The position numbers and the translations under genes are program-made. Source: Stappia taiwanensis (GTDB lineage Bacteria; Pseudomonadota; Alphaproteobacteria; Rhizobiales; Stappiaceae). From it: a stretch of 64,000 nucleotides of DNA. Location: NCBI RefSeq assembly GCF_014635285.1, contig NZ_BMCR01000003.1, positions 682,001 to 746,000 of the forward strand. Direction: 5' to 3'. Shown piece by piece: positions 1 through 64,000 of the stretch (position 1 is the stretch's first letter; each line of letters begins with the position of its first letter). Below the pieces are notes generated by a model that was not told where the DNA came from, made no database searches, and saw only the letters and a list, made by a program, of their open reading frames with translations.

Positions 1-2235
1 GGTTACCTGCCGCCCGGTTTTTTCCAGTCCTGGATGACGTCGTTCGATCAAGCCGGCGATCACCGCGCAGCTTCGGAACGTGCGCTTCATCAGGCTGGAG
101 CCGGCCAGCCAGGCATCCAGGTCGTCGCCCAGCATGTCCTCATCGAACAGCCCGTCGAGCGACAGCCGCCCATCGCCGATCATGGCGCCAAGGTCGCCAA
201 GGCCCCAGACGCCCAGCGCATAGTCGCTGGCGACGAAACCGAGCGGGTGCGCGCCGAGCCGCTCCAGCCGGCGGGTGAGCAGCATGCCGAGGGTCTGGTG
301 CGCCAGCCGCCCCTCGAACGGGTAGCACACCAGATAATGCTTGTTGGCGCGCGGGAAGGTCTCCACCAGGAGCCCCTCGCGCAGCGGCAGCCGGGAGTGC
401 TGCCGCTGCAGCTCCAGCCACGCGCGCACCTGATCCGGCAGCGGCGCCCAATTCTCCGGATCGGCCAGCATCTCGCGCACGCTGGCGGCCAGATAGGTCG
501 AGAGCGGAAACTTGCCGCCCTGGTAGGAGGGGATCATCGGCGCGTCGGATCGGGCGCGCGAGACATAGGCCTCGTTCTCGCGGATCGTCTCGAAGCGCAG
601 GATTTCGCCGGCGAAGAGGAACGTGTCGCCCGGGGCGAGCTGGTCGACGAACCATTCCTCGATTTCGCCGAGCATCCGGCCGCCGCGCCCCACCGGTGTG
701 CGCCGGCCTTCGGCGCGCGAGCGCACCAGCCGCACCTTCAGCATCGGCGCCTCGACGATGGTGCCCACATTCAGCCGGTATTGCTGGGCAAGGCGCGGAT
801 GGGCCAGCCGCAAGCGGCCATCCGGCTGTGGTTTCAGCTTGGCATAGCGCTCATAGGTCCTGAGCGCATAGCCGCCGGTGGCGACGAACGCGACCACCTG
901 GTCGAACGCCTCGCGCGGCAGTGTCCGGTAGGGTTCGGCGGAGGTGACTTCCGAAAACAGCTCGTCGGGCAGGAAGGGGCCGGCACAAGCGCAGCCGAGC
1001 ACATGTTGGGCCAGCACATCGAGCGCGCCGCTGCGCAGCGGCGGGGTATCCTGTTCGCCCCGATGCGCGGCGGCCAGCGCCGCCTGGCATTCCAGCACCT
1101 CGAAGCGGTTGGCCGGCACCAGCAGCGCCTTGGAGGGTTCGTCCATGCGGTGATTGGCCCGGCCGATGCGCTGCGCCAGCCGGCTGGCGCCCTTCGGCGC
1201 GCCCACATTGATGACCAGATCCACATCGCCCCAGTCGATGCCCAGATCGAGCGAGGAGGTGCAGACGATGGCCCGAAGGCTGCCATCGGCCATCGCCGCT
1301 TCCACCTTGCGTCGCTGGCCCACATCCAGCGATCCGTGGTGCAGGGCAATCGGCAGCGTGTCCTCGTTGATCCGCCACAGGTTCTGGAACAGCGCCTCGG
1401 CCTGGCTGCGGGTGTTGACGAAGACCAGACTGGTGCGATGCGCCTTGATGGTGCGGTAGATGTCCTCAAGGGCATAGCGGGCCGAATGGCCGGACCAGGG
1501 CAAGCGTTCGCCGGACGAAAGAATGCCGATATCGGGCCGTACCCCGCCGTCCGCCACCACCCAATCGGCAAGGGCCCGGGGCGTGTCCGGCTGCTGGCCG
1601 ACCAGATAGGCGCGCAGATCCTCCGGTTCGGCGACGGTGGCCGACAGGCCGATGGTTCGCAAGCCGGGGGAAAGCCGGCGCAGGGCGGCAAGGCCGAGGG
1701 CAAGCAGGTCGCCGCGCTTGGAGGTGACCAGCGCGTGCAATTCGTCGAGGATCACCGTGTCCACATCGGCGAGCATCGCCCGGCCCTCGGGATCGGACAG
1801 AAGCAGGGCGATCTGTTCCGGCGTGGTCAGGAGGATGTCGGGCGGTTGCCGTTTCTGCCGCTGACGCTTGTGGGTCGGCGTGTCGCCGGTGCGGGTCTCC
1901 ACCGTGATATCCAGCCCCATGCCGGAAATCGGCGCCTCCAGATTGCGGGCGATATCGACGGCAAGTGCCTTCAGCGGCGAGATATAGAGCGTGTGCGTGC
2001 CTGCCCGGGACCGGGCCGCGACCGCGATCTTCTTCCTGCGCCGCGACAGGGCGACAAGGCTGGGCAGGAACCCGGCAAGGGTCTTGCCCGCGCCGGTCGG
2101 GGCGATCAGGAGAACCGACCGGCCTTCTGCCGCCTTTTCCAGAAGGGCGAGCTGATGCGCACGGGGATGCCAGCCACGTCCGGCGAACCAGTCGGAAAAG
2201 CGCTTCGGCAGCAAGGGATCGGCGCGGGCGTCCAT
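1..2235 (-). CDS. Ligase-associated Lhr-type DEXH helicase (3' end outside window)
   Basis: Superfamily 2 helicase of the ligase-associated Lhr class, expected to unwind or remodel DNA ends for the ligase and exonuclease encoded next to it. The frame is open from the ATG at 2235 to the first base of the window, giving 745 codons with no stop. Visible are a Walker A motif (PTGAGKT, about residues 46-52), a DELH box (about residue 163), a VFVNTRSQ segment and a motif VI QRIGRANHR. The last visible residues (EKTGRQVT) resemble the region near the family C-terminus, so I estimate only 70-90 residues are missing. It is transcribed divergently from the exonuclease gene. A phosphoesterase gene often follows this helicase in relatives but would lie outside the window. 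Confidence 0.9.
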   Translation of the reverse strand, partial: MDARADPLLPKRFSDWFAGRGWHPRAHQLALLEKAAEGRSVLLIAPTGAGKTLAGFLPSLVALSRRRKKIAVAARSRAGTHTLYISPLKALAVDIARNLEAPISGMGLDITVETRTGDTPTHKRQRQKRQPPDILLTTPEQIALLLSDPEGRAMLADVDTVILDELHALVTSKRGDLLALGLAALRRLSPGLRTIGLSATVAEPEDLRAYLVGQQPDTPRALADWVVADGGVRPDIGILSSGERLPWSGHSARYALEDIYRTIKAHRTSLVFVNTRSQAEALFQNLWRINEDTLPIALHHGSLDVGQRRKVEAAMADGSLRAIVCTSSLDLGIDWGDVDLVINVGAPKGASRLAQRIGRANHRMDEPSKALLVPANRFEVLECQAALAAAHRGEQDTPPLRSGALDVLAQHVLGCACAGPFLPDELFSEVTSAEPYRTLPREAFDQVVAFVATGGYALRTYERYAKLKPQPDGRLRLAHPRLAQQYRLNVGTIVEAPMLKVRLVRSRAEGRRTPVGRGGRMLGEIEEWFVDQLAPGDTFLFAGEILRFETIRENEAYVSRARSDAPMIPSYQGGKFPLSTYLAASVREMLADPENWAPLPDQVRAWLELQRQHSRLPLREGLLVETFPRANKHYLVCYPFEGRLAHQTLGMLLTRRLERLGAHPLGFVASDYALGVWGLGDLGAMIGDGRLSLDGLFDEDMLGDDLDAWLAGSSLMKRTFRSCAVIAGLIERRHPGLEKTGRQVT

Positions 2236-2356
2236 GCGCCCAGAGATAAGCGCTGGCGGGCGGCGCGTCGAGAGGGTCGCGGCATGGCCACGTGCCCATG
2301 AGAGGAAAGCTGCGGCAGGAGTTGCGCCCGCCCGCCGCCGGCGTAAACTCGCCGCC

Positions 2357-3388
2357 ATGAGCGAGAGCCATCTCCAGCTTGCCAGGGCGGGGCTTTATTG
2401 TCCGTCTGGCGGGTTTTACATCGATCCGCTGCGCCCGGTGGAACGGGCGATCATCACCCATGGCCATGCCGATCACGCCCGCGCCGGCCATGGCGCGGTG
2501 CTGGCGAGCGCGGAAACCCTGGCGATCATGGCCGCGCGCTACGGGCCGGCGTTCGCCGGCCGCACTGAGGTGCTCGCGCCCGGAGAGCGGCTGTCCATCG
2601 GCGGCGTCGGCGTGTCGCTGCATCCGGCCGGCCATGTGCTTGGCTCCATGCAGGTCCGCCTTGACGTTGCCGGAAGGGTGACGGTCGTTTCCGGCGACTA
2701 CAAGCGTCAGCCCGACCCAACCTGCGCGCCGTTCGAATGCGTGCCGTGCGATGTCTTCATCACCGAGGCAACCTTCGGGCTGCCGGTGTTCCGCCATCCG
2801 CCGGCGCGAGCGGAGATCGACCGGCTGCTGGCCTCGCTGGCGCTTTTTCCCGACCGGACGCATCTCGTTGGCGCTTATGCGCTGGGCAAGGCGCAGCGGG
2901 TCATCGCCGAGTTGCGCGGTGCCGGATACGACCGGCCGATCTACCTGCACGGTGCGCTGGAGCCGCTTTGCGCGCTCTACGCGGCGCATGGGGTGGCGCT
3001 GGGGCCGCTGGAGAGCGTCGGCGACAAGGGGCGGGAGTTGGCCGGCGAGATCGTCTTGTGTCCGCCAGGGCAATTGGCGGACCGCTGGGCGCGGCGTTTT
3101 GGTGACCCGGTGTGCGCGGCGGCGAGCGGCTGGATGCGGGTGCGGGCCTGGGCGCGTCAGCGCGGGGCGGAGCTGCCGCTGGTGATTTCCGACCATGCGG
3201 ACTGGGACGGCCTGTGCGCCACCATCACCGAGACCGGGGCGCGGACCGTCTGGGTCACCCATGGCGCGGAGGACGCACTTGTGCATTGGTGCGGGAAACA
3301 GGGATTGAATGCCCGGCCGCTCAACAGGATCGGCTATGGTGACGAGAATGGAATCGAGCGGCCGGATACCCTGTCCGGGCCGCGATGA
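2357..3388 (+). CDS. Ligase-associated metallo-beta-lactamase-fold DNA exonuclease
   Basis: A 343-residue metallo-beta-lactamase/beta-CASP-type protein of the ligase-associated exonuclease family (related to mRNA 3'-end processing factors). The metal-binding motif THGHADH is at residues 34-40, followed by a second histidine region (HPAGHVLGS) and an SGDYK motif typical of the fold. The start is the ATG at 2357. The frame stays open upstream to 2234, but that part overlaps the divergent helicase start and is low-complexity. The gene opens a plus-strand operon with a small NTF2-like gene (19 bases downstream) and the ATP-dependent ligase. The family is known to trim DNA ends. The link to repair here rests on gene neighbourhood. 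Confidence 0.88.
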   Translation: MSESHLQLARAGLYCPSGGFYIDPLRPVERAIITHGHADHARAGHGAVLASAETLAIMAARYGPAFAGRTEVLAPGERLSIGGVGVSLHPAGHVLGSMQVRLDVAGRVTVVSGDYKRQPDPTCAPFECVPCDVFITEATFGLPVFRHPPARAEIDRLLASLALFPDRTHLVGAYALGKAQRVIAELRGAGYDRPIYLHGALEPLCALYAAHGVALGPLESVGDKGRELAGEIVLCPPGQLADRWARRFGDPVCAAASGWMRVRAWARQRGAELPLVISDHADWDGLCATITETGARTVWVTHGAEDALVHWCGKQGLNARPLNRIGYGDENGIERPDTLSGPR

Positions 3389-3407
3389 GGGATGAGGGGG
3401 GCGGGCG

Positions 3408-3827
3408 ATGGCCGACGACACCATGCCAAGGGACGACAACGAGATCGCCAGCGAGGCGGAGGCGGCGATTGCCGAGCTGTTCGAGGCCTATAGCGCCGGC
3501 TTCGACGATTATGACGGCGAGGCGGTCGCCGACTGTTTCGCCTTTCCCGCTGTCATCTGGCAGTTCGGTAAGGGAAATGTCTTTGTCGATGAGGAGGACC
3601 TTCAGGAGAACATCGAGAAGCTGTTCGCCGCGCTCGAAAAGGAGGGCGTCGTGCGCTCCGAATATTCGGTGCTGTCGGCCCATGTCAGCGGCGAGGTGGC
3701 GCTGGTGTCGCTCGCCTGGGTCCAGTCCGATGGCAACGACGAGCCGGTGTTCGAGTTCACCTGCCATTACCAGCTCCTGTTCGACGACGATGAATGGCGG
3801 ATCGCCATGATCGTCAACGAGCACTGA
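3408..3827 (+). CDS. Small acidic NTF2/SnoaL-fold-like protein in the ligase operon
   Basis: A 139-residue acidic protein. It has an N-terminal helical stretch with an aromatic-rich core (FEAYSAGFDDYD), then the alternating strands and C-terminal DDDEWRIAMI pattern seen in NTF2/SnoaL/DUF4440-type proteins. No catalytic residues can be assigned. A G-rich ribosome site (GAGGGGGGCGG) precedes the ATG. The gene lies 19 bases after the exonuclease and 21 bases before the ligase, so it is almost certainly co-transcribed with them. A role in DNA end repair is inferred from position only. It could equally be a passenger gene. Confidence 0.75.
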   Translation: MADDTMPRDDNEIASEAEAAIAELFEAYSAGFDDYDGEAVADCFAFPAVIWQFGKGNVFVDEEDLQENIEKLFAALEKEGVVRSEYSVLSAHVSGEVALVSLAWVQSDGNDEPVFEFTCHYQLLFDDDEWRIAMIVNEH

Positions 3828-3848
3828 TCCCGGCGGGCGGGGTGGGAG

Positions 3849-5498
3849 ATGCTGCGCTTTTCCGCCCTGCTCGACCGCCTGTCCAGCGAGCCGGGACGAA
3901 ACGGCAAGCTGGCGCTTCTGACCGAGTATTTCCGTACCACACCCGATCCGGCGCGCGGCTATGCGCTGGCTATACTCACCGGCGCCTTGCGCTTTCGCCG
4001 AGTTCGCCCGGCGGTGCTGCGCGCGCTGGTGGCCGGGCGGGTCGATCCGGTGCTGTTCGAGCTCTCCTATGATTTCATCGGCGACCTGTCCGAGACCGTC
4101 GCCCTGATCTGGCCGGCACCGGAGGCGGCGGAACGGGAGCCCCCGCCGCTGCCGGAGGTGATCCGCCAGCTTGCCGATGCCCCGCGCGGCGCGGCGGCGG
4201 CCGAGCTTCTGGCTGGCTGGCTCGACGGGCTCGATGAGACCGGGCGCTGGGCCTTGCTGAAGCTGGTCACCGGGGGCCTGCGCGTCGGGGTGTCCGCCCG
4301 CCTCGCCAAGACGGCGGTGGCACGGCTGGGCACGCTGTCCGCCGATGAGATCGATGAGATCTGGCATGGGCTATCGCTCCCGTACGAGAGCCTGTTTGCC
4401 TGGGCGCAAGGACGCGCCGAGCGGCCCGTCACCGACGATCCGGTGCCGTTTCGCCCGCCGATGCTGGCCCATCCGCTTGGTGAGGGCGATCTATCCGGGC
4501 TCGATCCGGCCGATTTCGCCGCCGAGTGGAAATGGGACGGTATCCGCGTTCAGGCAGCCGCCGCGCCCGCTGCCGACGGCGGCACGCGGCAGCGGCTCTA
4601 CAGCCGCGGCGGCGAGGATATTTCCGCCGCCTTTCCCGATCTGGTCGGCAGCTTCGACTTCGAGGCAGTGCTCGATGGCGAGTTGCTGGTGGTGATCGAG
4701 GGGGAGGCGCGCAGCTTTTCCATGTTGCAGCAGCGGCTCAACCGCAAGACGGTTTCGGCCCGGCTCCTGAAAAGCCACCCGGCGGCGATCCGTGCTTATG
4801 ATCTTCTGTCGCTGGAGGGGGAGGATCTGCGGCCTCTGCCGTTCGGCCGCCGCCGGGCGCTGCTGGAGCGGTTCGTTCGCCAGATCGCTCATCCGCGCAT
4901 CGACCTGTCGCCGCTGCTGCCGTTTGGCGATTTCGCCGCGCTTGAGGCCGCGCGCAGCGACCCTGGCCTGTTGCATGGCGGCCGGGACGCGGCAGCCATC
5001 GAAGGGGTGATGTTGAAACGTCGCGCCGCCCCCTATCTGCCCGGCCGTCCCAAGGGCGAATGGTACAAGTGGAAGCGCGATCCCTACCGGGTGGATGCGG
5101 TGCTGATGTATGCGCAGCGCGGGCGGGGCCAGCACTCCTCGTTCTCCTCCGACTACAGCTTCGGCGTCTGGCGGGAGGGGCCGGAGGGCGCGGAACTGGT
5201 GCCGGTCGGCAAGGCCTGTCTTGGCTTGACCGATGACGCGCTTGCCGAGATCGACCAGTTCGTGCGGGCGCATACGGTCAACCGCTTTGGCCCGGTGCGC
5301 GAGGTGGCGCACGACACGGAGACCGGGCTGGTGCTGGAGATCGCCTTTGAGGGGCTGAACCGCTCCAGCCGGCACAAATCGGGGATCGCCATGCGTTTCC
5401 CGCGCCTTGTCTGCCTGCGCCGGGACAAGCGGCCGCAGGAGGCGGATCGGCTGGAAACCCTGTTAGCGCTGCTGCCGGCCAGTGACCGCAGCGCATGA
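3849..5498 (+). CDS. ATP-dependent DNA ligase (cisplatin damage response type)
   Basis: A 549-residue ATP-dependent DNA ligase that seals nicks via a lysyl-AMP intermediate. The adenylation motif I is EWKWDGIR, with the nucleophile lysine at residue 228. Further nucleotidyltransferase motifs are FEAVLDGEL (III), EGVMLKR (IV) and GEWYKWKRDP (V), and an OB-fold-like C-terminus follows. The N-terminal 200 residues form the DNA-binding domain usual in this subgroup. It has a good ribosome site (GGGAG) and the ATG at 3849. It is the third gene of the exonuclease/NTF2-like/ligase operon and lies opposite the Lhr helicase. This set is widespread in Alphaproteobacteria and was named for cisplatin-damage response. 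It is distinct from the replicative NAD-dependent LigA. Confidence 0.92.
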   Translation: MLRFSALLDRLSSEPGRNGKLALLTEYFRTTPDPARGYALAILTGALRFRRVRPAVLRALVAGRVDPVLFELSYDFIGDLSETVALIWPAPEAAEREPPPLPEVIRQLADAPRGAAAAELLAGWLDGLDETGRWALLKLVTGGLRVGVSARLAKTAVARLGTLSADEIDEIWHGLSLPYESLFAWAQGRAERPVTDDPVPFRPPMLAHPLGEGDLSGLDPADFAAEWKWDGIRVQAAAAPAADGGTRQRLYSRGGEDISAAFPDLVGSFDFEAVLDGELLVVIEGEARSFSMLQQRLNRKTVSARLLKSHPAAIRAYDLLSLEGEDLRPLPFGRRRALLERFVRQIAHPRIDLSPLLPFGDFAALEAARSDPGLLHGGRDAAAIEGVMLKRRAAPYLPGRPKGEWYKWKRDPYRVDAVLMYAQRGRGQHSSFSSDYSFGVWREGPEGAELVPVGKACLGLTDDALAEIDQFVRAHTVNRFGPVREVAHDTETGLVLEIAFEGLNRSSRHKSGIAMRFPRLVCLRRDKRPQEADRLETLLALLPASDRSA

Positions 5499-5570
5499 CG
5501 AGGCTTGATTGCCGCGCCGCCCCGTCGCAGGGTGGCCGCTGATTTGCCCGCCGACGAAAACGGATCTCTC

Positions 5571-6191
5571 ATGCAACGCGTGATCGACTATTTCTACACC
5601 CATGCCTCGCCCTGGGCCTATCTCGGCCATCAGACCTTTCTGGCGCTCGCGGATTCCCATGACTACGCGGTGCGGTTTCGCCCGGTGTTGCTCGGCCCGG
5701 TGTTCTCCGAGACCGGCGGCTTGCCGCTGGCCAAGCGGCATCCGGTGCGCCAGGCCTATCGCCAGGTGGAGCTGCAGCGCTGGCGCGCCAAGCGCGAGCT
5801 GCCGTTGACCCTGCGGCCGGCTCACTTTCCGACCAACCCGGCTCTGGCCGACCGGATCGCCCTGGGGCTGGCGATGGATGGCGGGCCGACCGGCGCGTTT
5901 TCGCAAGCTGTGTTCGAGGCGCTCTGGGCCGAGGACCGCGATATCTCCCGCGAGGAGGTGTTGCGGGTGATCCTTGAGCGGCTCGGTGTCGATGCCGACA
6001 AGGCGATCGGTCATGCCAATGAAAAGGACTGCATCGCCAGATATGAGCAGAATCAGGAAGACGCGGTCATGCTTGGCGTGTTCGGCTCGCCAAGCTATGT
6101 GCTGCATGGCGAGGTGTTCTGGGGGCAGGACCGGCTGGACCTGCTGGACGATGCGCTGACCAGCGGCCGCGGCCCCTATCTGCCGGACTAG
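5571..6191 (+). CDS. 2-hydroxychromene-2-carboxylate isomerase family protein (DsbA-like fold)
   Basis: A 206-residue protein of the DsbA/kappa-GST fold, matching the 2-hydroxychromene-2-carboxylate isomerase family. The N-terminus reads DYFYTHASPWAYLG, where the serine-proline replaces the CxxC of true DsbA proteins. The C-terminal region has the expected GVFGSPSYV and VFWGQDRLD segments. The ATG at 5571 starts directly before the domain; an in-frame start 66 bases upstream adds only non-conserved sequence. No aromatic-degradation genes lie nearby, so the substrate is unknown and a glutathione-linked detoxification role is possible. Confidence 0.85.
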   Translation: MQRVIDYFYTHASPWAYLGHQTFLALADSHDYAVRFRPVLLGPVFSETGGLPLAKRHPVRQAYRQVELQRWRAKRELPLTLRPAHFPTNPALADRIALGLAMDGGPTGAFSQAVFEALWAEDRDISREEVLRVILERLGVDADKAIGHANEKDCIARYEQNQEDAVMLGVFGSPSYVLHGEVFWGQDRLDLLDDALTSGRGPYLPD

Positions 6192-6343
6192 CGTTGCCGC
6201 CGCACTGGCTGTGACGCTCCCGTTTGCGCGGCGAAATTGCATGGTCGCGCTTTTGCCATGAGATGCTGGCATGCTCTGTCTTCAGATGCCGACCCGGTCT
6301 CTTCCGGGCCGGCAACAGGCGAACGGAACGAGGAACAAGGACG

Positions 6344-6814
6344 ATGCGTACGAAAGCCCTCGGATGGATGACCGTCGCCGTGATCGGCAGCGGGCTGGTC
6401 GTCGGACCCGCCATGGCCGACAGCAAGGACCGGCCTACGGTGGATCCGGATCGCTATGTGCTGAGCCCGGTGGGGGAAGACGGGTTTCTGCGGCTTGACC
6501 GGCAAAGCGGCCGGGTCGCCGAATGCCGCAAGGCGAATGCCCATTGGCGCTGTCTTGCTGTGCCCGACGCGCAACTGGCGATGGAGCTGGAAATCGAGCG
6601 GCTGACCCTGCAGGTGGCTGAACTCCGCGAGAAGAATGCCGCCTTGCGCGCCCGTCTCAAGGACGGGCCGGAAAAGGATCGCGAGGGACGCGGCGGCCTG
6701 TCGCCGGAAGACGAAGAGGAACTCAACAAGGCGCTCGACTTCACCGAGACGGCGATGCGCCGCTTCTTCGGCCTGATGAAGACCCTGCGCGAGGAGTACG
6801 AGGGGCTGCAATAG
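6344..6814 (+). CDS. Hypothetical secreted coiled-coil protein
   Basis: A 156-residue protein of unknown function. Residues 1-25 look like a cleavable signal peptide (hydrophobic core followed by AMADS). A short conserved-looking globular part contains two cysteines (ECRK and WRCL, about residues 61 and 69), which could form a disulfide. Residues from about 76 to 150 are strongly heptad-like and charged (ELEIERLTLQVAELREK), predicting a periplasmic coiled coil. The ATG at 6344 is preceded by AGGAACAAGG. It is monocistronic, with a convergent thioesterase gene downstream. Confidence 0.75.
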   Translation: MRTKALGWMTVAVIGSGLVVGPAMADSKDRPTVDPDRYVLSPVGEDGFLRLDRQSGRVAECRKANAHWRCLAVPDAQLAMELEIERLTLQVAELREKNAALRARLKDGPEKDREGRGGLSPEDEEELNKALDFTETAMRRFFGLMKTLREEYEGLQ

Positions 6815-6819
6815 CCGCG

Positions 6820-6835
6820 CCGGGCATTTGCCCGG
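6820..6835. terminator. Stem-loop between convergent genes
   Basis: A perfect 7-bp stem with a 2-base loop (CCGGGCA-TT-TGCCCGG) lies directly after the coiled-coil gene. A second, longer GC-rich stem follows at about 6842-6865. The pair sits between convergent genes and probably ends transcription from both sides. There is no long T-run, so intrinsic termination is not certain. Confidence 0.5.
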
Positions 6836-6883
6836 AAGCCCCTCCGGCGGCGTATGTCCCGCCGCCGCCGGGAGGCATCCGTG

Positions 6884-7756
6884 TTAGGCCTTCATGACGC
6901 TCTGGGCGATCGCGCTGCGCACGCTGTCCTCCAGCGGCACTGATTTGCGGTGTTCCAGGTCCATGGCGATCACCACCGCGTCGCAGACCGCCGCCAGTCG
7001 CTGGGTCCGCGTTTCGAACAGGTGATGGCGGAAGGAGAAGGTGGAGCGGGCGGCGCCGGTCAAGCCGCTGACGCACAGCACCGGCTCGCCGGGCTTGAGC
7101 GGGCTGACCCAGACCAGTTTCATTTCCACCGCGACCCGGCCAAGCCCGTGTGTCTCCAGCCAGTCATCGGTCATCGGCGTCATGTTCCAGACATGGGCCG
7201 CCGCCTCGGTGAAGCGGGCCAGGGCGAAGGTATCGTCGGCCCGCCCGTCCGGTCCCGCGTGCCGGGGCAGAACGGTTGCCCGGTTGACGATCCGTCCGCC
7301 GGCGGCCTGCAATTGGGTCGGAGACAGGGAGGTCACCTGCTGGGCGGCGGATAGCCCGCGCGGCAGGGCTGCCTCGGGCATCGGCGCGCTGTGGTCCTCG
7401 AACCGTCGGCGCAGCTCCCGCGCCATGCTTTCGGCGGGGGCGTAGCCGTCTGTCGCGGTGGCGGCCAGCGCGCCGTCACGGCACCGCCGCAACTCATGCA
7501 CCACCGTCAGCATGTAGGGGCCGTCGAAGGCCACATGTGAGCTGGCGATCAGCGCATCGCCCAGATGCAGCTCGCGATGGTAGCGCACATGGCGCGCGCG
7601 CCGGGCGCCGGCAAGCGCGTCGGTCAGCCCGGTGATCAGGCGGAACTGGCGGTCGGCTTCATCAAACCGCTCGAAATAGAACTGCACATTGAGGTGGTTG
7701 TTTTCGTCGCATTCCCAGCGGTTCACAAAGGAATACAACGTCTCGACAGCGGACAT
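6884..7756 (-). CDS. Thioesterase family protein, double hotdog
   Basis: A 290-residue protein with two hotdog-like halves. The N-terminal half begins with NRWECDENNHLNVQFYFERF, resembling the catalytic D-x-N-x-H-x-N segment of 4HBT acyl-CoA thioesterases. The second half contains AAHVWNMTPM and VEMKLVWVSPLKPGEP. The initiation site is good (GAGGAGC before the ATG at 7756). The expected reaction is hydrolysis of an acyl-CoA or acyl-ACP thioester. Substrate chain length cannot be read from sequence. The neighbouring hydrolase gene, 67 bases upstream on the same strand, may be co-transcribed. Confidence 0.8.
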   Translation of the reverse strand: MSAVETLYSFVNRWECDENNHLNVQFYFERFDEADRQFRLITGLTDALAGARRARHVRYHRELHLGDALIASSHVAFDGPYMLTVVHELRRCRDGALAATATDGYAPAESMARELRRRFEDHSAPMPEAALPRGLSAAQQVTSLSPTQLQAAGGRIVNRATVLPRHAGPDGRADDTFALARFTEAAAHVWNMTPMTDDWLETHGLGRVAVEMKLVWVSPLKPGEPVLCVSGLTGAARSTFSFRHHLFETRTQRLAAVCDAVVIAMDLEHRKSVPLEDSVRSAIAQSVMKA

Positions 7757-7823
7757 TCACGGCTCCTCGGGAGCAAAGAGGGAAGGGGAAGGGGGACGAA
7801 TTGGGGAGGGGAAGCCGGCCCGG

Positions 7824-8792
7824 CTAGGGCTCCCCGAGCGCTTCATGCAGAAAGCCTTCGATCCGCCGGTTGCTGTCCGCGGCGATGGCAAGGGGAAACT
7901 GCTGGAAGACGTGGCAGCCATCCGGGTAGACGGCAAGCTCGGCGCGGTTGCCGGCCATGCGCCAGCGCTCGGCCATGAACAGCGTGTCGTCGAGCAGCGG
8001 ATCGGCGGTGCCGACCACGAAATGGGCCGGCGGCAGGTCGGAAAGGTCGGCCATCAGCGGCGAGATATCCGGCAGGGCGGGGTCATGTCCATGTGCCAGA
8101 TAGTGCCGGACGAACATGGTCAGATCGCGGGTGTTCAGCACCAGCTTTTCGGCTCCCCAGCGCCGGGCGCTGGGGGTCAGGCGCAGGTCGAAGCAGCCAC
8201 AGCCGAAGACCACGGCCTGAAACTCACCGGCCAGACCGTGGCCGTCGCGCAGGCGGATCAAGGTGGCGGCGGCAAGGTTCGCCCCGGCGGAATCCCCGCC
8301 CATGGTCAGCTTGTCGATGCCAAGTTCCAGCCGGCCCGTCTCCACCAGCCATCTGGCGGCGGTCTCGCAATCGTCGAGCCCTTGCGGATAGGGGTGTTCC
8401 GGCGCCAGCCGATAGCCGCAGGCCACACCGATCAGGCCGGTCGCCTCGGCAATTTCCTCCAGCCGCATGTCATGCTCGTCGGCGCCGCCCAGGGTCCAGC
8501 CACCGCCATGCAGATAAAGATAGGCGCCGGTCGCCGGCCGGGTGCGCGGGGCGAGAATGCGCAAGGGGATCTCGCCATGGGGCCCGGCGATCATCCGCGT
8601 GCGCGCATGGGGGGAACGCTCGGCGGGCGGGAAGGGGCCGTTCCCTTCGGCCCGCCGCTCGCGGATCACCACCGGCGGGAAGGACCATTGGTCCGGCAAC
8701 AGGGCGAGGCGTCTTGCAAGTTCGCGGTTGAAGGTCCGCGCCTCGTCATTCCCGTCGTCGGAGGGAAGGGGGTGAAAACCGGTGACAGTCAT
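7824..8792 (-). CDS. Alpha/beta hydrolase, HSL (lipase/esterase) family
   Basis: An esterase/lipase of the hormone-sensitive-lipase family. It shows the oxyanion-hole motif HGGGW, the nucleophile elbow GDSAG, the acid-residue region GTADPLLDD and the final catalytic histidine in PDGCHVFQQF. The ATG at 8792 gives 322 residues. An in-frame ATG at 8837 would add 15 unconserved residues. There is no signal peptide, so it is cytoplasmic. The likely substrates are short-chain acyl esters; the exact one cannot be told. A 10-bp tandem repeat lies just upstream. Confidence 0.85.
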   Translation of the reverse strand: MTVTGFHPLPSDDGNDEARTFNRELARRLALLPDQWSFPPVVIRERRAEGNGPFPPAERSPHARTRMIAGPHGEIPLRILAPRTRPATGAYLYLHGGGWTLGGADEHDMRLEEIAEATGLIGVACGYRLAPEHPYPQGLDDCETAARWLVETGRLELGIDKLTMGGDSAGANLAAATLIRLRDGHGLAGEFQAVVFGCGCFDLRLTPSARRWGAEKLVLNTRDLTMFVRHYLAHGHDPALPDISPLMADLSDLPPAHFVVGTADPLLDDTLFMAERWRMAGNRAELAVYPDGCHVFQQFPLAIAADSNRRIEGFLHEALGEP

Positions 8793-8872
8793 TCGGCCCG
8801 GGCCTCGGTCTGCTATTGGCCACAAGGCGGCCATCACCTTGCGGACTTCAAGAAACGGACCCTAGTCTGTGC

Positions 8873-8900
8873 GCCAAGCCCTGCCAAGCCCTGCCAAGCC
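8873..8900. repeat. 10-bp tandem repeat, 2.8 copies
   Basis: GCCAAGCCCT is repeated exactly twice (8873-8882, 8883-8892) and followed by eight bases of a third copy. It lies in the spacer between the divergent hydrolase and YjbQ genes. Confidence 0.85.
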
Positions 8901-9039
8901 TTTGAGGGTGCGAAAGGTTCTTTCCTCGCAAATGCAATTGCCCCACGCACCGTTCTCCGACGGGCGGTCGCGTCTACCGCTTGCATGGCACGAACGACCT
9001 TCGCATACTTTGCGTCCGTCAACGGGCAATGGTGTGTGA

Positions 9040-9519
9040 ATGATGCAGCAGCGCAGAGGCGAACCGGTTGAAACATGGACCTTCGAGGATGATGGTCTGA
9101 CGTTGCGTCAGCGCATGGGCCGTCTGGTGGCAAGGACACAAGGACGCGGATTTTATCCGGTCGGCCATTGGCTTGACGACTGGCTCGCGGAGCAGGGCGC
9201 ACGGGATGGCGAACTGACCGTCTTTCTGCGGCACACCTCCGCCTCGCTGACGGTGCAGGAAAACGCCGACCCGGATGTGCAGGACGATCTGCTCGACGCG
9301 CTTGACCGGCTGGCGCCGGAAGATGCCGGCTGGCGTCACTCGATGGAAGGGCCGGATGACATGCCGGCGCATGTGAAGACGGTCCTGACCGGCGTCAGCC
9401 TGCAAATCCCGGTGGTTGCCGGTCGGCTCGATCTGGGCACCTGGCAGGATGTCTATGTGATCGAGCACCGCACCGAGCCACATCAGCGCAGCATGACCTT
9501 GCGCTATCTGGGCACCTGA
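9040..9519 (+). CDS. YjbQ/UPF0047 family protein (secondary thiamine-phosphate synthase-like)
   Basis: A 159-residue protein with the hallmark pieces of the YjbQ family: FLRHTSASLTVQENADP near the middle, EGPDDMPAHVKTVLTG, and the C-terminal GTWQDVYVIEHR. Members have weak thiamine-phosphate synthase activity in complementation tests, and their true role is unsettled. The gene is alone on its strand and converges with the proline iminopeptidase. A perfect stem-loop separates them. Confidence 0.9.
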   Translation: MMQQRRGEPVETWTFEDDGLTLRQRMGRLVARTQGRGFYPVGHWLDDWLAEQGARDGELTVFLRHTSASLTVQENADPDVQDDLLDALDRLAPEDAGWRHSMEGPDDMPAHVKTVLTGVSLQIPVVAGRLDLGTWQDVYVIEHRTEPHQRSMTLRYLGT

Positions 9520-9527
9520 CGGCAGCA

Positions 9528-9555
9528 TCGCCGCGCCCTGTGGACGGCGCGGCGA
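9528..9555. terminator. Bidirectional stem-loop after yjbQ-like and pip genes
   Basis: A perfect 10-bp inverted repeat (TCGCCGCGCC / GGCGCGGCGA, loop of 8) lies between two convergent genes. It has no T-run, so it may work as a rho-assisted or bidirectional stop. Confidence 0.55.
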
Positions 9556-9575
9556 GACCGGAACCTCGCGAAGCC

Positions 9576-10529
9576 TCAGAGCGTTCCGGTAAAGCGCCGG
9601 CCGGCCTCGACCAGGGCGGCGGCGATGCCCGGTTCGCTGGCGGCGTGGCCGGCGTCCTCGACGATGCGCAGCTCCGCTTCCGGCCAGGCGGCGGCAAGGT
9701 CGATGGCGTTTTTCATCGGCGTCACCACGTCATGGCGGCCATGGATGATCACGCCGGGGATCTTGCGGATCCGGTCGACATTGCGCAGCAACTGGTCGTC
9801 ATGGTCGAAAAAGCCGCCATTGACGAAGTAATGCGCCTCGATCCGGGCAAAGGCGAGGGCGTAATGCGGATCGTCGAAGGCGTTGACCCGGTCCGGATCC
9901 GGCAGCACCGACAGGGTGCTTCCCTCCCAGGTGGCCCAGCGGCGCGCGGCGGCAACGCGCACGGCGGTGTCCTCGCCGGTCAGGCGCTTGTGATAGGCGG
10001 TCAGGAGGTCGCCGCGTTCCGCGGCCGGGATGAAGTCGCGATAGGCGGCGAAAAGATCCGGATACAGCCAGCTTGCCCCTTCCTGGTAGAACCACTGCAA
10101 TTCGGCCCGGCGCAGCATGAAGATGCCGCGTAGCACCAGCGCGCTGACCCGCTCCGGGTGGGTCTGGGCATAGGCCAGCGCCAGCGTCGAGCCCCAGGAG
10201 CCGCCGAACACCTGCCAGCGGTCGATCCCCAGATGGGTGCGCAGTCGCTCGATGTCGGCGACCAGATCCCAGGTGGTGTTTTCGCGCAGCTCCGCATGAG
10301 GCGTGGAACGGCCGCAGCCGCGCTGGTCGAACAGCACGATCCGGTAGATCTTCGGATCGTGAAAACGGCGCATGATCGGACCGGCGCCGCCCCCCGGGCC
10401 GCCATGCAGCATGACCACCGGCTGGCCGTCCGGATTGCCGCATTCCTCGAAGTAGATCTCATGCAGATCGCTCACCTTGAGCTGTCCGCTGTTGAAGGGC
10501 TCCGGCAACGGGTAGAGCGAGGCGGTCAT
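9576..10529 (-). CDS. pip: Proline iminopeptidase
   Basis: A 317-residue alpha/beta hydrolase of peptidase family S33, releasing N-terminal proline from peptides. It has the family-specific LHGGPGGG, the DQRGCGRS segment, the nucleophile elbow GGSWGS (Ser about 111), and a GRHDVVTP acid region, with the catalytic histidine in DAGHAASEP. The start is ATG 10529, with AGGATC upstream. The open frame further upstream overlaps another gene and is not protein-like. It is probably cytoplasmic. It could be co-transcribed with the small membrane protein gene 43 bases upstream. Confidence 0.92.
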   Translation of the reverse strand: MTASLYPLPEPFNSGQLKVSDLHEIYFEECGNPDGQPVVMLHGGPGGGAGPIMRRFHDPKIYRIVLFDQRGCGRSTPHAELRENTTWDLVADIERLRTHLGIDRWQVFGGSWGSTLALAYAQTHPERVSALVLRGIFMLRRAELQWFYQEGASWLYPDLFAAYRDFIPAAERGDLLTAYHKRLTGEDTAVRVAAARRWATWEGSTLSVLPDPDRVNAFDDPHYALAFARIEAHYFVNGGFFDHDDQLLRNVDRIRKIPGVIIHGRHDVVTPMKNAIDLAAAWPEAELRIVEDAGHAASEPGIAAALVEAGRRFTGTL

Positions 10530-10572
10530 CGGGAGATCCTTTGTTGAGAAAAGAGAGGGCGGCGTCGCCACG

Positions 10573-10902
10573 TCAGCGCAGCAGCAGCGCGGCGGCGAAG
10601 GCGGCGGCGGGCAGGGAAAGAATGGCGGTGGCGCAGAGCCAGACCAGATACGATCCATAGGTGGTGTGGTCGTGCCCCGCAAGCCGTTCGAACAGCGCGG
10701 CCGGAAGCCCGGCCAGCACCACGGTGACGCCGGCGCCGAGCAGATAGGCGAGAAAGGCGATGAGCGGCGCGCTCCGCAGCAGTAGCCCGGGGGCGAGCAG
10801 GATGATGGCGGCGCTGGTCTGCGGCAGCAGCAGCGGGTTGAACAGCCCGTTGATGAGTGCCAGCCCGGCAATGGCAAGGATGATCGAGGAGCGGCCGGGC
10901 AT
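10573..10902 (-). CDS. Small integral membrane protein
   Basis: A 109-residue protein made almost entirely of three to four hydrophobic segments separated by short loops. One loop contains a histidine-rich AGHDHTTYGSY segment. No family is recognised. Its ATG follows the stop of another small membrane protein gene by two bases, so the two are probably translated together. The function is unknown. Confidence 0.65.
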   Translation of the reverse strand: MPGRSSIILAIAGLALINGLFNPLLLPQTSAAIILLAPGLLLRSAPLIAFLAYLLGAGVTVVLAGLPAALFERLAGHDHTTYGSYLVWLCATAILSLPAAAFAAALLLR

Positions 10903-10904
10903 GG

Positions 10905-11195
10905 TCAGCCGGCCGTCACGGTGAGGAGCCCGGCGGAGGCGAAGCCGGCGACAAGCGCCACCCGGACGATGATCAGCCAGATCAGCGTGAACGCCAGCAA
11001 CAGGCCGGTGGGCACGCTGGCCGGGGTGACCAGGCGCACGGCGGCGATCGCCGGATCGGTCAGGCGGACAAACGCCCGCTGAATAAAATTGGCGCTGCCG
11101 CCGCCAAGCCAGGCGGTGAGCACGATCCGGCCGAGCAGGCTGTACATCAAGGCCGCCAGGGCGAAGTTCAGAAGATGAAAGATCCAGTCGGCCAC
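10905..11195 (-). CDS. Small membrane protein, weakly YggT-like
   Basis: A 96-residue protein with two hydrophobic spans separated by an amphipathic loop. In the loop, FVRLTDPAIAAVRLVTP resembles the R-x(3)-P-x(5)-R-x(2)-P pattern of YggT family proteins. It lies in a two-gene unit with the 109-residue membrane protein. It is downstream of the symporter gene but separated from it by a strong terminator. The YggT assignment is tentative. Confidence 0.6.
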   Translation of the reverse strand: MADWIFHLLNFALAALMYSLLGRIVLTAWLGGGSANFIQRAFVRLTDPAIAAVRLVTPASVPTGLLLAFTLIWLIIVRVALVAGFASAGLLTVTAG

Positions 11196-11214
11196 GGTTC
11201 GGTCCGTTGTCGGG

Positions 11215-11245
11215 AAAAGGCCACGGGCGGCGGCGCCGCCCGTGG
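11215..11245 (-). terminator. Rho-independent terminator of the symporter operon
   Basis: A perfect 11-bp inverted repeat (arms 11221-11231 and 11235-11245, 3-base loop) is followed, in the minus direction, by CCTTTTCC. It lies 12 bases past the symporter stop codon. Confidence 0.8.
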
Positions 11246-11256
11246 GTTGTATCGGG

Positions 11257-13092
11257 TCAGGCGGTGCGGTCGCGCATCACCGGATCGCCCGAGGGGCGCC
11301 GGATATCGTCGATCAGCGCCTGTACCTCGCTGGAGGGCGCCGGCGTCAGCAGGCTGACGAGGATGGTGACGGCGAAGCCGACCGGCAGGCCGAAGACGGC
11401 GGCGGAGATGTTCTTCACCCCGTACCACTCGGGCATGCCGCCATATTGGGTCATGACCAGATAGTAGAAGGTCACGCCAAAGCCGGCGATGATGCCGGCG
11501 ATTGCCCCGGCGGAGGTGCAGCGCCGCCACCAGATGCCGAGCACCAGCACCGGGAAATTGCCCGCGGCCGCCAGCGAGAAGGCCCAGGCCACCATCGACA
11601 GGATGTCCGCCGGACGGGTCGAGGCCACATAGGCGGCCAGCACCGCCGCGCCCAAGAGCAGCAGCCGGGCGATCAAGAGGCGCCGGCTGGCCGGTGCGCG
11701 CCGGTCGATCATGCGGTAGTAGACATCGTGGCTGAGGGCGTTGGCCAGTGCCAGCAGCAGCCCGTCCGCCGTCGAGATAGAGGCGGCGAGGCCGCCGGCG
11801 GCGACGAGCCCGGCGATCACGTAGGGCAGGCCGGCGATTTCCGGGGTGGCGATGACGATCACGTCCCGGTCGATTGCCAGATCCGGCAGCCGCAGGACGC
11901 CCTGGTTGCCGGTGACCTCGGCGCAGGCGGCCTGCACCGCCTCGACCGAGGCGGCATGGGCACCGCAGATATCGACCAGCCCGAGCCGACCGTAGGTGTA
12001 GATCCATTCCGGCAGCGCATCCAGCCCGGCGCCGATGACGTTCTGGTAGACCTCCAGCTTGGCGAAGGCGGCGTAGGCCGGTGCGGTGACATACAGCAGG
12101 AAGATGAACAGCAGCGACCAGCCGACCGAGCGGCGTGCATCGCGCACCGAGGCGGTGGTGAAATAGCGCATCAAGAGATGCGGCAGCGAGGCGGTGCCGA
12201 TCATCAGACAGGCGATCAGCGCGAAGAAGTTGAACGGATCCAGCGAGGTGAAGGGCGCAAGATGTGGCTTCAGCGTTTCCGCCGTGGCCAGTCCGCCCGC
12301 CAGCAATTGCTGTTCCAGAACGGTGATTTCCTGCAGCACCGCGCCATAGGTGATCTGGGCGATGGGCAGACCGAATTTCTGCGCCGACAGGATCGCCACC
12401 GGCAGCATGTAGGCGATGATCAGAACGAGATACTGAGCAACCTGGGTCCAGGTGACCGCGCGCATACCGCCGAGCATGGAACACAACAGGATGCCGGCAA
12501 GGCCCACATAGATGGCGATCTCGAAGGAAATGCCGAGAAACCGCGAGGCGATGATGCCGGTGGAGTAGATCTGCGCCACCACATAGGTGAAGGAGCAGGC
12601 GAACAAGACGACGATGCCGAGCAGCCGGGCGAAATTGCCGCCGAACCGGGCGGCGAGGAAGTCGGGCACGGTATAGGCGCCGAACTTGCGCAGGTATGGC
12701 GCGACCAGCACCGCCACCAGCACGAAGCCGCCGGTCCAGCCAAGCACATAGGCAAGGCCATCGTAGCCGAGCGCATAGAGCGTTCCGGCCAGGCCGACGA
12801 AGGAGGCACCGCTCATCCAGTCGGCGGCGGTCGCCATGCCGTTGTAGACCGCCGGGACCTGGCGGCCGGCGACGTAATATTCGCTCACCTTCACCGTGCG
12901 GGTAACGATGCCGATGCCGGCATAGACCGCAAGAGTGAAGAACACGAACAGATAACCGATGATCCGGTCGGGAACGCCGAGCTGTTCCAGAACGGCAAGC
13001 AGGATGACAAAGGCGACGAAGCCGCCGACATAGGTGCCGTAGATCCGGCCCAGATTGTTGAGGAAGGTGTCTTCCGGAGAAGGCAGTCTCAT
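11257..13092 (-). CDS. Sodium:solute symporter, VC_2705/ActP-like
   Basis: A 611-residue sodium/solute symporter (SSF) with about 13 membrane segments. Conserved pieces include YYVAGRQVPAVYNGMA, AADWMSGASF and GYDGLAYVLGWTGG. It belongs to the subgroup paired with a DUF4212 small subunit. Relatives take up acetate or other small monocarboxylates. Its ATG overlaps the stop of the DUF4212 gene (ATGA), so the two are translationally coupled. The CrbR-type regulator is encoded divergently, and the CrbS-type kinase 2 kb further on itself carries a symporter domain. Acetate or a similar acid is therefore the likely substrate (inference). Confidence 0.87.
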   Translation of the reverse strand: MRLPSPEDTFLNNLGRIYGTYVGGFVAFVILLAVLEQLGVPDRIIGYLFVFFTLAVYAGIGIVTRTVKVSEYYVAGRQVPAVYNGMATAADWMSGASFVGLAGTLYALGYDGLAYVLGWTGGFVLVAVLVAPYLRKFGAYTVPDFLAARFGGNFARLLGIVVLFACSFTYVVAQIYSTGIIASRFLGISFEIAIYVGLAGILLCSMLGGMRAVTWTQVAQYLVLIIAYMLPVAILSAQKFGLPIAQITYGAVLQEITVLEQQLLAGGLATAETLKPHLAPFTSLDPFNFFALIACLMIGTASLPHLLMRYFTTASVRDARRSVGWSLLFIFLLYVTAPAYAAFAKLEVYQNVIGAGLDALPEWIYTYGRLGLVDICGAHAASVEAVQAACAEVTGNQGVLRLPDLAIDRDVIVIATPEIAGLPYVIAGLVAAGGLAASISTADGLLLALANALSHDVYYRMIDRRAPASRRLLIARLLLLGAAVLAAYVASTRPADILSMVAWAFSLAAAGNFPVLVLGIWWRRCTSAGAIAGIIAGFGVTFYYLVMTQYGGMPEWYGVKNISAAVFGLPVGFAVTILVSLLTPAPSSEVQALIDDIRRPSGDPVMRDRTA

Positions 13093-13388
13093 AGTGGCAT
13101 CTCTCCCCGCACGGGTTCGGGCTCGGCAACGCCGGCGTTCCGGTCAATCGCTTCCTGACGTCCGCAGAACCAGAAGATCAGGGCGACGAAAACCACCAGA
13201 GAGCCTTGGGCCGCCATGTAAAAGCCGAGGGGGAAGTCGGCGATGGTGATGTCGTTCAGTTGAAAGACGAAGCCATGTACCAGAAAGCCGAAGACGAACC
13301 AGACCGCCAGGGCGCTGATCGCAAGCCGCACTGTCCGTCCCCACCAGAGCGTCTCTCCCGGCGTGCGCTGCCGCGGGCGCTTTGCCAT
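13089..13388 (-). CDS. DUF4212 small subunit of the sodium/solute symporter
   Basis: A 99-residue protein with two hydrophobic segments. The sequence WWGRTVRLAISALAVWF and the FPLGFYMAAQGSL segment match DUF4212, the small partner found next to VC_2705-type symporters. The start is the ATG at 13388, preceded by a strong GGAGG site. The stop overlaps the symporter start by four bases. It is probably needed for assembly or stability of the transporter (inference from constant pairing in the family). Confidence 0.85.
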   Translation of the reverse strand: MAKRPRQRTPGETLWWGRTVRLAISALAVWFVFGFLVHGFVFQLNDITIADFPLGFYMAAQGSLVVFVALIFWFCGRQEAIDRNAGVAEPEPVRGEMPL

Positions 13389-13825
13389 ATGTGTTTCCTC
13401 CCTCTGCATTCCATCCTCTGCGCTTCGGTGCCCGGGCCGGTGCCCGAACCGCGCGGGGGCTCCTCCCGTGAGTCCCCGCGCGAACGCTAGCATCCGAAGC
13501 GCAATGATGTTTATACGACTTTCAGAAAGCCGAAATCTATGAGAATACGGAGGAAAGATGGACTGTTCGCCGAGGGGCGCACCGGCATCCGCCTTGAAGG
13601 TCCGGTGACCCGCCGGCGGATGCGGTGAGTGGTCGGTGAGATGGTGGCGATGCCGGTTGGCCTTGATGCGCTGCGCGCGAGCGACAATAATGCGGCAGCT
13701 TGTGTCGTTTCGTTCGCGCAATTTAGGGGTGTGGAATCAGTGTTTTCGCGGTTCCGCTCGCAGTCCGCACGATACTTGCGCAACAAGCCGGACGAAGATG
13801 CCGGCGATGAGGGGAGGAAACACGG
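13389..13825. other. Divergent promoter region between symporter operon and crbR
   Basis: These 437 bases have no convincing gene. A 12-bp inverted repeat with one mismatch (arms 13450-13461 and 13471-13482, loop of 9) lies in the symporter leader. An AT-richer patch at 13500-13560 could hold promoters. A CrbR binding site would be expected here, but I cannot recognise one. Confidence 0.5.
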
Positions 13826-14494
13826 GTGACGGAAAGCGCGGCCTATCATTTTGTCATCGCAGACGATCATCCGCTGTTTCGCGGCGCCTTGCGTCAGACC
13901 ATCGAGTTGCTCTACGCCGGCGCGACCATTTCCGAGGTCGGAACGCTGGAGGACGCGGCGTCCGTTCTCGACAGCCACGATGAAATCGACCTGGTGCTGC
14001 TGGATCTGTCGATGCCGGGCATGCGCGGTTTTTCCGGGTTGATGTATCTGCGGGCGCAGTATCAGGGGGTGCCGGTGGTGATCGTCTCGGCGACCGAGGA
14101 TCCGCCGACCATTCGCCGCTGCATGGAACTGGGCGCCTCCGGCTTCATTCCCAAGTCGCTCGGCATCGAGGTGATTCGCGATGCGGTGGCCGAGGTCATG
14201 GAAGGCGGCGCCTGGACCCCGCCGGACGTGGACCTCAGCGAGGAGGACGGCGAGATCGCCGACATGCTGCGCCGGCTGGCAAGCCTGACGCCGCAGCAGG
14301 TGCGGGTGCTGATGATGCTGTCCACCGGCCTGCTCAACAAGCAGATCGCCTATGAGCTGGGCGTCTCCGAGGCGACCGTCAAGGCGCATGTCTCGGCGAT
14401 CCTGCAGAAGCTCGGCGTCGACAGCCGCACCCAGGCGGTGATCGCCGCCGCCAAGATCGAGCAGGGGCAGTGGCCGGCGGTGCCCGCGCGCTAG
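13826..14494 (+). CDS. crbR: LuxR-type response regulator, CrbR/ErdR-like
   Basis: A 222-residue NarL/LuxR-class response regulator. The receiver domain has acidic residues at IADDHP, phospho-acceptor D60 in VLLDLSMPG and the switch lysine in IPKSLG. The C-terminal helix-turn-helix reads LTPQQVRVLMMLSTG, then NKQIAYELGVSEATVKAH. The start is GTG at 13826 with GGGGAGGAAA upstream. The nearby SSF-domain kinase and VC_2705/DUF4212 symporter match the CrbSR (MxtR/ErdR) system, which controls acetyl-CoA synthetase and acetate uptake in Vibrio and Pseudomonas. The role here follows from that analogy. Confidence 0.82.
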   Translation: MTESAAYHFVIADDHPLFRGALRQTIELLYAGATISEVGTLEDAASVLDSHDEIDLVLLDLSMPGMRGFSGLMYLRAQYQGVPVVIVSATEDPPTIRRCMELGASGFIPKSLGIEVIRDAVAEVMEGGAWTPPDVDLSEEDGEIADMLRRLASLTPQQVRVLMMLSTGLLNKQIAYELGVSEATVKAHVSAILQKLGVDSRTQAVIAAAKIEQGQWPAVPAR

Positions 14495-14526
14495 CTGGCC
14501 CCGCCTGTCGGCCTCGCCGTTTTGCG

Positions 14527-15144
14527 CTAGTTCGTCACCCGGGCTTCGGGCACCGGATAGCCAAGGCCGCCGCTCGACCCGAAATTCCCCTGGTGGCACT
14601 CGCTGCAGGCGGTGATCACATTCACCGCCATCGGCGCCCCGTTCGGCATGACCGCCATGTAGAACCAGTCGTCGGTTTCCGGAGAGCGGCCCGCCTCGAC
14701 CTTCTGCATGATGAACAGCGGTCCTTTTTGCGCCTTGCCGTCGTCGTTGACGGCGAAGCTTTCCTTGGCGATCACCGTGCCCGCCGGGATGGTGACGTTC
14801 TCTTCCTTGAACTTCAGATATTCCGACGCGCCGATTTCATTGACATAGGTGAGCAGAAAACGGCCGCCATGGAAGCCGGGGGCGGCGGGAAAGGTGCTGG
14901 CGGGCGTCCAGGAGCGGTAGTCATTGACGAATTCGGCCGGGATCCAGCGCTTGTCGCCGGTCTTGTAGCCGGCGAGCAGATCGTCCTTGAGGCAGTCGTA
15001 GACCGCGGCCGCCTCGGCGCCGGTGAGCTCCGTGCCGGCCTTGCCCGGATCGCAGGCGGCATTGGCCGTCCCGGTCATTCCGGCGGCTCCGGTAAGAGCA
15101 CCGATCAAGCTGGCCAGCGCCAGCGGTCTCATACGGGATTTCAT
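14527..15144 (-). CDS. Cytochrome P460 family c-type heme protein
   Basis: A 205-residue exported heme protein. A signal peptide spans roughly residues 1-29 (ending TANAA), and one CxxCH heme site (CSECHQ) lies near the C-terminus. The middle section (RFLLTYVNEIGASEYLKF, then FAVNDDGKAQKGPLFIMQKVEAG) matches the cytochrome P460 domain. Family members oxidise hydroxylamine or handle NO-related substrates, and many are uncharacterised. The start is ATG 15144 with GAAGGA upstream. It converges with crbR and is downstream of the CrbS-like kinase gene by 83 bases, possibly as one transcript. Confidence 0.82.
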   Translation of the reverse strand: MKSRMRPLALASLIGALTGAAGMTGTANAACDPGKAGTELTGAEAAAVYDCLKDDLLAGYKTGDKRWIPAEFVNDYRSWTPASTFPAAPGFHGGRFLLTYVNEIGASEYLKFKEENVTIPAGTVIAKESFAVNDDGKAQKGPLFIMQKVEAGRSPETDDWFYMAVMPNGAPMAVNVITACSECHQGNFGSSGGLGYPVPEARVTN

Positions 15145-15227
15145 CGTGTCACGTCCTTCAGCTCGTGTGGCCCCGACAACGGTCACCGAACCCTGGGATG
15201 AAGGCAGCTGCGTGGCAATACAAGGCT

Positions 15228-18200
15228 TTACACGGTCGCTTGATCGCTCGTGAGATCTGCGGCCGTGGCCGGCATCTGGGCAGGCTTGCCGCGCAGCCGT
15301 GACAGCAGCGCCCGCAGCGCGGCCGGCTTGACCGGCTTGTTCAAGAGCTCGATGCCCTTGGCCTCCGCTTCGGCGCGCACCGCCTGGGTGCGGTCGGCGG
15401 TGATCAGGATCGCCGGCAGGTGGGTATCGAACTTCCACCTGAGCTGGACCACCGCCTCGACCCCCGTTCCCTCATCGAGGTGATAGTCGACGATCAGCAC
15501 ATCGGGGGTGTCGCCGCTTTCGCAGGCCTTGCGCTCCGCCTCGCGCGGATCGTGGGCGGTGGTGACGCGACATTGCCAACCGCTGAGCAGCACCCGCATG
15601 CCGTCGAGGATCTGCGGTTCGTTGTCGATCGCCATCACATGCAGGCCCTGCAGGGAGCTCGCCGGCGCACGGGGCGCCGGTGCGGCGGCGCGGGCGGGCA
15701 GGGCGGCGGCGGCCGGCAGGTCGACGTGGAACCGGGTGCCGGTTCCCGCGATGGAGCGCAACGAAACCGGATGGTCGAGCACCCGGGCGATCCGCTGGAC
15801 GATCGCCAGCCCGAGGCCGAGGCCGCGCGCCTCCCGGGCGCCGTCGTCAAGGCGCTGAAATTCCTGGAAGACTGCCTGGAGCTTTTCCTCCGGAATGCCG
15901 ATGCCGGTGTCGATCACTTCCACGCAGATCCGCCCGGCGCGGCGCCGCACTCCCACCAGCACCCGGCCGGTGCGGGTGTATTTGATGGCGTTGGAGACAA
16001 GGTTCTGCAGCAGGCGGCGCAGCAGGCGCCGGTCGGAGCGCACGGAGACCGAGCTGGGCAAGATGCGCAGGTCGAGCGCTTTCTCGCGCGCGATCGGCTC
16101 AAACTCCATGCGCAGCGGATTGAGGATCTCGTCAAGCCGGAAGACGCTGACCTCGGGCTTGAGCACGCCCGCATCCAGACGGGAAATATCGAGAATCGCG
16201 CCAATGATCTCCTCGACCGATTCCAGCGACGAACTGACGTTCTCTGCCAGATCGCGGCTTTCGCCATCGCTGAAGCGCTCGGTCAGGCTGGAGGCGTAGA
16301 GCCGCGCGGCGTTGAGCGGCTGCAGGATGTCATGTCCGGCGGCGGCGATGAACCGGGTCTTGCCGAGATTGGCCTCCTCGGCTTCGCCCTTGGCAAGGCT
16401 GAGCTCCTCGTTGACCCGGGTGAGTTCCTGGGTGCGTTCGCGCACCCGCTTCTCCAGCGTTTCGTTGGCGCGGGCCAGCGCCTCTTCCGCCAGCACCCGT
16501 TCGGTGATGTCCGTATAGGTGGTGACGATGCCGCCGCCGGGCATCGGATTGGTACGCACCTCCAGCACGGTGGCGCTGGAGCCCATCTGTTCCTGAAACG
16601 TGCGCTGGCGCACCGCCAGCTTGTCGATCCGGTCGGCGACGATGGTCTCCACCGGTGCGTTGCCGTACTCGCCGCGCTTGGCGTTGTAGCGGATGATCGC
16701 ATCCAGCGGCGTGCCGACCTGGCCATATTCCGCCGGCAGGCCCAGAAGCTCGCGGAACTGCCGGTTCCAGCAGATCAGCCGCAGGTCGCGGTCATAAACG
16801 GCAATCCCCTGGCGCACTTGGTCGAGCGCGGTCTGCAACAGGTCGCGGTTGTACTGGATCGCGACCGTGGCATCGTCCAAGAGCTTCATCGCCCCCTTGC
16901 CGGTGGGATCGCGCCGCTTGATCAGCAGCGACAGCACCAGGCGGGAGGAGGCGGCGCCAATGGCGCTGGCGAGGATCTGCTCGGAAAACCGCAGGATTTG
17001 CGCATCCGCCGGGGCGGTCATGTCGGTCTGCAGGCCGCGCTCCCGGGCAAAGCGCTGGAACGACCGGTCGGTGCGTTCCTCGCCCAGATAGCGGGCGATG
17101 GTGGAGCGCAGGTCGCCCACCGTCACCGAGGTGCGCCACAGCCGCAGAACCGGTGTCGGCGACAGCTCGGAAGGCACGAAGATATTGGCCTGGAGCCGTT
17201 CGAGCGGTTCGGGCGCGCGCGCCAGCGAGACCAGGACGAAGACGACCAGATTGACCGAGAGGCTCCAGAACACGCCATGGGTCAGCGGGTCGAAGGAGAG
17301 TGAGAACAGCGCTTCGGGCCGCAGCAGCCAGATGCCGAACGGGCCGTCGTTGAGGATCGCGTCCGGGATCAGCCCGGACTGGGCGAAGGTGGGCAAAAGC
17401 AGGGTGTAGAGCCACAGGGCGAAACCGGACAGCATGCCGGCGATGGCCCCGCGCGCGGTCGCCCCGCGCCAGATCAGGCCGCCGAAGAAGGCCGGGGCGA
17501 ATTGGGCGATGGCGGCGAAGGACAGGAGACCGATCGAGGTCAGCGCGGCGGTGTCGCCGGCGGCGCGGAAATAGGCATAGGAGAGCAGCATCGTCACGAA
17601 GATCGCCGCCCGGCGGGTCAGCAGCAGGATCTGGCTCATGTCCTCGCCGGAGGAGGAGATGATGGCGTCCTCGCTGCTGCGGCGCAGAACCAGCGGCATG
17701 ACCAGGTCGTTGGAGATCATGATCGCCAGCGCCACGGCGGCGACGATCACCATGGCGGTGGCCGCCGACAGGCCGCCGAGAAAGGCGAACAGGGCCAGCC
17801 AGGGGTGATCTGCGGCAATCGGCAGGGCCAGCACATAGCTGTCCGGGTTGGCGCTGGGGTCGAGCAGGATCATGCCGGCGGCGGCGATCGGCATGACGAA
17901 CAGGTTGATCGCCACCAGATAGAGCGGGAACAGCCAGGTGGCCCGGCGCAGTTCCGAGCTGGAGTTGTTCTCCGTTACCGTCACGTGGAACTGCCGGGGC
18001 AGCATCAGGATGGCGCAGGCCGACAGCAGTGTCATCACCAGCCAGTTTCCGCCCGACAACTCGCTGGACATGGCCGCCGTGACCTCCGGGTGGGCCGCGA
18101 CTGCCTCGCTCAGCGCGCCGGGACCGTCGTAGAGCCAGAAGGTGACCCAGATGCCCACCGTCAGGAAGGCCACCAGCTTGACCACCGCTTCCGCCGCAAT

Positions 18201-18791
18201 GGCCAGCATCAAGCCTTCCTGATGTTCGGTCGCGTCGATGTGGCGGGTGCCGAACAGCCAGGCAAACACCGCCATGCCGATGGCGATGATCAGGGTGATG
18301 TCGTTGAAGTAGGGCAGGTCCGGCCCGCCATGCTCCAGGTCGATCTGGGCGATCATGGTGGTGATCGACAGGGAGACCGCCTTGAGCTGCAGGGCGATAT
18401 AGGGAATGACCCCGACCACGGCGATGATCGCCACCACCGCGGCGACAGACTGGCTCTTGCCGTAGCGCGCGCCGATGAAGTCGGCGATGGAGGTGATCCG
18501 CTCGCTCTTGGCAAGACGGATGATTCGCCGCAGCAACGGGTAGCCGAGGGCGAACACCAGCATCGGGCCGACGTAAATCGTCAAAAATTCCAGACCGCTG
18601 TAGGTGGCGGTGCCGACGGAGCCGAAGAATGTCCAGGAGGTGCAGTAGACCGACAGGGAGAGGGCATAGATCAGCGGCCGGCCCTTGCCGGGGATCATCG
18701 GCCGGGCGCGCCTGTCGCCATAGCTGGCGATGGCAAACAAGAGCAGTATGTATCCGAGCGCCGCGAAGACGACGACCCATCCCTGGAGCAT
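15228..18791 (-). CDS. crbS: SSF-domain hybrid sensor histidine kinase, CrbS/MxtR-like
   Basis: A 1187-residue membrane sensor. The first ~500 residues form a sodium:solute symporter domain with about 13 membrane spans (YCTSWTFFGSVGTATYSG near the start). A PAS domain lies near residues 680-790 (AVYDRDLRLICWN), followed by a coiled coil. The HisKA phospho-site is H820 in AAAGHDILQPLN, then an HATPase domain (DTGIGIPEEKL, GLGLGLAIV) and a C-terminal receiver with D1102 in LIVDYHLDEG. The start is ATG 18791. The architecture matches CrbS/MxtR and other NahK/ErcS-type hybrids. Its likely partner is the LuxR-type regulator at 13826. It is thought to sense acetate or a transported acid. Confidence 0.88.
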   Translation of the reverse strand: MLQGWVVVFAALGYILLLFAIASYGDRRARPMIPGKGRPLIYALSLSVYCTSWTFFGSVGTATYSGLEFLTIYVGPMLVFALGYPLLRRIIRLAKSERITSIADFIGARYGKSQSVAAVVAIIAVVGVIPYIALQLKAVSLSITTMIAQIDLEHGGPDLPYFNDITLIIAIGMAVFAWLFGTRHIDATEHQEGLMLAIAAEAVVKLVAFLTVGIWVTFWLYDGPGALSEAVAAHPEVTAAMSSELSGGNWLVMTLLSACAILMLPRQFHVTVTENNSSSELRRATWLFPLYLVAINLFVMPIAAAGMILLDPSANPDSYVLALPIAADHPWLALFAFLGGLSAATAMVIVAAVALAIMISNDLVMPLVLRRSSEDAIISSSGEDMSQILLLTRRAAIFVTMLLSYAYFRAAGDTAALTSIGLLSFAAIAQFAPAFFGGLIWRGATARGAIAGMLSGFALWLYTLLLPTFAQSGLIPDAILNDGPFGIWLLRPEALFSLSFDPLTHGVFWSLSVNLVVFVLVSLARAPEPLERLQANIFVPSELSPTPVLRLWRTSVTVGDLRSTIARYLGEERTDRSFQRFARERGLQTDMTAPADAQILRFSEQILASAIGAASSRLVLSLLIKRRDPTGKGAMKLLDDATVAIQYNRDLLQTALDQVRQGIAVYDRDLRLICWNRQFRELLGLPAEYGQVGTPLDAIIRYNAKRGEYGNAPVETIVADRIDKLAVRQRTFQEQMGSSATVLEVRTNPMPGGGIVTTYTDITERVLAEEALARANETLEKRVRERTQELTRVNEELSLAKGEAEEANLGKTRFIAAAGHDILQPLNAARLYASSLTERFSDGESRDLAENVSSSLESVEEIIGAILDISRLDAGVLKPEVSVFRLDEILNPLRMEFEPIAREKALDLRILPSSVSVRSDRRLLRRLLQNLVSNAIKYTRTGRVLVGVRRRAGRICVEVIDTGIGIPEEKLQAVFQEFQRLDDGAREARGLGLGLAIVQRIARVLDHPVSLRSIAGTGTRFHVDLPAAAALPARAAAPAPRAPASSLQGLHVMAIDNEPQILDGMRVLLSGWQCRVTTAHDPREAERKACESGDTPDVLIVDYHLDEGTGVEAVVQLRWKFDTHLPAILITADRTQAVRAEAEAKGIELLNKPVKPAALRALLSRLRGKPAQMPATAADLTSDQATV

Positions 18792-18893
18792 TGCTGTCGG
18801 TTCTCCTCGCGGCCCTTGCCTCCGGACCGTGGATCGGACCACAGTTGCCCCGCACTGTCCATCGAGACGAAAGCGGGAAGGCGGAAAGCGGAA

Positions 18894-19523
18894 ATGTTGC
18901 GCGCTGCACTGGAACGACTGCGCTGGCCCGGCCGCAGGGGGCGAGAGGCCGGACGGATCGGCGACCCGGGGGCGCTGCGCCGGGCACTGGCCGAACAGGC
19001 CGTCTATCTCGCCGCCCGCTCGGTGACCGAATACACCCGCATGCGCGTTGGCCGTCACTGGCCGCGCCTGTTCGCCGAGGACAGTTTCCAGCAGGCACTG
19101 GAGACGGCCTGCCGGGACACCCGGCCGCTGGCGCTGTTGTGGCTGGCGCGCACCGCCGATCTGGCGCTCTCGGGCCGCGCCGCAGCGGTTGTCGCCGACG
19201 CGGGCCGGGCGGCGCTCGGTGATCTCGACTGCCCGGCGGTGGCCGGAGCTGCTCCTTTAATGGCGCATGTGCGTGCCGAGTTGGCGGCACTGGGGAGGGC
19301 GCCGCCGCTGCCGCTGGCCGATATCGTCCGCCCGCGCGAGGCCGCGCTCTTCATCGATGCGCTGCCGCTCGATGCGATGTTCACCGAGGATGACGGGGAC
19401 ACCATTCGCAACAGCTTGCGGCTTCTGCTCGCCGGCGCTTATGAGACCTTCGCCCGGCACCTCGACGGGCCGGCCCTGACGCATGTCACCGCCAAACTGG
19501 CGCCGGCATCGGTCTCGGAATGA
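18894..19523 (+). CDS. Conserved hypothetical protein of the CrbSR locus
   Basis: A 209-residue alanine- and arginine-rich, mostly helical protein without recognised motifs. It has a basic N-terminus (RLRWPGRRGREAGR) and no signal peptide or membrane span. It starts at ATG 18894 with GGAAAGCGGAA upstream, divergent from the crbS-like gene and 43 bases before the exonuclease/CBS/DUF294 gene, so it is probably co-transcribed with the latter. I do not recognise the family; position suggests a role in the same acetate-control locus. Confidence 0.65.
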   Translation: MLRAALERLRWPGRRGREAGRIGDPGALRRALAEQAVYLAARSVTEYTRMRVGRHWPRLFAEDSFQQALETACRDTRPLALLWLARTADLALSGRAAAVVADAGRAALGDLDCPAVAGAAPLMAHVRAELAALGRAPPLPLADIVRPREAALFIDALPLDAMFTEDDGDTIRNSLRLLLAGAYETFARHLDGPALTHVTAKLAPASVSE

Positions 19524-19566
19524 CCCATCCCGCCACCTGCCAAATCGCCAAACTCCGGAGCGCTGC

Positions 19567-21711
19567 GTGTCCCCTGGTTCTTCAACGCCGCTGATCGCCC
19601 TTGAGGCGGTTGTCTTCGACACCGAAACCACCGGTCTCGACACCGCCAGTGCGCGGCTGGTGCAGATCGGCGCGCTGGCCGTTGCTGCCGGGGAACTTGT
19701 CGCCGGTGAGGAGCATGTGCAACTGGTCGATCCGGGCGGGCCGATCCCGGAGGCCTCCACCGGCATTCACGGCATCACCGACGAGATGGTGCGCGGGAGC
19801 CCCTCCGCCGCCGAGGCGATCGAGGGCATGCGCGCCTTTGTCGGCGAGCGGGTGACGATCGGCCATACCACCGGTTTCGACCTGGCGATCTTCCAGGCCG
19901 AGGCGCGCCGTGCGGGGACGCCGGTCTATCAGCCGCGCGGGCTCGACACCCGGCTTCTGGCCGAGGTCGCCAATCCGGCTCTGCCCGGCTACAGCCTCGA
20001 CATGGTCGCCGCTTGGCTCGAGGTGCCGACCGAGGGGCGGCATTCGGCGCTGGGCGATGCCCGGATCACCGCGCGGGTGTTCCTGGGATTGCTGCCGCAT
20101 CTGGCCGCGCGCGGAGTCAGGACCCTGGCCCAGGCCGATGCCGCCTGCCGCCGTCTGACGCGGGTGCTCGACGATCAGGTCAGCGCCGGCTGGGTCGAGC
20201 CGCCGGCGGTGGCCGCCGGACTTGCGGCGGAAGGCGCCTTTGCCCGGATCGACACCTATCCCTATCGCCACCGGGTGGGGGAGATCATGACGCCCGATCC
20301 GGTGCTTGCCGGCATGGGCGATACGCTGGGCACCTGCGCCGCGCGCATGGGTGCCCGGCGGATGTCCTCGCTGTTTCTGCAAGAAGGGGTGGGCACGGAG
20401 GATGCGCCCGCCTCTCCGCCGCAGGTTTCCGCCCTTGGCATCATCACCGAGCGCGACGTGTTGCGGGCGCTCAGCGCCTATGGCGCCGCCGCGCTGGAAA
20501 TGCCGGCCGGCCGGTTCATGTCGCGGCCGCTGGTGTCGGTGCCGGCGGAGGCCTTTCTCTATCGCGCGCTGGGCCGCATGGCCGATCATGGCTTGCGTCA
20601 TCTGGCGGTCGCCGATGAAGGGGGCGCGCTGGTCGGGGTGGTGGCGGCCCGCGATCTGCTGCGGCTGCGCGCCGGCGAGGCGCTGTCGCTGGGCGATGAG
20701 ATCGATCAGGCGGAAACGGTGGCGCAGCTTGCCCTTGCCTGGGCGCGCCTGCCGGAGGTCGCCGCCAGCCTTCTGGGCGAGGAGGTTGGCGTCAACGATA
20801 TCGTCGGCGTCATTTCCCGCGAGGTCGGGGCGCTGGTGCGCAGCGCCGGGCGGCTGGCAGAGGCGGAGATGATCGCCTCGGGCGCGGGGGGCGCGCCGGT
20901 TCCCTACGCCCTGCTTCTGCTGGGATCGGCGGGGCGCGGCGAATGTCTCCTCAACACCGATCAGGACACCGCGCTGGTCTATGCCGAGGCGATGGACCGG
21001 GAGGGGGCGGAGCAGTGGTTCGCCGCCTTCGGCGCCCGGGTCACCGAGATCCTCGATGCCGCCGGCCTGCCGCGCTGCCCCGGCGGGGTGATGATGGCGC
21101 GCGCTGAGTGGCGCGGCAGCATCAATCAATGGTGCGAGCGGATCGACCTGTGGTTGTCGCGCTCCCAGCCGCAGGATGTTCTCAATGTCGGAGTGTTCTT
21201 CGATCTGCGCCCCGTCGGCGGCACCGCCGCGCTGGCGGAGGATCTGATGCGCACCGCCTATGCCCGCGCCCGGGGGCGCACCGGTTTCGCGCGGATGCTC
21301 GCCGGTGAGCTCGACAGCTACCGCCCGCCGCTGACCTTGTTCCGGCGGCTGAAGACGGAGGAGGGGCGGCTCGATCTGAAACGGGCGGTGCTGTTTCCCG
21401 TTGCCGTGGCGGCGCGCACCCTGGCGATCCACGAAGGCACCGTGCTGCGCGAAACCCCGGCCCGCCTTGCCGCCATCGGCGAGCGCCATCCGGCGGCTGT
21501 CCGCGATCTCGCCGCGCTTGCCCGGGCGCGCGATCTGGCACTGCGCCTGTTGCTGCGGGCGCAACTCGACGCAATTGCGGCGGGCGCCTCGCCCGGGGAA
21601 CAGGTGAGCGCGCGGGAGCTGTCGCGCAGCGACGCCGCCGCATTGCGCGGCGCGGTGCAGGCCCTGGCGCCCTTGCCGGAAATCCTCAGGGGCGTTCTGG
21701 CCAATCCTTGA
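19567..21711 (+). CDS. Fused DnaQ-type 3'-5' exonuclease / CBS pair / DUF294 nucleotidyltransferase
   Basis: A 714-residue three-part protein. Residues 1-190 are a DEDD exonuclease (FDTETTGLD with D18/E20, HGITDEMV, IGHTTGFDLAIF, HSALGDARIT). Residues about 235-395 hold two CBS domains (GEIMTPDPVLAG, ITERDVLRAL, LVGVVAARDLL). The rest is a DUF294/GlnD-like nucleotidyltransferase with GSAGRGECLLNTDQDTALVY and its C-terminal helical domain. The GTG at 19567 has CGGAG upstream; an in-frame ATG at 19483 is the alternative. In many bacteria the exonuclease and the CBS-DUF294 protein are separate neighbours in acetate/symporter loci. Here they are one chain. CBS domains suggest adenylate sensing. 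Confidence 0.88.
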   Translation: MSPGSSTPLIALEAVVFDTETTGLDTASARLVQIGALAVAAGELVAGEEHVQLVDPGGPIPEASTGIHGITDEMVRGSPSAAEAIEGMRAFVGERVTIGHTTGFDLAIFQAEARRAGTPVYQPRGLDTRLLAEVANPALPGYSLDMVAAWLEVPTEGRHSALGDARITARVFLGLLPHLAARGVRTLAQADAACRRLTRVLDDQVSAGWVEPPAVAAGLAAEGAFARIDTYPYRHRVGEIMTPDPVLAGMGDTLGTCAARMGARRMSSLFLQEGVGTEDAPASPPQVSALGIITERDVLRALSAYGAAALEMPAGRFMSRPLVSVPAEAFLYRALGRMADHGLRHLAVADEGGALVGVVAARDLLRLRAGEALSLGDEIDQAETVAQLALAWARLPEVAASLLGEEVGVNDIVGVISREVGALVRSAGRLAEAEMIASGAGGAPVPYALLLLGSAGRGECLLNTDQDTALVYAEAMDREGAEQWFAAFGARVTEILDAAGLPRCPGGVMMARAEWRGSINQWCERIDLWLSRSQPQDVLNVGVFFDLRPVGGTAALAEDLMRTAYARARGRTGFARMLAGELDSYRPPLTLFRRLKTEEGRLDLKRAVLFPVAVAARTLAIHEGTVLRETPARLAAIGERHPAAVRDLAALARARDLALRLLLRAQLDAIAAGASPGEQVSARELSRSDAAALRGAVQALAPLPEILRGVLANP

Positions 21712-21774
21712 AGGGGCCGATTCACGCCGCCGCCACACCGTGATAGACAGCAGATGCAGGAGGAACGGCCAGAC

Positions 21775-22248
21775 ATGCCGGAACTTGTGACACAATGGGA
21801 TCGGACGGGATTGAGAATGCTTCAGGAATTCAAGAAATTTGCCGTCAAGGGCAATATGATCGACATGGCCGTTGGCATCATCATCGGCGCGGCCTTCAGC
21901 ACCATCGTGTCGTCGCTGGTGGATGATATCCTGATGCCGCCGCTTGGCCTGGTGCTCGGCGGCGTCGACTTCTCCGATCTGTTTGTCGTGCTGAAAGCCG
22001 GAACCACCCCCGGTCCCTATCCCACCGTCGAGGCGGCAGGCGAAGTGGGCGCGGTGACCTGGAACATCGGCCTGTTCGTCAATGCGGTGATCAAGTTTCT
22101 GATCGTTGCCTTCGCCTTGTTCATGGTGGTCAAGAGCATCAACAAGCTGCGCCACAAGGAAGCGGCGGCACCGGCGAAGCCGGCGGCCCCGCCGCGCAAC
22201 GAGGTGCTGCTGGCGGAAATCCGCGACCTTCTGAAGGAGCGGAGCTGA
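21775..22248 (+). CDS. mscL: Large-conductance mechanosensitive channel
   Basis: A pentameric emergency-release channel of the inner membrane that opens under osmotic downshock. The typical N-terminal amphipathic helix and first span ([21 protein letters not shown]) and the second span ([19 protein letters not shown]) are clear. The C-terminal helix with basic charges follows ([10 protein letters not shown]). The strongest ribosome site (AGGAGG) precedes the ATG at 21775, giving 157 residues. A shorter form from ATG 21817 begins exactly at the usual family N-terminus (MLQEFKKF). Confidence 0.93.
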
Positions 22249-22258
22249 GGTCTGATTG

Positions 22259-22297
22259 GCGCCTTCCGCCGCCTCTTGCGGCGGGGGCGCGCGTTTT
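22259..22297 (+). terminator. Terminator after mscL
   Basis: An interrupted GC-rich hairpin (GCGCC-tt-CCGCCGC paired with GCGGCGG-g-GGCGC) is followed by GCGTTTTCTTT, 11 bases after the mscL stop. Confidence 0.75.
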
Positions 22298-22347
22298 CTT
22301 TCGTGTGTTTCCAACCGGCGGGACCGGCGTTCAAGGTGTAGTGGATC

Positions 22348-23517
22348 ATGACAGACTGTGTCGCGGCATTGCGTCCGCAAGCCCGCATGGCGCCCGAAAG
22401 CGGGATCGTCGAGGTGGTGAATTTCGCGCGCGAGCGCGATGACCTGATCCCCCTGTGGGTGGGCGAGGGCGACCTGCCGACGCCGGAGTTCATTCGCGAG
22501 GCCGCGGCTGCCTCGCTGGCCCGGGGCGAGACCTTCTACACCTATCAGCGGGGCATCCCGGCCCTGCGTTCGGCGCTCGCCCGCTATCACCTGACCCATT
22601 ATGGCTGCGACTGGGGCGCGGAGCGCTACTTCATCACCGGTTCGGGCATGCAGGCCATTCAGCTTGCGGTGCAGGCGGTCGCCGGGGAGGGGGACGAGGT
22701 CGTCTATCCCTCGCCGGCCTGGCCGAATTTCCCGGCCGCCGTGGAGGTGATGGGCGCGCGTGCCGTGCCGGTGCGGCTGGAGTTTTCGCAAAACGGCTGG
22801 TCGCTGGACCCGGAGCGCCTGTTCGCCGCCGTGACCGACCGGACCCGGGCGCTCTATCTCAACTCGCCCGGCAATCCCAACGGCTGGGTTGCCGATCGCC
22901 AGACCCTTCAGACCATTCTCGACGAAGCGCGTCGGCGCGGCCTTTGGATCATCACCGATGAGGTCTACAACCGGATCATGCTCGACGGGTCGGCCCGGGC
23001 GCCATCGTTTTATGACGTGGCCGAGCCGGACGATCTGATTCTCTACGTCAACACCTTCTCCAAGAACTGGGCGATGACCGGATGGCGGGTTGGCTGGCTG
23101 TCGGCACCGCCGGCGATGGGACAGGTGGTGGAAAACCTGATCCAGTATTCCACCTCCGGCGTGGCCGAGTTCATGCAGCATGGCGCGCTCGCGGCCGTCG
23201 AGCAGGGCGAGGCGTTCCTGCAGTCCCAGCTCGAACGCTCACGGCAGGGGCTTGAGATCGTCACCGAAGCGCTGTCGGCCTCCGATCGGGTGCGTTTCGC
23301 ACAGCCGGCGGGTGGTTTCTACCTGTTCTTCGGCGTCGACGGGGAGCCGGACTGCCGGGATCTGGCGCTGCGACTGGTGTCGGAAACCGGCGTCGGCCTG
23401 GCGCCGGGCCGGGCCTTCGGAACCGGGGGTGAGGGTTTCCTGCGGCTGTGTTTCGCGCGCTCGGCCGACGATCTGCGCCGGGCTGGCGAGCGATTGGGGG
23501 ACTGGCTGTCGCGTTGA
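22348..23517 (+). CDS. PLP-dependent class I/II aminotransferase
   Basis: A 389-residue fold-type I aminotransferase. Pieces include GSGMQAIQLAVQA, the substrate-loop YPSPAWPNF, NSPGNPNGW, the PLP aspartate in ITDEVYNRI, and the PLP lysine K239 in NTFSKNWAMTGWRVGW. An arginine for the substrate carboxylate is in GFLRLCFARS. It is of the aspartate/aromatic aminotransferase-like branch; the exact amino acid cannot be decided. It is alone between mscL and fixL. Confidence 0.88.
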   Translation: MTDCVAALRPQARMAPESGIVEVVNFARERDDLIPLWVGEGDLPTPEFIREAAAASLARGETFYTYQRGIPALRSALARYHLTHYGCDWGAERYFITGSGMQAIQLAVQAVAGEGDEVVYPSPAWPNFPAAVEVMGARAVPVRLEFSQNGWSLDPERLFAAVTDRTRALYLNSPGNPNGWVADRQTLQTILDEARRRGLWIITDEVYNRIMLDGSARAPSFYDVAEPDDLILYVNTFSKNWAMTGWRVGWLSAPPAMGQVVENLIQYSTSGVAEFMQHGALAAVEQGEAFLQSQLERSRQGLEIVTEALSASDRVRFAQPAGGFYLFFGVDGEPDCRDLALRLVSETGVGLAPGRAFGTGGEGFLRLCFARSADDLRRAGERLGDWLSR

Positions 23518-23652
23518 CGCCGCCCGCCGGGATGCGTTACGGCTTTCTGCGTAGGCAATTCAACGTAACCTTGCGCGGGCGAACGGAGAGCGGTGGTCGT
23601 GGTCTCGGCCCAAGGATCTGCGCTCACGACGATGCAAACGGGCCGATAAGCG

Positions 23653-24843
23653 ATGGATGAAGACCAGTCCGGGGGCGGCCCGGTGACACCGAGTGTGTCC
23701 GAGGCACGCCTGTCGAGCGTGCTCGGAACGGCGGTGGATGGCATCGTCGTGATGGACCATCAGGCTCGGATCCTGTTGTTCAACACCGCCTGCGAGAAGC
23801 TGTTCGGCTACACGGCGGACGAGGTGCGCGGCCAGAACGTCAAGATTCTGATGCCGGAGGATTTCGCTCTCGCCCACGACCGGTTCGTCTCCAACTACCT
23901 CACCACCGGGGAAAAGCGCATCATCGGCATCGGTCGGGAGGTGCGGGGCAAGCATCGCGACGGCCGGGAGTTCCCCATTGAGTTGTCCGTCGGCGAGGCG
24001 GTGACCCCGGAGGGGCGGCAGTTCATCGGCATCATGCGGGATATCAGCGCCCGCAAGGCGGTGGAGCAGCGCCTGGCGCAGGCGCAGGCGCAGCTGGTGA
24101 GCATGACCCGCATCAGCGCCCTCGATGAGATGGGGGCGGCCATCGCCCATGAGCTGAATCAGCCGCTGACCGCGATCATGCTCTACCTGCAGGCCGCCAA
24201 ACGGCAGGCCAGCTCCGGCAGCGGCGCCGATTCCAAATTGGTGGAGATCGTCGACAAGGGCGTCAACGAGGCGGAGCGGGCGAGCAAGATCATCCAGCGT
24301 ATGCGCCGGTTCGTGGAAAAACGCGAGCCGGAACGGCGTGCGGTGGCGGTCGCACCGCTGATCCGCGAGTGCCTGGAACTTGTCACCCTCGGCAATGCCT
24401 GTGACGGGGTGGCTTTCGCCATTGACGTCGAGGACGATCTGCCGCAGATCAGCGCCGATCCGGTGCAGGTACAACAGGTTCTGGTCAATCTCATCCGCAA
24501 TGCCCTGGAGGCGGTGCGGGCGGTCGAGGACAAACGGGTCTCGGTCTCCGCCGGCGTGCGGGAACGGGATATGATCATTCGTGTGTCCGATTCGGGCGGC
24601 GGTGTTCCCGCCGAACTGGTGCCCAATCTCTTCAAGGCTTTTTCCGGCTCGAAGAAGAAGGGGCTGGGGCTTGGCCTCGCGATTTCCCGGTCGATTGCGC
24701 AGAACCATGGCGGGGATCTCGCCGTGGAACAGGCGGGAAGTGGAGGCGGGGCAGCCTTCGTGCTTCGGCTGCCGCTTTCTGTGGGGCGCGCCTCCGCGGA
24801 GGCGCAAGACGCCGGAGAAGGAATGAAAGGATCGTCTGAATGA
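23653..24843 (+). CDS. fixL: Oxygen sensor histidine kinase FixL (heme PAS)
   Basis: A 396-residue cytoplasmic kinase without membrane segments. The PAS domain (about residues 17-135) carries the FixL heme features: a proximal histidine H75 in ALAHDRFVSNY and the distal arginine R95 in IIGIGR, followed by GKHRDGREFPIELSVGE. The phospho-accepting H166 lies in AIAHELNQPL, and the ATPase domain ends with GLGLGLAIS. In the family, loss of O2 from the heme switches on autophosphorylation and transfer to FixJ. The stop overlaps the fixJ start by four bases. No N-terminal membrane domain is present, as in Bradyrhizobium FixL but shorter. Confidence 0.9.
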   Translation: MDEDQSGGGPVTPSVSEARLSSVLGTAVDGIVVMDHQARILLFNTACEKLFGYTADEVRGQNVKILMPEDFALAHDRFVSNYLTTGEKRIIGIGREVRGKHRDGREFPIELSVGEAVTPEGRQFIGIMRDISARKAVEQRLAQAQAQLVSMTRISALDEMGAAIAHELNQPLTAIMLYLQAAKRQASSGSGADSKLVEIVDKGVNEAERASKIIQRMRRFVEKREPERRAVAVAPLIRECLELVTLGNACDGVAFAIDVEDDLPQISADPVQVQQVLVNLIRNALEAVRAVEDKRVSVSAGVRERDMIIRVSDSGGGVPAELVPNLFKAFSGSKKKGLGLGLAISRSIAQNHGGDLAVEQAGSGGGAAFVLRLPLSVGRASAEAQDAGEGMKGSSE

Positions 24844-25460
24844 CATCGCAGCCGCATTTGATTCACATCGTCGATGACGATCCGGCGATTCGCGACGCCC
24901 TGTCCCTCGTGTTCGACCTGGGTGGGTTTCGGGCGGAATCCTTCCAAAGCGGTGATGCCTTCCTGTCCTCCATCGGCAGCGCCGAGCCGCACTGCGTGAT
25001 TCTCGACGTGCACATGCCAGGGCTATCGGGGATCGACATCCTCAAGCGCTTGCAGGAACGGGATTTCTCGGTGCCGGTGTTCATCATCTCCGGGCAGGGC
25101 GACATTCCGATGGCCGTGGAGGCGATCAAGCAGGGCGCTCATGACTTCATCGAAAAGCCCTTCGATGCGGACACGGTGCTGACCCGGGTGCGCGAGGCCA
25201 TCGAGGCCAGCCAGAAGAACGCGGCCAAGGCCGAGCCGGCGTCCCCCGCCTTTCCCGGCGCCGACAGCCTGACCCCGCGCGAGCGCGAGGTGCTCGACGA
25301 GATCACCGCCGGAGCCTCCAACAAGGAAGCCGGCCGGACCCTCGGCATCAGCCCGCGTACCATCGAGGTGCACCGGGCGCGCATCATGGAAAAACTCGGC
25401 GCGCGCAATGCCGCCGATCTGGTGCGGATCGTCATGACCCATACCAGAGCGCCGGACTGA
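24840..25460 (+). CDS. fixJ: Response regulator FixJ
   Basis: A 206-residue regulator. The receiver has VDDDP, phospho-acceptor D56 (ILDVHMPG), and the lysine in IEKPFDADTVL. The linker is followed by a LuxR-type helix-turn-helix (LTPREREVLDEITAG, NKEAGRTLGISPRTIEVHRARI). The start overlaps the fixL stop, so the two are translationally coupled. Phosphorylated FixJ activates fixK-type genes under low oxygen, and the fixK gene follows 0.9 kb downstream. Confidence 0.92.
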   Translation: MTSQPHLIHIVDDDPAIRDALSLVFDLGGFRAESFQSGDAFLSSIGSAEPHCVILDVHMPGLSGIDILKRLQERDFSVPVFIISGQGDIPMAVEAIKQGAHDFIEKPFDADTVLTRVREAIEASQKNAAKAEPASPAFPGADSLTPREREVLDEITAGASNKEAGRTLGISPRTIEVHRARIMEKLGARNAADLVRIVMTHTRAPD

Positions 25461-25714
25461 AAAGAGACCTGCACGGGCGGGAGGAAGCCGGCATCCGGCT
25501 CTTCCCTTCCGGCCGCTCTGCGATGCGCGGCCTTCCGTGTTCCTGCGTAGTTTTCGACGGCGCCGATCCCTCTATACTTCCCCGAAAGATGAGACCTGCC
25601 CCGGTTCGCCCGCGTCGAGAGGACGCCACGAAGGGGAGCCGGTTCATGGTCGTGCAGTTCAGCGACTGTGCGGTCCCGGCCCGATGTTCGCCGGGACGAC
25701 GGGGAGAGGCGCAG

Positions 25715-26053
25715 GTGACCGTTCATATCGTTGAAGACGATCCCGGGGTTGGCGATGCCCTGGCGCTGTTGTTGCGGCAGATCGGCCATGAGGTGGCGAT
25801 CCATCCGGACGCCGAATCCCTGTTCGAGGATCCGCCGCCCGCGACGCAGGACACGGTCATCGTCGACCTTGGCCTGCCCGGGGTCAGCGGCGTTCAGGTG
25901 ATCCGCTGGCTCTCCCGGCTGAAGACGCCGCCGAAGATCATTGCCATTTCCGGTCAGCCGCGACAGGTGATCGAGAAGATGCTGGGCGACGACCAGCCGG
26001 CGATCCTCCTGCGCAAGCCGCTCACCGAGGAAGCGATCGTCCGCCATCTGTGA
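25715..26053 (+). CDS. Single-domain response regulator between fixJ and fixK
   Basis: A 112-residue lone receiver domain: acidic pocket IVEDDPG, phospho-acceptor D51 in VIVDLGLPG, switch serine region AISGQPR, and conserved lysine in LLRKPLTEE. The GTG at 25715 has GGGGAGAGG upstream and begins right at the domain. An ATG at 25646 with AAGGGGAG would add 23 residues. It has no output domain, so it may act as a phosphate sink or as an adaptor in the FixLJ pathway. Bradyrhizobium has a comparable receiver gene between fixJ and fixK2. Confidence 0.8.
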   Translation: MTVHIVEDDPGVGDALALLLRQIGHEVAIHPDAESLFEDPPPATQDTVIVDLGLPGVSGVQVIRWLSRLKTPPKIIAISGQPRQVIEKMLGDDQPAILLRKPLTEEAIVRHL

Positions 26054-26337
26054 CAGGGCCTGCCGGTCTTCGGCCGGTGGTGCCGGCTGGGGTGAGGCCG
26101 GGACCAGCGCGTTTTACGGCCCGGTTGCGAATGCGTTTGCTTTCCATTCCTCGCAACTAGGTAAAACGGCGTACGAAAACGCCCGAATTTCAGGACATCC
26201 CCTTGCTCACTAGGGTGGGCGCAGTGGTCAGGGGGAATTGGTGTCGGACGGGGCATCGGTTCCGGGGCAGGCTCGATGTTCGAAGTCCTGCCTTGAAGAT
26301 CCTCTTCTCCTGGCCCGGACTGCATCAGGAGGCTTCA

Positions 26338-27048
26338 ATGGCTTATGCAGAGCGTATGCTCGACACCGCCGGTGGACAGCAAGCGGCGGATCTTCCCGAC
26401 GCGCTGGTTTTCGGGCTGAAGGATGGAATGTCGACCACGGCCCATTCCCATGCCCCGCATTCGGTGGTGTTCTACGAAGGGGACAACGCCACCCGCTTTT
26501 ACGAAGTCGATGAAGGCATTGTCATGCTCTTCAAGCTGCTGCCCGACGGGCGCCGGCAGGTTGTGGAGATCCTGAACCCGGGTACGATCTTCGGCGTGTC
26601 GGCGGGCGATCTCTATGACTGTTCTGCGGAAACGCTGACCCGCACCTCCTTGCGCGCCTTCGACCGCCGCGAGGTGGAGCGCTCGCTTCCCCTGCAGCGG
26701 CATTTGACCCGCTGCTTGCTGACGCAGATGGAAACGCTGCATGACCATGCGGTTCTGCTCGGCCGCAAGTCGGCCATCGAGCGGGTGTCGAGCTTCCTGA
26801 TGCGGCTGGTGCCGCAGCGGGGCGGGATCGGCTGCATGGGGCCGGACAAGGAAAGCGCTTCCGACAGTCTCGATGTCGTCCTGACCATGACCCGGCAGGA
26901 AATCGCCGATTATCTCGGCCTGACCATCGAGACGGTGAGCCGGGTGATTTCCGACCTGAAGCGGCGCGGTCTGGTGACCGTTGAGCGGCAGGACCGGATC
27001 CGCATCAACCGCATCTGCGGCATCTGCCAGCTTTCCGGCATTCACTGA
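26338..27048 (+). CDS. fixK: FixK-like Crp/FNR transcription regulator
   Basis: A 236-residue Crp/FNR-family regulator. The cyclic-nucleotide-binding-like domain (FYEGDNATRFYEVDEGIVML) is followed by a helix-turn-helix whose recognition helix TIETVSRVISDLKRRG has the E-x2-S-R pattern that reads TTGA half sites. The N-terminal cysteine cluster of FNR is absent, which fits FixK/DNR rather than an Fe-S FNR. Two cysteines near the C-terminus (ICGICQ) are unusual. The start is ATG 26338 with AGGAGG. Expected targets are the cbb3 and hemN genes downstream, which carry matching boxes. Confidence 0.87.
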   Translation: MAYAERMLDTAGGQQAADLPDALVFGLKDGMSTTAHSHAPHSVVFYEGDNATRFYEVDEGIVMLFKLLPDGRRQVVEILNPGTIFGVSAGDLYDCSAETLTRTSLRAFDRREVERSLPLQRHLTRCLLTQMETLHDHAVLLGRKSAIERVSSFLMRLVPQRGGIGCMGPDKESASDSLDVVLTMTRQEIADYLGLTIETVSRVISDLKRRGLVTVERQDRIRINRICGICQLSGIH

Positions 27049-27083
27049 CACCGCCACCGGCGGACATGAAACATTGGACGGGG

Positions 27084-27116
27084 GCGGCCGGCGCTTTGGC
27101 GCGCGGCCGCTTTTTT
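27084..27116 (+). terminator. Rho-independent terminator after fixK
   Basis: A GC-rich hairpin (GCGGCC-g-GCGC paired with GCGC-GGCCGC, 27084-27110) is followed by six Ts, 36 bases after the fixK stop. Confidence 0.85.
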
Positions 27117-27193
27117 GATGTCCGCCCCTCAAGCCTGCGGGCGTTCGGCTTCGCTGCTCCGCCAGCCCGGCGGTCTTTGCCGCCCTTGCTGGC

Positions 27194-28564
27194 TCACACC
27201 GCGATGGAATGGCGCGCCGCGCCGGCGGCCAGATACGCATCGAAGGCGGCCGCCGCCACCCGCGCATAGCGCTGGCCGGGTTCGGTAATCCGCACCACGC
27301 CCCCCTCGAAGGTCGCCAGCCCATCGGCGATCATTTCCGCAAGCGCCGCGATGCTGGCGTCGAAATGGCTCGGCGGGAAGCCGAAGCGCTTGGCGATGGC
27401 CAGCACATCGGCTTCGTGGTCGGTCATCAGCCGTTCGATGATGTCGGCGCGGGCCCGGTCGTCGTCATCAAGGGCAATGCCCTTGGCGACCGGCAGCTCG
27501 CCGGCTTCGATGGACCGGCGCCAACCGCCGATGTCCGGCTGGTTCTGGCAATAGCCCTGGGGCAGGCGGCCGATGGAGGAGCAGCCCAGGCCGATCAGCG
27601 TGTCCGCCGTGTCGGTGGTGTAGCCCTGGAAGTTGCGGCGCAGGGTGCCGGCGGCCAGGGCGATCGCCATGCTGTCGTCGGGCAGGGCAAAATGGTCGAG
27701 GCCAATCGCCGTGTAGCCGGCCTCCCGCAGGGCGGCGCGGGCGCTGTCGGCCAGGGCGATCCGCTCCTCGACGCCGGGCAGGTCGGCCTCCTTGATCAGT
27801 CGTTGGTGTTTCTTGAACCAGGGCACATGGGCATAGCCGAACAGCGCGATCCGTCCGGGGGCCAGTTGCCGCGTCAGCCGCACGGTTTCGTCGATGGTGG
27901 CAAGGGACTGGTGCGGCAGACCGTACATCAGGTCGAAATTGAGGGCGGTGATGCCGACACCGCGCAGAAGGGCCACCGACCGTTCCACCTGTTCGAAAGG
28001 CTGGATGCGGCCGATGGCCTTCTGCACGACCGGGTCGAAATCCTGTACCCCGAGGCTGGCGCGGGTGATGCCGATGGTGGCAAGGGTATCGGCAAGCTCA
28101 GGTGTCACCGTGCGTGGATCAAGCTCGATGGCATGTTCGATCTCGGCCGTGAAGTCGAAACGGGTGCGCAGCCGCTCCGCCAGGGCCAGCAGGTTGTCGC
28201 GGGGCAAAAGGCTTGGCGTGCCGCCGCCCCAGTGGATATGCACCACCGGCCGGCGCAGGCCGGCAGGACCCGCCAGCCGGTCGGCGACCAGGTCGATTTC
28301 CCGCAAGAGGGTGTCGGCATAGGCGATCACCGGCTCGTCCTTGCGCGCGCCCTTGGTGTGGCAGCCGCAATAGGTGCAGATCGTCCGGCAATACGGCACA
28401 TGCAGGTAGAGCGACAGCGGGGTGCCCGCATCGATCCCGTCGAGCCAGCCGCCATAGACGGCGGCGTTGATCCCGGCGTGGAAATGCGGTGCCGTCGGAT
28501 AGCTGGTGTAGCGGGGCACGGTGCGCGTGGCGTAGCGTTGGTCGAGCTGGGTCATGAGCCGCAT
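27194..28564 (-). CDS. hemN: Oxygen-independent coproporphyrinogen III oxidase
   Basis: A 456-residue radical-SAM enzyme converting coproporphyrinogen III to protoporphyrinogen IX without O2. The [4Fe-4S] cysteines are C59, C63 and C66 in CRTICTYCGC, and the preceding LYLHVPYC and the following HIHWGGGTPSLL are diagnostic. QDFDPVVQKAIGRIQ and GYTTDTADTLIGLG match genuine HemN rather than HemW. The ATG at 28564 is used here, but MTQLDQRY from ATG 28555 is an equally good start and neither has a clear ribosome site. A FixK-type box lies just upstream, fitting induction at low oxygen. Confidence 0.92.
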   Translation of the reverse strand: MRLMTQLDQRYATRTVPRYTSYPTAPHFHAGINAAVYGGWLDGIDAGTPLSLYLHVPYCRTICTYCGCHTKGARKDEPVIAYADTLLREIDLVADRLAGPAGLRRPVVHIHWGGGTPSLLPRDNLLALAERLRTRFDFTAEIEHAIELDPRTVTPELADTLATIGITRASLGVQDFDPVVQKAIGRIQPFEQVERSVALLRGVGITALNFDLMYGLPHQSLATIDETVRLTRQLAPGRIALFGYAHVPWFKKHQRLIKEADLPGVEERIALADSARAALREAGYTAIGLDHFALPDDSMAIALAAGTLRRNFQGYTTDTADTLIGLGCSSIGRLPQGYCQNQPDIGGWRRSIEAGELPVAKGIALDDDDRARADIIERLMTDHEADVLAIAKRFGFPPSHFDASIAALAEMIADGLATFEGGVVRITEPGQRYARVAAAAFDAYLAAGAARHSIAV

Positions 28565-28590
28565 ATGACAGGGGGCGGGGCGGGCTTGCC

Positions 28591-28604
28591 TTGATTTTTC
28601 TCAA
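28591..28604 (-). promoter_or_regulatory. FixK/FNR-type box upstream of hemN
   Basis: On the minus strand it reads TTGAGAAAAATCAA, a TTGA-N6-TCAA palindrome with one mismatch to TTGAT-N4-ATCAA. Its centre is 33 bases before ATG 28564 and about 42 bases before ATG 28555. A class II activator at this spot would place the transcript start almost on the start codon. Confidence 0.7.
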
Positions 28605-28859
28605 GTGCGCTTTTCGGCGCGGCGCCTGCGGCATTTCGCGCGGGGGCTGGGCGAGGGGCGCCGTGGATGCGGTGAATGGGTTGATTGGTTGATTCAATCA
28701 TGTATTGCGCCGTCGCTACGGCTAGACTGGCGCCGTTCCCACACTTGACGATTCTCCGGTTCCGCCATTTCCTCGCTTCGCTCTTCCTTCAGCCTGTCCC
28801 TTGCGGCGCTGACCGTCCTTACCTTCGCTGCTGGCGGTGTCGGCGGTTGGGGCTTCACC

Positions 28860-29873
28860 GTGCTCGGCCTGCCGGCGGGCTGGCTGGCCGGGGCGATGGT
28901 CGCGGTCGCCGCGCTTGCCATTGCCGGGGTGCCCTGTGTCGTGCCGGATGCGCTGCGCTCGGTGGTCTTCGTCGTTCTCGGCCTGTCGATGGGGTCGGGC
29001 GTCAAACCGGAGACGCTGGCCCGGGTCGGCGAATGGCCGGTGACGATGGGGCTTTTGGTGGGGTCGGTGGTGGCGATCCTGCTGGCGACCTATGTCTATC
29101 AGCGCCGTATTGCCGGCTGGGACCGGCAGACCGCCTATTTCGCGGCGATTCCGGGGGCGCTCTCCTATGTGATGGTGCTGACGCTCGGCTATCCGAAGGC
29201 CGACATGGCGCGGGTGGCGCTGGCCCAGAGCCTGCGGGTGTTCATCCTCGTTGCCATCCTGCCGATGGCGCTCACCGGTGGCAGCATTGGGTCGATGGTG
29301 CCGGACGCGGCGGCTGAGCCCTTCGTCGGCGGCGGCCCGTTGCTGCTCCTGGTGCTGGCCGGGGCGGGCACCGGCTGGGCGGCGCAGCGTCTCGGCCTGC
29401 CGGCGGGGGCGCTGACCGGGCCGTTTTTTCTCAGTGCCATTCTCAATGCCAGCGGGCTGTTCGTCTTTACCCTGCCGGACTGGATGACGGTGCCCTGTTT
29501 CGCCGCGCTCGGCTGCGTCATCGGCTGCCGCTTTGCCAGCGTCTCGCCTTCCGCCCTTGGCCGGCTCCTTGTGGTCAGCCTCGGCGCCTTCGCCGTCGGC
29601 ATGTCGATTTCGCTGCTGATTTCGGCGGCCGTCTGGGCGTTTCTCGGCATTCCCTTCGGCCAGGTGCTGCTGGCCTTCGCGCCCGGCGGGCTGGAGGCGA
29701 TGATGCTTCTGGCCTTCCTGCTCGATCTGGATCCGGCCTTTGTTGCAGCGCATCAATTGGTGCGCTACATCGGCATGGTGCTGATTCTGCCGTTCGTGAC
29801 GTCGCGTGTTCTGGGGCCACCGGAAACAGGGGGCGCCGGACGGAATCGGATGGATATGCGGGATTCTGCGTAA
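28860..29873 (+). CDS. AbrB family membrane protein (start uncertain)
   Basis: A polytopic membrane protein of about 337 residues matching the duplicated AbrB family (once called putative ammonia monooxygenase). Each half starts with a LGLPAGWLAGA / LGLPAGALTGP motif, followed by helices such as SLRVFILVAILPM and FAPGGLEAMMLLA. The GTG at 28860 lies in the middle of the first motif. The same frame is open back to 28749 and codes a plausible first helix, so the true protein is longer. That upstream stretch has no ATG, GTG or TTG; ATT 28767 or CTG 28794 are the candidates. Function unknown. Confidence 0.75.
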   Translation: MLGLPAGWLAGAMVAVAALAIAGVPCVVPDALRSVVFVVLGLSMGSGVKPETLARVGEWPVTMGLLVGSVVAILLATYVYQRRIAGWDRQTAYFAAIPGALSYVMVLTLGYPKADMARVALAQSLRVFILVAILPMALTGGSIGSMVPDAAAEPFVGGGPLLLLVLAGAGTGWAAQRLGLPAGALTGPFFLSAILNASGLFVFTLPDWMTVPCFAALGCVIGCRFASVSPSALGRLLVVSLGAFAVGMSISLLISAAVWAFLGIPFGQVLLAFAPGGLEAMMLLAFLLDLDPAFVAAHQLVRYIGMVLILPFVTSRVLGPPETGGAGRNRMDMRDSA

Positions 29874-29961
29874 TATTCCGGATTTTTCGGGAATTTGATG
29901 TGCAAATCGTCGCATTCTCCGTTTGGCGGATGCAATGCATTGCAACATACCCTAAGCCATG

Positions 29962-29975
29962 TTGACCTGGATCAA
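29962..29975 (+). promoter_or_regulatory. FixK/FNR box of the ccoNOQP promoter
   Basis: TTGACCTGGATCAA matches TTGA-N6-TCAA perfectly. The centre is about 90 bases before the ccoN ATG. Class II placement (-41.5) predicts a transcript start near 30010 and a leader of about 50 bases. It matches the FixK encoded 3 kb upstream. Confidence 0.82.
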
Positions 29976-30058
29976 GGCGGTTTTCGGGCAATGCGCCATA
30001 CCGTCTTGCGGGACCCTGGCAAGGGGGTTTGGATCAATAACGGACTCGGGGCGCGGAC

Positions 30059-31714
30059 ATGGCTCAAGCAAAAGCCAAATACCTCACGCTTGAGGAAGGC
30101 TTCTTTGCGGCTTTCCTTATCGTGATTGCCTTCGCCTGCCTGATCATCGCTGGCAAGACCTATGATCAGGTGATGGCGTTTCACACGTCGCTCGGTGCGC
30201 TTTTTGCCGCCGTTGGCGCGTTCATCATCTTCAAGAACTATTTCGACGACGGCGGCATCGAGATCCCGCAGGAGATCGACGGCAAGCCGAATTACAATCT
30301 CGGGCCGATCAAGTTCGCCGCCTGGGCAGCCATGCTCTGGGGCGTCGCCGGCTTCACCGTCGGCCTGATCGTCGCGCTGCAGCTCGCCTATCCGGTGTTG
30401 AACCTCGACCTGCCCTGGACCAGCTTCGGCCGTTTGCGGCCGCTGCACACCTCGGCGGTGATCTTTGCGTTCGGCGGCAACGTGCTGCTCGGCACCTCCT
30501 TCTACGTGGTGCAGCGCACCTCGCGGGCGCGGATGCCGGGGCGGATCGCTCCCTGGTTCGTGATCCTGGGCTACAATGCCTTCATCGTGATCGCCGGAAC
30601 GGGCTATCTGCTGGGCGCGACCCAGTCGAAGGAATACGCCGAGCCGGAATGGTATGCCGACCTGTGGCTGACCATTGTCTGGGTGGCGTATCTCTTGCTG
30701 TTCCTGGGTACGATCTGGAAGCGCAAGGAGTCACATATCTATGTGGCGAACTGGTTCTACCTTGCCTTCATCATCACCATCGCCATGCTGCATATCGTCA
30801 ACAACCTGACGATCCCGGTGACGATCTACGGCACCAAATCCTACATCCTGTGGTCGGGTGTGCAGGACGCCATGGTGCAGTGGTGGTACGGCCATAACGC
30901 GGTCGGGTTCTTCCTCACCGCCGGCTTCCTGGCCATCATGTACTACTTCGTGCCCAAGCGGGCCGAGCGGCCGGTCTATTCCTACCGGCTGTCGATCGTG
31001 CACTTCTGGGCGCTGATCTTTCTGTACATCTGGGCCGGTCCGCACCATCTGCACTACACGGCGCTGCCGCAGTGGGCCTCGACCCTGGGCGCGACCTTCT
31101 CGATCATCCTGTGGATGCCCTCCTGGGGCGGCATGATCAACGGTCTGATGACCCTGTCCGGTGCCTGGGACAAGCTGCGCACCGATCCGGTTCTGCGGAT
31201 GATGGTCGTCTCCATCGCCTTCTACGGCATGTCGACCTTCGAAGGTCCCTTGATGAGCCTGCGTTCGGTCAACTCGCTGTCGCACTACACGGACTGGACC
31301 ATCGGTCACGTGCATTCCGGCGCGCTTGGCTGGGTTGGCTACATCTCCTTCGGTGCGCTCTACTGCCTGATCCCGTGGCTGTGGAACAAGAAGCAGGTCT
31401 ACTCGCTGCGGCTGGTGAACTGGCACTTCTGGATCTCCACCATCGGCATCGTTCTGTACATCTGCGCGATGTGGGTGTCGGGTATCATGCAGGGCCTGAT
31501 GTGGCGCGCTTACGACAAGCTCGGTTTCCTGGAGTACTCCTTCATCGAGACCGTCGAGGCGATGCATCCCTTCTACGTGATCCGTGCCATGGGCGGCGCC
31601 CTGTTCGTCGCTGGTGCCCTGATCATGGTCTACAACCTGTGGATGACGGTTCGTCATGGCGAGGCTGAGGAAGCCAAGGCCATCGAGACCGGCGCCATGG
31701 CCCCTGCGCAGTAA
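30059..31714 (+). CDS. ccoN: cbb3-type cytochrome c oxidase subunit I
   Basis: A 551-residue catalytic subunit of the high-affinity cbb3 oxidase, holding low-spin heme b, heme b3 and CuB. About 12-14 membrane spans are visible. Histidine ligands can be seen in [15 protein letters not shown], the CuB/heme b3 region [22 protein letters not shown] and [13 protein letters not shown]. It is the first gene of ccoNOQP, 15 bases before ccoO, and is preceded by a FixK box. Its length is within the usual range for alphaproteobacterial CcoN. Confidence 0.97.
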
Positions 31715-31728
31715 GGGGAGAGGCACCC

Positions 31729-32463
31729 ATGTCACTCTGGAAAAAGCACGAAATCTTTGAAAAGCACTCCATCGTGCTCGTCATCGGCATCCTCTTCGTG
31801 GTGTCGATTGGCGGCCTGGTGGAAATTGCGCCGCTCTTCTATCTGAAGAGCACCATCGAGAAGGTGGAGGGGATGCGCCCCTACACCCCGCTGGAGCTGG
31901 CGGGACGTAACGTCTACGTCCGCGAAGGCTGCTATCTCTGCCATTCGCAGATGATCCGTCCGATGCGCGACGAGCTGGAGCGCTACGGCCGTTTCTCCCT
32001 GGCGGCGGAATCCATGTATGATCACCCCTTCCAGTGGGGGTCGAAGCGGACCGGTCCGGACCTTGCGCGCGTTGGCGGCAAGTACTCCGACGAGTGGCAC
32101 CGCGACCATCTGGTCAACCCGCGTTCGGTGGTGCCGGAATCGATCATGCCGGGCTATCCGTTCCTGCTTGAGACCAGGCTGGACAGTCGGAGCATCGCTG
32201 ATCACCTGACCGCCAACGCGGTGGCCGGGGTGCCCTATTCGGAGGAGCAGATCGCCGAGGCCCGCAAGGACATGATGGCGCAGGCCAATCCCGATGGCGA
32301 CGATGTCGACGCCTTCCTGGAGCGCTATCCCAACGCGATCGTCCGTGATTTCGACGGCAACCCGAAGGAAGTGACTGAGATGGATGCCCTTGTGGCCTAT
32401 CTCCAGATGCTCGGGACGCTGGTCGATTTCTCGATCTATGACGACAAGGCCAACCTGCGCTAG
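31729..32463 (+). CDS. ccoO: cbb3 oxidase subunit II, mono-heme cytochrome c
   Basis: A 244-residue membrane-anchored cytochrome c passing electrons to CcoN. One N-terminal membrane helix (about residues 14-36) is followed by the heme site C68-x2-C71-H72 ([13 protein letters not shown]). The distal methionine is probably in [11 protein letters not shown]. The gene lies 15 bases after ccoN with a GGGGAGAGG ribosome site. Confidence 0.96.
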
Positions 32464-32478
32464 GGGAAGGGGATTGCG

Positions 32479-32634
32479 ATGAACGAAGCTTACACCTCCG
32501 TCGCCAGCTTCGCCCAGACCTGGGGCTTGGCCTACTTCGTGCTCTTGTTTGCCGGTGTCCTTGTCTATGCACTGTGGCCGAAGAACCGCAGCCGGTTCGA
32601 GGATGCCGCGCAGATCCCCTTGCGGGAGGATTGA
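32479..32634 (+). CDS. ccoQ: cbb3 oxidase small subunit CcoQ
   Basis: A 51-residue single-span protein (MNEAYTSVASFAQTWG, then a helix FVLLFAGVLVYALWP, then charged KNRSRFEDAAQIPL). The length, the position between ccoO and ccoP, and the YALWPKNRSRFEDAA pattern fit CcoQ/FixQ, which stabilises the complex. It is 15 bases after ccoO and 3 bases before ccoP. Confidence 0.93.
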   Translation: MNEAYTSVASFAQTWGLAYFVLLFAGVLVYALWPKNRSRFEDAAQIPLRED

Positions 32635-32637
32635 TCA

Positions 32638-33516
32638 ATGGCTGATACGCACACCAAGGAAATCGACGAAATCTCTGGCGTCGAGACCACCGGCCACGAG
32701 TGGGACGGCTTGAAGGAACTGAACAATCCGCTGCCCCGGTGGTGGTTGTACATGACCTACGCCTGTATCGTCTGGGCCATCGGCTACTGGATCGTCTATC
32801 CCTCCTGGCCCCTGGTCTCCAGCTATGCCACGGGTGTTCTGGGCGACAGCCAGCGCGCCAACGCGCTGGCCGCCTATGATGCGGGCATGGCCGAGCGCGC
32901 GCAGATCGGCGAGAAGCTGATCAATGCCTCGCTCGAGGAGATCCAGTCGACCCAGTCCCTGCTTGAGTTCGCCATGGCGAACGGCAAGGCGGCCTTCGGT
33001 GACAACTGCGCCGCCTGTCACGGCTCGGGTGCCACCGGCGCCATCGGTTATCCCAACCTGCAGGACGACCAGTGGATCTGGGGCGGGACGCTGGACGACA
33101 TCCACACCACCTTGCAGTACGGCATCCGCTCGGGTCATGACGAGGCGCGGATCGGCGACATGCCGGCCTTCGGCGCCGACGAGCTGCTCAGCAAGGAAGA
33201 AATCCGTCAGGTCGCCAACTACGTGGGCGAAAAGGCGGGGCTCGAGCCGGAAGAGGGGATCGACCTTGCCGCTGGCGAGACGGTCTACGTCGACAACTGC
33301 GCCGCCTGCCATGGCGAGGACCTGAAGGGCATGCGCGAGGTTGGTGCTCCCAACCTGCTGGCTCGGAACTACCTCTATGGCAAGTCGATCGACTCGATCG
33401 TCGCGCAGGTGACCGACTCCCGCAATGGCGTGATGCCGGCCTGGTCGACCCGCCTGGAGCCGGCGACGGTCAAGTCGCTCGCGGTCTACGTCCACGCACT
33501 GGGCGGCGGCGAATAA
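32638..33516 (+). CDS. ccoP: cbb3 oxidase subunit III, di-heme cytochrome c
   Basis: A 292-residue di-heme cytochrome c. The N-terminal HEWDGLKELNNPLPRWW is diagnostic, and the membrane helix follows at about residues 36-57. Heme sites are C124-x2-C127-H128 and C221-x2-C224-H225, both reading CAACHG. Axial methionines are probably in GDMPAFG and GVMPAWS. It accepts electrons from soluble cytochrome c. It is the last gene of ccoNOQP, followed by a strong terminator. Confidence 0.96.
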   Translation: MADTHTKEIDEISGVETTGHEWDGLKELNNPLPRWWLYMTYACIVWAIGYWIVYPSWPLVSSYATGVLGDSQRANALAAYDAGMAERAQIGEKLINASLEEIQSTQSLLEFAMANGKAAFGDNCAACHGSGATGAIGYPNLQDDQWIWGGTLDDIHTTLQYGIRSGHDEARIGDMPAFGADELLSKEEIRQVANYVGEKAGLEPEEGIDLAAGETVYVDNCAACHGEDLKGMREVGAPNLLARNYLYGKSIDSIVAQVTDSRNGVMPAWSTRLEPATVKSLAVYVHALGGGE

Positions 33517-33549
33517 GCGGCCAATTGCCAAACGGCCACAAGATGGAAG

Positions 33550-33576
33550 AGGCGCCCCTCGGTGGGCGCCTTTTTT
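33550..33576 (+). terminator. Terminator of ccoNOQP
   Basis: A perfect stem GGCGCCC/GGGCGCC (33551-33557, 33564-33570) is extended by an A-T pair and followed by six Ts, 34 bases after the ccoP stop. Confidence 0.92.
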
Positions 33577-33887
33577 CGTGAGGACGGAGCTTCCGGCGAA
33601 AAGAACGGCGCAAAATTGCGTCTTTTTGCAGCCGAGTTGTGCGGAAAACAGGTCAACTTGCGTTAATATGAAACTGGATGCGCGCTGTCGGAGGGGCCGG
33701 CGGGACTGGTCAAGGCCAGTGGGAGGACGCGGCGGGTGACGGATTGTCGCGGTGTTGACGTGTCGCAACCCCAGGGACATCCGCACGGCATATGATGCGA
33801 CCAAGCGAGAAGGGAGTGGGCCAGGTTATGCCCGGCTCCCAGGCCTTGCGTGGTCCCATAGGGGCGGGACGACGAGAGACAGGAAAC

Positions 33888-35357
33888 ATGGACGGAACAA
33901 TGCGCGCAGAAACGGATCCCGCCGGAGCCGGGGCTCATCCGGAGGAGTGGTTTGCCTCCGCCAAGAAGATCTATCCGATGGCGGTGCACGGCACCTTCCG
34001 CAAGATCAAATGGGCGGTGCTGTTTGTAACCCTCGGAATCTACTACTTCTTGCCGTTCGTCCGTTGGGATCGCGGGCCGGACGCTCCCGATCAGGCGGTG
34101 CTGATCGATATCGCCGGGCGGCGCGCCTACTTCTTCTTCATCGAGATCTGGCCGCAGGAGGTCTACTACCTCACCGGGCTGTTGATTCTCGCGGCCATGG
34201 GCCTGTTCCTGATGAACGCGGTCGCCGGCCGGGTCTGGTGCGGCTATCTTTGCCCGCAGACCGTCTGGACCGATCTGTTCCTGTGGATCGAGCGCCACAC
34301 CGAGGGCGACCGGCGCGACCGGATGCGGCTTGCCAAGGAACCTTGGGGTCTGCGCAAGGTCACCCAGAAGATCTCCAAACATACCCTCTGGCTGCTGATC
34401 GCCTGGTGGACCGGCGGTGCCTGGGTTCTGTATTTCTCCGACGCGCCGACCCTGGTGAAGGATCTGGCGACCGGGCAGGGGCCCTTCGCCGCCTATCTGT
34501 GGATTGGCATCCTGACCTTCACCACCTACGCGCTGGCCGGACACATGCGCGAACAGGTGTGTATCTTCCTCTGCCCCTGGCCGCGCATCCAGGCGGCGCT
34601 GACGGACGAAGAAGCGCTCAACGTCACCTATCGCTATGATCGCGGTGAGCCGCGCGGGTCGTTGAAGCAGAATCGCAAGCTGGAGGCCGAAGGGCTGCCC
34701 GCCGGGGATTGCGTCGACTGCGCCCAGTGCTTCCATGCCTGCCCGACCGGCGTGGATATCCGCAATGGCACCCAGCTTGGCTGCATCCAGTGTGGCCTGT
34801 GCATCGACGCCTGCGACGCAGTGATGGACAAGGTGGGCAAGCCGCGCGGTCTGATTGCCTATGACACGGACGAGAACGTCAAGCGGCGCATGGAAGGCAA
34901 GGAAACCTTCGTCCGCATCGTGCGCCCGCGCACGCTGATCTATGTGGCGATGATCGCGCTGGTCGCCGGCATCATGGCCTATGCGCTGGCAACCCGCGCC
35001 TATGAGGGCGTGAATGTCCTGCACGATCGCAATCCGATCTATGTGGAACTGTCCGACGGTGCGGTGCGCAACGGCTACACGATCCGCCTGCTGAACAAGC
35101 GTCCGCTCGCCCGCGACTTCATCCTGGCGGTCGAGGGCATGCCGGAAGGCACCCGGATCGAGGCGGTCGGCATTGAGGAGAACGTCCTCGGCAAGCCGGT
35201 CATCCCGGTGGGGCCGGATACCACCCGCGAGGTGCGTGTTCTGGTGTTCTCGCCGGCTGACGTGAAGATGGACAAGACCACGCCGGTGACCTTCCGGATC
35301 ACGGAAACGGTGATGGGCGATGTCGCCCGGGCGCGGGACTTCTTCAAGGCGCCATGA
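33888..35357 (+). CDS. ccoG: cbb3 oxidase assembly ferredoxin-like protein CcoG/FixG
   Basis: A 489-residue membrane Fe-S protein that reduces copper for cbb3 assembly. It has five or so spans, the conserved CGYLCPQTVW and CIFLCPWPRIQ cysteine motifs, and two 4Fe-4S ferredoxin clusters (CVDCAQCFHACPTGVDIR and CIQCGLCIDACDAV). The C-terminus is an Ig-like domain (IRLLNKRPLARDF). The ATG at 33888 has an AGGA site; the frame extends upstream to 33792 without conserved sequence. The 350 bases before it hold the ccoP terminator and no clear FixK box. Confidence 0.95.
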   Translation: MDGTMRAETDPAGAGAHPEEWFASAKKIYPMAVHGTFRKIKWAVLFVTLGIYYFLPFVRWDRGPDAPDQAVLIDIAGRRAYFFFIEIWPQEVYYLTGLLILAAMGLFLMNAVAGRVWCGYLCPQTVWTDLFLWIERHTEGDRRDRMRLAKEPWGLRKVTQKISKHTLWLLIAWWTGGAWVLYFSDAPTLVKDLATGQGPFAAYLWIGILTFTTYALAGHMREQVCIFLCPWPRIQAALTDEEALNVTYRYDRGEPRGSLKQNRKLEAEGLPAGDCVDCAQCFHACPTGVDIRNGTQLGCIQCGLCIDACDAVMDKVGKPRGLIAYDTDENVKRRMEGKETFVRIVRPRTLIYVAMIALVAGIMAYALATRAYEGVNVLHDRNPIYVELSDGAVRNGYTIRLLNKRPLARDFILAVEGMPEGTRIEAVGIEENVLGKPVIPVGPDTTREVRVLVFSPADVKMDKTTPVTFRITETVMGDVARARDFFKAP

Positions 35358-35364
35358 TGACGGG

Positions 35365-35397
35365 GGCCCCGGCGGCGCGCCGGGGCCTCACCTTTTT
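35365..35397 (+). terminator. Terminator after ccoG
   Basis: A perfect 9-bp stem (GGCCCCGGC / GCCGGGGCC, 5-base loop) is followed by TCACCTTTTT, 8 bases after the ccoG stop. It separates ccoG from fixH, so the assembly genes may have their own promoter. Confidence 0.85.
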
Positions 35398-35524
35398 GCG
35401 GTAAATGTCCCGATGGGGCCATTGCCGACTGTCGTGCCATGCCGCAACGCGGTATGCTGCCGCGCAAGGATGGTCCATCCATGACCCTGTCTTTCATGGA
35501 TACAACGTCAAAGCGATCGCACTC

Positions 35525-36046
35525 ATGACCTCAATGACCGAGCCGGCCCGGACGCCGGGGGGCGGAAAACCGATTTCCGGCAAGACCGTTCTTGCCTGGA
35601 TCCTGGGGTTCTTCGCCGTCATCTTCGCGGCCAATGCCGTGTTCATCTACCTCGCCGTCGGCTCCTTTCCGGGCGTCGTCACGGAAACGGCCTACGAAGA
35701 GGGGCTGGCGTATAACGAAGAAATCGCCGCCTCGCGTGAACAGGCGCTGCTGAACTGGACCGTCAACGGTTCCGTCTCCCGGATCGAGGGCACGAATGCC
35801 GCGATCCTGGTGGATGCGAAGGACGCCGAGGGCGCCCCGCTGGTGGGGCTGACCGTGACGGTGGTTCTGCTGCGCCCGGCGAGCGCGGAGCCGGAGCGGA
35901 CCGTCGTTCTCCAGGAAGGAGAATTGGGGCGGTACCGGGCGGAGCTGGCCGACATGGCGGCGGGGCGCTGGATCGTCAAGCTCCTGGCCGAGGGCCGCGA
36001 TGGAGAGAGCTTCCGTTCGTTCAACCGGGTTTATCTCGACGAATAG
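35525..36046 (+). CDS. fixH: FixH family cbb3 assembly protein
   Basis: A 173-residue membrane-anchored protein with one N-terminal span (TVLAWILGFFAVIFAANAVF) and an extracytoplasmic beta-rich domain (DAEGAPLVGLTVTVVLLRP, GRYRAELADMAAGRWIVKL). The pattern fits FixH, needed together with the FixI pump for copper delivery to cbb3 oxidase. The ATG at 35525 is chosen just before the span; ATG 35534 is an alternative. It lies between ccoG and ccoI as in most alphaproteobacterial fixGHIS clusters. Confidence 0.88.
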   Translation: MTSMTEPARTPGGGKPISGKTVLAWILGFFAVIFAANAVFIYLAVGSFPGVVTETAYEEGLAYNEEIAASREQALLNWTVNGSVSRIEGTNAAILVDAKDAEGAPLVGLTVTVVLLRPASAEPERTVVLQEGELGRYRAELADMAAGRWIVKLLAEGRDGESFRSFNRVYLDE

Positions 36047-36279
36047 AGCGGGCGTCCAACGGGGCCTTGCGGCGATTGGCCAAGGGGCGGCTGCTTTCGC
36101 GGCGCAGCCTTTGCCGAAAGGCGCCAAGCGGTTTCGGCGCGGGCCGCCGGGCGTCGGCGGTCCGGGTATGAACTCAGTCTGATGTCCGCGCGCGTCCATC
36201 GGCCGGCGCGGCGTCATGGGAAGATCGCGGGCGAGGCGGATGGTAGCCCTTCGCCCCGGCAGGGATAGCAGCGGCAATC

Positions 36280-38490
36280 ATGACGGCGCATGAGCGGGAT
36301 TGGGACGCGTTTGTCACCCTTTCGCCGGAGGGCGAGGCGCATATGGATCTGGCGGTGGAGGGGATTACCTGCGCCGCCTGCATGGTTGAGATCGAGCGCG
36401 GCCTCGCCGCCCAGCCGGGTATTCGCAAGGCGCGGCTCAACCTGACCAGCCACCGTCTGGCGGTCGACTGGACCCCGGGGGAAAGCACGCCGGACCACGT
36501 GGTCGAAACCCTGTCGCGGCTGGGGTATCGGGCCCATCCCTTCGATCCGGCACAGATGCGCGAGCGCGCCGACAGCGCCGGACGGGAGTTGCTGCGCTGT
36601 CTTGCCGTCGCCGGATTCGCGGCGATGAACATCATGCTCCTGTCCGTCTCGGTCTGGTCGGGCAATGCCACCGGGATCGAGACCGAGACCCGCGATTTCT
36701 TCCACTGGCTGTCGGCGCTGATCGCGCTGCCTGCGGCGGTCTACGCCGGGCGGCCGTTCCTGCGCTCCGCCTTCGCCGCGATCTGGGCCAGGCGCCTGAA
36801 CATGGATGTGCCGATCGTCATCGGCGTGACCCTGGCCCTGTTCCTGTCGGTCACCCAGACGATCCAGTCAGCCCATCACGCCTATTTTGAATCGGCGGTG
36901 ATGCTGCTGTTCTTCCTGCTGATCGGCCGCTACCTCGATCACACCATGCGCCGGCGCACCCGCGCCTTCGCCGAGAATATCGCCGCGCTCAAGGCGGAAA
37001 CGGCGGTAACGATCCAGCCCGATGGTCGCCTGCGCGAGGTGCCGCTGTCCAAGGTCGCTCCCGGTGAGCACATTCTGGTGCGGGCCGGCGAGCGGGTTTC
37101 GCTGGATGGAACGGTGGTCAGCGGGCGTTCCGACATCGACCAGAGCCTTGTCACCGGCGAAACCGCACTGGCCTCGGTCGGCGTCGGCGACCCGGTCTAT
37201 GCGGGCACCATGAATGCCTCGGCCAATCTGACGGTGGCGGTCACGACCGCGTCCGGCGCGACCCTGCTCGATGAGGTGACGCGCCTTCTGGAAGCGGCCG
37301 CGCAGGCGAAATCGAAGTATGTGCAACTCGCGGACCGGGCCGCGGCGCTCTACTCGCCGCTTGTGCATCTGGCTGCGGCCTTGACCTTTCTCGGCTGGTG
37401 GCTCTCCGGCGCGGGTTGGCAACCGTCCCTGGTGGTGGCGATCTCGGTCTTGATCATCACCTGCCCCTGCGCGCTTGGGCTGGCGATCCCGGCGGTTCAG
37501 GTGGTCACCTCCGGGTTGATGTTCCGCGCCGGCGTCTTGTTGCACTCCGGCGATGCGGTGGAGCGGCTGGCGGAGGTGGATACCATTGTCTTCGACAAGA
37601 CCGGAACCCTGACCCTGGCGGTGCCCGAAGTGGTCGAGACGGCAGCGCTGAATGACACGGCGCGCGCGGTGGCCGGGCGTCTGGCGTTGTCGAGCCGGCA
37701 TCCGCTGGCTGCGGCGCTGGCGCGGGCCACAGGGGCCGAGGTGCCGCTGCCGGACGCGCGGGAAATGCCCGGTGAGGGCGTGTGTGCGACGGTGGAGGGC
37801 CGGGAATTGCGGCTGGGCAGCGCCACCTTCTGCGGACTGCCGGAAGAGGCGGCACAGGCGGCCCTCGCGGCGCGGCCGGGCGCCTCGCTGCTGGTCTTTC
37901 GCGATGGAGAGGGGACGCCGGTGCCGCTGCTGGTGGAGCAGCGCTTGCGCGAGGATGCGGCGGAAACGGCCGCCGCGTTGCGCCAGGCCGGCTACCGGCT
38001 GGCAATCCTCTCTGGCGACCGGGAGGCGCCGGTGGCCGCCGTGGCGCGGCAACTGGGGATCGAGGACTGGCAGGCGGAGCTTCGCCCGGCCGACAAGATC
38101 GCCCGGCTGGAGCAACGGGCGGCGAGCGGTGCCCGGGTGCTGATGGTCGGCGATGGGCTGAACGACGCGCCGGCGCTGGCCGCCGCCCATGTGTCCATGT
38201 CGCCGGTGACGGCGGTGCACGTGGCCCAGGCCGCCGCCGATGCAGTGTTTCTGGGCGATCGTCTGGCGCCGGTTTCCGATGCCATGCGGCTTTCCCGGCG
38301 CGCCCGTGCGGCGATGTCGCAGAACCTCTGGTTCTCGACCCTTTACAATGTGGTTGCGGTGCCCTTCGCCGTGGCCGGTTTCGTGACGCCGCTGATCGCC
38401 GCCCTGGCAATGTCCGGGTCCTCGGTCGTCGTGACGCTCAATGCGTTGCGATTGCGCCTGACGGCGGGGTCCAGCTCGGAGCGGGTGTGA
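36280..38490 (+). CDS. ccoI: Copper-transporting P1B-type ATPase CcoI/FixI
   Basis: A 736-residue heavy-metal pump that exports Cu+ towards the periplasm for the cbb3 oxidase. The N-terminal metal-binding domain has C31-x2-C34 (ITCAACMVEIE). The membrane metal site is C395-P-C397, the phosphorylated aspartate is D439 in DKTGTLT, and GDGLNDAPAL ends the ATP-binding domain. An HP motif (SSRHPLAAAL) is present. It belongs to the FixI/CopA2 branch judging by its position between fixH and ccoS. Its stop lies one base before the ccoS start. Confidence 0.95.
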   Translation: MTAHERDWDAFVTLSPEGEAHMDLAVEGITCAACMVEIERGLAAQPGIRKARLNLTSHRLAVDWTPGESTPDHVVETLSRLGYRAHPFDPAQMRERADSAGRELLRCLAVAGFAAMNIMLLSVSVWSGNATGIETETRDFFHWLSALIALPAAVYAGRPFLRSAFAAIWARRLNMDVPIVIGVTLALFLSVTQTIQSAHHAYFESAVMLLFFLLIGRYLDHTMRRRTRAFAENIAALKAETAVTIQPDGRLREVPLSKVAPGEHILVRAGERVSLDGTVVSGRSDIDQSLVTGETALASVGVGDPVYAGTMNASANLTVAVTTASGATLLDEVTRLLEAAAQAKSKYVQLADRAAALYSPLVHLAAALTFLGWWLSGAGWQPSLVVAISVLIITCPCALGLAIPAVQVVTSGLMFRAGVLLHSGDAVERLAEVDTIVFDKTGTLTLAVPEVVETAALNDTARAVAGRLALSSRHPLAAALARATGAEVPLPDAREMPGEGVCATVEGRELRLGSATFCGLPEEAAQAALAARPGASLLVFRDGEGTPVPLLVEQRLREDAAETAAALRQAGYRLAILSGDREAPVAAVARQLGIEDWQAELRPADKIARLEQRAASGARVLMVGDGLNDAPALAAAHVSMSPVTAVHVAQAAADAVFLGDRLAPVSDAMRLSRRARAAMSQNLWFSTLYNVVAVPFAVAGFVTPLIAALAMSGSSVVVTLNALRLRLTAGSSSERV

Positions 38491-38491
38491 C

Positions 38492-38662
38492 ATGGATGTG
38501 CTGATTTTTCTGATACCGGTGGCCCTGCTGCTGGGCCTGATCGGGCTCGCCGGTTTCCTCTGGTCGCTGAAGTCGGGCCAGTATGAAGACCTCGAAGGGG
38601 CGAAATACCGGATTCTTCAGGATGACGACCTGCCCGACGAGCCCGACGACCCCGCCAGATAG
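38492..38662 (+). CDS. ccoS: cbb3 oxidase maturation protein CcoS
   Basis: A 56-residue single-span protein (MDVLIFLIPVALLLGLIGLA, then FLWSLKSGQYEDLEGAKYRIL and an acidic tail DDDLPDEPDD). The SGQYEDLEG-x-RIL motif is diagnostic of CcoS/FixS, needed to insert heme and copper into CcoN. Its start follows the ccoI stop by one base. Confidence 0.95.
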   Translation: MDVLIFLIPVALLLGLIGLAGFLWSLKSGQYEDLEGAKYRILQDDDLPDEPDDPAR

Positions 38663-38791
38663 CGAGCGCGCAAGCGCTGGGGGCGGTGGACGCTCAGAGG
38701 GGCGGATCGGGCTTGCAACGCTTTGGCGTATCGGGGCTAACCGTTATTTCAGATTTCCCGTGCGACAAGGGGGAACACTGGAGGCTGTCGC

Positions 38792-39310
38792 GTGTCGTTG
38801 GATCTGTCATCCCTGACGTTTTTGCTCGTCGAGGACAGTGCGTATATGCGCACGATCCTGCGCACCATGCTGCAGGGGTTCGGCGCGCGGCGGATCGTTG
38901 AGGCGGAGGATGGCGCCTCCGGCCTGGAGGCGATGGAACGGGCCAACCCGGACATTCTGATTCTCGACTGGGTGATGCCGATTCTCGATGGCGCGGACAT
39001 GGTGCGGATGATCCGCAATCCGCATAATCCCTTCGCCTACATTCCGATCATCATGGTCACCGGTCACACCGAGCGCAGCCGCATCATCGAGGCGCGGCGC
39101 CTTGGCGTACATGAGCTCCTGTCCAAGCCGATTTCCGCCAAGGCGCTGTATCAGCGGGTCAGCAGCGTGATCATGCAGCCGCGCGATTTCGTCAAGACGC
39201 CGAGTTATTTCGGCCCCGCGCCGCGTGAAATCCGCAATCGCCAGAAGATCTGGCAGGCGGTGGAAGGCGAAGGCGAGGGGCAGCCGGCGGTCTCGACGCT
39301 CGGCGGATAG
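38792..39310 (+). CDS. CheY-like response regulator with C-terminal extension
   Basis: A 172-residue receiver protein. The acidic pocket is LLVEDSAYMR, the phospho-acceptor D59 is in LILDWVMPILDG, and the lysine is in LLSKPISAK. About 45 residues after the receiver (RDFVKTPSYFGPAPREIRNRQKIW) resemble the tail of stand-alone alphaproteobacterial receivers, not a DNA-binding domain. The GTG at 38792 has a GGAGG site. It lies 129 bases after ccoS; no partner kinase is adjacent. Confidence 0.85.
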   Translation: MSLDLSSLTFLLVEDSAYMRTILRTMLQGFGARRIVEAEDGASGLEAMERANPDILILDWVMPILDGADMVRMIRNPHNPFAYIPIIMVTGHTERSRIIEARRLGVHELLSKPISAKALYQRVSSVIMQPRDFVKTPSYFGPAPREIRNRQKIWQAVEGEGEGQPAVSTLGG

Positions 39311-39545
39311 GCCATCGCGGGTTGCGCGCCCGCCCACCCATCTCTCCCATTCGATCATTCTCTGAAGAGAGCGGGCCGGCCCAGCCGGACGCCCCGTGAT
39401 CGCTCTCCGTCCGCATCCGGCATGGGGCCGATGGCCAGTGACAACGCGGGGCCCCGCGCGCCTGCGAAGGCGTGGGGCGGACAGGTGGTATTCACGATGT
39501 GAAGGGGGGACTGGGAAGCTGGGGACGGCAAGGCGCCCGGCGATC

Positions 39546-40028
39546 TCAGGTGCCTGCGGCTCCAACCAGCGAGCTGTGCGCTGCCGGGAGGCGGCTTTGG
39601 GCGATGGCGTGCCGCAACTCGTCCCGGTTCGACACGATATCGGCAAGCGTCACGGTGTCCAGATGCTTGAAGAAGCAGGAAAGCGCTTCGTGCAGCACCA
39701 TCTTCAGGCGACAGGATTCGTAGATTGCACAGCGGGAGCGGCGGGCCTTTTCATCGCATTCTGCAAGGAAAAAGTCCGGCTCGATCAGCCGCACTATCGA
39801 AGAAATGACGATCTGATCAGGTTTTTTGGCCAGAGAGATGCCGCCGCTGCGCCCGACGGTGGAATTGATGTAGCCGTTCTTTCGCAGGGTCTGAACGCAG
39901 GATACCACTTGTGATCGATGACTTAGGCTTTTCTCTACAATTTCATCAATTGTAATGATTCTATCTTCGTCAATAGCTAAGTACATCAATGTTCGGATCG
40001 CGATATCCGTTCGGTTTGTAAGCCGCAT
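39546..40028 (-). CDS. Rrf2 family regulator, NsrR-like
   Basis: A 160-residue Rrf2 regulator. The N-terminal winged helix (MRLTNRTDIAIRTLMYLA, VGRSGGISLAKKP) is followed by three cysteines C91, C100 and C106 (C-x8-C-x5-C) that would bind an Fe-S cluster. The surroundings EPDFFLAEC and ESCRLKMVLHEAL resemble NsrR, the NO sensor, more than IscR, but RirA-like function cannot be excluded. The ATG at 40028 has GGAGAGG. It is divergent from a protoglobin gene across an AT-rich region with a perfect palindrome, suggesting control of that gene and itself. Confidence 0.82.
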   Translation of the reverse strand: MRLTNRTDIAIRTLMYLAIDEDRIITIDEIVEKSLSHRSQVVSCVQTLRKNGYINSTVGRSGGISLAKKPDQIVISSIVRLIEPDFFLAECDEKARRSRCAIYESCRLKMVLHEALSCFFKHLDTVTLADIVSNRDELRHAIAQSRLPAAHSSLVGAAGT

Positions 40029-40081
40029 TACCCTCTCCAATTAGCAAAAGTCGCATTAATTGCAGAGAGATTACTTTAGGT

Positions 40082-40096
40082 TTGAATGGCATTCAA
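40082..40096. promoter_or_regulatory. Perfect palindrome in the nsrR-like/protoglobin intergenic region
   Basis: TTGAATG-G-CATTCAA is a perfect 7-bp palindrome around one central base, 54 bases upstream of the Rrf2 start. The whole 40041-40190 stretch is strikingly AT-rich compared with its flanks. The spacing differs by one base from an FNR box (TTGA-N7-TCAA), so it is a candidate Rrf2 or NnrR-type operator. Confidence 0.55.
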
Positions 40097-40200
40097 TTTT
40101 TAATAAACGATACATTTTAGATAGAGATTTTATCATTATTGTAAATCTATAATAAAATTTTAAATACTTCAAATGAGTCCTGCGGGAGGTGTATGTGAGG

Positions 40201-40734
40201 ATGTGTCGTATGGGTGGGATTCGGGGTCTGTCGGTAGATGGATATTGGCGAAATATGAGTTCAGAAGCCTGGATGGAAGTTCGCGACTGGATCGACTTCA
40301 TGGAGCTGTCGCCTGGGGATCTGCAGAGCCTTGCCGATGCGTGGGCGTTGGTGTCGCCCCGAATGCCTCAGATCCTCGATGGGTTTTACAAATGCAGGAT
40401 CGTGTCCGGCCAGAAATGGCGGATGAAGGGGCTCTCTTTGGAACGGCTCAAGGCAAGCCAGTTCTCCTATTGGGAGGTGTTGTTTTCGGGCGTGCTGGAT
40501 GAGCGATATCGCGGGCGCGTTCGGCTGGTGGCCTCCCGGCATTTTCAGGCCGGCGTGACGATGGCCGACTACATTGCCTCCTACGGGTGGTTCCTCAACG
40601 CGTTCGAGCGGGAAATCGCGGCGTTGGAGCCTTGCGGTAAGCGGCGCGCGGCGCTGATGGCATCCGTGCGGCGGGCGGTCTTCCTCGATATGACCTTCGC
40701 CGTCTCCGCATGCCATGTGGCGTATGTCGACTAG
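40201..40734 (+). CDS. Protoglobin-domain heme protein
   Basis: A protein of about 177 residues that looks like a stand-alone protoglobin/globin-coupled-sensor heme domain. The pattern LADAWALVSPRMPQILDGFY, then LKASQFSYWEVLFSG-x-LDERYRGRV, then SRHFQAGVTMADYIASYGWFL matches such domains, with the histidine in SRHFQAG as the expected heme ligand. No output domain is fused. Start choice is open: ATG 40201 (used), GTG 40195 next to GGGAGG, or ATG 40255. Its position opposite an NsrR-like gene suggests NO or O2 binding or detoxification (inference). Confidence 0.72.
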   Translation: MCRMGGIRGLSVDGYWRNMSSEAWMEVRDWIDFMELSPGDLQSLADAWALVSPRMPQILDGFYKCRIVSGQKWRMKGLSLERLKASQFSYWEVLFSGVLDERYRGRVRLVASRHFQAGVTMADYIASYGWFLNAFEREIAALEPCGKRRAALMASVRRAVFLDMTFAVSACHVAYVD

Positions 40735-40799
40735 GGTCTGGGCCCGAGGGGCTGGACCCTGGGCGGCTGATGCCCTGCTCCGCCCGGTAGGGCGGTGCG

Positions 40800-40970
40800 T
40801 CAATCGTCGGCCGTCTGGTTCTTGCTTGCACCGGGTTTCTGGGCGCTCTTGCGCCGGCGCAGGTTCGCGCGCAGGGCCTCGGCCAGCCGCCGGGCGCGCG
40901 CGTCCTCCTTGCTGGCCGACGCTTGCCGGCCGTCGGGGGGAGATGGGCTGTCGCTGGGGGGCTTGCTCAT
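40800..40970 (-). CDS. Small basic conserved-type protein
   Basis: A 56-residue protein, short but convincing: a Pro/Ser-rich N-terminus (MSKPPSDSPSPPDGRQAS), then ARARRLAEALRANLRRRKSAQK and a polar tail ending in TADD. The central ARRLAEALRANLRRRKAQ-type helix recurs in small alphaproteobacterial proteins of unknown role as far as I can recall. The pattern of conserved charge argues for a real gene. It converges with the protoglobin gene. Confidence 0.6.
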   Translation of the reverse strand: MSKPPSDSPSPPDGRQASASKEDARARRLAEALRANLRRRKSAQKPGASKNQTADD

Positions 40971-41413
40971 GGGTCGTGCCTGGCTGACGTCGTTGGGTGG
41001 CGTGGAGTGAGGGGATTTGGCCGAAAACCGGTCGCAATTGCAAGGGGCAAGTCCCCTCGCGCATCGCTTCGCCGGCTATCTCATCAGGCCGTCAGTATGA
41101 GTGCGCAACCGCTGATCCCGTCAGTATCTCCCGAGCGGAAAGAAACGCCTCACGGAAAGTCCCGGGCTCGTTCTTCGTTTCAAGCCCCATGGTGGTCATG
41201 GTGATCTCGTAGAGCTTTGTCGTTGCCGCTCTTCTTGTCGGCGCTTCTCGATATCCGGCGACAGCATGGGGATTGGAGGGTTGTCCGAGCCGCCCATGGT
41301 GGTGCGGTGCCACGCTTTCGGAGGTGGTAAGCGCCTTGCGGTGAAATTTTCCACAGCGGCGATTGTCGGGCCGCTTGACGGCTGCGGTTTTTGCCCTTAA
41401 ACCCGCGCTCATC
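40971..41413. other. Intergenic region before tRNA-Thr
   Basis: These 443 bases hold no supported gene. Short frames on both strands lack ribosome sites or recognisable content. The last ~60 bases probably contain the tRNA promoter. Confidence 0.5.
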
Positions 41414-41488
<75 letters not shown>

Positions 41489-41578
41489 TCCATCCCCTTG
41501 AAATCGTTATTCCCTCTTGCTTTTCAGCCGCTTGCATACATGCTGCGCCTACAAAGACGCATACAAAATGAGCATGTC

Positions 41579-43189
41579 ATGGCAGGCAGGATCCGGTACC
41601 TTCACGAGGACACCCGCGGTCGATTCTACGCAAGGATGAGCGTTCCGGCCGAGTTGCGCGATGTTCTTGGCAAGCGTGAGCTGTTGAAAGCGCTGGGAGG
41701 CGATCGCCAGGTCGCACTTCGCGCGTTGCCGGAGGTGATCGTTGGTTTTCAGCGTCAGATCGAGAATGCTCAAGCGGCTCACCAGAGCGATCAGGCTGTG
41801 GCGATAGCTGTCGAACAGGCTACACCGCTGACGGTCGAGGAGATCGGCGCGCTGCACTACGCAAGCCGCTTGGAGCTCGATGAGCAACTTCGGGATCTTG
41901 CTCCGGCCTATGCTCGTATAGGCATAGACGATGGGCACGTGGCCGATGTGAGGGCGATTGGCGCTGGTGCCGCGAGCAATGATCTTATTGAAGGCATTTT
42001 CGGTCGCGAAATAGAGAATATGCGACGAAATGGGACCTATTCCTGCTCGGTAGGCGGCGCTGACTGGCGGCGCCTGGCGCGTCACCTCGCGTATGCTGAA
42101 CTCGAAGTTTTGAAACGAATGTTCGAGCGTGACGGCGCGGAACTGGTCACCACCCATCCTCAATGGGTCTTGGATCATTTGCCGAGACCAAAAGTACAGA
42201 CCCAGGAAACCGCTGCCGCGGACATCGAGCCGAGGGAAACATCGCTGCGTGAGCTGTTTCGGCTTTATCGCAGAGCGATGACGGGTGGTGCTGGCAATGA
42301 TCGAACCACCAGATCATACACGCCCAAGATCGAGAACCTGATCGAATTCCTTGGCGCGGACGACGCGACCCTCGTTACCAACAGAAAGCTCAGCGACTGG
42401 GTTACGCATCTGCGAGACGAAAAGGGACTCGAGCCCAAGACAATAAATGGCGGATATCTGAACGCCGTAAAGGCGACATTGAACTGGGCCAGCCGTCACG
42501 GCCACATCGAGCCGATCAACATCACCGCATCGGTACCGATGCGTCGCAAGAGGCTTAACCGGGAAAAAGGATACACGGCTGAAGAGGCTACGCGGGCTCT
42601 TCAGTTCGCTTACAGCTACGCGCGGCCCGCAGACACGCGCGAGAGCGAGCAACTGTCAGCTGCCAAGCGATGGGCTCCGTGGCTGGCGCATTTCACCGGA
42701 GCCCGGATCGGGGAGATCACGCAGCTTCGCAAGCAGGACATCAGCGAGCGAGACGGCATCGCCGTCATGCGGATCACGCCAGATGCAGGAACGACGAAAA
42801 CCGGTCTCTATCGCGACGTTCCCTTGCATCGCCAGCTGATCGAGCAGGGCTTCCTCAAATTCGTGGAAGGCGCTGCGGACGGTCCGTTGTTCTATCCGAC
42901 GCGTGCGGAGAAGCAGGACCCGGTCAAATCCGCCGAGACGATCTCTAACCGCGTCGCCAAATGGCTCAAGGGCGCCGATCTGGTTCCCGCAGGCGTCGCT
43001 CCCCTTCACGGCTTCCGTCACGCATTCAAGACGAATGCCAGGATCCATGGCCTTTCCGATCGCGTCGCTGATGCCATTCAAGGGCATGCCGGTCGTACGG
43101 CGGGCGACGACTATGGGGATGTGACGATCGAAGTGAAGAAGCGTGAGATCGAGAAGTTGCCTGACGTCGAGTTTGTTGATCGGAACTGA
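41579..43189 (+). CDS. Tyrosine recombinase/integrase at tRNA-Thr
   Basis: A 536-residue phage/island-type integrase. The N-terminal arm (RIRYLHEDTRGRFYARMSVPAELRD) resembles DUF6538. A core-binding domain lies around residues 220-340, and the catalytic domain carries R376 (TGARIGEI), H477-x2-R480 (HGFRH) and nucleophile Y512 (DDYGDVT). The ATG at 41579 is used; ATG 41540 is possible. Location right after a tRNA gene is typical of an element inserted there. The R-M operon downstream is the probable cargo. I found no second copy of the tRNA end in the window. Confidence 0.9.
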   Translation: MAGRIRYLHEDTRGRFYARMSVPAELRDVLGKRELLKALGGDRQVALRALPEVIVGFQRQIENAQAAHQSDQAVAIAVEQATPLTVEEIGALHYASRLELDEQLRDLAPAYARIGIDDGHVADVRAIGAGAASNDLIEGIFGREIENMRRNGTYSCSVGGADWRRLARHLAYAELEVLKRMFERDGAELVTTHPQWVLDHLPRPKVQTQETAAADIEPRETSLRELFRLYRRAMTGGAGNDRTTRSYTPKIENLIEFLGADDATLVTNRKLSDWVTHLRDEKGLEPKTINGGYLNAVKATLNWASRHGHIEPINITASVPMRRKRLNREKGYTAEEATRALQFAYSYARPADTRESEQLSAAKRWAPWLAHFTGARIGEITQLRKQDISERDGIAVMRITPDAGTTKTGLYRDVPLHRQLIEQGFLKFVEGAADGPLFYPTRAEKQDPVKSAETISNRVAKWLKGADLVPAGVAPLHGFRHAFKTNARIHGLSDRVADAIQGHAGRTAGDDYGDVTIEVKKREIEKLPDVEFVDRN

Positions 43190-43302
43190 AAGTGGCTCCG
43201 GTCAAATGCTCAGAAACCAGTATTCGCGCATGAGAGACGGACCGTTAAGGTGCGCCACTCGCGTCCGCTACGCGGGTTGAGGCGTTCGCGCGGCCAGGAA
43301 GA

Positions 43303-44019
43303 TCAGACCATGGCACGTTCCAGCCTCTGCTTTCGACGTTCCCAGTCGGGCATCACCTTGTCGAGGAGCCTGAAGAACGCGGGGCCGTGATGGGGTTCGT
43401 TCACGTGGCAGAGTTCGTGGGTAATTACGTAATCGATGGCGTCGACCGGAGCTTGGATAAGGCGACGATTGAGCATCAGGCGACCGGCCGGCGACATGGA
43501 TCCCCACCTTTGCCGTATCTGTCGCACGATAAGGCCTTTCGGCCGGAATGCCTCGGGATCTGGAAACAGGTCCAGACAGAGTTTTATTCGTTCTGGAAAC
43601 TTAAGGTGGGCTCGGCTCCGGTACCATCCTTCGACCAGCTCGCGCGTCACCTCGGACCTGTTCGGGCGGTGCGTCTGTACGACGATGAAGCCACGGGTCA
43701 GCTTTACACCTTCCTGTATGTGGGGGAGGACCTTCAGTCGGTACTGGCGCCCCAGATAAAGATGGGTCTCCCCGGCGACGAATCTGCGCTCCGGAGTTCG
43801 CGGAAGGAACTGCGCGAAATACCGCTGCTGCCTCGTCACCCAAGCTGCCCGCTTCCGCAGCTTGGCTTCTATGGCATCCAGCGTCACGTCCTCGGGGGCC
43901 GCGATCACAACGGACGCATCCGGCTCGACGGCGATCTCCAGTGTCTTCCTCGGGCGGCGAACGATCTCATACTGGATCTCCTGCTCTCCGTACTGCAGGC
44001 AGTGTAACTTCCGCGTCAT
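43303..44019 (-). CDS. YgjP-like metallopeptidase (DUF45) of the R-M operon
   Basis: A 238-residue protein of the YgjP/SprT-like family. The zinc motif is HELCHVNEPHHG, with RWGSMSPAGRLMLNRRL upstream, both hallmarks of DUF45. The predicted activity is a zinc-dependent peptidase. Its start overlaps the hsdR stop by four bases, so it is the last gene of the restriction operon. DUF45 genes recur next to type I R-M loci, but their role is unknown. Confidence 0.88.
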   Translation of the reverse strand: MTRKLHCLQYGEQEIQYEIVRRPRKTLEIAVEPDASVVIAAPEDVTLDAIEAKLRKRAAWVTRQQRYFAQFLPRTPERRFVAGETHLYLGRQYRLKVLPHIQEGVKLTRGFIVVQTHRPNRSEVTRELVEGWYRSRAHLKFPERIKLCLDLFPDPEAFRPKGLIVRQIRQRWGSMSPAGRLMLNRRLIQAPVDAIDYVITHELCHVNEPHHGPAFFRLLDKVMPDWERRKQRLERAMV

Positions 44020-47000
44020 GTCGCGAACCGGGCTCGAGCAAGATCCATGATCTTGAGTTCGAGATCGTCGAGCATCTGCACAGGCAGGTCGATACCCTTC
44101 TTGTCGCGCAGAACATCGAAGAAATAGTCGTCGATGGCGTTGCGTAGGTTGTTCTGGGCTACCTCGTTCAGCCAGATGTCGACGATCAGGTGAGACTTGA
44201 TGATGTCGATGATCTCAAGGGCGATGGATGCGGCTTCGTCGCCCACGACTGCATCGGCTTCCTTGGTTTTGAGCTGACCGTCGAGGATGCCGAAAAACGC
44301 TTGCGCATCCTCATTGGCACGGATGCATTCCGGAACATCCCTGCCGCGATCCTTACGCGCCACCTTGCTCGCCAAGTCCACGACACTGTTCAAGTACTCG
44401 CGCTCGGACAGCCGCTTCTCGCGATAGGCGCGGATGGTCTCTTCGAGCAACTCAGAGAACTGTTTGTAGAAGCTCGGGTCCTCATCCATCTTTTCGGTGA
44501 TGGCCCGCCGGGTCGCGCTGGCGATGCGGTCCGCCCTCGACGCTTCGGAGACGCCCGTCTCCTCGATGACAGCCTTCAGCGCGTCGGGATCGTTGATGTT
44601 CACCACCTCGATGATGGTTTCGGCCGGCATCGCCACGACATGGTTATCCAGCAGTTTCTGGATCTTCGGCTCGAACTCGTGGACGTCGACCGTCTCCTGG
44701 TAGCGAAGCTGGACCGAGCGTTTGAGTTGGGAGAACTGCTTCCAGTCCCGTTTCAGGGCATCGACCTTGGCCTCGTCGAAGACATCAAACAGCTTGCCCG
44801 ATGAGAGCGAGATGTGCAGGCACCGGCTGAAGGCCTTCAGGCGCGCGTAAAACTCATGCCGGAGCGCTTCGTCTGCCAGGTGCTGCTCAAACTGTTCCAT
44901 GTCCTTCTTGTTGCGGACCGGCTTGAACAGGTCCCAGAGCTGGTCGTGAAGCTGAGGCAGCTTGCGGATCTCCTCCCTGACGTCATGTACCGTTCCCGCA
45001 AGATCGGCCGCCTCGTACCCCTCGAACGCACTGTATGTCGTCAGGGCGCTGTCGAGTTCGCCGAGCAGCCCTTCATAGTCGAGGATGAAACCGAATTGCT
45101 TCTCTGTGTTGCCGTCCTCATAGAGCCGGTTCACGCGCGCAATGGCCTGCAGGAGGTTGTGTTCCTTCAGCGACTTGCAGACATAGAGGACGGTGTTCCG
45201 AGGCGCGTCAAAGCCGGTGAGGAGCTTGGAGACGACGATCAGGATCTCCGGATCGCCAGAGCCCTTGAAGGCGTCGATGATCTGGCGGTTGTACTCTTCC
45301 TCGGTCTTGTACCGCGCCATCATCTTCAACCAGAAGCCGCGCACGAGACCCTTCGACTCCTGGTCGACCTCCTCGTTGCCCTCGTTCTCGTCCGGCGGCG
45401 AAATGATGATGGCGCTCGAGATGTGGCCAATCTCGTCGAGAACCTCCATGAAGCGGACGGCCGCTGCCTTCGACGGGGCGACAAGCTGCGCCTTGAACCC
45501 GGTCCCCTGCCAGTGCTGACGATAGTGCTCGGAGATGTCGAACGCCTTGGCGCGAATGGCCTGGTCGGTCTTGGCCAGCGCATCCATGCGGGAGAACTTG
45601 CGTTTGAGGTCGGCCTTCTGGCTGTCGGTCAGGCCCTCGCTGATCTTCTCGAACCAGCGATCAATCACGTTGCCCGAAACCTGCTGCTCGACAAGCCGTC
45701 CTTCGTAGAGGAGCGGTACGACGGCACCGTCGGCGACCGCCTCATCGATGGCGTAGCGGTGGATCAGCCGACCGAAGGTCGACAGCGTGTTCTTTTCCTT
45801 CTTCAGCAAGGGCGTGCCGGTGAAGCCGAGGTAGCAGGCCTGGGGCAGGAGCCGGCGCATCTTGGCGGCGAACTGGCTGTGGCCGCCATAGCGGCCCGTC
45901 TGGGTCCGGTGGCTCTCGTCGACCAGAACGAAGATGTTCGGGTCGTCGTCCGCCATCTGGCTGTTTTTCAGAGCCGTGTCGAACTTGTTGATGATCGTGG
46001 TGACCAGCGGCGCCTTGTCGCGGACGAGTTCCAGAAGGTGCGCCCCGCTCGTCGCGCGGACCGGCTCGAGGTCGCAGGACTTGAAGGTGTCCCTGATCTG
46101 CTTGTCGAGATCGTCGCGGTCCGTGACGATGATGATCCTCGGGTTCTCGACACTGCGCTCCAGGGCAAGCGCGCGTCCCAGCATTACCATCGTCAGCGAT
46201 TTTCCGGACCCTTGCGTGTGCCAGATCACGCCGCCCTTGCGGGCGCCGCTGACATCGTGCTGCTTGACCGTTTCCACGGCGCGGCGAATGCCGAAGAACT
46301 GCTGATGGCGTGCGACTTTGCGGACGCCACCGTCAAACACGGTGAAGCGGCGGACGAGATCGAGCAGCCGCTCCGGGCGGCAAAGGGAATAGAGTGTCCG
46401 GTCCTGCTCGGTAGCGACGCGCTCGCCTTCCGCGCGCAGCGCGGCGAAGTGGTCTCGCGCCGTCGCCATCGGCCCTGAGAAGACAGCGTCTTCTTCGGCA
46501 AGACCGAGAGGCCTGTTCACCGCCGCAACCAAGTCCGTCGGATCTTGTACGGCGACCAGTCTCTCGAAGGCGATGGCATCGGGGACCAAGCCGACTGCGG
46601 CATCTCGCGCCAGCGCAGCCAGGGCGTCTTCTGCATCATCCTCTTCGCGCCATGCCTGCCAGAACTTGGCTGGCGTGCCGACCGTCGCATAGCGCGCTTC
46701 GTTCCTGTTCATCGTCATCAGCAGCTGAGCGAAATGAAACAGCTGAGGGATCACGTCCTCGCTCTGGTAGCCGATCAACTGGCTCTCCGCGCGTCGAAGG
46801 CTTTCGGTCGGACGCTTGTTCTCGATCACCAGGAACGGAATGCCGTTCACGAAGGCAACGATGTCGCAGCGCTTTGTCTGGCTGGACCCGGCCCTCTCGA
46901 CCGAGAACTCGGCGGTGACGTGGAAGGCGTTGTTCTCAGGCCGCTCCCAGTCGATGTAGCGGAAGGAGTAGCTCTTCGAGTCTCCATCGATGGACTTCGT

Positions 47001-47321
47001 GATCGTTGTGCCGAGGACGAGCGTGTCGTAGATGTCCTGGTTCGTCCCGCGAAGCCCCTTCAGACGGTCGGGTGTGGGCTTGAGCCGCCGCATCGCCTCA
47101 TGCGCGTCCTCAAGGTCGAAGGCATACTCACGGCCCCGATGCGTGAAGCGGTTGATGCGCATCAGCTGCTCGGCAAGCACATCGTCCAGCACGACGTTCC
47201 GCAGACGCCCGCCACGCAGGCGAAGCGCCTCCTCCTGCGAGAGCGGCTTAAACCCGAGCGCCACCAGCAACTGCAGCGCCGGGATCTGGGATTGGTGCTT
47301 TTCGGCGGCGTCGAAGGTCAT
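44016..47321 (-). CDS. hsdR: Type I restriction enzyme, motor/endonuclease subunit HsdR
   Basis: A 1101-residue R subunit. The nuclease site is D153...E167-N-K169 (RCDIVAFVNG, FLVIENKRP). The translocase has Walker A TQGSGKS (about 369-375), DESH (468-471), a GFTGTPLL segment and motif VI region AIARVNRLYE. It cleaves unmethylated DNA after ATP-driven translocation, in complex with HsdM and HsdS. The length is normal and all motifs are intact. It overlaps the HAD gene (4 bases) upstream and the DUF45 gene downstream. Confidence 0.95.
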   Translation of the reverse strand: MTFDAAEKHQSQIPALQLLVALGFKPLSQEEALRLRGGRLRNVVLDDVLAEQLMRINRFTHRGREYAFDLEDAHEAMRRLKPTPDRLKGLRGTNQDIYDTLVLGTTITKSIDGDSKSYSFRYIDWERPENNAFHVTAEFSVERAGSSQTKRCDIVAFVNGIPFLVIENKRPTESLRRAESQLIGYQSEDVIPQLFHFAQLLMTMNRNEARYATVGTPAKFWQAWREEDDAEDALAALARDAAVGLVPDAIAFERLVAVQDPTDLVAAVNRPLGLAEEDAVFSGPMATARDHFAALRAEGERVATEQDRTLYSLCRPERLLDLVRRFTVFDGGVRKVARHQQFFGIRRAVETVKQHDVSGARKGGVIWHTQGSGKSLTMVMLGRALALERSVENPRIIIVTDRDDLDKQIRDTFKSCDLEPVRATSGAHLLELVRDKAPLVTTIINKFDTALKNSQMADDDPNIFVLVDESHRTQTGRYGGHSQFAAKMRRLLPQACYLGFTGTPLLKKEKNTLSTFGRLIHRYAIDEAVADGAVVPLLYEGRLVEQQVSGNVIDRWFEKISEGLTDSQKADLKRKFSRMDALAKTDQAIRAKAFDISEHYRQHWQGTGFKAQLVAPSKAAAVRFMEVLDEIGHISSAIIISPPDENEGNEEVDQESKGLVRGFWLKMMARYKTEEEYNRQIIDAFKGSGDPEILIVVSKLLTGFDAPRNTVLYVCKSLKEHNLLQAIARVNRLYEDGNTEKQFGFILDYEGLLGELDSALTTYSAFEGYEAADLAGTVHDVREEIRKLPQLHDQLWDLFKPVRNKKDMEQFEQHLADEALRHEFYARLKAFSRCLHISLSSGKLFDVFDEAKVDALKRDWKQFSQLKRSVQLRYQETVDVHEFEPKIQKLLDNHVVAMPAETIIEVVNINDPDALKAVIEETGVSEASRADRIASATRRAITEKMDEDPSFYKQFSELLEETIRAYREKRLSEREYLNSVVDLASKVARKDRGRDVPECIRANEDAQAFFGILDGQLKTKEADAVVGDEAASIALEIIDIIKSHLIVDIWLNEVAQNNLRNAIDDYFFDVLRDKKGIDLPVQMLDDLELKIMDLARARFAT

Positions 47322-48154
47322 GCTGTCGGCCTGTATCCGTGCTTTCGCGCGATCCGACCGAGAATTCCCTTTACGATAATGTCGATTTGGGAGTTTTCAT
47401 CGTAGTCGGCCGGCGCGACGAACTCGACGCGACCATCCGAGATCAGCTTATGGATCTTCTTGAGATCGCGATCCGTTCTGTTCGGGTCGTAGACCGCGAC
47501 CGAATGCCCACCCTTGTGGGTCAGCATCTTCATCGTAGGAATGTCCGTATCGCCATCACCAAGGAAGATCATCCGGTCGAACGGGATCGGGCGTTCGTCT
47601 TCGGGCATGTAGCTGTTGATGGAGACATTGTCCCAGTGGTTGTCGATGCCCTTGTTGATCCGGAACAGGTACTGGGTCTTGGTCGTGTAATTGATGCCCA
47701 CCCCCGGCCACGCCGCGTAGCCGTCAACGTAGATGAACTTCGAGGCGAAGACCTGACGGAAAGCATCGCGGATTGCACAGCCCTCAATCATCTCTTGGAT
47801 GCCCGAAGAAACAATGTAATGCTCGAGAATGAGCCCGCGTTCCGCGGCGTGAGCGTTGATGCGGTCAAACCATGACTTATCCGTGAGCCCGGGGAACAGC
47901 GGGGCTTCCTCGCCATGGCGTCGTAGGTCTTCGACCGTAACCTGTACGTCTCGCTCGCGCGCCTTGTCGAGCATCAGATGCATGTAGACGAGGATTTCAT
48001 CGGCATCGTGATCCCGCGTTCGCGCCTTCACCTCAGCCCAGAAGTCTTCCTTGGTCATTCCGATGTTCGGGATGAAGCTCGTCTCCTGCAGATTGCCGCG
48101 GGCGAGCGTTCCGTCGAAATCGTAGATCAGCGCCGTTCGTTTCGGCTCATTCAT
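47318..48154 (-). CDS. HAD-family phosphatase in the R-M operon
   Basis: A 278-residue HAD-like hydrolase related to phosphoserine phosphatases. Motif I is YDFDGTLARG (D12, D14), motif II is VSSG (EHYIVSSGIQEM), and motif IV is FLGDGDTDIPTMKML. The core is followed by a C-terminal extension to KHGYRPTA. The ATG at 48154 has AAGAGGACATT upstream. It overlaps hsdR by four bases, so it is translationally coupled to the restriction subunit. The substrate is unknown; a nucleotide or phosphoprotein is possible. Confidence 0.85.
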   Translation of the reverse strand: MNEPKRTALIYDFDGTLARGNLQETSFIPNIGMTKEDFWAEVKARTRDHDADEILVYMHLMLDKARERDVQVTVEDLRRHGEEAPLFPGLTDKSWFDRINAHAAERGLILEHYIVSSGIQEMIEGCAIRDAFRQVFASKFIYVDGYAAWPGVGINYTTKTQYLFRINKGIDNHWDNVSINSYMPEDERPIPFDRMIFLGDGDTDIPTMKMLTHKGGHSVAVYDPNRTDRDLKKIHKLISDGRVEFVAPADYDENSQIDIIVKGILGRIARKHGYRPTA

Positions 48155-48206
48155 CGTCAATGTCCTCTTGCGGCAATCTGGTGATTCAAATCCTTGGCGA
48201 CTGCTC

Positions 48207-48438
48207 TCAGTCCTTCGGGGGATAGGGGGCTTTTCCATTGGTGTTCCGCTCGCGGATCGTGCCGTCGTGGCCCTTCCGGAAGGCCTCCCCCCCTTGGTTT
48301 CGGCGGCCTTTTCGCGGGAATGGGCTCAGGCATCGGACGGGTGTCTGTGACCTTGCTTGCCCGTGTCGCGCCTTCGCGCTTCGACTCCCACTTCTCGTCC
48401 GGCCGCTGCTGGGTTCAGTAGTTCTTCTTATCCGGCAT
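48207..48438 (-). pseudogene. Decayed DUF2188 gene between hsdS and the HAD gene
   Basis: Reading the minus strand from ATG 48438 gives MPDKKNY, then a TGA where the family has Trp, then TQQRPDEKWESKREGATRAS and KVTDT. A frameshift follows, then DA-stop-AHSREKAAETKGG with another TGA at a Trp position. One base is then missing from a G-run (7 Gs at 48287-48293). The third frame gives EAFRKGHDGTIRERNTNG and KAPYPPKD-stop. The pieces together match DUF2188, a small protein of unknown function. Two premature stops and two frameshifts make this a clear pseudogene. The ATG overlaps the hsdS stop, so it was once coupled to it. Confidence 0.72.
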
Positions 48439-49642
48439 GTTCGGTCTCCTCGGTGGTTGAAGAGGTTTCGGCAGGATTGAGCGGGACGCGCCACTCGCCC
48501 GTCAGCAGCTTCTGCATGAGACCGCGCTTTTGCAGCGTGACGGCTTCGATCTCGTTATCAATCAACGCCAATTCCTGCTTTGCGGCCGTTAAGGCCCGCG
48601 CGATTTTCCGTTGCTCGTCAATCGGCGGTATCGGCACACGGCAGCTGTAGAAGTCGTCTGAATAGAGGTTGAGCAGTCCGTCATTGCGGACGCCCGAGTT
48701 GATCAGGCGTGAGAGCTGGTAGTTCAGCGCGCCGGCGGCGAAGAGATGCTCGTAGAACTCGGGATCTAGACCCGGCTTCAACGCGAAGCAGTAGTAAACG
48801 AAGGGCACAAGCGCCGTGGGGCGTTCGAGCCGGAAGACGCAGCCGTAGGGTGCGGTCTTGGAGTTGCCCTTGTTATAGGCGAACTCTCCCTCATGCAGGA
48901 GCGTGTATCGCTCGACGCTTCGACCCGCCATGTCGCGCGCGAACTTGTCGGACTGCATCAGGAAGCCCGACTTCGCCGAGATCGTCATAACGGGATGATC
49001 GCCTACCGAACTCTTCCGCTTGACTGGGGTCGAGACCGCAGAAAGCGGCTTGAGCTGCCAACCCTGCGGGAAGGCTCCTGCGTGCCCAAGCATCTGCTGC
49101 GTTAGCCCTTTGACCCAGTCTTTCTTGGCCGCGCGGAGGGCGGCGAGCTTTTCGAGCGCCTCGTCCCAAGTCCGCAGGATCCCGGCGATCTTGCGCTGTT
49201 CGGGGAGGGGGGGAAGGTCAACGACCTGGTTGGTAATGTCATCCTTCTGGACATGGACGAGCGACGCTTTGAAGCCGTGTGCGTTCGCTTCGATACGGCG
49301 AGTGGCGACCTGCAAGGCGAGATAGAGCCAGTACTTATCGACGCCTTTCTTGGGCACGACACGGAAAATGTGCTGGTTGAGGACGCCGCGAGGCCCTGGC
49401 CAAATCGTAGGGCCAAATGAAACGCCTTTGACCCCTGCCCATGCAAAGAGCAGGTCCCCGGCCTCGATGATCCACTTAGGCTTCGGCGTCCCATCGAAGT
49501 AGTTGAAGTTCTGCGAGCCGTTCAGGTTCTGGATCCGAATGATCGGCAGCCCCGAAGCACTCCAGTCAGGCGGACGAAAGCCATTGCCGTTATGGAAGTC
49601 GCACAGGTCGCCAATTGACCGGCGGGTGTGCAATTCACGCAT
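48428..49642 (-). CDS. hsdS: Type I R-M specificity subunit HsdS, full length
   Basis: A 404-residue specificity subunit with two target-recognition domains separated by coiled-coil spacers. The first spacer follows PPLPEQRKIAGILRTWDEAL, and the second follows IPPIDEQRKIARALTAAK, the repeated signature of HsdS conserved regions. It directs HsdM/HsdR to a bipartite DNA target. The ATG at 49642 overlaps the RhuM-like gene end by eight bases. The upstream open frame is not HsdS-like. Confidence 0.93.
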   Translation of the reverse strand: MRELHTRRSIGDLCDFHNGNGFRPPDWSASGLPIIRIQNLNGSQNFNYFDGTPKPKWIIEAGDLLFAWAGVKGVSFGPTIWPGPRGVLNQHIFRVVPKKGVDKYWLYLALQVATRRIEANAHGFKASLVHVQKDDITNQVVDLPPLPEQRKIAGILRTWDEALEKLAALRAAKKDWVKGLTQQMLGHAGAFPQGWQLKPLSAVSTPVKRKSSVGDHPVMTISAKSGFLMQSDKFARDMAGRSVERYTLLHEGEFAYNKGNSKTAPYGCVFRLERPTALVPFVYYCFALKPGLDPEFYEHLFAAGALNYQLSRLINSGVRNDGLLNLYSDDFYSCRVPIPPIDEQRKIARALTAAKQELALIDNEIEAVTLQKRGLMQKLLTGEWRVPLNPAETSSTTEETEHAG

Positions 49643-50660
49643 CACCGCCCCCCTTCTTCCGCCCCTTGGCGGCCTTCTCCATCTCCTCCAACTGGGCGAT
49701 GTCGGCTTCATCCGCCGCAAGCGCCTCGGCGGCACGGCGGTTGGCATCGAACGTCTCGAACCGCTCGGCGGCGAGCTTCTGGGCCACGTCCATGCGTAGT
49801 CGCCCGGCATGGGTCAGCACGTCACGGTCGTTGAACGAGAGGAAGGCATCCAGCTTGTCGGCCCATTCGGCCATGGTGACCGGACGCCGCCGGCGCGCCT
49901 GATCCTCGGCATAGTCGAGATACATCACGACGATGCGGTTGAGTTCCTCGACCTCCTCGGCCACGAGGTAGTTTTTGGCGGTGCCGACATCGCCCTTGCG
50001 CACGACCGAGCCTTTCCAACTGGTCAGGCCCATGTTGGGAGCAATCGGGTCACTGCGGCTCTCGATCAGTTCGGCGGCCGTCTTGCCCGTCACCGCCCAG
50101 AGCATCTTGTTCTGCACCTTCTTGAAGAAGGCCTGCGCCTGTTCGGAGGTCTTGTCGTAGTCGATTGCGGTCGTATAGAGATCGCGCACCTTCTGATAGA
50201 AGCGCTTTTCAGAGGCGCGGATGTCCCGGATACGGGCAAGCCACTCGTCGAAATAGTCCCATTGCTCGGCCTGTTTCAGCCGGGCATCGTCCATGGCGAA
50301 GCCCTTGACCAGGTATTCGCGCAGGACGGACGTGGCCCAGCGGCGGAACTGGCTACCGCGCGGGGACCGGACGCGGTAGCCCACCGCCAGGATCACATCG
50401 AGGTTGTAGGCGTCGATGTCGCGTTCGACCTGCCTGGAGCCCTCGGTCCGAACTATCCGGAATTTCCGGATAGTTGCCTCCGGATCGCATTCACCCTCGG
50501 CAAAGACGTTATGGATGTGTTCGTTGATGGTGCGGACATCCTTGTCGAACAGCTCCGCGATCTCCTTCTGACTTAGCCAAGCCGTCCCGTCCACGGCCCG
50601 CAGGCCGATGGTCGCGGCACCATCGTCCGTGGTGTAGAGGATGATTTCGCCCTCAGACAT
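49635..50660 (-). CDS. RhuM family protein in the R-M operon
   Basis: A 341-residue protein of the RhuM family (Salmonella pathogenicity island 3 RhuM). Recognisable are WLSQKEIAELFDKDVRTINEHI near the N-terminus (DNA-binding-like), YNLDVILAVGYRVRSPRGSQFR and WATSVLREYLVKGFAMDD. The C-terminal part (FYQKVRDLYTTAIDYD) is helical and charged. It overlaps hsdM by eight bases and hsdS by eight, so it is a fixed member of the operon. RhuM genes often sit between hsdM and hsdS. The molecular role is unknown, though the N-terminus suggests DNA or regulator function. Confidence 0.9.
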   Translation of the reverse strand: MSEGEIILYTTDDGAATIGLRAVDGTAWLSQKEIAELFDKDVRTINEHIHNVFAEGECDPEATIRKFRIVRTEGSRQVERDIDAYNLDVILAVGYRVRSPRGSQFRRWATSVLREYLVKGFAMDDARLKQAEQWDYFDEWLARIRDIRASEKRFYQKVRDLYTTAIDYDKTSEQAQAFFKKVQNKMLWAVTGKTAAELIESRSDPIAPNMGLTSWKGSVVRKGDVGTAKNYLVAEEVEELNRIVVMYLDYAEDQARRRRPVTMAEWADKLDAFLSFNDRDVLTHAGRLRMDVAQKLAAERFETFDANRRAAEALAADEADIAQLEEMEKAAKGRKKGGGDA

Positions 50661-52170
50661 CGACGCCGAGCTCCTTCAGGTACCCGGCCATCTTCGCCCG
50701 CACCTCGGCAAGCTCGGCCTCGATCCGCACGATGTCCTTCTGCACGGCGGCGACGTCGATCTCCTCCTCCGGCTCGAAGGTGTCGACATAGCGGGGGATG
50801 TTGAGGTTATGGCCGTTTTCGGCGATCTCCTCGGGGCTTGCCCGATGCGAATACCGCTCGACCTCGGCGCGGGTGCTGTAGGTCTCCAACACCCTGGCGA
50901 CATGCGCCTCGTCCATCACGTTCTGGGTCTTGCCAGGCTTGAATTCCTTGCTCGCATCGATGAACAGCACGTCGTGTCGGTCCCCGTTCACGCCGCCTTC
51001 CTCGCGGGAGCGGTCGAAGATCAGGATGGCGACCGGAATTCCCGTGGTGGTGAACAGGTTGGCCGGCAGGCCGACGACGGCGTCAAGTAGGTTCTCCTCG
51101 ATCAGCTGCCGCCGGATGCGCCCCTCGGCCCCGCTCCGGAAGAGCACGCCATGCGGCACGATCACCGCGACCCGGCCGGATTGGCGCTTGGCGATCTCGA
51201 TCATGTGGGTGATGAAGGCATAGTCGCCCTTGGACTTGGGCGGCACGCCGCGCCAGAAGCGCTTGTACGGATCGCTGCCCGCATCCTCTGCGCCCCACTT
51301 GTCGAGCGAAAACGGCGGATTGGCGAGGACCACGTCGAAACGCATCAGGTGGTCACTCTCGACCAGCGCTGGGCTGTTGAGCGTGTCGCACCACTCGATG
51401 CGGGCGGCGTCCTTGGCATGCAGGAACATGTTCATCCGGGCCAGCGCCCAGGTCGCCCCGTTCACCTCCTGCCCGTAGAGGGCGAAGTTCTCGGACCCAA
51501 CTTCCTGCGAGGCCTGGATTAGCAGCGAGCCGGAGCCGCAGGCGGGGTCGCAGATCGTGTTTCCGGGCTGCGGCGCCGCCAGCTTGGCCAGCAGACGGGA
51601 CACGGCCGTGGGCGTGTAGAACTCGCCTGCCTTCTTGCCCGCATCCGAGGCGAAGCGCGAGATCAGGTAGATGTAGCACTCGCCGATGATATCCTCGGTC
51701 ACCCGGGATGGGCGCAGGTCGAGCGCGGGTTTGGCGAAGTCCTCAAGGAGGTTCTTCAGGCGACGGTTGCGATCCTTCGGGCGGCCGAGATTGGCCTCGG
51801 AGTTGAAGTCGATGTTGCGGAAGACGCCCTCGAGCTTGGCGCGGTTCGCATCCTCGATGTTTTCGAGCGCGATGTTGATCAGCTCGCCGATATTGGGTTC
51901 ACCCCGCTGGGCATGGAGGTCGTAGAAGCTGGCGCCTTCGGGGAGGATGAAGCGCTCACGCTCCAGCCGCCGGCGAATGCGAGCCTCGTCATCGCCATAC
52001 TGCTTGCGGTAGGTCTCGACATGATCGTTCCACAGGTCCGAGATGTACTTCAGGAACAACATCACCAGGATGTAGTCCTTGTAGCCTCCGGCATCGATGG
52101 CGCCCCGAAAGGTGTCGCACGCCGCCCAGGCGGTCTGATTGATTTGCTGTTGCGTGATCTTATCGGTCAT
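50653..52170 (-). CDS. hsdM: Type I R-M DNA methyltransferase subunit HsdM
   Basis: A 505-residue N6-adenine methyltransferase. An N-terminal helical HsdM_N domain (MLFLKYISDLWNDHVE) is followed by AdoMet motif I DPACGSG (208-214) and catalytic motif IV NPPF (284-287). FYTPTAVSRLLAKL precedes motif I as in all HsdM. It protects host DNA and forms the core of the R-M complex. It overlaps the single-TRD S-like gene by 11 bases and rhuM by eight. Confidence 0.95.
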   Translation of the reverse strand: MTDKITQQQINQTAWAACDTFRGAIDAGGYKDYILVMLFLKYISDLWNDHVETYRKQYGDDEARIRRRLERERFILPEGASFYDLHAQRGEPNIGELINIALENIEDANRAKLEGVFRNIDFNSEANLGRPKDRNRRLKNLLEDFAKPALDLRPSRVTEDIIGECYIYLISRFASDAGKKAGEFYTPTAVSRLLAKLAAPQPGNTICDPACGSGSLLIQASQEVGSENFALYGQEVNGATWALARMNMFLHAKDAARIEWCDTLNSPALVESDHLMRFDVVLANPPFSLDKWGAEDAGSDPYKRFWRGVPPKSKGDYAFITHMIEIAKRQSGRVAVIVPHGVLFRSGAEGRIRRQLIEENLLDAVVGLPANLFTTTGIPVAILIFDRSREEGGVNGDRHDVLFIDASKEFKPGKTQNVMDEAHVARVLETYSTRAEVERYSHRASPEEIAENGHNLNIPRYVDTFEPEEEIDVAAVQKDIVRIEAELAEVRAKMAGYLKELGVDV

Positions 52171-52759
52171 CAGCTATTTCCTTCGGGTCGGCCGCTTTTG
52201 CGGCCTTGCCGAGAATGGAGGTTACGAGGTCTTCCCGGCGCGCGGCGAGTTGGTGGAGCAGGCGCCCCTCCTGTCGAGCCAGGGCACTGAGTTTGATGAT
52301 GTGTTCTTGCGTCCGCAGGTCGGGAACTGGGATATCGAGGTTTTCGATGACGGTCATCGGGACCATCCTGAGGCTCGTGCCTTGCGCTTCCGCACCGAGC
52401 CTACGCTGCGCATCAGGGTGGTTGATCGCCCACGCGAGGTATTCGGGCAGGAGCTTCTCCCTGTCAGGGCGAATGATCACCAAAGGGACGATGACGACGA
52501 CGGGCTCGGGCAGTGGGTCGCAAATGGCGGCCGCAGTGTTCGGCGTCCCGCGAGAGCGAAAGACCACTTCCCCTCCGCGGACGAAGTAGTGGTCAGCCAG
52601 CTTGCCCAGTTCGTACCTCTGGAACGGAGCGGCTGGCGACTCGCCATCTGTTCCCACGTCACGCAACTGAAGTGCCGGCATGCCGCCCTCCGGCTGCGGT
52701 TCGAGCCTGCCTCGTGCCGTGAAACCGGAGTGGATGTCGCAAAGCGCAGCGAGTCGCAT
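52160..52759 (-). CDS. Single-TRD (half-size) HsdS-like protein
   Basis: A 199-residue HsdS-like protein with one target-recognition domain (ALCDIHSGFTARGRLEP, GGMPALQLRDV, VVFRSRGTPN) and one conserved helix region (IPVPDLRTQEHIIKLSALAR). Typical HsdS has two such units, and a complete HsdS is encoded in the same operon. Half-size S proteins can dimerise to make symmetric specificity. The ATG at 52759 follows AGAGGA that is partly inside an inverted repeat. It is the first gene of the R-M operon. It might give a second specificity or act as a regulatory subunit. Confidence 0.8.
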   Translation of the reverse strand: MRLAALCDIHSGFTARGRLEPQPEGGMPALQLRDVGTDGESPAAPFQRYELGKLADHYFVRGGEVVFRSRGTPNTAAAICDPLPEPVVVIVPLVIIRPDREKLLPEYLAWAINHPDAQRRLGAEAQGTSLRMVPMTVIENLDIPVPDLRTQEHIIKLSALARQEGRLLHQLAARREDLVTSILGKAAKAADPKEIADDR

Positions 52760-52767
52760 TTAAAATC

Positions 52768-52789
52768 CTCTGTAGGTCGCCTTACAGAG
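52768..52789 (-). promoter_or_regulatory. Inverted repeat over the RBS region of the R-M operon
   Basis: CTCTGTA-N8-TACAGAG, perfect 7-bp arms, ends nine bases before the first start codon of the operon. On the transcript the last arm runs into the ribosome site (AGAGGA). A possible -10 (TATCTC, 52787-52792) overlaps the upstream edge, and a TTGACT -35 lies at 52811-52816. The repeat could be an operator or a hairpin that hides the ribosome site. Confidence 0.6.
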
Positions 52790-53952
52790 ATATTTCAATT
52801 TGGTCGTGCAAGTCAATCCATTCTATTTGCTGTATGGAGACTACAGAGAATTTCTCTTGGCTGCATCCTTGGTCGAGAGCAGAGGCTGTTGCCTGGGCGA
52901 GGGGGAGTGGTTGACTCAATTCGAGTGGTGCAGAGACTCTGCAGCGACTCTCAGGAGAGGCGCAATCCTGTCGGTTGTGTCGTTATGTGCCTCGGCTTGG
53001 CGCATCTACCTGTCCGGGGATGGGGGAGAGGAGGGCGCCGGCACACAGGCAACAGGTCTTTGCCCTCGGCAATCCCGATATGGGGAAGCGTTTCTCGTTG
53101 TGCTGCGGAAGAATGCGGCGTTGCCGAGGATGCGCAGAAATCGCCCGTGGCTGGCTCCGTTGCAGTTTGAGCTCCAGGTGCTCGCAGACGTTCGGCTCGC
53201 TCCTGTGAGCTTCCCTGACGATCCTGGCGAAGTGTATTGCGGGAGCCGGCGAGTGATTTATGCCGCGCTCGTGCTCTGCATCTTCGCCGGTGCCTGTTGT
53301 GTGAACGTCAGACGCGGCCACGATCAGCGCATCACGGAACCTGTTTGTGCAATCTTGCGCAAGTGGTTCGCGGACGTGATACGGCCAACCTGAGGACCAG
53401 TCTGGCAGCATCATCCGGTCGATCTCGTGGATGTATTTTCCCGAGCGCGGATCTGTTTCTGCGTGTCCGTGAGATCTTGCTTCCGGATCAGTCATTTATT
53501 GCTGGGGCGTGTCTGCCAGCAAGCGAAGCGGCGGGTGCGACGGTCTCGGTGACCGTGGTTGACGGAAAACATGGAATTCGCGTGGACATAGCACGCACAT
53601 AATTCAACCTTTCGCGGGGATTTTGCCGGAAGTTGCAGCGTTTTTTTGAGCAGCAAACCGGCGTCTTTGGCGGATTTCCGGCTCAGCGTCTCGCCCTTTC
53701 TTGTCGGTAAGTTTCCGCGAGCGCGATCCTATTCAACCTTATTCAACTTAATTCCACCGCCAAGAGCTCCGGGGATAGGGTGCTCATCGCAGGTGGAGCC
53801 ATACTGCATCCCCCTCAAGAATGCCCGTTTCTTCTAGGACTTCGATGTTTTGTTCTGAATTCGGGTTTTCCCATCGTTTGACTGGAATAACACCCGACAG
53901 GTTGTTCCGCGTGTCCTAGACTCTTGCTCATCAACAATTCTGGAGTTCTTCG
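52790..53952. other. 1.2 kb without a recognised gene, between the R-M operon and the second integrase
   Basis: Frames of 170-200 codons are open on both strands (52800-53393 plus, 52983-53495 minus), but none shows a family motif, ribosome site or coding-like pattern that I can defend. The last 350 bases contain repeated TATTCAAC words (about 53730-53750) and no coding signal. It may be decayed mobile-element DNA. Confidence 0.4.
52830..52846 (-). promoter_or_regulatory. Second, related inverted repeat upstream of the R-M promoter
   Basis: CTGTA-N7-TACAG repeats the core of the element at 52768-52789 and lies just upstream of the predicted -35. Two like sites flanking one promoter suggest a dedicated repressor. 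Confidence 0.5.
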
Positions 53953-54684
53953 ATGAGTAACGGAAAAACCATCTCAGATGCTTGCAGAGCCTGGCTGAAG
54001 CGCTGCGAGCTGGACGAGTTGGAATGCGCCACCTTGCGCTCCTATCGCAATCACGTCGACCACCATATCGAGCCGGCAATCGGCGAGCTGTGCCTTGCCA
54101 GCCTCTCGCGCTCTGATGTGCGCGACTTCATCGACGACATGCTCGACAAGAACTCGCGAGCAATGACCGACAAGGTGCTCCGCTCGCTGCGCTCGGCGCT
54201 GAACGAAGCCCTGGACCGGGAGTGGGTCGACAACAATGTCGCGCTGTCGGTGAAGCTGCGTCGCTCGTCTCGCAATGCGCCCGATCGCGTGATCCCGACC
54301 AAGGAGGAAATCAAGACGATGCTGCGTGCGGCGCCGACCAAGCATCGCCCGCTGATCGTCACCGCGATTTATACCGGCATGCGCATGTCCGAGCTGCGCG
54401 GACTTCGCTGGGTAGATGTCGACTTCACGCGTTCGATCATTCAGGTGCGCCAGCGTGCGGATCGTTTCAACGAGATCGGCAAGCCGAAGTTCTCATTCCA
54501 CGCGCTGCGCCATGCCGCCGCCTCGCTCTTCATCGAGCAGGGTTGGCCGGCGAAGAAGGTGCAGACGATCCTCGGTCACGCGTCCATCACGATGACCTTC
54601 GACGTGTATGGCCATCTGTTCGACAATGCAGAGGACGATGTGAACCTCTTTGCCAAGCTCGAGGCAGATCTGGAGGCGGCTTAA
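53953..54684 (+). pseudogene. Shortened tyrosine recombinase (N-terminal and internal deletions)
   Basis: A 243-residue integrase-like protein. The core-binding part (CRAWLKRCELDELECATLRS) and the catalytic residues R144 (TGMRMSELRG), H183-x2-R186 (HALRH), H209 and Y219 (TFDVYGHLF) are present. Related integrases have about 70-80 more residues at the N-terminus. They also have about 60-70 residues between VRQRADRF and the HALRH box that are missing here: KPKFSFHALRH joins directly. The frame is intact, but the loss of the arm domain and of part of the catalytic fold makes function unlikely. Confidence 0.75.
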
Positions 54685-54739
54685 AGGGTGATCCGGTCCC
54701 AGATTTCGGCATTCTCGAGATGTTCTCGGAGCCGCTTGA

Positions 54740-54877
54740 GCTTCTTTCAAAGATTGTGCGTCTCTCGCTCGCCAGCCGGCGGTCATCAACCTTCTGTTTG
54801 CGCCGCGTATCGGTCGGCAAGTGGGGCTTGATACCTGCAAATCGTTCTTCCTGCAGCCAGAGGTGCTTCCGAGCCAT
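54740..54877 (-). pseudogene. N-terminal fragment of an IS5-family transposase
   Basis: From ATG 54877 the minus strand reads MARKHLWLQEERFAGIKPHL then PTDTRRKQKVDDRR, the conserved start of IS5-type transposases. Homology stops after about 40 residues (LASERRTIF), where the family continues into its GGRWVDAP region. No terminal repeats were found. It is the remnant of an old insertion. Confidence 0.72.
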
Positions 54878-55115
54878 CAACCTCCTTGAGGACCTCCGTT
54901 CTGGGGCTGGGCCGTGGAAGGGGCTCAGATCAAAAACGCTGTCCTGTCGTTGGGATGTCGTTGGTTGACAATTTACAATCATGGCGCGAATAGTGGCCGT
55001 CAAGAATTGTGGGTGCTGAGGCGTGTGCGTCGAAGCTGGCTTGTCACGCTCGGAAGAGCTTTGCCTGGCTGAGCGCAACTGCGGGGGTGGAGTGGCTGTG
55101 GCGCAGACGGTCGAC

Positions 55116-55740
55116 ATGAGCGATGAAGCCAGCGCCGTTGCGCCTGAGGCGGAGCTCCCTGAAAGTCAGATTGCAAGCGAAGCTGATAGACAGAGCGAGC
55201 GCCCGGTATCTGGCGCGCGCGTGCGGTTGCGGCTGGTACGCGATACGCAAGAAGACCTTGCCGCAGCGTTGTCGCTCGCCCGGAAGATGCACGCGCAAAC
55301 GATCTTTCGCGACAGCCCGTTCAGTGACGCCAAGGCGCAAGCGTTGGTTCGCCGTGCGATTGAACGGCCGGATCGGAGCGGGTTGATCCTGGCGGAGGCG
55401 CCGAGAGCGGGTGCATCCTGGTGGGCCGCTGGAGAGCCGGAACCGCCGGAGGGGGGGGGCTCTCGCAGGGCTGGCTTATGTACAGGCGGGGGAATACTTT
55501 CTTTCTGATGGGGATCTGGTCGCAACCGTGCTTACGCTCAATATCACCCCAGAGATCGTACGGACGCCGCTCGGCGGGCGCGTCGCGTTGAGGTTGGTTC
55601 GCGCTGTGCGCCGTTGGTCGGATGCGCGTGGCTGTCGACGCCTTCTGGTGCATGCGACCAGTGGTGAAAATCCAGCGAGGACGGATCGCTTCTTCCGTCG
55701 CTGTGGATTCAGAGTAATTGGTCGGAACTATGTCTTTTGA
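55116..55740 (+). pseudogene. GNAT-type acetyltransferase, frameshifted in a G9 tract
   Basis: Two frames make one GNAT-like protein. From ATG 55116 (MSDEASAVAPEAEL) the first frame covers VRLRLVRDTQEDLAAALSLA and ends shortly after the run of nine Gs at 55451-55459. The second frame continues with ALAGLAYVQAGEYFLSDGDL, VATVLTLNITPEIVRTPLGG, the acetyl-CoA region RVALRLVRAVRRWSDARGC and ends at FFRRCGFRVIGRNYVF. Eight Gs would restore one continuous protein of about 207 residues. The state could be a dead gene or a slippage-switched one. The end overlaps the next AT-rich gene. Confidence 0.7.
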
Positions 55741-56053
55741 GTCGATTATTATTTCATATGTTGTTGATATATATTTATTTTTTGTTTCAACTTTTTTCGT
55801 TCTTACATGCTTATCTGCATTTAAAGAATTTCGTAAATTTACATCTGAAAATAATATATATATATTAATATTTTTTATACCTGTAATTTCTTGCAGGATG
55901 CTTAACATAAAAGGGAATCATATTATTTTTGTGGTTGCGAATTTTATTATTTTAATAATACTTACAATTATTCCGGCTTTATTCTTGTCTGTCGATTTTA
56001 TAAGTTTATTCTATCCAAATTATTTATATTATTCGAATAAAATATCATATTAA
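55730..56053 (+). CDS. AT-rich gene for a small membrane protein
   Basis: A 107-residue protein with three strong hydrophobic segments (SYVVDIYLFFVSTFFVLTCL, IYILIFFIPVISC, FIILIILTIIPALF) and few charges. Base composition is far below the rest of the window (my estimate is about a quarter GC), so it was probably acquired from a low-GC source. The ATG at 55730 lies inside the last codons of the frameshifted GNAT gene. It is followed at 19 bases by another orphan gene with a good ribosome site. No family recognised. Confidence 0.6.
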   Translation: MSFESIIISYVVDIYLFFVSTFFVLTCLSAFKEFRKFTSENNIYILIFFIPVISCRMLNIKGNHIIFVVANFIILIILTIIPALFLSVDFISLFYPNYLYYSNKISY

Positions 56054-56071
56054 ATTGGAGGGGCATTAATC

Positions 56072-56344
56072 GTGTCTGATAACAAATTTATCGTTGGAAC
56101 CGTCGGTATTAATGCTTCTGTCCCGCTTTTTGGGTCAGGCGAGTTTGCTCTCGCTTACGATGCAATTAAGGATAGGCATGCGATTACTCAATCATATCAG
56201 GTTAGTATATCTGCCGTTAACGCACTTATTGATTCTGGTAAAATATCTAAAGATCAGGTAAACTTTGATTTACTGCAAAGCCTTCCCGGAATACTTGGTG
56301 ATCCTCGTTCTGTTTCTGCGTTGGGGCGGCTTCGAAAATGTTAA
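56072..56344 (+). CDS. Orphan glycine-containing protein, AT-rich
   Basis: A 90-residue protein from GTG 56072 with TTGGAGGGGC upstream. The N-terminal half (FIVGTVGINASVPLFGSGEF) looks like beta strands, and the rest is polar with helix-like stretches. It ends in a seven-base overlap (ATGTTAA) with the next gene. It could be the first part of one protein broken by a frameshift. No relative recognised, and no signal peptide is obvious. Confidence 0.5.
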   Translation: MSDNKFIVGTVGINASVPLFGSGEFALAYDAIKDRHAITQSYQVSISAVNALIDSGKISKDQVNFDLLQSLPGILGDPRSVSALGRLRKC

Positions 56345-56640
56345 AATTGGGTATAAGTGCAGGAAGAGGGGCGTTTAACGGTGATCTGAACGACATGAGT
56401 GGCGTGTCTTTTGTTTTTGGTTTGCAGGGTTTGGCGGGGGTGTCATTAGTTGTACCCGCGAATTACAAAGGGCCTTTAAATCTAAATGAAATATTGAAGG
56501 CGCCGGGTGCGGGGCTCATATTTTCGGCTGGTGTGAAAGCCGGAGTGATTGCTGATGTGTCAATGACGAATGTGTATGAGTTGCCCTTTTGTTTTGATGG
56601 AAATTCGAGCATAAGCTTAAGTAATAATAGAAAAAAATAA
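56338..56640 (+). CDS. Orphan glycine-rich protein overlapping the previous gene
   Basis: A 100-residue protein rich in Gly, Val and Ser with strand-like repeats (KLGISAGRGAFNGDLNDMSG, SFVFGLQGLAGVSLVVPANY). No clear ribosome site precedes ATG 56338, so translation may be coupled to the upstream gene. The strand pattern of both pieces is similar, as expected for one beta-rich protein split by a frameshift. An IS630 element begins 46 bases after its stop. Function unknown. Confidence 0.5.
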   Translation: MLKLGISAGRGAFNGDLNDMSGVSFVFGLQGLAGVSLVVPANYKGPLNLNEILKAPGAGLIFSAGVKAGVIADVSMTNVYELPFCFDGNSSISLSNNRKK

Positions 56641-56685
56641 TCAGCGATGTTGGTGTGGGCGATTCTGTTCTTTCCTTCGACCCTA

Positions 56686-57740
56686 GAGCATTTCCCGCTT
56701 ACTCCGGCTCATATCCCGCCGCAGTGAAGTAGTTTCTCGCCTCACGGGGCGTGACCGCGTCTATGGCAGACGCGGTTGCCGCCCATAGGTCCTCGACGGT
56801 TCTTGCGGCGGCCTTTTTAAGGAGGGCCTTGATCTTTGAGAAGGCCATCTCGATCGGATTGAAGTCGGGGCTGTAGGGCGGCAGGAAGAACAACCGCGCG
56901 CCTGTGACTTCGATAGCGTGGCGGATCACGGCGGGTTTGTGGGCAGGCAGGTTGTCCATGACAACGATGTCTCCCGGCTTCAATGTTGGAGCCAGGACCT
57001 GCTCGACATAGGCCAGGAATGCCGTGCCGTTCATGGCGCCTCCCAGCGTCATGGGTGCTGTGATCCCCGACAACCGCAAAGCGCCAACAAATGTCGTCGT
57101 CTTCCAGTGTCCATGCGGAATCGGTGCGCGACACCGTTCACCGCGGGGCGAGCGCCCGCGAATTCGGGCCATCTTGGTGGAGACACCAGTCTCGTCGATG
57201 AACACCAAACGCTCTGGGTCGAGATCGGGCTGGGCCTCGAACCAACTCTCCCGCCGTCGCTTCACATCGGCGCGTTCCTGTTCGCTGGCGTGCGCTGTCT
57301 TTTTTTGAACGTGATGATGTTGCGGGCCAGGAAGCGATCAACAGAACATCGTCGATGTTCTCAGACCGAATGTCTCGTGCAGATGGTCCACGATTTCCGC
57401 GAGAGTGATATCGGGCCTTGCCTCCACCAACTCGAGGATCTCATCGCGAAACGGCTCAAGCGGACTGCGCGGCGAACGAGGCCCCATCTTCTCAGGTTCG
57501 ATGCGACCGGTCCGTCGATACCGCTCCATCCAGCGGATTGCCGTCGCCTCCCCAACACCAAACCGCTGAGCTGCGGCACGACGGGACATTCCACCTTCAA
57601 CGGCATCAATCAAGCGCTTGCGTAGGTCAATCGATAAAGGTCGCGTCATGAAGGCTGGCCTCCATGTCCAGCCCTCAGTTTGAATCACAATTCGAGATCA
57701 AAGGGAATCCAACCCGATTCAGTCTTTTCGGGAAATGCTC
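56686..57740 (-). mobile_element. IS630-family insertion sequence
   Basis: A 1055-bp element bounded by the perfect inverted repeats GAGCATTTCCCG and CGGGAAATGCTC. It is flanked on both sides by TA (56684-56685, 57741-57742), the target duplicated by IS630 elements. It carries one transposase region on the minus strand. Confidence 0.92.
56699..57649 (-). pseudogene. IS630 transposase, orfA/orfB with two frame changes
   Basis: orfA starts at ATG 57649 (MTRPLSIDLRKRLIDAVEGG, helix-turn-helix AAAQRFGVGEATAIRWMERY) and stops at 57338. orfB (56699 to about 57320) carries the DDE domain: [21 protein letters not shown] and [18 protein letters not shown]. The stretch joining them ([15 protein letters not shown]) is in a third frame. 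The run of seven As (minus strand, 57300-57306) is a normal slippage site in this family. The other shift, near 57343, looks like a one-base insertion that would inactivate orfA. Transposition is therefore probably lost. Confidence 0.8.
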
Positions 57741-57742
57741 TA

Positions 57743-58204
57743 AATCTCGGACGCGACGTGGCCCCCTCCCGCGTCTTTGGGTCGCGCCGAACCGGAACTT
57801 CCGGCGGTGATATCTCATGCGGCGGAAGCCGCCGATGAGCTTACAGGTCGACGAATTCGCTGCCGTTGTCGACCCTGATCGTCTTTGCATAGCCGATCAG
57901 GCCGCACATGCGTTCGCGCGTTTGCACGACATCGTCGCCGCGACAGGCGAACCGCAGGTCGGTCGCCGGGCAGGATGGGCGCAAAACCGGGGACAGATCG
58001 ACCTGGTCACTTTGGCCTAAACGAATATGACTAAAGGTTGCAATATAAAAAAATTTCGCGTATTTAGTGAAATGTGGCGTGTGCATTGAAGCGTGACACG
58101 TTTGGCCCCGCTCTGGATATGTAACGAAAAGAATATTTTATTATTTAAATAAAAAGCATGGATGCCGCAGGGGGATTGAAAAGCTTTCATTTAAGGGGGG
58201 AGAT
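57743..58204. other. Spacer with IS remnant and AT-rich leader of the 58.2 kb cluster
   Basis: The left half holds the IS3 fragment and a small GC hairpin (GGCGGCTTCCGCC, about 57817-57829). From 58021 to 58195 the DNA is AT-rich with poly-A and ATTTTATTATTTAAATAAAA stretches, the likely promoter of the cluster. The strong AAGGGGGGAGA ribosome site of the first gene follows. Confidence 0.55.
57841..57960 (-). pseudogene. IS3-family transposase fragment
   Basis: The minus strand reads GDDVVQTRERMCGLIGYAKT then IRVDNGSEFV, the strand carrying the second catalytic aspartate of IS3-type rve integrase domains (PKTIRVDNGSEF in relatives). Upstream and downstream parts of the transposase are missing or unrecognisable. 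Confidence 0.7.
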
Positions 58205-59314
58205 TTGAAGGTAATTTATATTCGCGGCGAGTCCAATCCCAACGAGAGGCGGACTCCGATCACACCGCAAGACGCCGAACGACTGATCGAAATGGGTGCC
58301 CAAGTAAAGGTGTCCACTTCGCAGGGGCGATGCTTTTCTGATGACGCCTTTCGGGAGGTGGGATGCGTCGTTGAGGCGGCGGAAAGCTGGCGCGAACCCG
58401 GGATAGGGGCCGGCGAAGAGAAGCCGGCCGATACGCTTACGATCGGCATCAAGGTCCCGGCGTTGGATGGGAAACCAATGCGCGGCGCGCATCTATTCTT
58501 TGCCCATCAGTACACGCGCAACCGTATCCTTCTGGAAAAACCGACCGCGACCCATATGCTAAACGCGCTGCGAAAGGGCGGCGGCGTGCATTATGACATG
58601 GAGTTCTTGGCCGATGAGAACGGGGCCCGGATCACCGCTTTTAGCACTATCGCTGGGTTTGTGGGCACCGCAATTGCGATCGTGCGCACTTGCGAAAAGG
58701 TGCGCGGGGATGCAGGCCCAGGCACACTTTATGCCATTCCCACCTCCACCGCGGTGCTGCGCGAGAGCGCGGAGCGCGAGATTGCCCATACCCGGCCATT
58801 GAAGATCGCCGTTATCAGCCCCTCGGGGGCCTGCGGGAAAGGAGCGTGTGCGCTGCTTTCCGCGCTTGGTCTTGAGTGGACCGCTATCGGACACCGCGAT
58901 TTGGGCATTCGCGTCAGTGACGACGACCTCTTTGACTTCGATCTGTTGATTAATTGCATGGCGGTGGACGAGGCGACGCCGGCGATCCTCTCTCCACCGA
59001 CGGATGCGCGCCCGGTCCGCCTCGCGGTCGTGGCAGATATTGGTTGCGAGACCAATGACAATAATCCGATCCGCTTGCGCGATGGCCTCTCGAGTCTCGA
59101 TGCGCCGTTCCTTCTCAAGGATATGGGTGGGGGGCGTGTTTGCGACATACTGGCCGTTGATCACTTGCCAGCGCTGACCCCACGCGAAAGCAGCGAAGAA
59201 GTAAGTCGTCAGCTCTTTCCACTTCTTTCGAATTACATATCTGGGAGTGATCTTGATATTCCATGGGTAAGGGCCAGGGAATTGTTCGAAAGATCAATTT
59301 GCTTACTAAAGTAA
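58205..59314 (+). CDS. Saccharopine dehydrogenase (lysine-forming)-like opine-type enzyme
   Basis: A 369-residue enzyme with an AlaDH/PNT N-terminal domain and a Rossmann part, resembling NAD-dependent, lysine-forming saccharopine dehydrogenase (fungal Lys1). Matching segments are NERRTPITPQDAERLIEMGA, FAHQYTRN, GGGVHYDMEFLADENGARIT and AGFVGTA. The catalytic pair of Lys1 appears conserved as K83 (IGIKVP) and H101 (FAHQY). The start is TTG 58205 with GGGGGGAGA. Such enzymes couple or split an amino acid and a 2-oxo acid. As the first gene of a five-gene cluster it may make or process an opine-like intermediate. Confidence 0.82.
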   Translation: MKVIYIRGESNPNERRTPITPQDAERLIEMGAQVKVSTSQGRCFSDDAFREVGCVVEAAESWREPGIGAGEEKPADTLTIGIKVPALDGKPMRGAHLFFAHQYTRNRILLEKPTATHMLNALRKGGGVHYDMEFLADENGARITAFSTIAGFVGTAIAIVRTCEKVRGDAGPGTLYAIPTSTAVLRESAEREIAHTRPLKIAVISPSGACGKGACALLSALGLEWTAIGHRDLGIRVSDDDLFDFDLLINCMAVDEATPAILSPPTDARPVRLAVVADIGCETNDNNPIRLRDGLSSLDAPFLLKDMGGGRVCDILAVDHLPALTPRESSEEVSRQLFPLLSNYISGSDLDIPWVRARELFERSICLLK

Positions 59315-59365
59315 TGCTTGAGTAAATATTTATATATAACCGCGATATCACCGGAGGGAATTAAC

Positions 59366-60475
59366 ATGACCGCTGCGTTCGCGTGCTTCATTATTGCGTC
59401 ATTTCTTCTTTTCCTGGATGCGCTTTACCATCGGGTGGACCTCTCGAAGGTGACGGCTCCGCCAGCCGGCACGGATATCGTGCGCCACTATCGCAAGCAG
59501 TTCCGGGGAATGAGCTACAAGCCGCTCGATGCCTTTCTCGGCCCGCTCGCCTATGTGTGGACCTACCTTTTCATCATCTCCGCCGTGCTGGCATTTCACT
59601 ACACCGACTACATCGCGGTGAAGATCGCGGCGGTGCTGTTTGTCACCGGACGTTTCCGCAGTCTGCAGGAGATCGGCCACCACGCCGCACACGGCTCTCT
59701 CGGGCCAAGTCGGCGCTTCAACGAGATACTGACCAACCTGCTCTACCAGTTCCCGGCTTTCATGCCGGAAATCCGCCGCCGGCATCAGGTTCATGTCGTC
59801 GAGCACCACCATGCGGTCAATATGGACGGCGATCCAGACCGGGTGGAGATGGAGGATAAAGGCTTCGTGCCGGGCCTGACGCGCACTCAGTTCTGGCTGG
59901 GCGTGTTCCGCCCGCTAACGCCGATGGGCCTGATCGAGCGCCTGCGGGAATGCTGGGGCTACCTGAAGGCCGACATGTGGAACCTCAATCTGGTACTGCG
60001 GCTTGCCTCGGTGGCGACCGTCGTCGCCCTGTTCCTCACTTTCGGCTTCTACTGGGAGCTTCTGTTCCTCTACGTGGTACCGGTGCTGTTCACCTATCCT
60101 CTGGCCTACTGGATCGCCCATATCGCGCTGCATCGCTGGTATGCGACCTGCGAGGAGGAGATCCCTTATCACGAGCGGGAGCTGAAACTCGGCCGGCCGA
60201 CGGATTTTCCCGGCCTGCTCGGCGCGCTCGTCAAACACAACGTCTTTCCCTATGGCGATTCCTATCATCTGGCACACTCACTCTTTCCCTCCGCGCGCTG
60301 GAACTACCTGCCGGCCATCGACGCGCTGATGAAGCGGGACTGCCCCGAATATGCTAATCACGGCAGCCGCGGGCTGTTCTTTGGCAGTGGCGGCAAGCCC
60401 TCGGCGCTGGATGAGCTGCGGGAAAGGATGGTGGGCGGTGGTGATCTCCGCCTCGCTCCGGCGCGAGCGACCTGA
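59366..60475 (+). CDS. Membrane fatty acid desaturase/hydroxylase-like di-iron enzyme
   Basis: A 369-residue integral membrane enzyme of the desaturase superfamily. All three histidine clusters are present: GHHAAHG (H105, H106, H109), RHQVHVVEHHH (H140-H149) and YHLAHSLFP (H301, H304). Four or five spans can be seen (residues 4-20, 57-95, 215-255). The ATG at 59366 has a CGGAGGGAA site. The substrate is not necessarily a lipid; several members hydroxylate or desaturate small molecules. It is flanked by amino-acid-type enzymes. Confidence 0.85.
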   Translation: MTAAFACFIIASFLLFLDALYHRVDLSKVTAPPAGTDIVRHYRKQFRGMSYKPLDAFLGPLAYVWTYLFIISAVLAFHYTDYIAVKIAAVLFVTGRFRSLQEIGHHAAHGSLGPSRRFNEILTNLLYQFPAFMPEIRRRHQVHVVEHHHAVNMDGDPDRVEMEDKGFVPGLTRTQFWLGVFRPLTPMGLIERLRECWGYLKADMWNLNLVLRLASVATVVALFLTFGFYWELLFLYVVPVLFTYPLAYWIAHIALHRWYATCEEEIPYHERELKLGRPTDFPGLLGALVKHNVFPYGDSYHLAHSLFPSARWNYLPAIDALMKRDCPEYANHGSRGLFFGSGGKPSALDELRERMVGGGDLRLAPARAT

Positions 60476-60486
60476 TTTCTGGCGTG

Positions 60487-60523
60487 CCGAGCCCGGGGTG
60501 TCGCCACAGCACTTCGGGCTCGG
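60487..60523 (+). terminator. Stem-loop between the desaturase and racemase genes
   Basis: Perfect 9-bp arms CCGAGCCCG and CGGGCTCGG with a 19-base loop are followed by TTCTTT, 12 bases after the desaturase stop. It may attenuate or process the transcript inside the cluster. Confidence 0.5.
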
Positions 60524-60597
60524 TTCTTTGCGCCAGTTCTTTTTCACAAGCCCCTTTTTAACCCTCCTTTCTGCTCTCAAAGAGCCAAGGTGCCCAC

Positions 60598-61659
60598 ATG
60601 GCCACTTTTCTTGTCAACGTGTCGAAAATTGAGCGAAATCTCGACGTGATCCGCGCTCAAGCGCGCGCCCGCGGCATCGATTTCGTGTCGGTCGTCAAGT
60701 CATTCCACGATTCCGCGCAGTTGATGCGCCTGTTCGACCGGCGCCGTCCTTCTTATCTGGGTATGTCCAAGCTCGCGCTTGCTGAGAAATTCCAGGCCGA
60801 AGTGGTGAGCCCGATCATGATGACCAGCATTCCCCGCCCCGCCGATGCCGCGCGCGTGGTGCGGGTCGCCGATGTTAGCCTCAACAGCAATCTGGAGACC
60901 ATCGCCGCGCTCGACCGAGCGGCGGGGGAGGCAGGCACGCGCCATGAGGCGATCGTGATGATCGACGTGGGAGACCTGCGCGAGGGAATCCTGCCGCATG
61001 AGACGACCGGCTTCGTGCGTGCCATCACCGAGCGCGGCTTCAAGAATTTCTCGATCCGCGGCATCGGCACGAACTACGCCTGCGCCAACGGGGTGGAGCC
61101 CTCCACCCGCAATCTGGAGATGATCTATTCGCTGGCCCGCGAGATCGGCGACAGTTATGTCGAGCGCCCCTGCGTCTCGCTTGGCGGCTCCTCGATACTC
61201 AACTGGTTGGACAGCGAATATCTGCGCGACTGGCCGACTCAGATCCGCATCGGCCAGAGCATTCTTCTGGGTACGATGCCGGTGGTGGACACGGCTGCGC
61301 CGGGCCTTTTCACGGACACCCTGGTCTTCCGGTCGACCATCCTGGAGCAGGCGTTGAAGCCCTCGGCGCCGAGCGAGCCGGTGGGGGCCGATGCGATGGG
61401 TGCTGTCAACCGGCGGTGCGACCGCGGTTTCCGCCGCCGCGCGATCCTCGATTTCGGAGTTTCCGACACTGACCCCAAGGCCCTCTTGCCCTGCGATCCG
61501 GGCATCTCGATCGTCACCGCCAATTCCGATTACACCATCGTCGACGTGACGAATTCGAACCAACCCTACGACGTGGGCGACACGGTCGACTTCATTCCCA
61601 AGTACCGGGCGATGCTGCAGGGGTTCATCTCGCCCTACTTGGAAAAGAAATATCAATAG
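60598..61659 (+). CDS. PLP-dependent alanine/ornithine racemase family enzyme
   Basis: A 353-residue fold-type III PLP enzyme of the alanine racemase N-terminal superfamily, close in layout to ornithine racemase/YhfX-type proteins. The PLP lysine is K34 in FVSVVKSFHD. Phosphate-binding and active-site segments include GIGTNYACANG and VSLGGSSILNWL, and a C-terminal beta domain begins near DTLVFRS. It is predicted to racemise or epimerise an amino acid, perhaps a basic one such as ornithine or lysine, or to perform a retro-aldol step. The ATG at 60598 follows the sequence CAAGGTGCCCAC. Confidence 0.82.
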   Translation: MATFLVNVSKIERNLDVIRAQARARGIDFVSVVKSFHDSAQLMRLFDRRRPSYLGMSKLALAEKFQAEVVSPIMMTSIPRPADAARVVRVADVSLNSNLETIAALDRAAGEAGTRHEAIVMIDVGDLREGILPHETTGFVRAITERGFKNFSIRGIGTNYACANGVEPSTRNLEMIYSLAREIGDSYVERPCVSLGGSSILNWLDSEYLRDWPTQIRIGQSILLGTMPVVDTAAPGLFTDTLVFRSTILEQALKPSAPSEPVGADAMGAVNRRCDRGFRRRAILDFGVSDTDPKALLPCDPGISIVTANSDYTIVDVTNSNQPYDVGDTVDFIPKYRAMLQGFISPYLEKKYQ

Positions 61660-61700
61660 AAACAAGAATTGATCATCCAGCCGGGATAGGAGCCACCGCA

Positions 61701-62654
61701 TTGGCCGATCAGAACCAACCGACGTTCGATATGAGGCGCATCGCGGACCGCCCAGTGTCCGGGACGCCCGCACGTCGGGACTACCTTTCCCCCGAGCTGG
61801 ACGGGCAGTGTCTTCCCGTGGCCGTACTGGAGGGCGGCGCGCCCGGACCAACCGTCTGCGTCTCGGCCGGGTTGCACGGGTCGGAATATTGCGCGCTGGA
61901 AACAGCGCAGCGGCTTCTGCGGCTCGATCCGGCTTCGTTGCGCGGCCGGTTAATAGTGCTGCCGCTGGTCAACCTAGCTGCCTTCGCCGGGCGCGCGACC
62001 TACGTCAATCCGCAGGACGGGCTCAACCCCAACCGCGTCTTTCCCGGCAGCGCCGGAGGCTCGTCCAGCCACAGGATCGCCGACTGGCTGACGCGCGACG
62101 TGTATCGGCACGCGGACTGCATACTGGACCTTCACTCTGGCGATGTCAGCGAATATGTCAGCCCCTTCTCGATCTTCCTGCACGACGATCCCCGCTCGCG
62201 CGAACTGGCTCGGGCAGCAGGTCTCGATTTCGCCATCGGCCTCGCCCCCGGCGGGATGAGTATCGATGGGGCCGCCGCCTTCGGCGTGCCCGGCGTCATC
62301 CTGGAGGCCGGAGGCGCTCTCGTGCGTGAGGACAACGTGGTCGACATCCTCTACGGCGCAGTGCTGAGGGCGCTCGCCGCTGCCGGCGTCATCGATGATG
62401 TGGGCGGAGAACCTAGCCCAGCCCGCGTCATTCGTACCCCTATCACAAGTCTCGCCCCTCATCATGGCATCTGGTATCCGGACAACGAAGTTGGCGCGTT
62501 TCTGGAAACAGACGCGGTGGTGGGGCGAATTCGCGATTATTTCGGCCATGAGACGGCCGTCATCCGCACTCCCAAGCGCGGCTTTCTGCTCTATCAACTC
62601 GTCGGCATGCCCGTGAATGAGGGAGAAGTCCTTTGCTGGATCGGCGAGACCTGA
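61701..62654 (+). CDS. Aspartoacylase/succinylglutamate desuccinylase-like zinc deacylase
   Basis: A 317-residue M14-type zinc hydrolase. Zinc ligands are H59 and E62 (HGSE) and H145 (LDLHSGD). LNPNRVFPG (around N111-R112) is the substrate-binding arginine motif. The C-terminal beta-barrel (SLAPHHGIWYPDNEVGAFLE, VGRIRDYFG) is normal. It would remove an acyl group from an N-acyl amino acid, or hydrolyse an amide or ester of one. The start is TTG 61701 with AGGAG. Its stop overlaps the exporter start (TGATG), so the two are coupled. Confidence 0.85.
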   Translation: MADQNQPTFDMRRIADRPVSGTPARRDYLSPELDGQCLPVAVLEGGAPGPTVCVSAGLHGSEYCALETAQRLLRLDPASLRGRLIVLPLVNLAAFAGRATYVNPQDGLNPNRVFPGSAGGSSSHRIADWLTRDVYRHADCILDLHSGDVSEYVSPFSIFLHDDPRSRELARAAGLDFAIGLAPGGMSIDGAAAFGVPGVILEAGGALVREDNVVDILYGAVLRALAAAGVIDDVGGEPSPARVIRTPITSLAPHHGIWYPDNEVGAFLETDAVVGRIRDYFGHETAVIRTPKRGFLLYQLVGMPVNEGEVLCWIGET

Positions 62655-63628
62655 TGAGTGCCGCAGGGGAAGGTGGCCGGAAGGGGCAGCATCCGGTGCG
62701 AAGGCAGCATCAAAGCCGGCATCAGGGGGCGGGCGAGGGGCTCGCGGAAAGCGTGACGGCGACGGCGCTGCTCACCTTTGCCATGGCACTTTCCGGCACG
62801 GTCGGCGTACTCGTGGTCGCCTCGGGGCTATCCTCGATCTCGGCAGTGTTCTTCCGCTGCCTTTTCGGCGCGCTGGCGCTGTCTGCCTGGTGTATTCTGC
62901 GCGGCCGCTTCCGGCCGTCATCCATTCACCGGAGCAACATCTCCATCGTGGCGGTGAGCGGGCTGTTTCTGATCTTTAACTGGGTGGCGCTATTCCAGTC
63001 GGTGCATTTCATTCAAGTTGGTCTATCCTTTGTCATCTACCACCTGCAGCCGTTCTGGATCGTTCTGATCGGCGCGGCGCTTCTTGATGAGGCGCTGTCG
63101 CGGGTAAAACTGGTGTGGATCGCGTTTGCCTTCGCTGGGCTGGTCCTTGTCATCGGCCCGCGCATCAACACTGTCTCGGCTGACTGGACACTGGCGGCCG
63201 GCATCGCCCTGGCGCTCATCGCCTCCATCCTCTATGCAGGTTCCACCCTCACCGCCCGGCGCATCACCGATGTGGACCCATCCTTCCTGGCGATCGTCCA
63301 TTGCATCATCGGCATGGTCGTGTTCTCGCCGGTGCTCGTTGGTTTCCTGTGGGCCGAGGTCTCGCCGGTCGGCTGGGCCTGCCTAATCAGTCTCGGCATC
63401 GTGCAGACGGGCGTCGTCTACACGATGCTTTATGCGACCTACCCGAAGGTGCCCACTGCCACCATCGCAGTGTGCGCGTTCCTTAACCCGATCACCGCGC
63501 TTGTCTCCGATTACCTTGTCTATGGCCACGCCATCACGCCGGTTCAGGGCGCTGGTGTCGCAATCATCATGATCGCCGAACTGGGCGTCACTCTCGGCTG
63601 GTGCGGACGCACCAGCACAAGCAGCTAG
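62654..63628 (+). CDS. EamA/DMT family transporter
   Basis: A 324-residue drug/metabolite-type transporter with ten predicted spans in two EamA repeats (first repeat ALSGTVGVLVVASGLSSISA, second SILYAGSTLTARRI). The first 40 residues are polar and basic. The ATG at 62654 overlaps the previous stop by one base (TGATG). EamA proteins commonly export amino acids and metallophores such as pseudopaline. It is the last gene of the cluster and suggests that its product leaves the cell. Confidence 0.88.
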   Translation: MSAAGEGGRKGQHPVRRQHQSRHQGAGEGLAESVTATALLTFAMALSGTVGVLVVASGLSSISAVFFRCLFGALALSAWCILRGRFRPSSIHRSNISIVAVSGLFLIFNWVALFQSVHFIQVGLSFVIYHLQPFWIVLIGAALLDEALSRVKLVWIAFAFAGLVLVIGPRINTVSADWTLAAGIALALIASILYAGSTLTARRITDVDPSFLAIVHCIIGMVVFSPVLVGFLWAEVSPVGWACLISLGIVQTGVVYTMLYATYPKVPTATIAVCAFLNPITALVSDYLVYGHAITPVQGAGVAIIMIAELGVTLGWCGRTSTSS

Positions 63629-63697
63629 GATCTGAAGCCATAATTGGATTTGCGAATGAACGCTTCTGTGCTTCACTTGCGGCATCGAAGATGAACC

Positions 63698-64000
63698 ATG
63701 GAGCGTTTCGATCTTAGGGATGTCGAATGGGACCTGATCCAGCCCCTGCTCCCTACGCCACCATCTACAACTGCTTCAGCAGCAGGGCCAAGGCGGGCGT
63801 ATGGCTACGGATCTTCGAGGAGCTTGCCGAGCAATCCTCGGTTCCATCCAGTTCTCCGACGGTTCGATGATCCGTGCCCACCAGCACCCTGTCAGCGGTG
63901 AAAAGGGGATGAAGCTCACGCCATAGGTCGGTCTCGTGGCGGATCGAGTAACACTATCAACGCGACGGTGCATGTCCGTGGCCAGCCGATGGCGATCAAC
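63698..64000 (+). pseudogene. Broken IS5-family transposase at the window edge
   Basis: MERFDLRDVEWDLIQPLLPT starts a typical IS5-type transposase at 63698. After a deletion the text continues in other frames: TIYNCFSRRAKAGVWLRIFE, then SMIRAHQHPVSGEKG, and at the edge GRSRGGSSNTINATVHVRGQ. The large central part is compressed, and at least two frameshifts are needed. The reading continues beyond the window, so the right end is not seen. Confidence 0.75.

What the first reader, a model, noticed from the sequence alone, without database searches (positions are those of the whole stretch)
58205..63628. Five-gene cluster that looks like an undescribed amino-acid-derived metabolite pathway
A saccharopine-dehydrogenase-like enzyme with its catalytic Lys/His kept, a three-His-box membrane hydroxylase/desaturase, an ornithine/alanine racemase-like PLP enzyme, an aspartoacylase-like zinc deacylase and an EamA exporter are co-oriented. 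They have short spacers and one TGATG overlap, and sit behind an AT-rich promoter between IS remnants. No NRPS, PKS or transcription regulator is present. I know of no described cluster with this combination. A possible logic is to join or release an amino acid and an oxo acid, set D-configuration, oxidise, deacylate and export. The product could be an opine-like metallophore, signal or antimetabolite, but that is inference.
Basis: partly seen in the sequence, partly recalled or inferred. Interest (0 to 1): 0.78.

Follow-up and report, generated by a model that had tools for sequence, protein, structure and literature searches.

The report
Mobile five-gene amino-acid tailoring cluster
Five neighbouring genes really form a conserved, mobile set that probably oxidises, reshapes and exports an unusual basic amino acid; the searches made here found no paper on it, and its product is unknown.

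Summary
The five genes are real and intact, and the set recurs. Rhizobium sp. AC27/96 has the same five families in the same order. Pseudovibrio axinellae has five in a row, reordered, with an alanine-dehydrogenase-like protein in place of the saccharopine-dehydrogenase-like one. Rhizobium sp. RU33A keeps hydroxylase plus racemase, followed by methyltransferase, AsnB-like and LysE genes.

The 'desaturase' groups beside GntB-model proteins (XcnN, RtxC-like), whose named members act on amino acids or an arginine side chain. The nearest characterised families handle Lys, Arg, Orn or diaminobutyrate, but no equivalog cut-off is reached. Best reading: a horizontally moved pathway that makes and exports an oxidised, probably D-configured, perhaps opine-type basic amino acid. 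Shown: families, synteny, recurrence. Inferred: substrate, order, product. It recalls opine-metallophore logic but fails that family's defining features. A catabolic rival is real: the deacylase's best relative outside these clusters sits in a TetR-MFS-amidohydrolase operon. New variant of a known kind.

The parts
58205..59314 (+). saccharopine-dehydrogenase-like enzyme, 369 aa, TTG start; Lys83 and His101 (catalytic pair), Arg16, Arg142 and Asp319-His320 aligned with the same residues of the yeast enzyme; six extra residues directly after FAHQYT and an FST motif, shared with AC27/96
   Evidence: catalytic roles recalled
59366..60475 (+). membrane FA_desaturase-superfamily oxygenase, 369 aa; histidines 105, 109, 143, 147, 148, 256, 301, 304 invariant in the 14 rows aligned
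60598..61659 (+). fold-III PLP racemase-like enzyme, 353 aa, Orr-like (247 bits, cut-off 480); Lys34 invariant in four cluster copies
61701..62654 (+). AstE/aspartoacylase/DoeB-like zinc deacylase, 317 aa, TTG start; His59, Glu62, His145, Glu202 kept in three cluster copies
   Evidence: metal-site and catalytic roles recalled
62654..63628 (+). EamA/DMT exporter, 324 aa; start overlaps the deacylase stop (TGATG)
58030..58204 (.). AT-rich leader with GGGGGGAG before the TTG start; no + strand sigma70-like site found
56699..57688 (-). upstream IS630-type transposase in two frames (DDE_3 and HTH)
63698..63901 (+). downstream IS4/5-type fragment (DUF4096 at 17 bits, below the 34.3 cut-off)

Best explanation
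A compact, horizontally moved biosynthetic operon that converts a basic amino acid (lysine, ornithine, arginine or a close relative) into a small exported metabolite without NRPS or PKS. Proposed work split: the Orr-like PLP enzyme sets or inverts the alpha carbon; the membrane enzyme related to GntB/XcnN/RtxC hydroxylates or desaturates the carbon chain; the AlaDh/PNT-fold dehydrogenase joins the side-chain amine to an oxo acid (2-oxoglutarate for the SDH type, perhaps pyruvate for the AlaDH-like Pseudovibrio version), giving an opine-type compound; the zinc deacylase removes an N-acyl group or opens a lactam; EamA exports. Shown: gene content, families, kept catalytic residues, recurrence in other genomes, mobile setting. 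Inferred: substrates, order, stereochemistry, product. The opine step is held at about 0.35, the wider 'modified basic amino acid for export' at about 0.45-0.5.
For: Same five families in the same order in Rhizobium sp. AC27/96 (identity to the window: SDH 46, HYD 72, RAC 49, AST 41, EamA 50%). Five families in a row in Pseudovibrio axinellae. Hydroxylase plus racemase with other tailoring genes and a LysE exporter in RU33A. Of the 4 members known here of the hydroxylase group, 4 have an Orr-like neighbour, 4 an amino-acid-type exporter in the set (3 EamA, 1 LysE), 3 an AlaDh/PNT protein and 3 a deacylase. Hydroxylase and racemase trees give the same branching for window, AC27/96 and RU33A. 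The neighbouring hydroxylase group scores 296-374 bits on the GntB model: XcnN-like 296, two next to EamA genes 304 and 353, RtxC-like 322, G072 374. Best-matching curated or solved relatives act on Lys (SDH), Arg (GntB), Orn (Orr) and diaminobutyrate (DoeB). XcnM/XcnN change an arginine side chain and RtxC completes rhizobitoxine.
Against: No protein reaches an equivalog cut-off, so every substrate is a guess; for the dehydrogenase the best NCBIfam model is transhydrogenase alpha at only 19.9 bits. The window SDH has six extra residues just after FAHQYT and a Ser where the four other SDHs aligned have the first glycine of the NAD loop; it may not use lysine or 2-oxoglutarate. Pseudovibrio's dehydrogenase is not an SDH (E 0.22 to the window's; alanine dehydrogenase is its best match); its racemase (22-23%) and EamA (24-25%, E 0.001) are only family-level matches, and the racemase tree does not place it. 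The window hydroxylase scores only 78 bits on the GntB model, less than the Pantoea-type group (88-92 in the three scanned). No acyltransferase or ligase in the set explains the deacylase. The deacylase's best relative outside the clusters lies in a TetR-MFS-HDAC operon, which looks catabolic. No expression or metabolite data exist here.
Confidence: 0.45

Rival explanations
1. Xenocoumacin-like oxidative route: the desaturase-like enzyme oxidises the side chain of arginine, ornithine or lysine, the product closes to a cyclic imine, and the dehydrogenase reduces it to a cyclic (proline- or pipecolate-like) D-amino acid that is exported. No opine is formed.
For: XcnM (called saccharopine dehydrogenase) and XcnN (desaturase-like) convert xenocoumacin 1 to 2 by oxidative cleavage of the guanidino side chain (passages of PMC5055758 and PMC5688692). 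The XcnN-like protein belongs to the group beside the window hydroxylase.
Against: The XcnM-like protein has no AlaDh_PNT_N domain, only sub-threshold Rossmann matches, so no shared Pfam domain with P0001. RU33A has the hydroxylase and racemase without any SDH at E 1e-3.
Confidence: 0.2
2. Salvage or catabolic operon: an N-acylated or opine-type basic amino acid is deacylated, racemised, oxidised and split by the SDH to feed lysine or ornithine pools; EamA is a safety valve.
For: The best non-own deacylase match in 385 class genomes (G1643, E 1e-94) lies in TetR-MFS-HDAC-deacylase followed by a BPD_transp_1 permease; TetR (41%), MFS (63%) and HDAC (67%) of that operon match the operon divergent from the AC27/96 cluster. 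Putative SDHs in azaserine/triacsin clusters are not crucial and are thought to supply a precursor (PMC10445470 passage).
Against: A hydroxylase/racemase core with differing tailoring genes and exporters (RU33A, Pseudovibrio) is more typical of biosynthesis (own knowledge); no importer in the operon; TetR/MFS/HDAC homologues absent from the window, L015 and L022; an oxygenase of the GntB/RtxC kind would be unusual in opine catabolism (own knowledge).
Confidence: 0.2
3. True opine-type metallophore: the exported product chelates a metal and is taken back up.
For: Racemase, oxo-acid dehydrogenase and EamA or MFS exporter all occur in staphylopine/pseudopaline-type clusters (PMC7438024 passages).
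Against: No NAS, CntM-type dehydrogenase or importer domain in the five window proteins, and none seen by eye in the AC27/96 and Pseudovibrio five-gene sets. In that survey the racemase type has an MFS exporter and the EamA type lacks the racemase; odds lowered from 0.07 to 0.05 on rereading this.
Confidence: 0.05
4. Decaying island: an acquired, partly redundant set with no present function, at a contig end between IS remnants.
For: IS630 and a weak IS4/5 match, contig end 525 bases past the window, a loop change and lower GC3 in the SDH gene; none of 13 same-genus genomes has a strong hydroxylase match (two weak).
Against: All five frames are open with catalytic residues kept and coupled genes; the same order persists in AC27/96 at 41-72% identity.
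Confidence: 0.08

Closest known systems
Staphylopine / pseudopaline opine-metallophore clusters
   Same: racemase for a basic amino acid (in one type), opine dehydrogenase with species-dependent oxo acid, EamA or MFS exporter
   Different: dehydrogenase of another family (AlaDh/PNT), no nicotianamine synthase, no importer; extra oxygenase and deacylase; racemase together with EamA matches neither of the two main types in that survey
Xenocoumacin xcnM-xcnN pair
   Same: dehydrogenase called saccharopine dehydrogenase plus a desaturase-like enzyme acting on an arginine side chain; XcnN-like protein in the neighbouring group
   Different: XcnM-like protein lacks AlaDh_PNT_N; acts on a PKS/NRPS product (PKS and NRPS domains beside it); no racemase or deacylase named in the passages seen
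Rhizobitoxine cluster (rtxC)
   Same: non-NRPS amino-acid antimetabolite in rhizobia with a desaturase as last step; an RtxC-like protein beside Aminotran_5, Cys_Met_Meta_PP and LysE genes lies in the neighbouring group
   Different: built by RtxA aminotransferase/sulfhydrylase; no SDH, racemase or deacylase among the rtx genes described in the passages seen
GntB, L-arginine gamma-hydroxylase of the guanitoxin pathway (NCBIfam NF041365)
   Same: best curated model for the window hydroxylase (78 bits)
   Different: cut-off 380 not reached; no other Gnt model was hit by the five proteins
NAD saccharopine dehydrogenase, L-lysine-forming (yeast 2q99)
   Same: near full-length homology, catalytic Lys/His and the DH motif kept
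   Different: six extra residues after FAHQYT and FST in place of FGYW-type residues, shared only with AC27/96 among the six sequences

Membership tests
Opine metallophore (staphylopine type) | CntM-type opine dehydrogenase | tested here: not met
   the only dehydrogenase matches AlaDh_PNT_N alone; CntM is called a defining feature in PMC7438024 (passage)
Opine metallophore (staphylopine type) | nicotianamine synthase-like enzyme | tested here: not met
   no such domain in any of the five proteins; rest of the genome not tested
Opine metallophore (staphylopine type) | EamA or MFS exporter | tested here: met
   PF00892, 95.6 bits
Opine metallophore (staphylopine type) | importer in the cluster | tested here: not met
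   none among the five genes of 58205-63628
GntB arginine hydroxylase | NF041365 score of at least 380 | tested here: not met
   78.1 bits
Amino-acid-acting branch of the FA_desaturase superfamily | histidine boxes and grouping with GntB/XcnN/RtxC proteins to the exclusion of lipid desaturases | tested here: inconclusive
   eight invariant His in 14 rows; GntB is the best NCBIfam model, DesB far weaker (78 against 20 bits); but the 14-row tree is midpoint-rooted and holds no lipid desaturase
Ornithine racemase Orr | NF040742 score of at least 480 | tested here: not met
   247.4 bits; window, AC27/96 and RU33A racemases form their own group (100/100) on a long branch
Saccharopine dehydrogenase (NAD+, Lys-forming) | homology with catalytic Lys and His | tested here: met
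   (roles recalled)
Saccharopine dehydrogenase (NAD+, Lys-forming) | activity with lysine and 2-oxoglutarate | not testable with these tools
   needs the enzyme; insertion beside the catalytic His makes it uncertain
DoeB deacetylase | equivalog score (TIGR02994, 402.7) | tested here: not met
   73.4 bits; superfamily AstE_AspA_cat met
XcnM/XcnN system | dehydrogenase homologous to XcnM | tested here: not met
   no shared Pfam domain above cut-off; direct pairwise or structural alignment not run; identity of L073 as the xcn locus is inferred
Rhizobitoxine cluster | rtxA-type aminotransferase plus sulfhydrylase | tested here: not met
   absent from the five proteins

The most novel reading that the evidence does not exclude
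The operon makes a new class of exported opines: D-configured, C-H-oxidised side-chain opines of lysine or ornithine, built by a modular pathway in which the oxo-acid module is exchangeable (SDH type for 2-oxoglutarate, AlaDH type for pyruvate) around a hydroxylase/racemase core that another Rhizobium decorates with methyltransferase and AsnB-like enzymes instead. It would be opine chemistry evolved independently of Ti-plasmid opines and of CntM metallophores.
Probability: 0.2. Interest if true: 0.75.

Novelty: new variant of a known kind. Interest (0 to 1): 0.5.

Why it matters
Small amino-acid metabolites made without NRPS or PKS are easily missed by genome-mining tools (own knowledge), yet include signals, antimetabolites and metal chelators. 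This set gives a testable seed: a hydroxylase/racemase pair found together in four alphaproteobacterial genomes, two of them named Rhizobium, with differing side modules. It may also widen the amino-acid-acting part of the desaturase superfamily, and it suggests that saccharopine-dehydrogenase and alanine-dehydrogenase folds can replace each other in opine-like chemistry.

Tried and rejected
Considered and rejected as filing: opine metallophore, rhizobitoxine, guanitoxin, xenocoumacin conversion and plain saccharopine dehydrogenase (see membership tests). Considered: the hydroxylase as a lipid desaturase; less likely because GntB is its best model and DesB is far weaker, but no lipid desaturase was put in the tree.

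Led nowhere or weak: PDB search with the racemase (best E 0.15) and the hydroxylase (best 0.43). SDH profile in 30 genomes of genus g305: none. AlphaFold model of the hydroxylase from four rows had mean pLDDT 66, so no fold search was made. Promoter scan gave no + strand site. Paper searches found no paper; one found one, a genome survey seen in the listing only. One search (N5-carboxyethylornithine idea) gave nothing useful; the relation of that synthase to alanine dehydrogenase is recalled and untested. No paper was read whole: PMC10367076, PMC5055758, PMC5688692, PMC7438024, PMC3222319 and PMC10445470 were seen as passages, the rest as listings.

Unread or partial: of the stretches I asked for, L017-L019, L056, L057, L059, L072, L074 and L075 were not read, nor most loci that the genome search added by itself. 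Of the 8 weaker matches in the family of AC27/96 only G813 was read; of the 6 in the family of G720 G1027, G1162 and G1247 were read. Of the 66 non-own genomes with deacylase matches, 4 neighbourhoods were looked at; my overlap filter hid the deacylase ORF in three of them, so those neighbour checks are incomplete (G1643 was redone). The genome-contig scan used two short patterns, so 3 loci is a lower bound.
Full report
WHAT IS THERE. The window lies at G000:C3:682001-746000 of a 4.42-Mb genome. The contig ends at 746525, 525 bases past the window. Five open, co-oriented genes fill 58205-63628. By Pfam and NCBIfam: AlaDh_PNT_N / saccharopine-dehydrogenase-like (58205-59314, TTG); FA_desaturase (59366-60475); Ala_racemase_N, Orr-like (60598-61659); AstE_AspA_cat (61701-62654, TTG); EamA (62654-63628). 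Gaps are 51, 122 and 41 bases, then an overlap. The longest-ORF starts of genes 2 and 5 (59318, 62633) are less likely; AC27/96 shows the same deacylase/EamA coupling. GC is 0.58 for the first gene and 0.61-0.65 for the others, against 0.66 for the first 40 kb.

SURROUNDINGS. Upstream are an IS630-type transposase in two frames and, further left, a phage-type integrase; downstream is a weak IS4/5 fragment. No sigma70-like site was found on the + strand of 57700-64000. In the relatives search, none of 13 same-genus genomes had a strong hydroxylase match (two weak, E 1.3e-15 and 7.6e-8); 8 of 61 genomes matched at E 1e-3, and only the own one and G035 (2.9e-77) strongly. The set is therefore a probable recent arrival.

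RECURRENCE. One scan of genome contigs with the hydroxylase pair gave 3 loci from 66 pattern matches. (1) Rhizobium sp. AC27/96, L020: the same five families in the same order; identities 46, 72, 49, 41 and 50%. (2) Pseudovibrio axinellae, L021, taken to be G035 and read as L015: hydroxylase, AlaDh/PNT, racemase-like, EamA, deacylase, with overlapping ends. Hydroxylase (36-39%) and deacylase (36%, E 5e-57) are clear relatives; the racemase is 23% (E 1e-10) and the EamA 24% (E 0.001); the dehydrogenase has no significant match to the window's (E 0.22) and is nearest to alanine dehydrogenase (8hye, E 2.5e-50), below the alaDH cut-off. Its DHIP stands where 8hye has ANMP; the SDHs aligned have DHLP or DN-type residues near their end. 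(3) Rhizobium sp. RU33A, L022: hydroxylase (54-57%) and racemase (41%), then methyltransferase, AsnB-like and LysE genes; no SDH in that genome at E 1e-3. Wider sampling with the hydroxylase profile: order, 3 of 397 at E 1e-20 including the own genome; phylum, 1 of 398 (own); family of AC27/96, 10 of 247 at E 1e-15, of which only AC27/96 itself is of the cluster type by score (G860 at 4e-80 has the Pantoea-type cluster; the other 8 are at 3e-21 to 4e-17, one of them read); family of G720, 6 of 372 at E 1e-8. In these samples the cluster is rare.

THE HYDROXYLASE FAMILY. The window protein's best curated model is GntB, L-arginine hydroxylase (78 bits; cut-off 380). Relatives score 296 (XcnN-like, beside PKS and NRPS domains in L073), 322 (RtxC-like, beside Aminotran_5 and Cys_Met_Meta_PP genes in L054), 304 and 353 (two proteins each next to an EamA gene, L061 and L060) and 374 (L055). 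Eight histidines are invariant in all 14. In print, XcnM/XcnN cleave the guanidino side chain of xenocoumacin (passages, PMC5055758, PMC5688692), RtxC completes rhizobitoxine (passage, PMC3222319), and GntB makes the linear precursor of a cyclic arginine (passage, PMC10367076). So an amino-acid substrate is the best guess. The tree is midpoint-rooted and has no lipid desaturases, so this placement is relative only.

THE OTHER ENZYMES. Window and AC27/96 dehydrogenases keep the yeast catalytic Lys and His and the DH motif (roles recalled). They share six extra residues next to the His and FST in place of FGYW-type residues, not seen in the Photobacterium, Paraburkholderia and Streptomyces homologues aligned. 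This argues for an altered substrate. The window copy also has Ser-Pro-Ser-Gly where AC27/96 has Gly-Ala-Arg-Gly in the NAD loop. SDH homologues occur in other clusters: Streptomyces with SidA-like and tRNA-ligase-like genes, Paraburkholderia with ATP-grasp and MFS; in azaserine/triacsin they are reported as not crucial and probably for precursor supply (passage, PMC10445470). The racemase keeps Lys34 (PLP role recalled) in all four copies. Window, AC27/96 and RU33A branch alike in the hydroxylase and racemase trees, which fits co-inheritance. The deacylase keeps the metal-site residues (roles recalled).

EVIDENCE THAT CUTS THE OTHER WAY. A deacylase profile matched 67 of 385 class genomes, own included, at E 1e-30, so that family is common. 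The best non-own match (G1643, E 1e-94) lies in TetR-MFS-HDAC-deacylase, followed by a BPD_transp_1 permease; its TetR, MFS and HDAC are 41, 63 and 67% identical to the operon divergent from the AC27/96 cluster. That operon reads as uptake and deacetylation. It is not in the window, L015 or L022. So in AC27/96 the deacylase may link the cluster to a salvage function, and the catabolic rival keeps about 0.2.

MECHANISM. See Best explanation. The parallel with staphylopine-type clusters (racemase, opine dehydrogenase using pyruvate or 2-oxoglutarate, EamA or MFS; passages of PMC7438024) concerns logic, not descent. The defining CntM-type dehydrogenase and NAS are absent among the five, and in that survey racemase goes with MFS while the EamA type lacks the racemase.

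NOVELTY. Searches of open-access full text found no paper describing this combination; most subscription papers are not covered. I call it a new variant of a known kind: a small non-NRPS amino-acid metabolite cluster with a desaturase-like oxidase.

Noticed in passing
L061:3617-5540 (+) and L060:6471-8361 (-): Two-gene units of a GntB-model desaturase-superfamily protein and an EamA exporter in two genomes of the G720 family: perhaps the smallest hydroxylate-and-export module.
   Followed up: partly
Resembles kanosamine-type chemistry (recalled).
   Followed up: partly
L098:2861-6856 and L020:3404-6640: Recurring TetR-MFS-HDAC-like operon, with an AstE-like deacylase in G1643 and divergent from the five-gene cluster in AC27/96.
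   Followed up: partly
L073:6675-9170: The probable xcnN/xcnM pair: the XcnM-like protein has only sub-threshold Rossmann matches, so its printed 'saccharopine dehydrogenase' label is loose.
   Followed up: yes
L031:5992-10550: Paraburkholderia sabiae conjugative plasmid: SDH-like, ATP-grasp and MFS genes in a row. The azaserine cluster table also lists ATP-grasp and MFS genes right after its two SDHs.
   Followed up: no
L026:4751-7122, L027:4778-7092, L028:4850-7101: DUF1611 plus Orr-like racemase pairs on Aliiroseovarius, Vibrio and Phaeobacter plasmids.
   Followed up: no
L022:1627-4756: Beside the RU33A cluster, divergent genes for two dCTP-deaminase-like proteins and a PPDK_N protein; link unknown.
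   Followed up: no
window 53953-54684 and 40000-60000: Phage-type integrase (77 bits) and a fall in GC from mostly 0.63-0.70 to 0.54-0.64, suggesting an island wider than the finding.
   Followed up: no
window 58205-63628 against L020: The hydroxylase is 72% identical to AC27/96 while its four neighbours are 41-50%; unexplained (stronger constraint or recombination).
   Followed up: no
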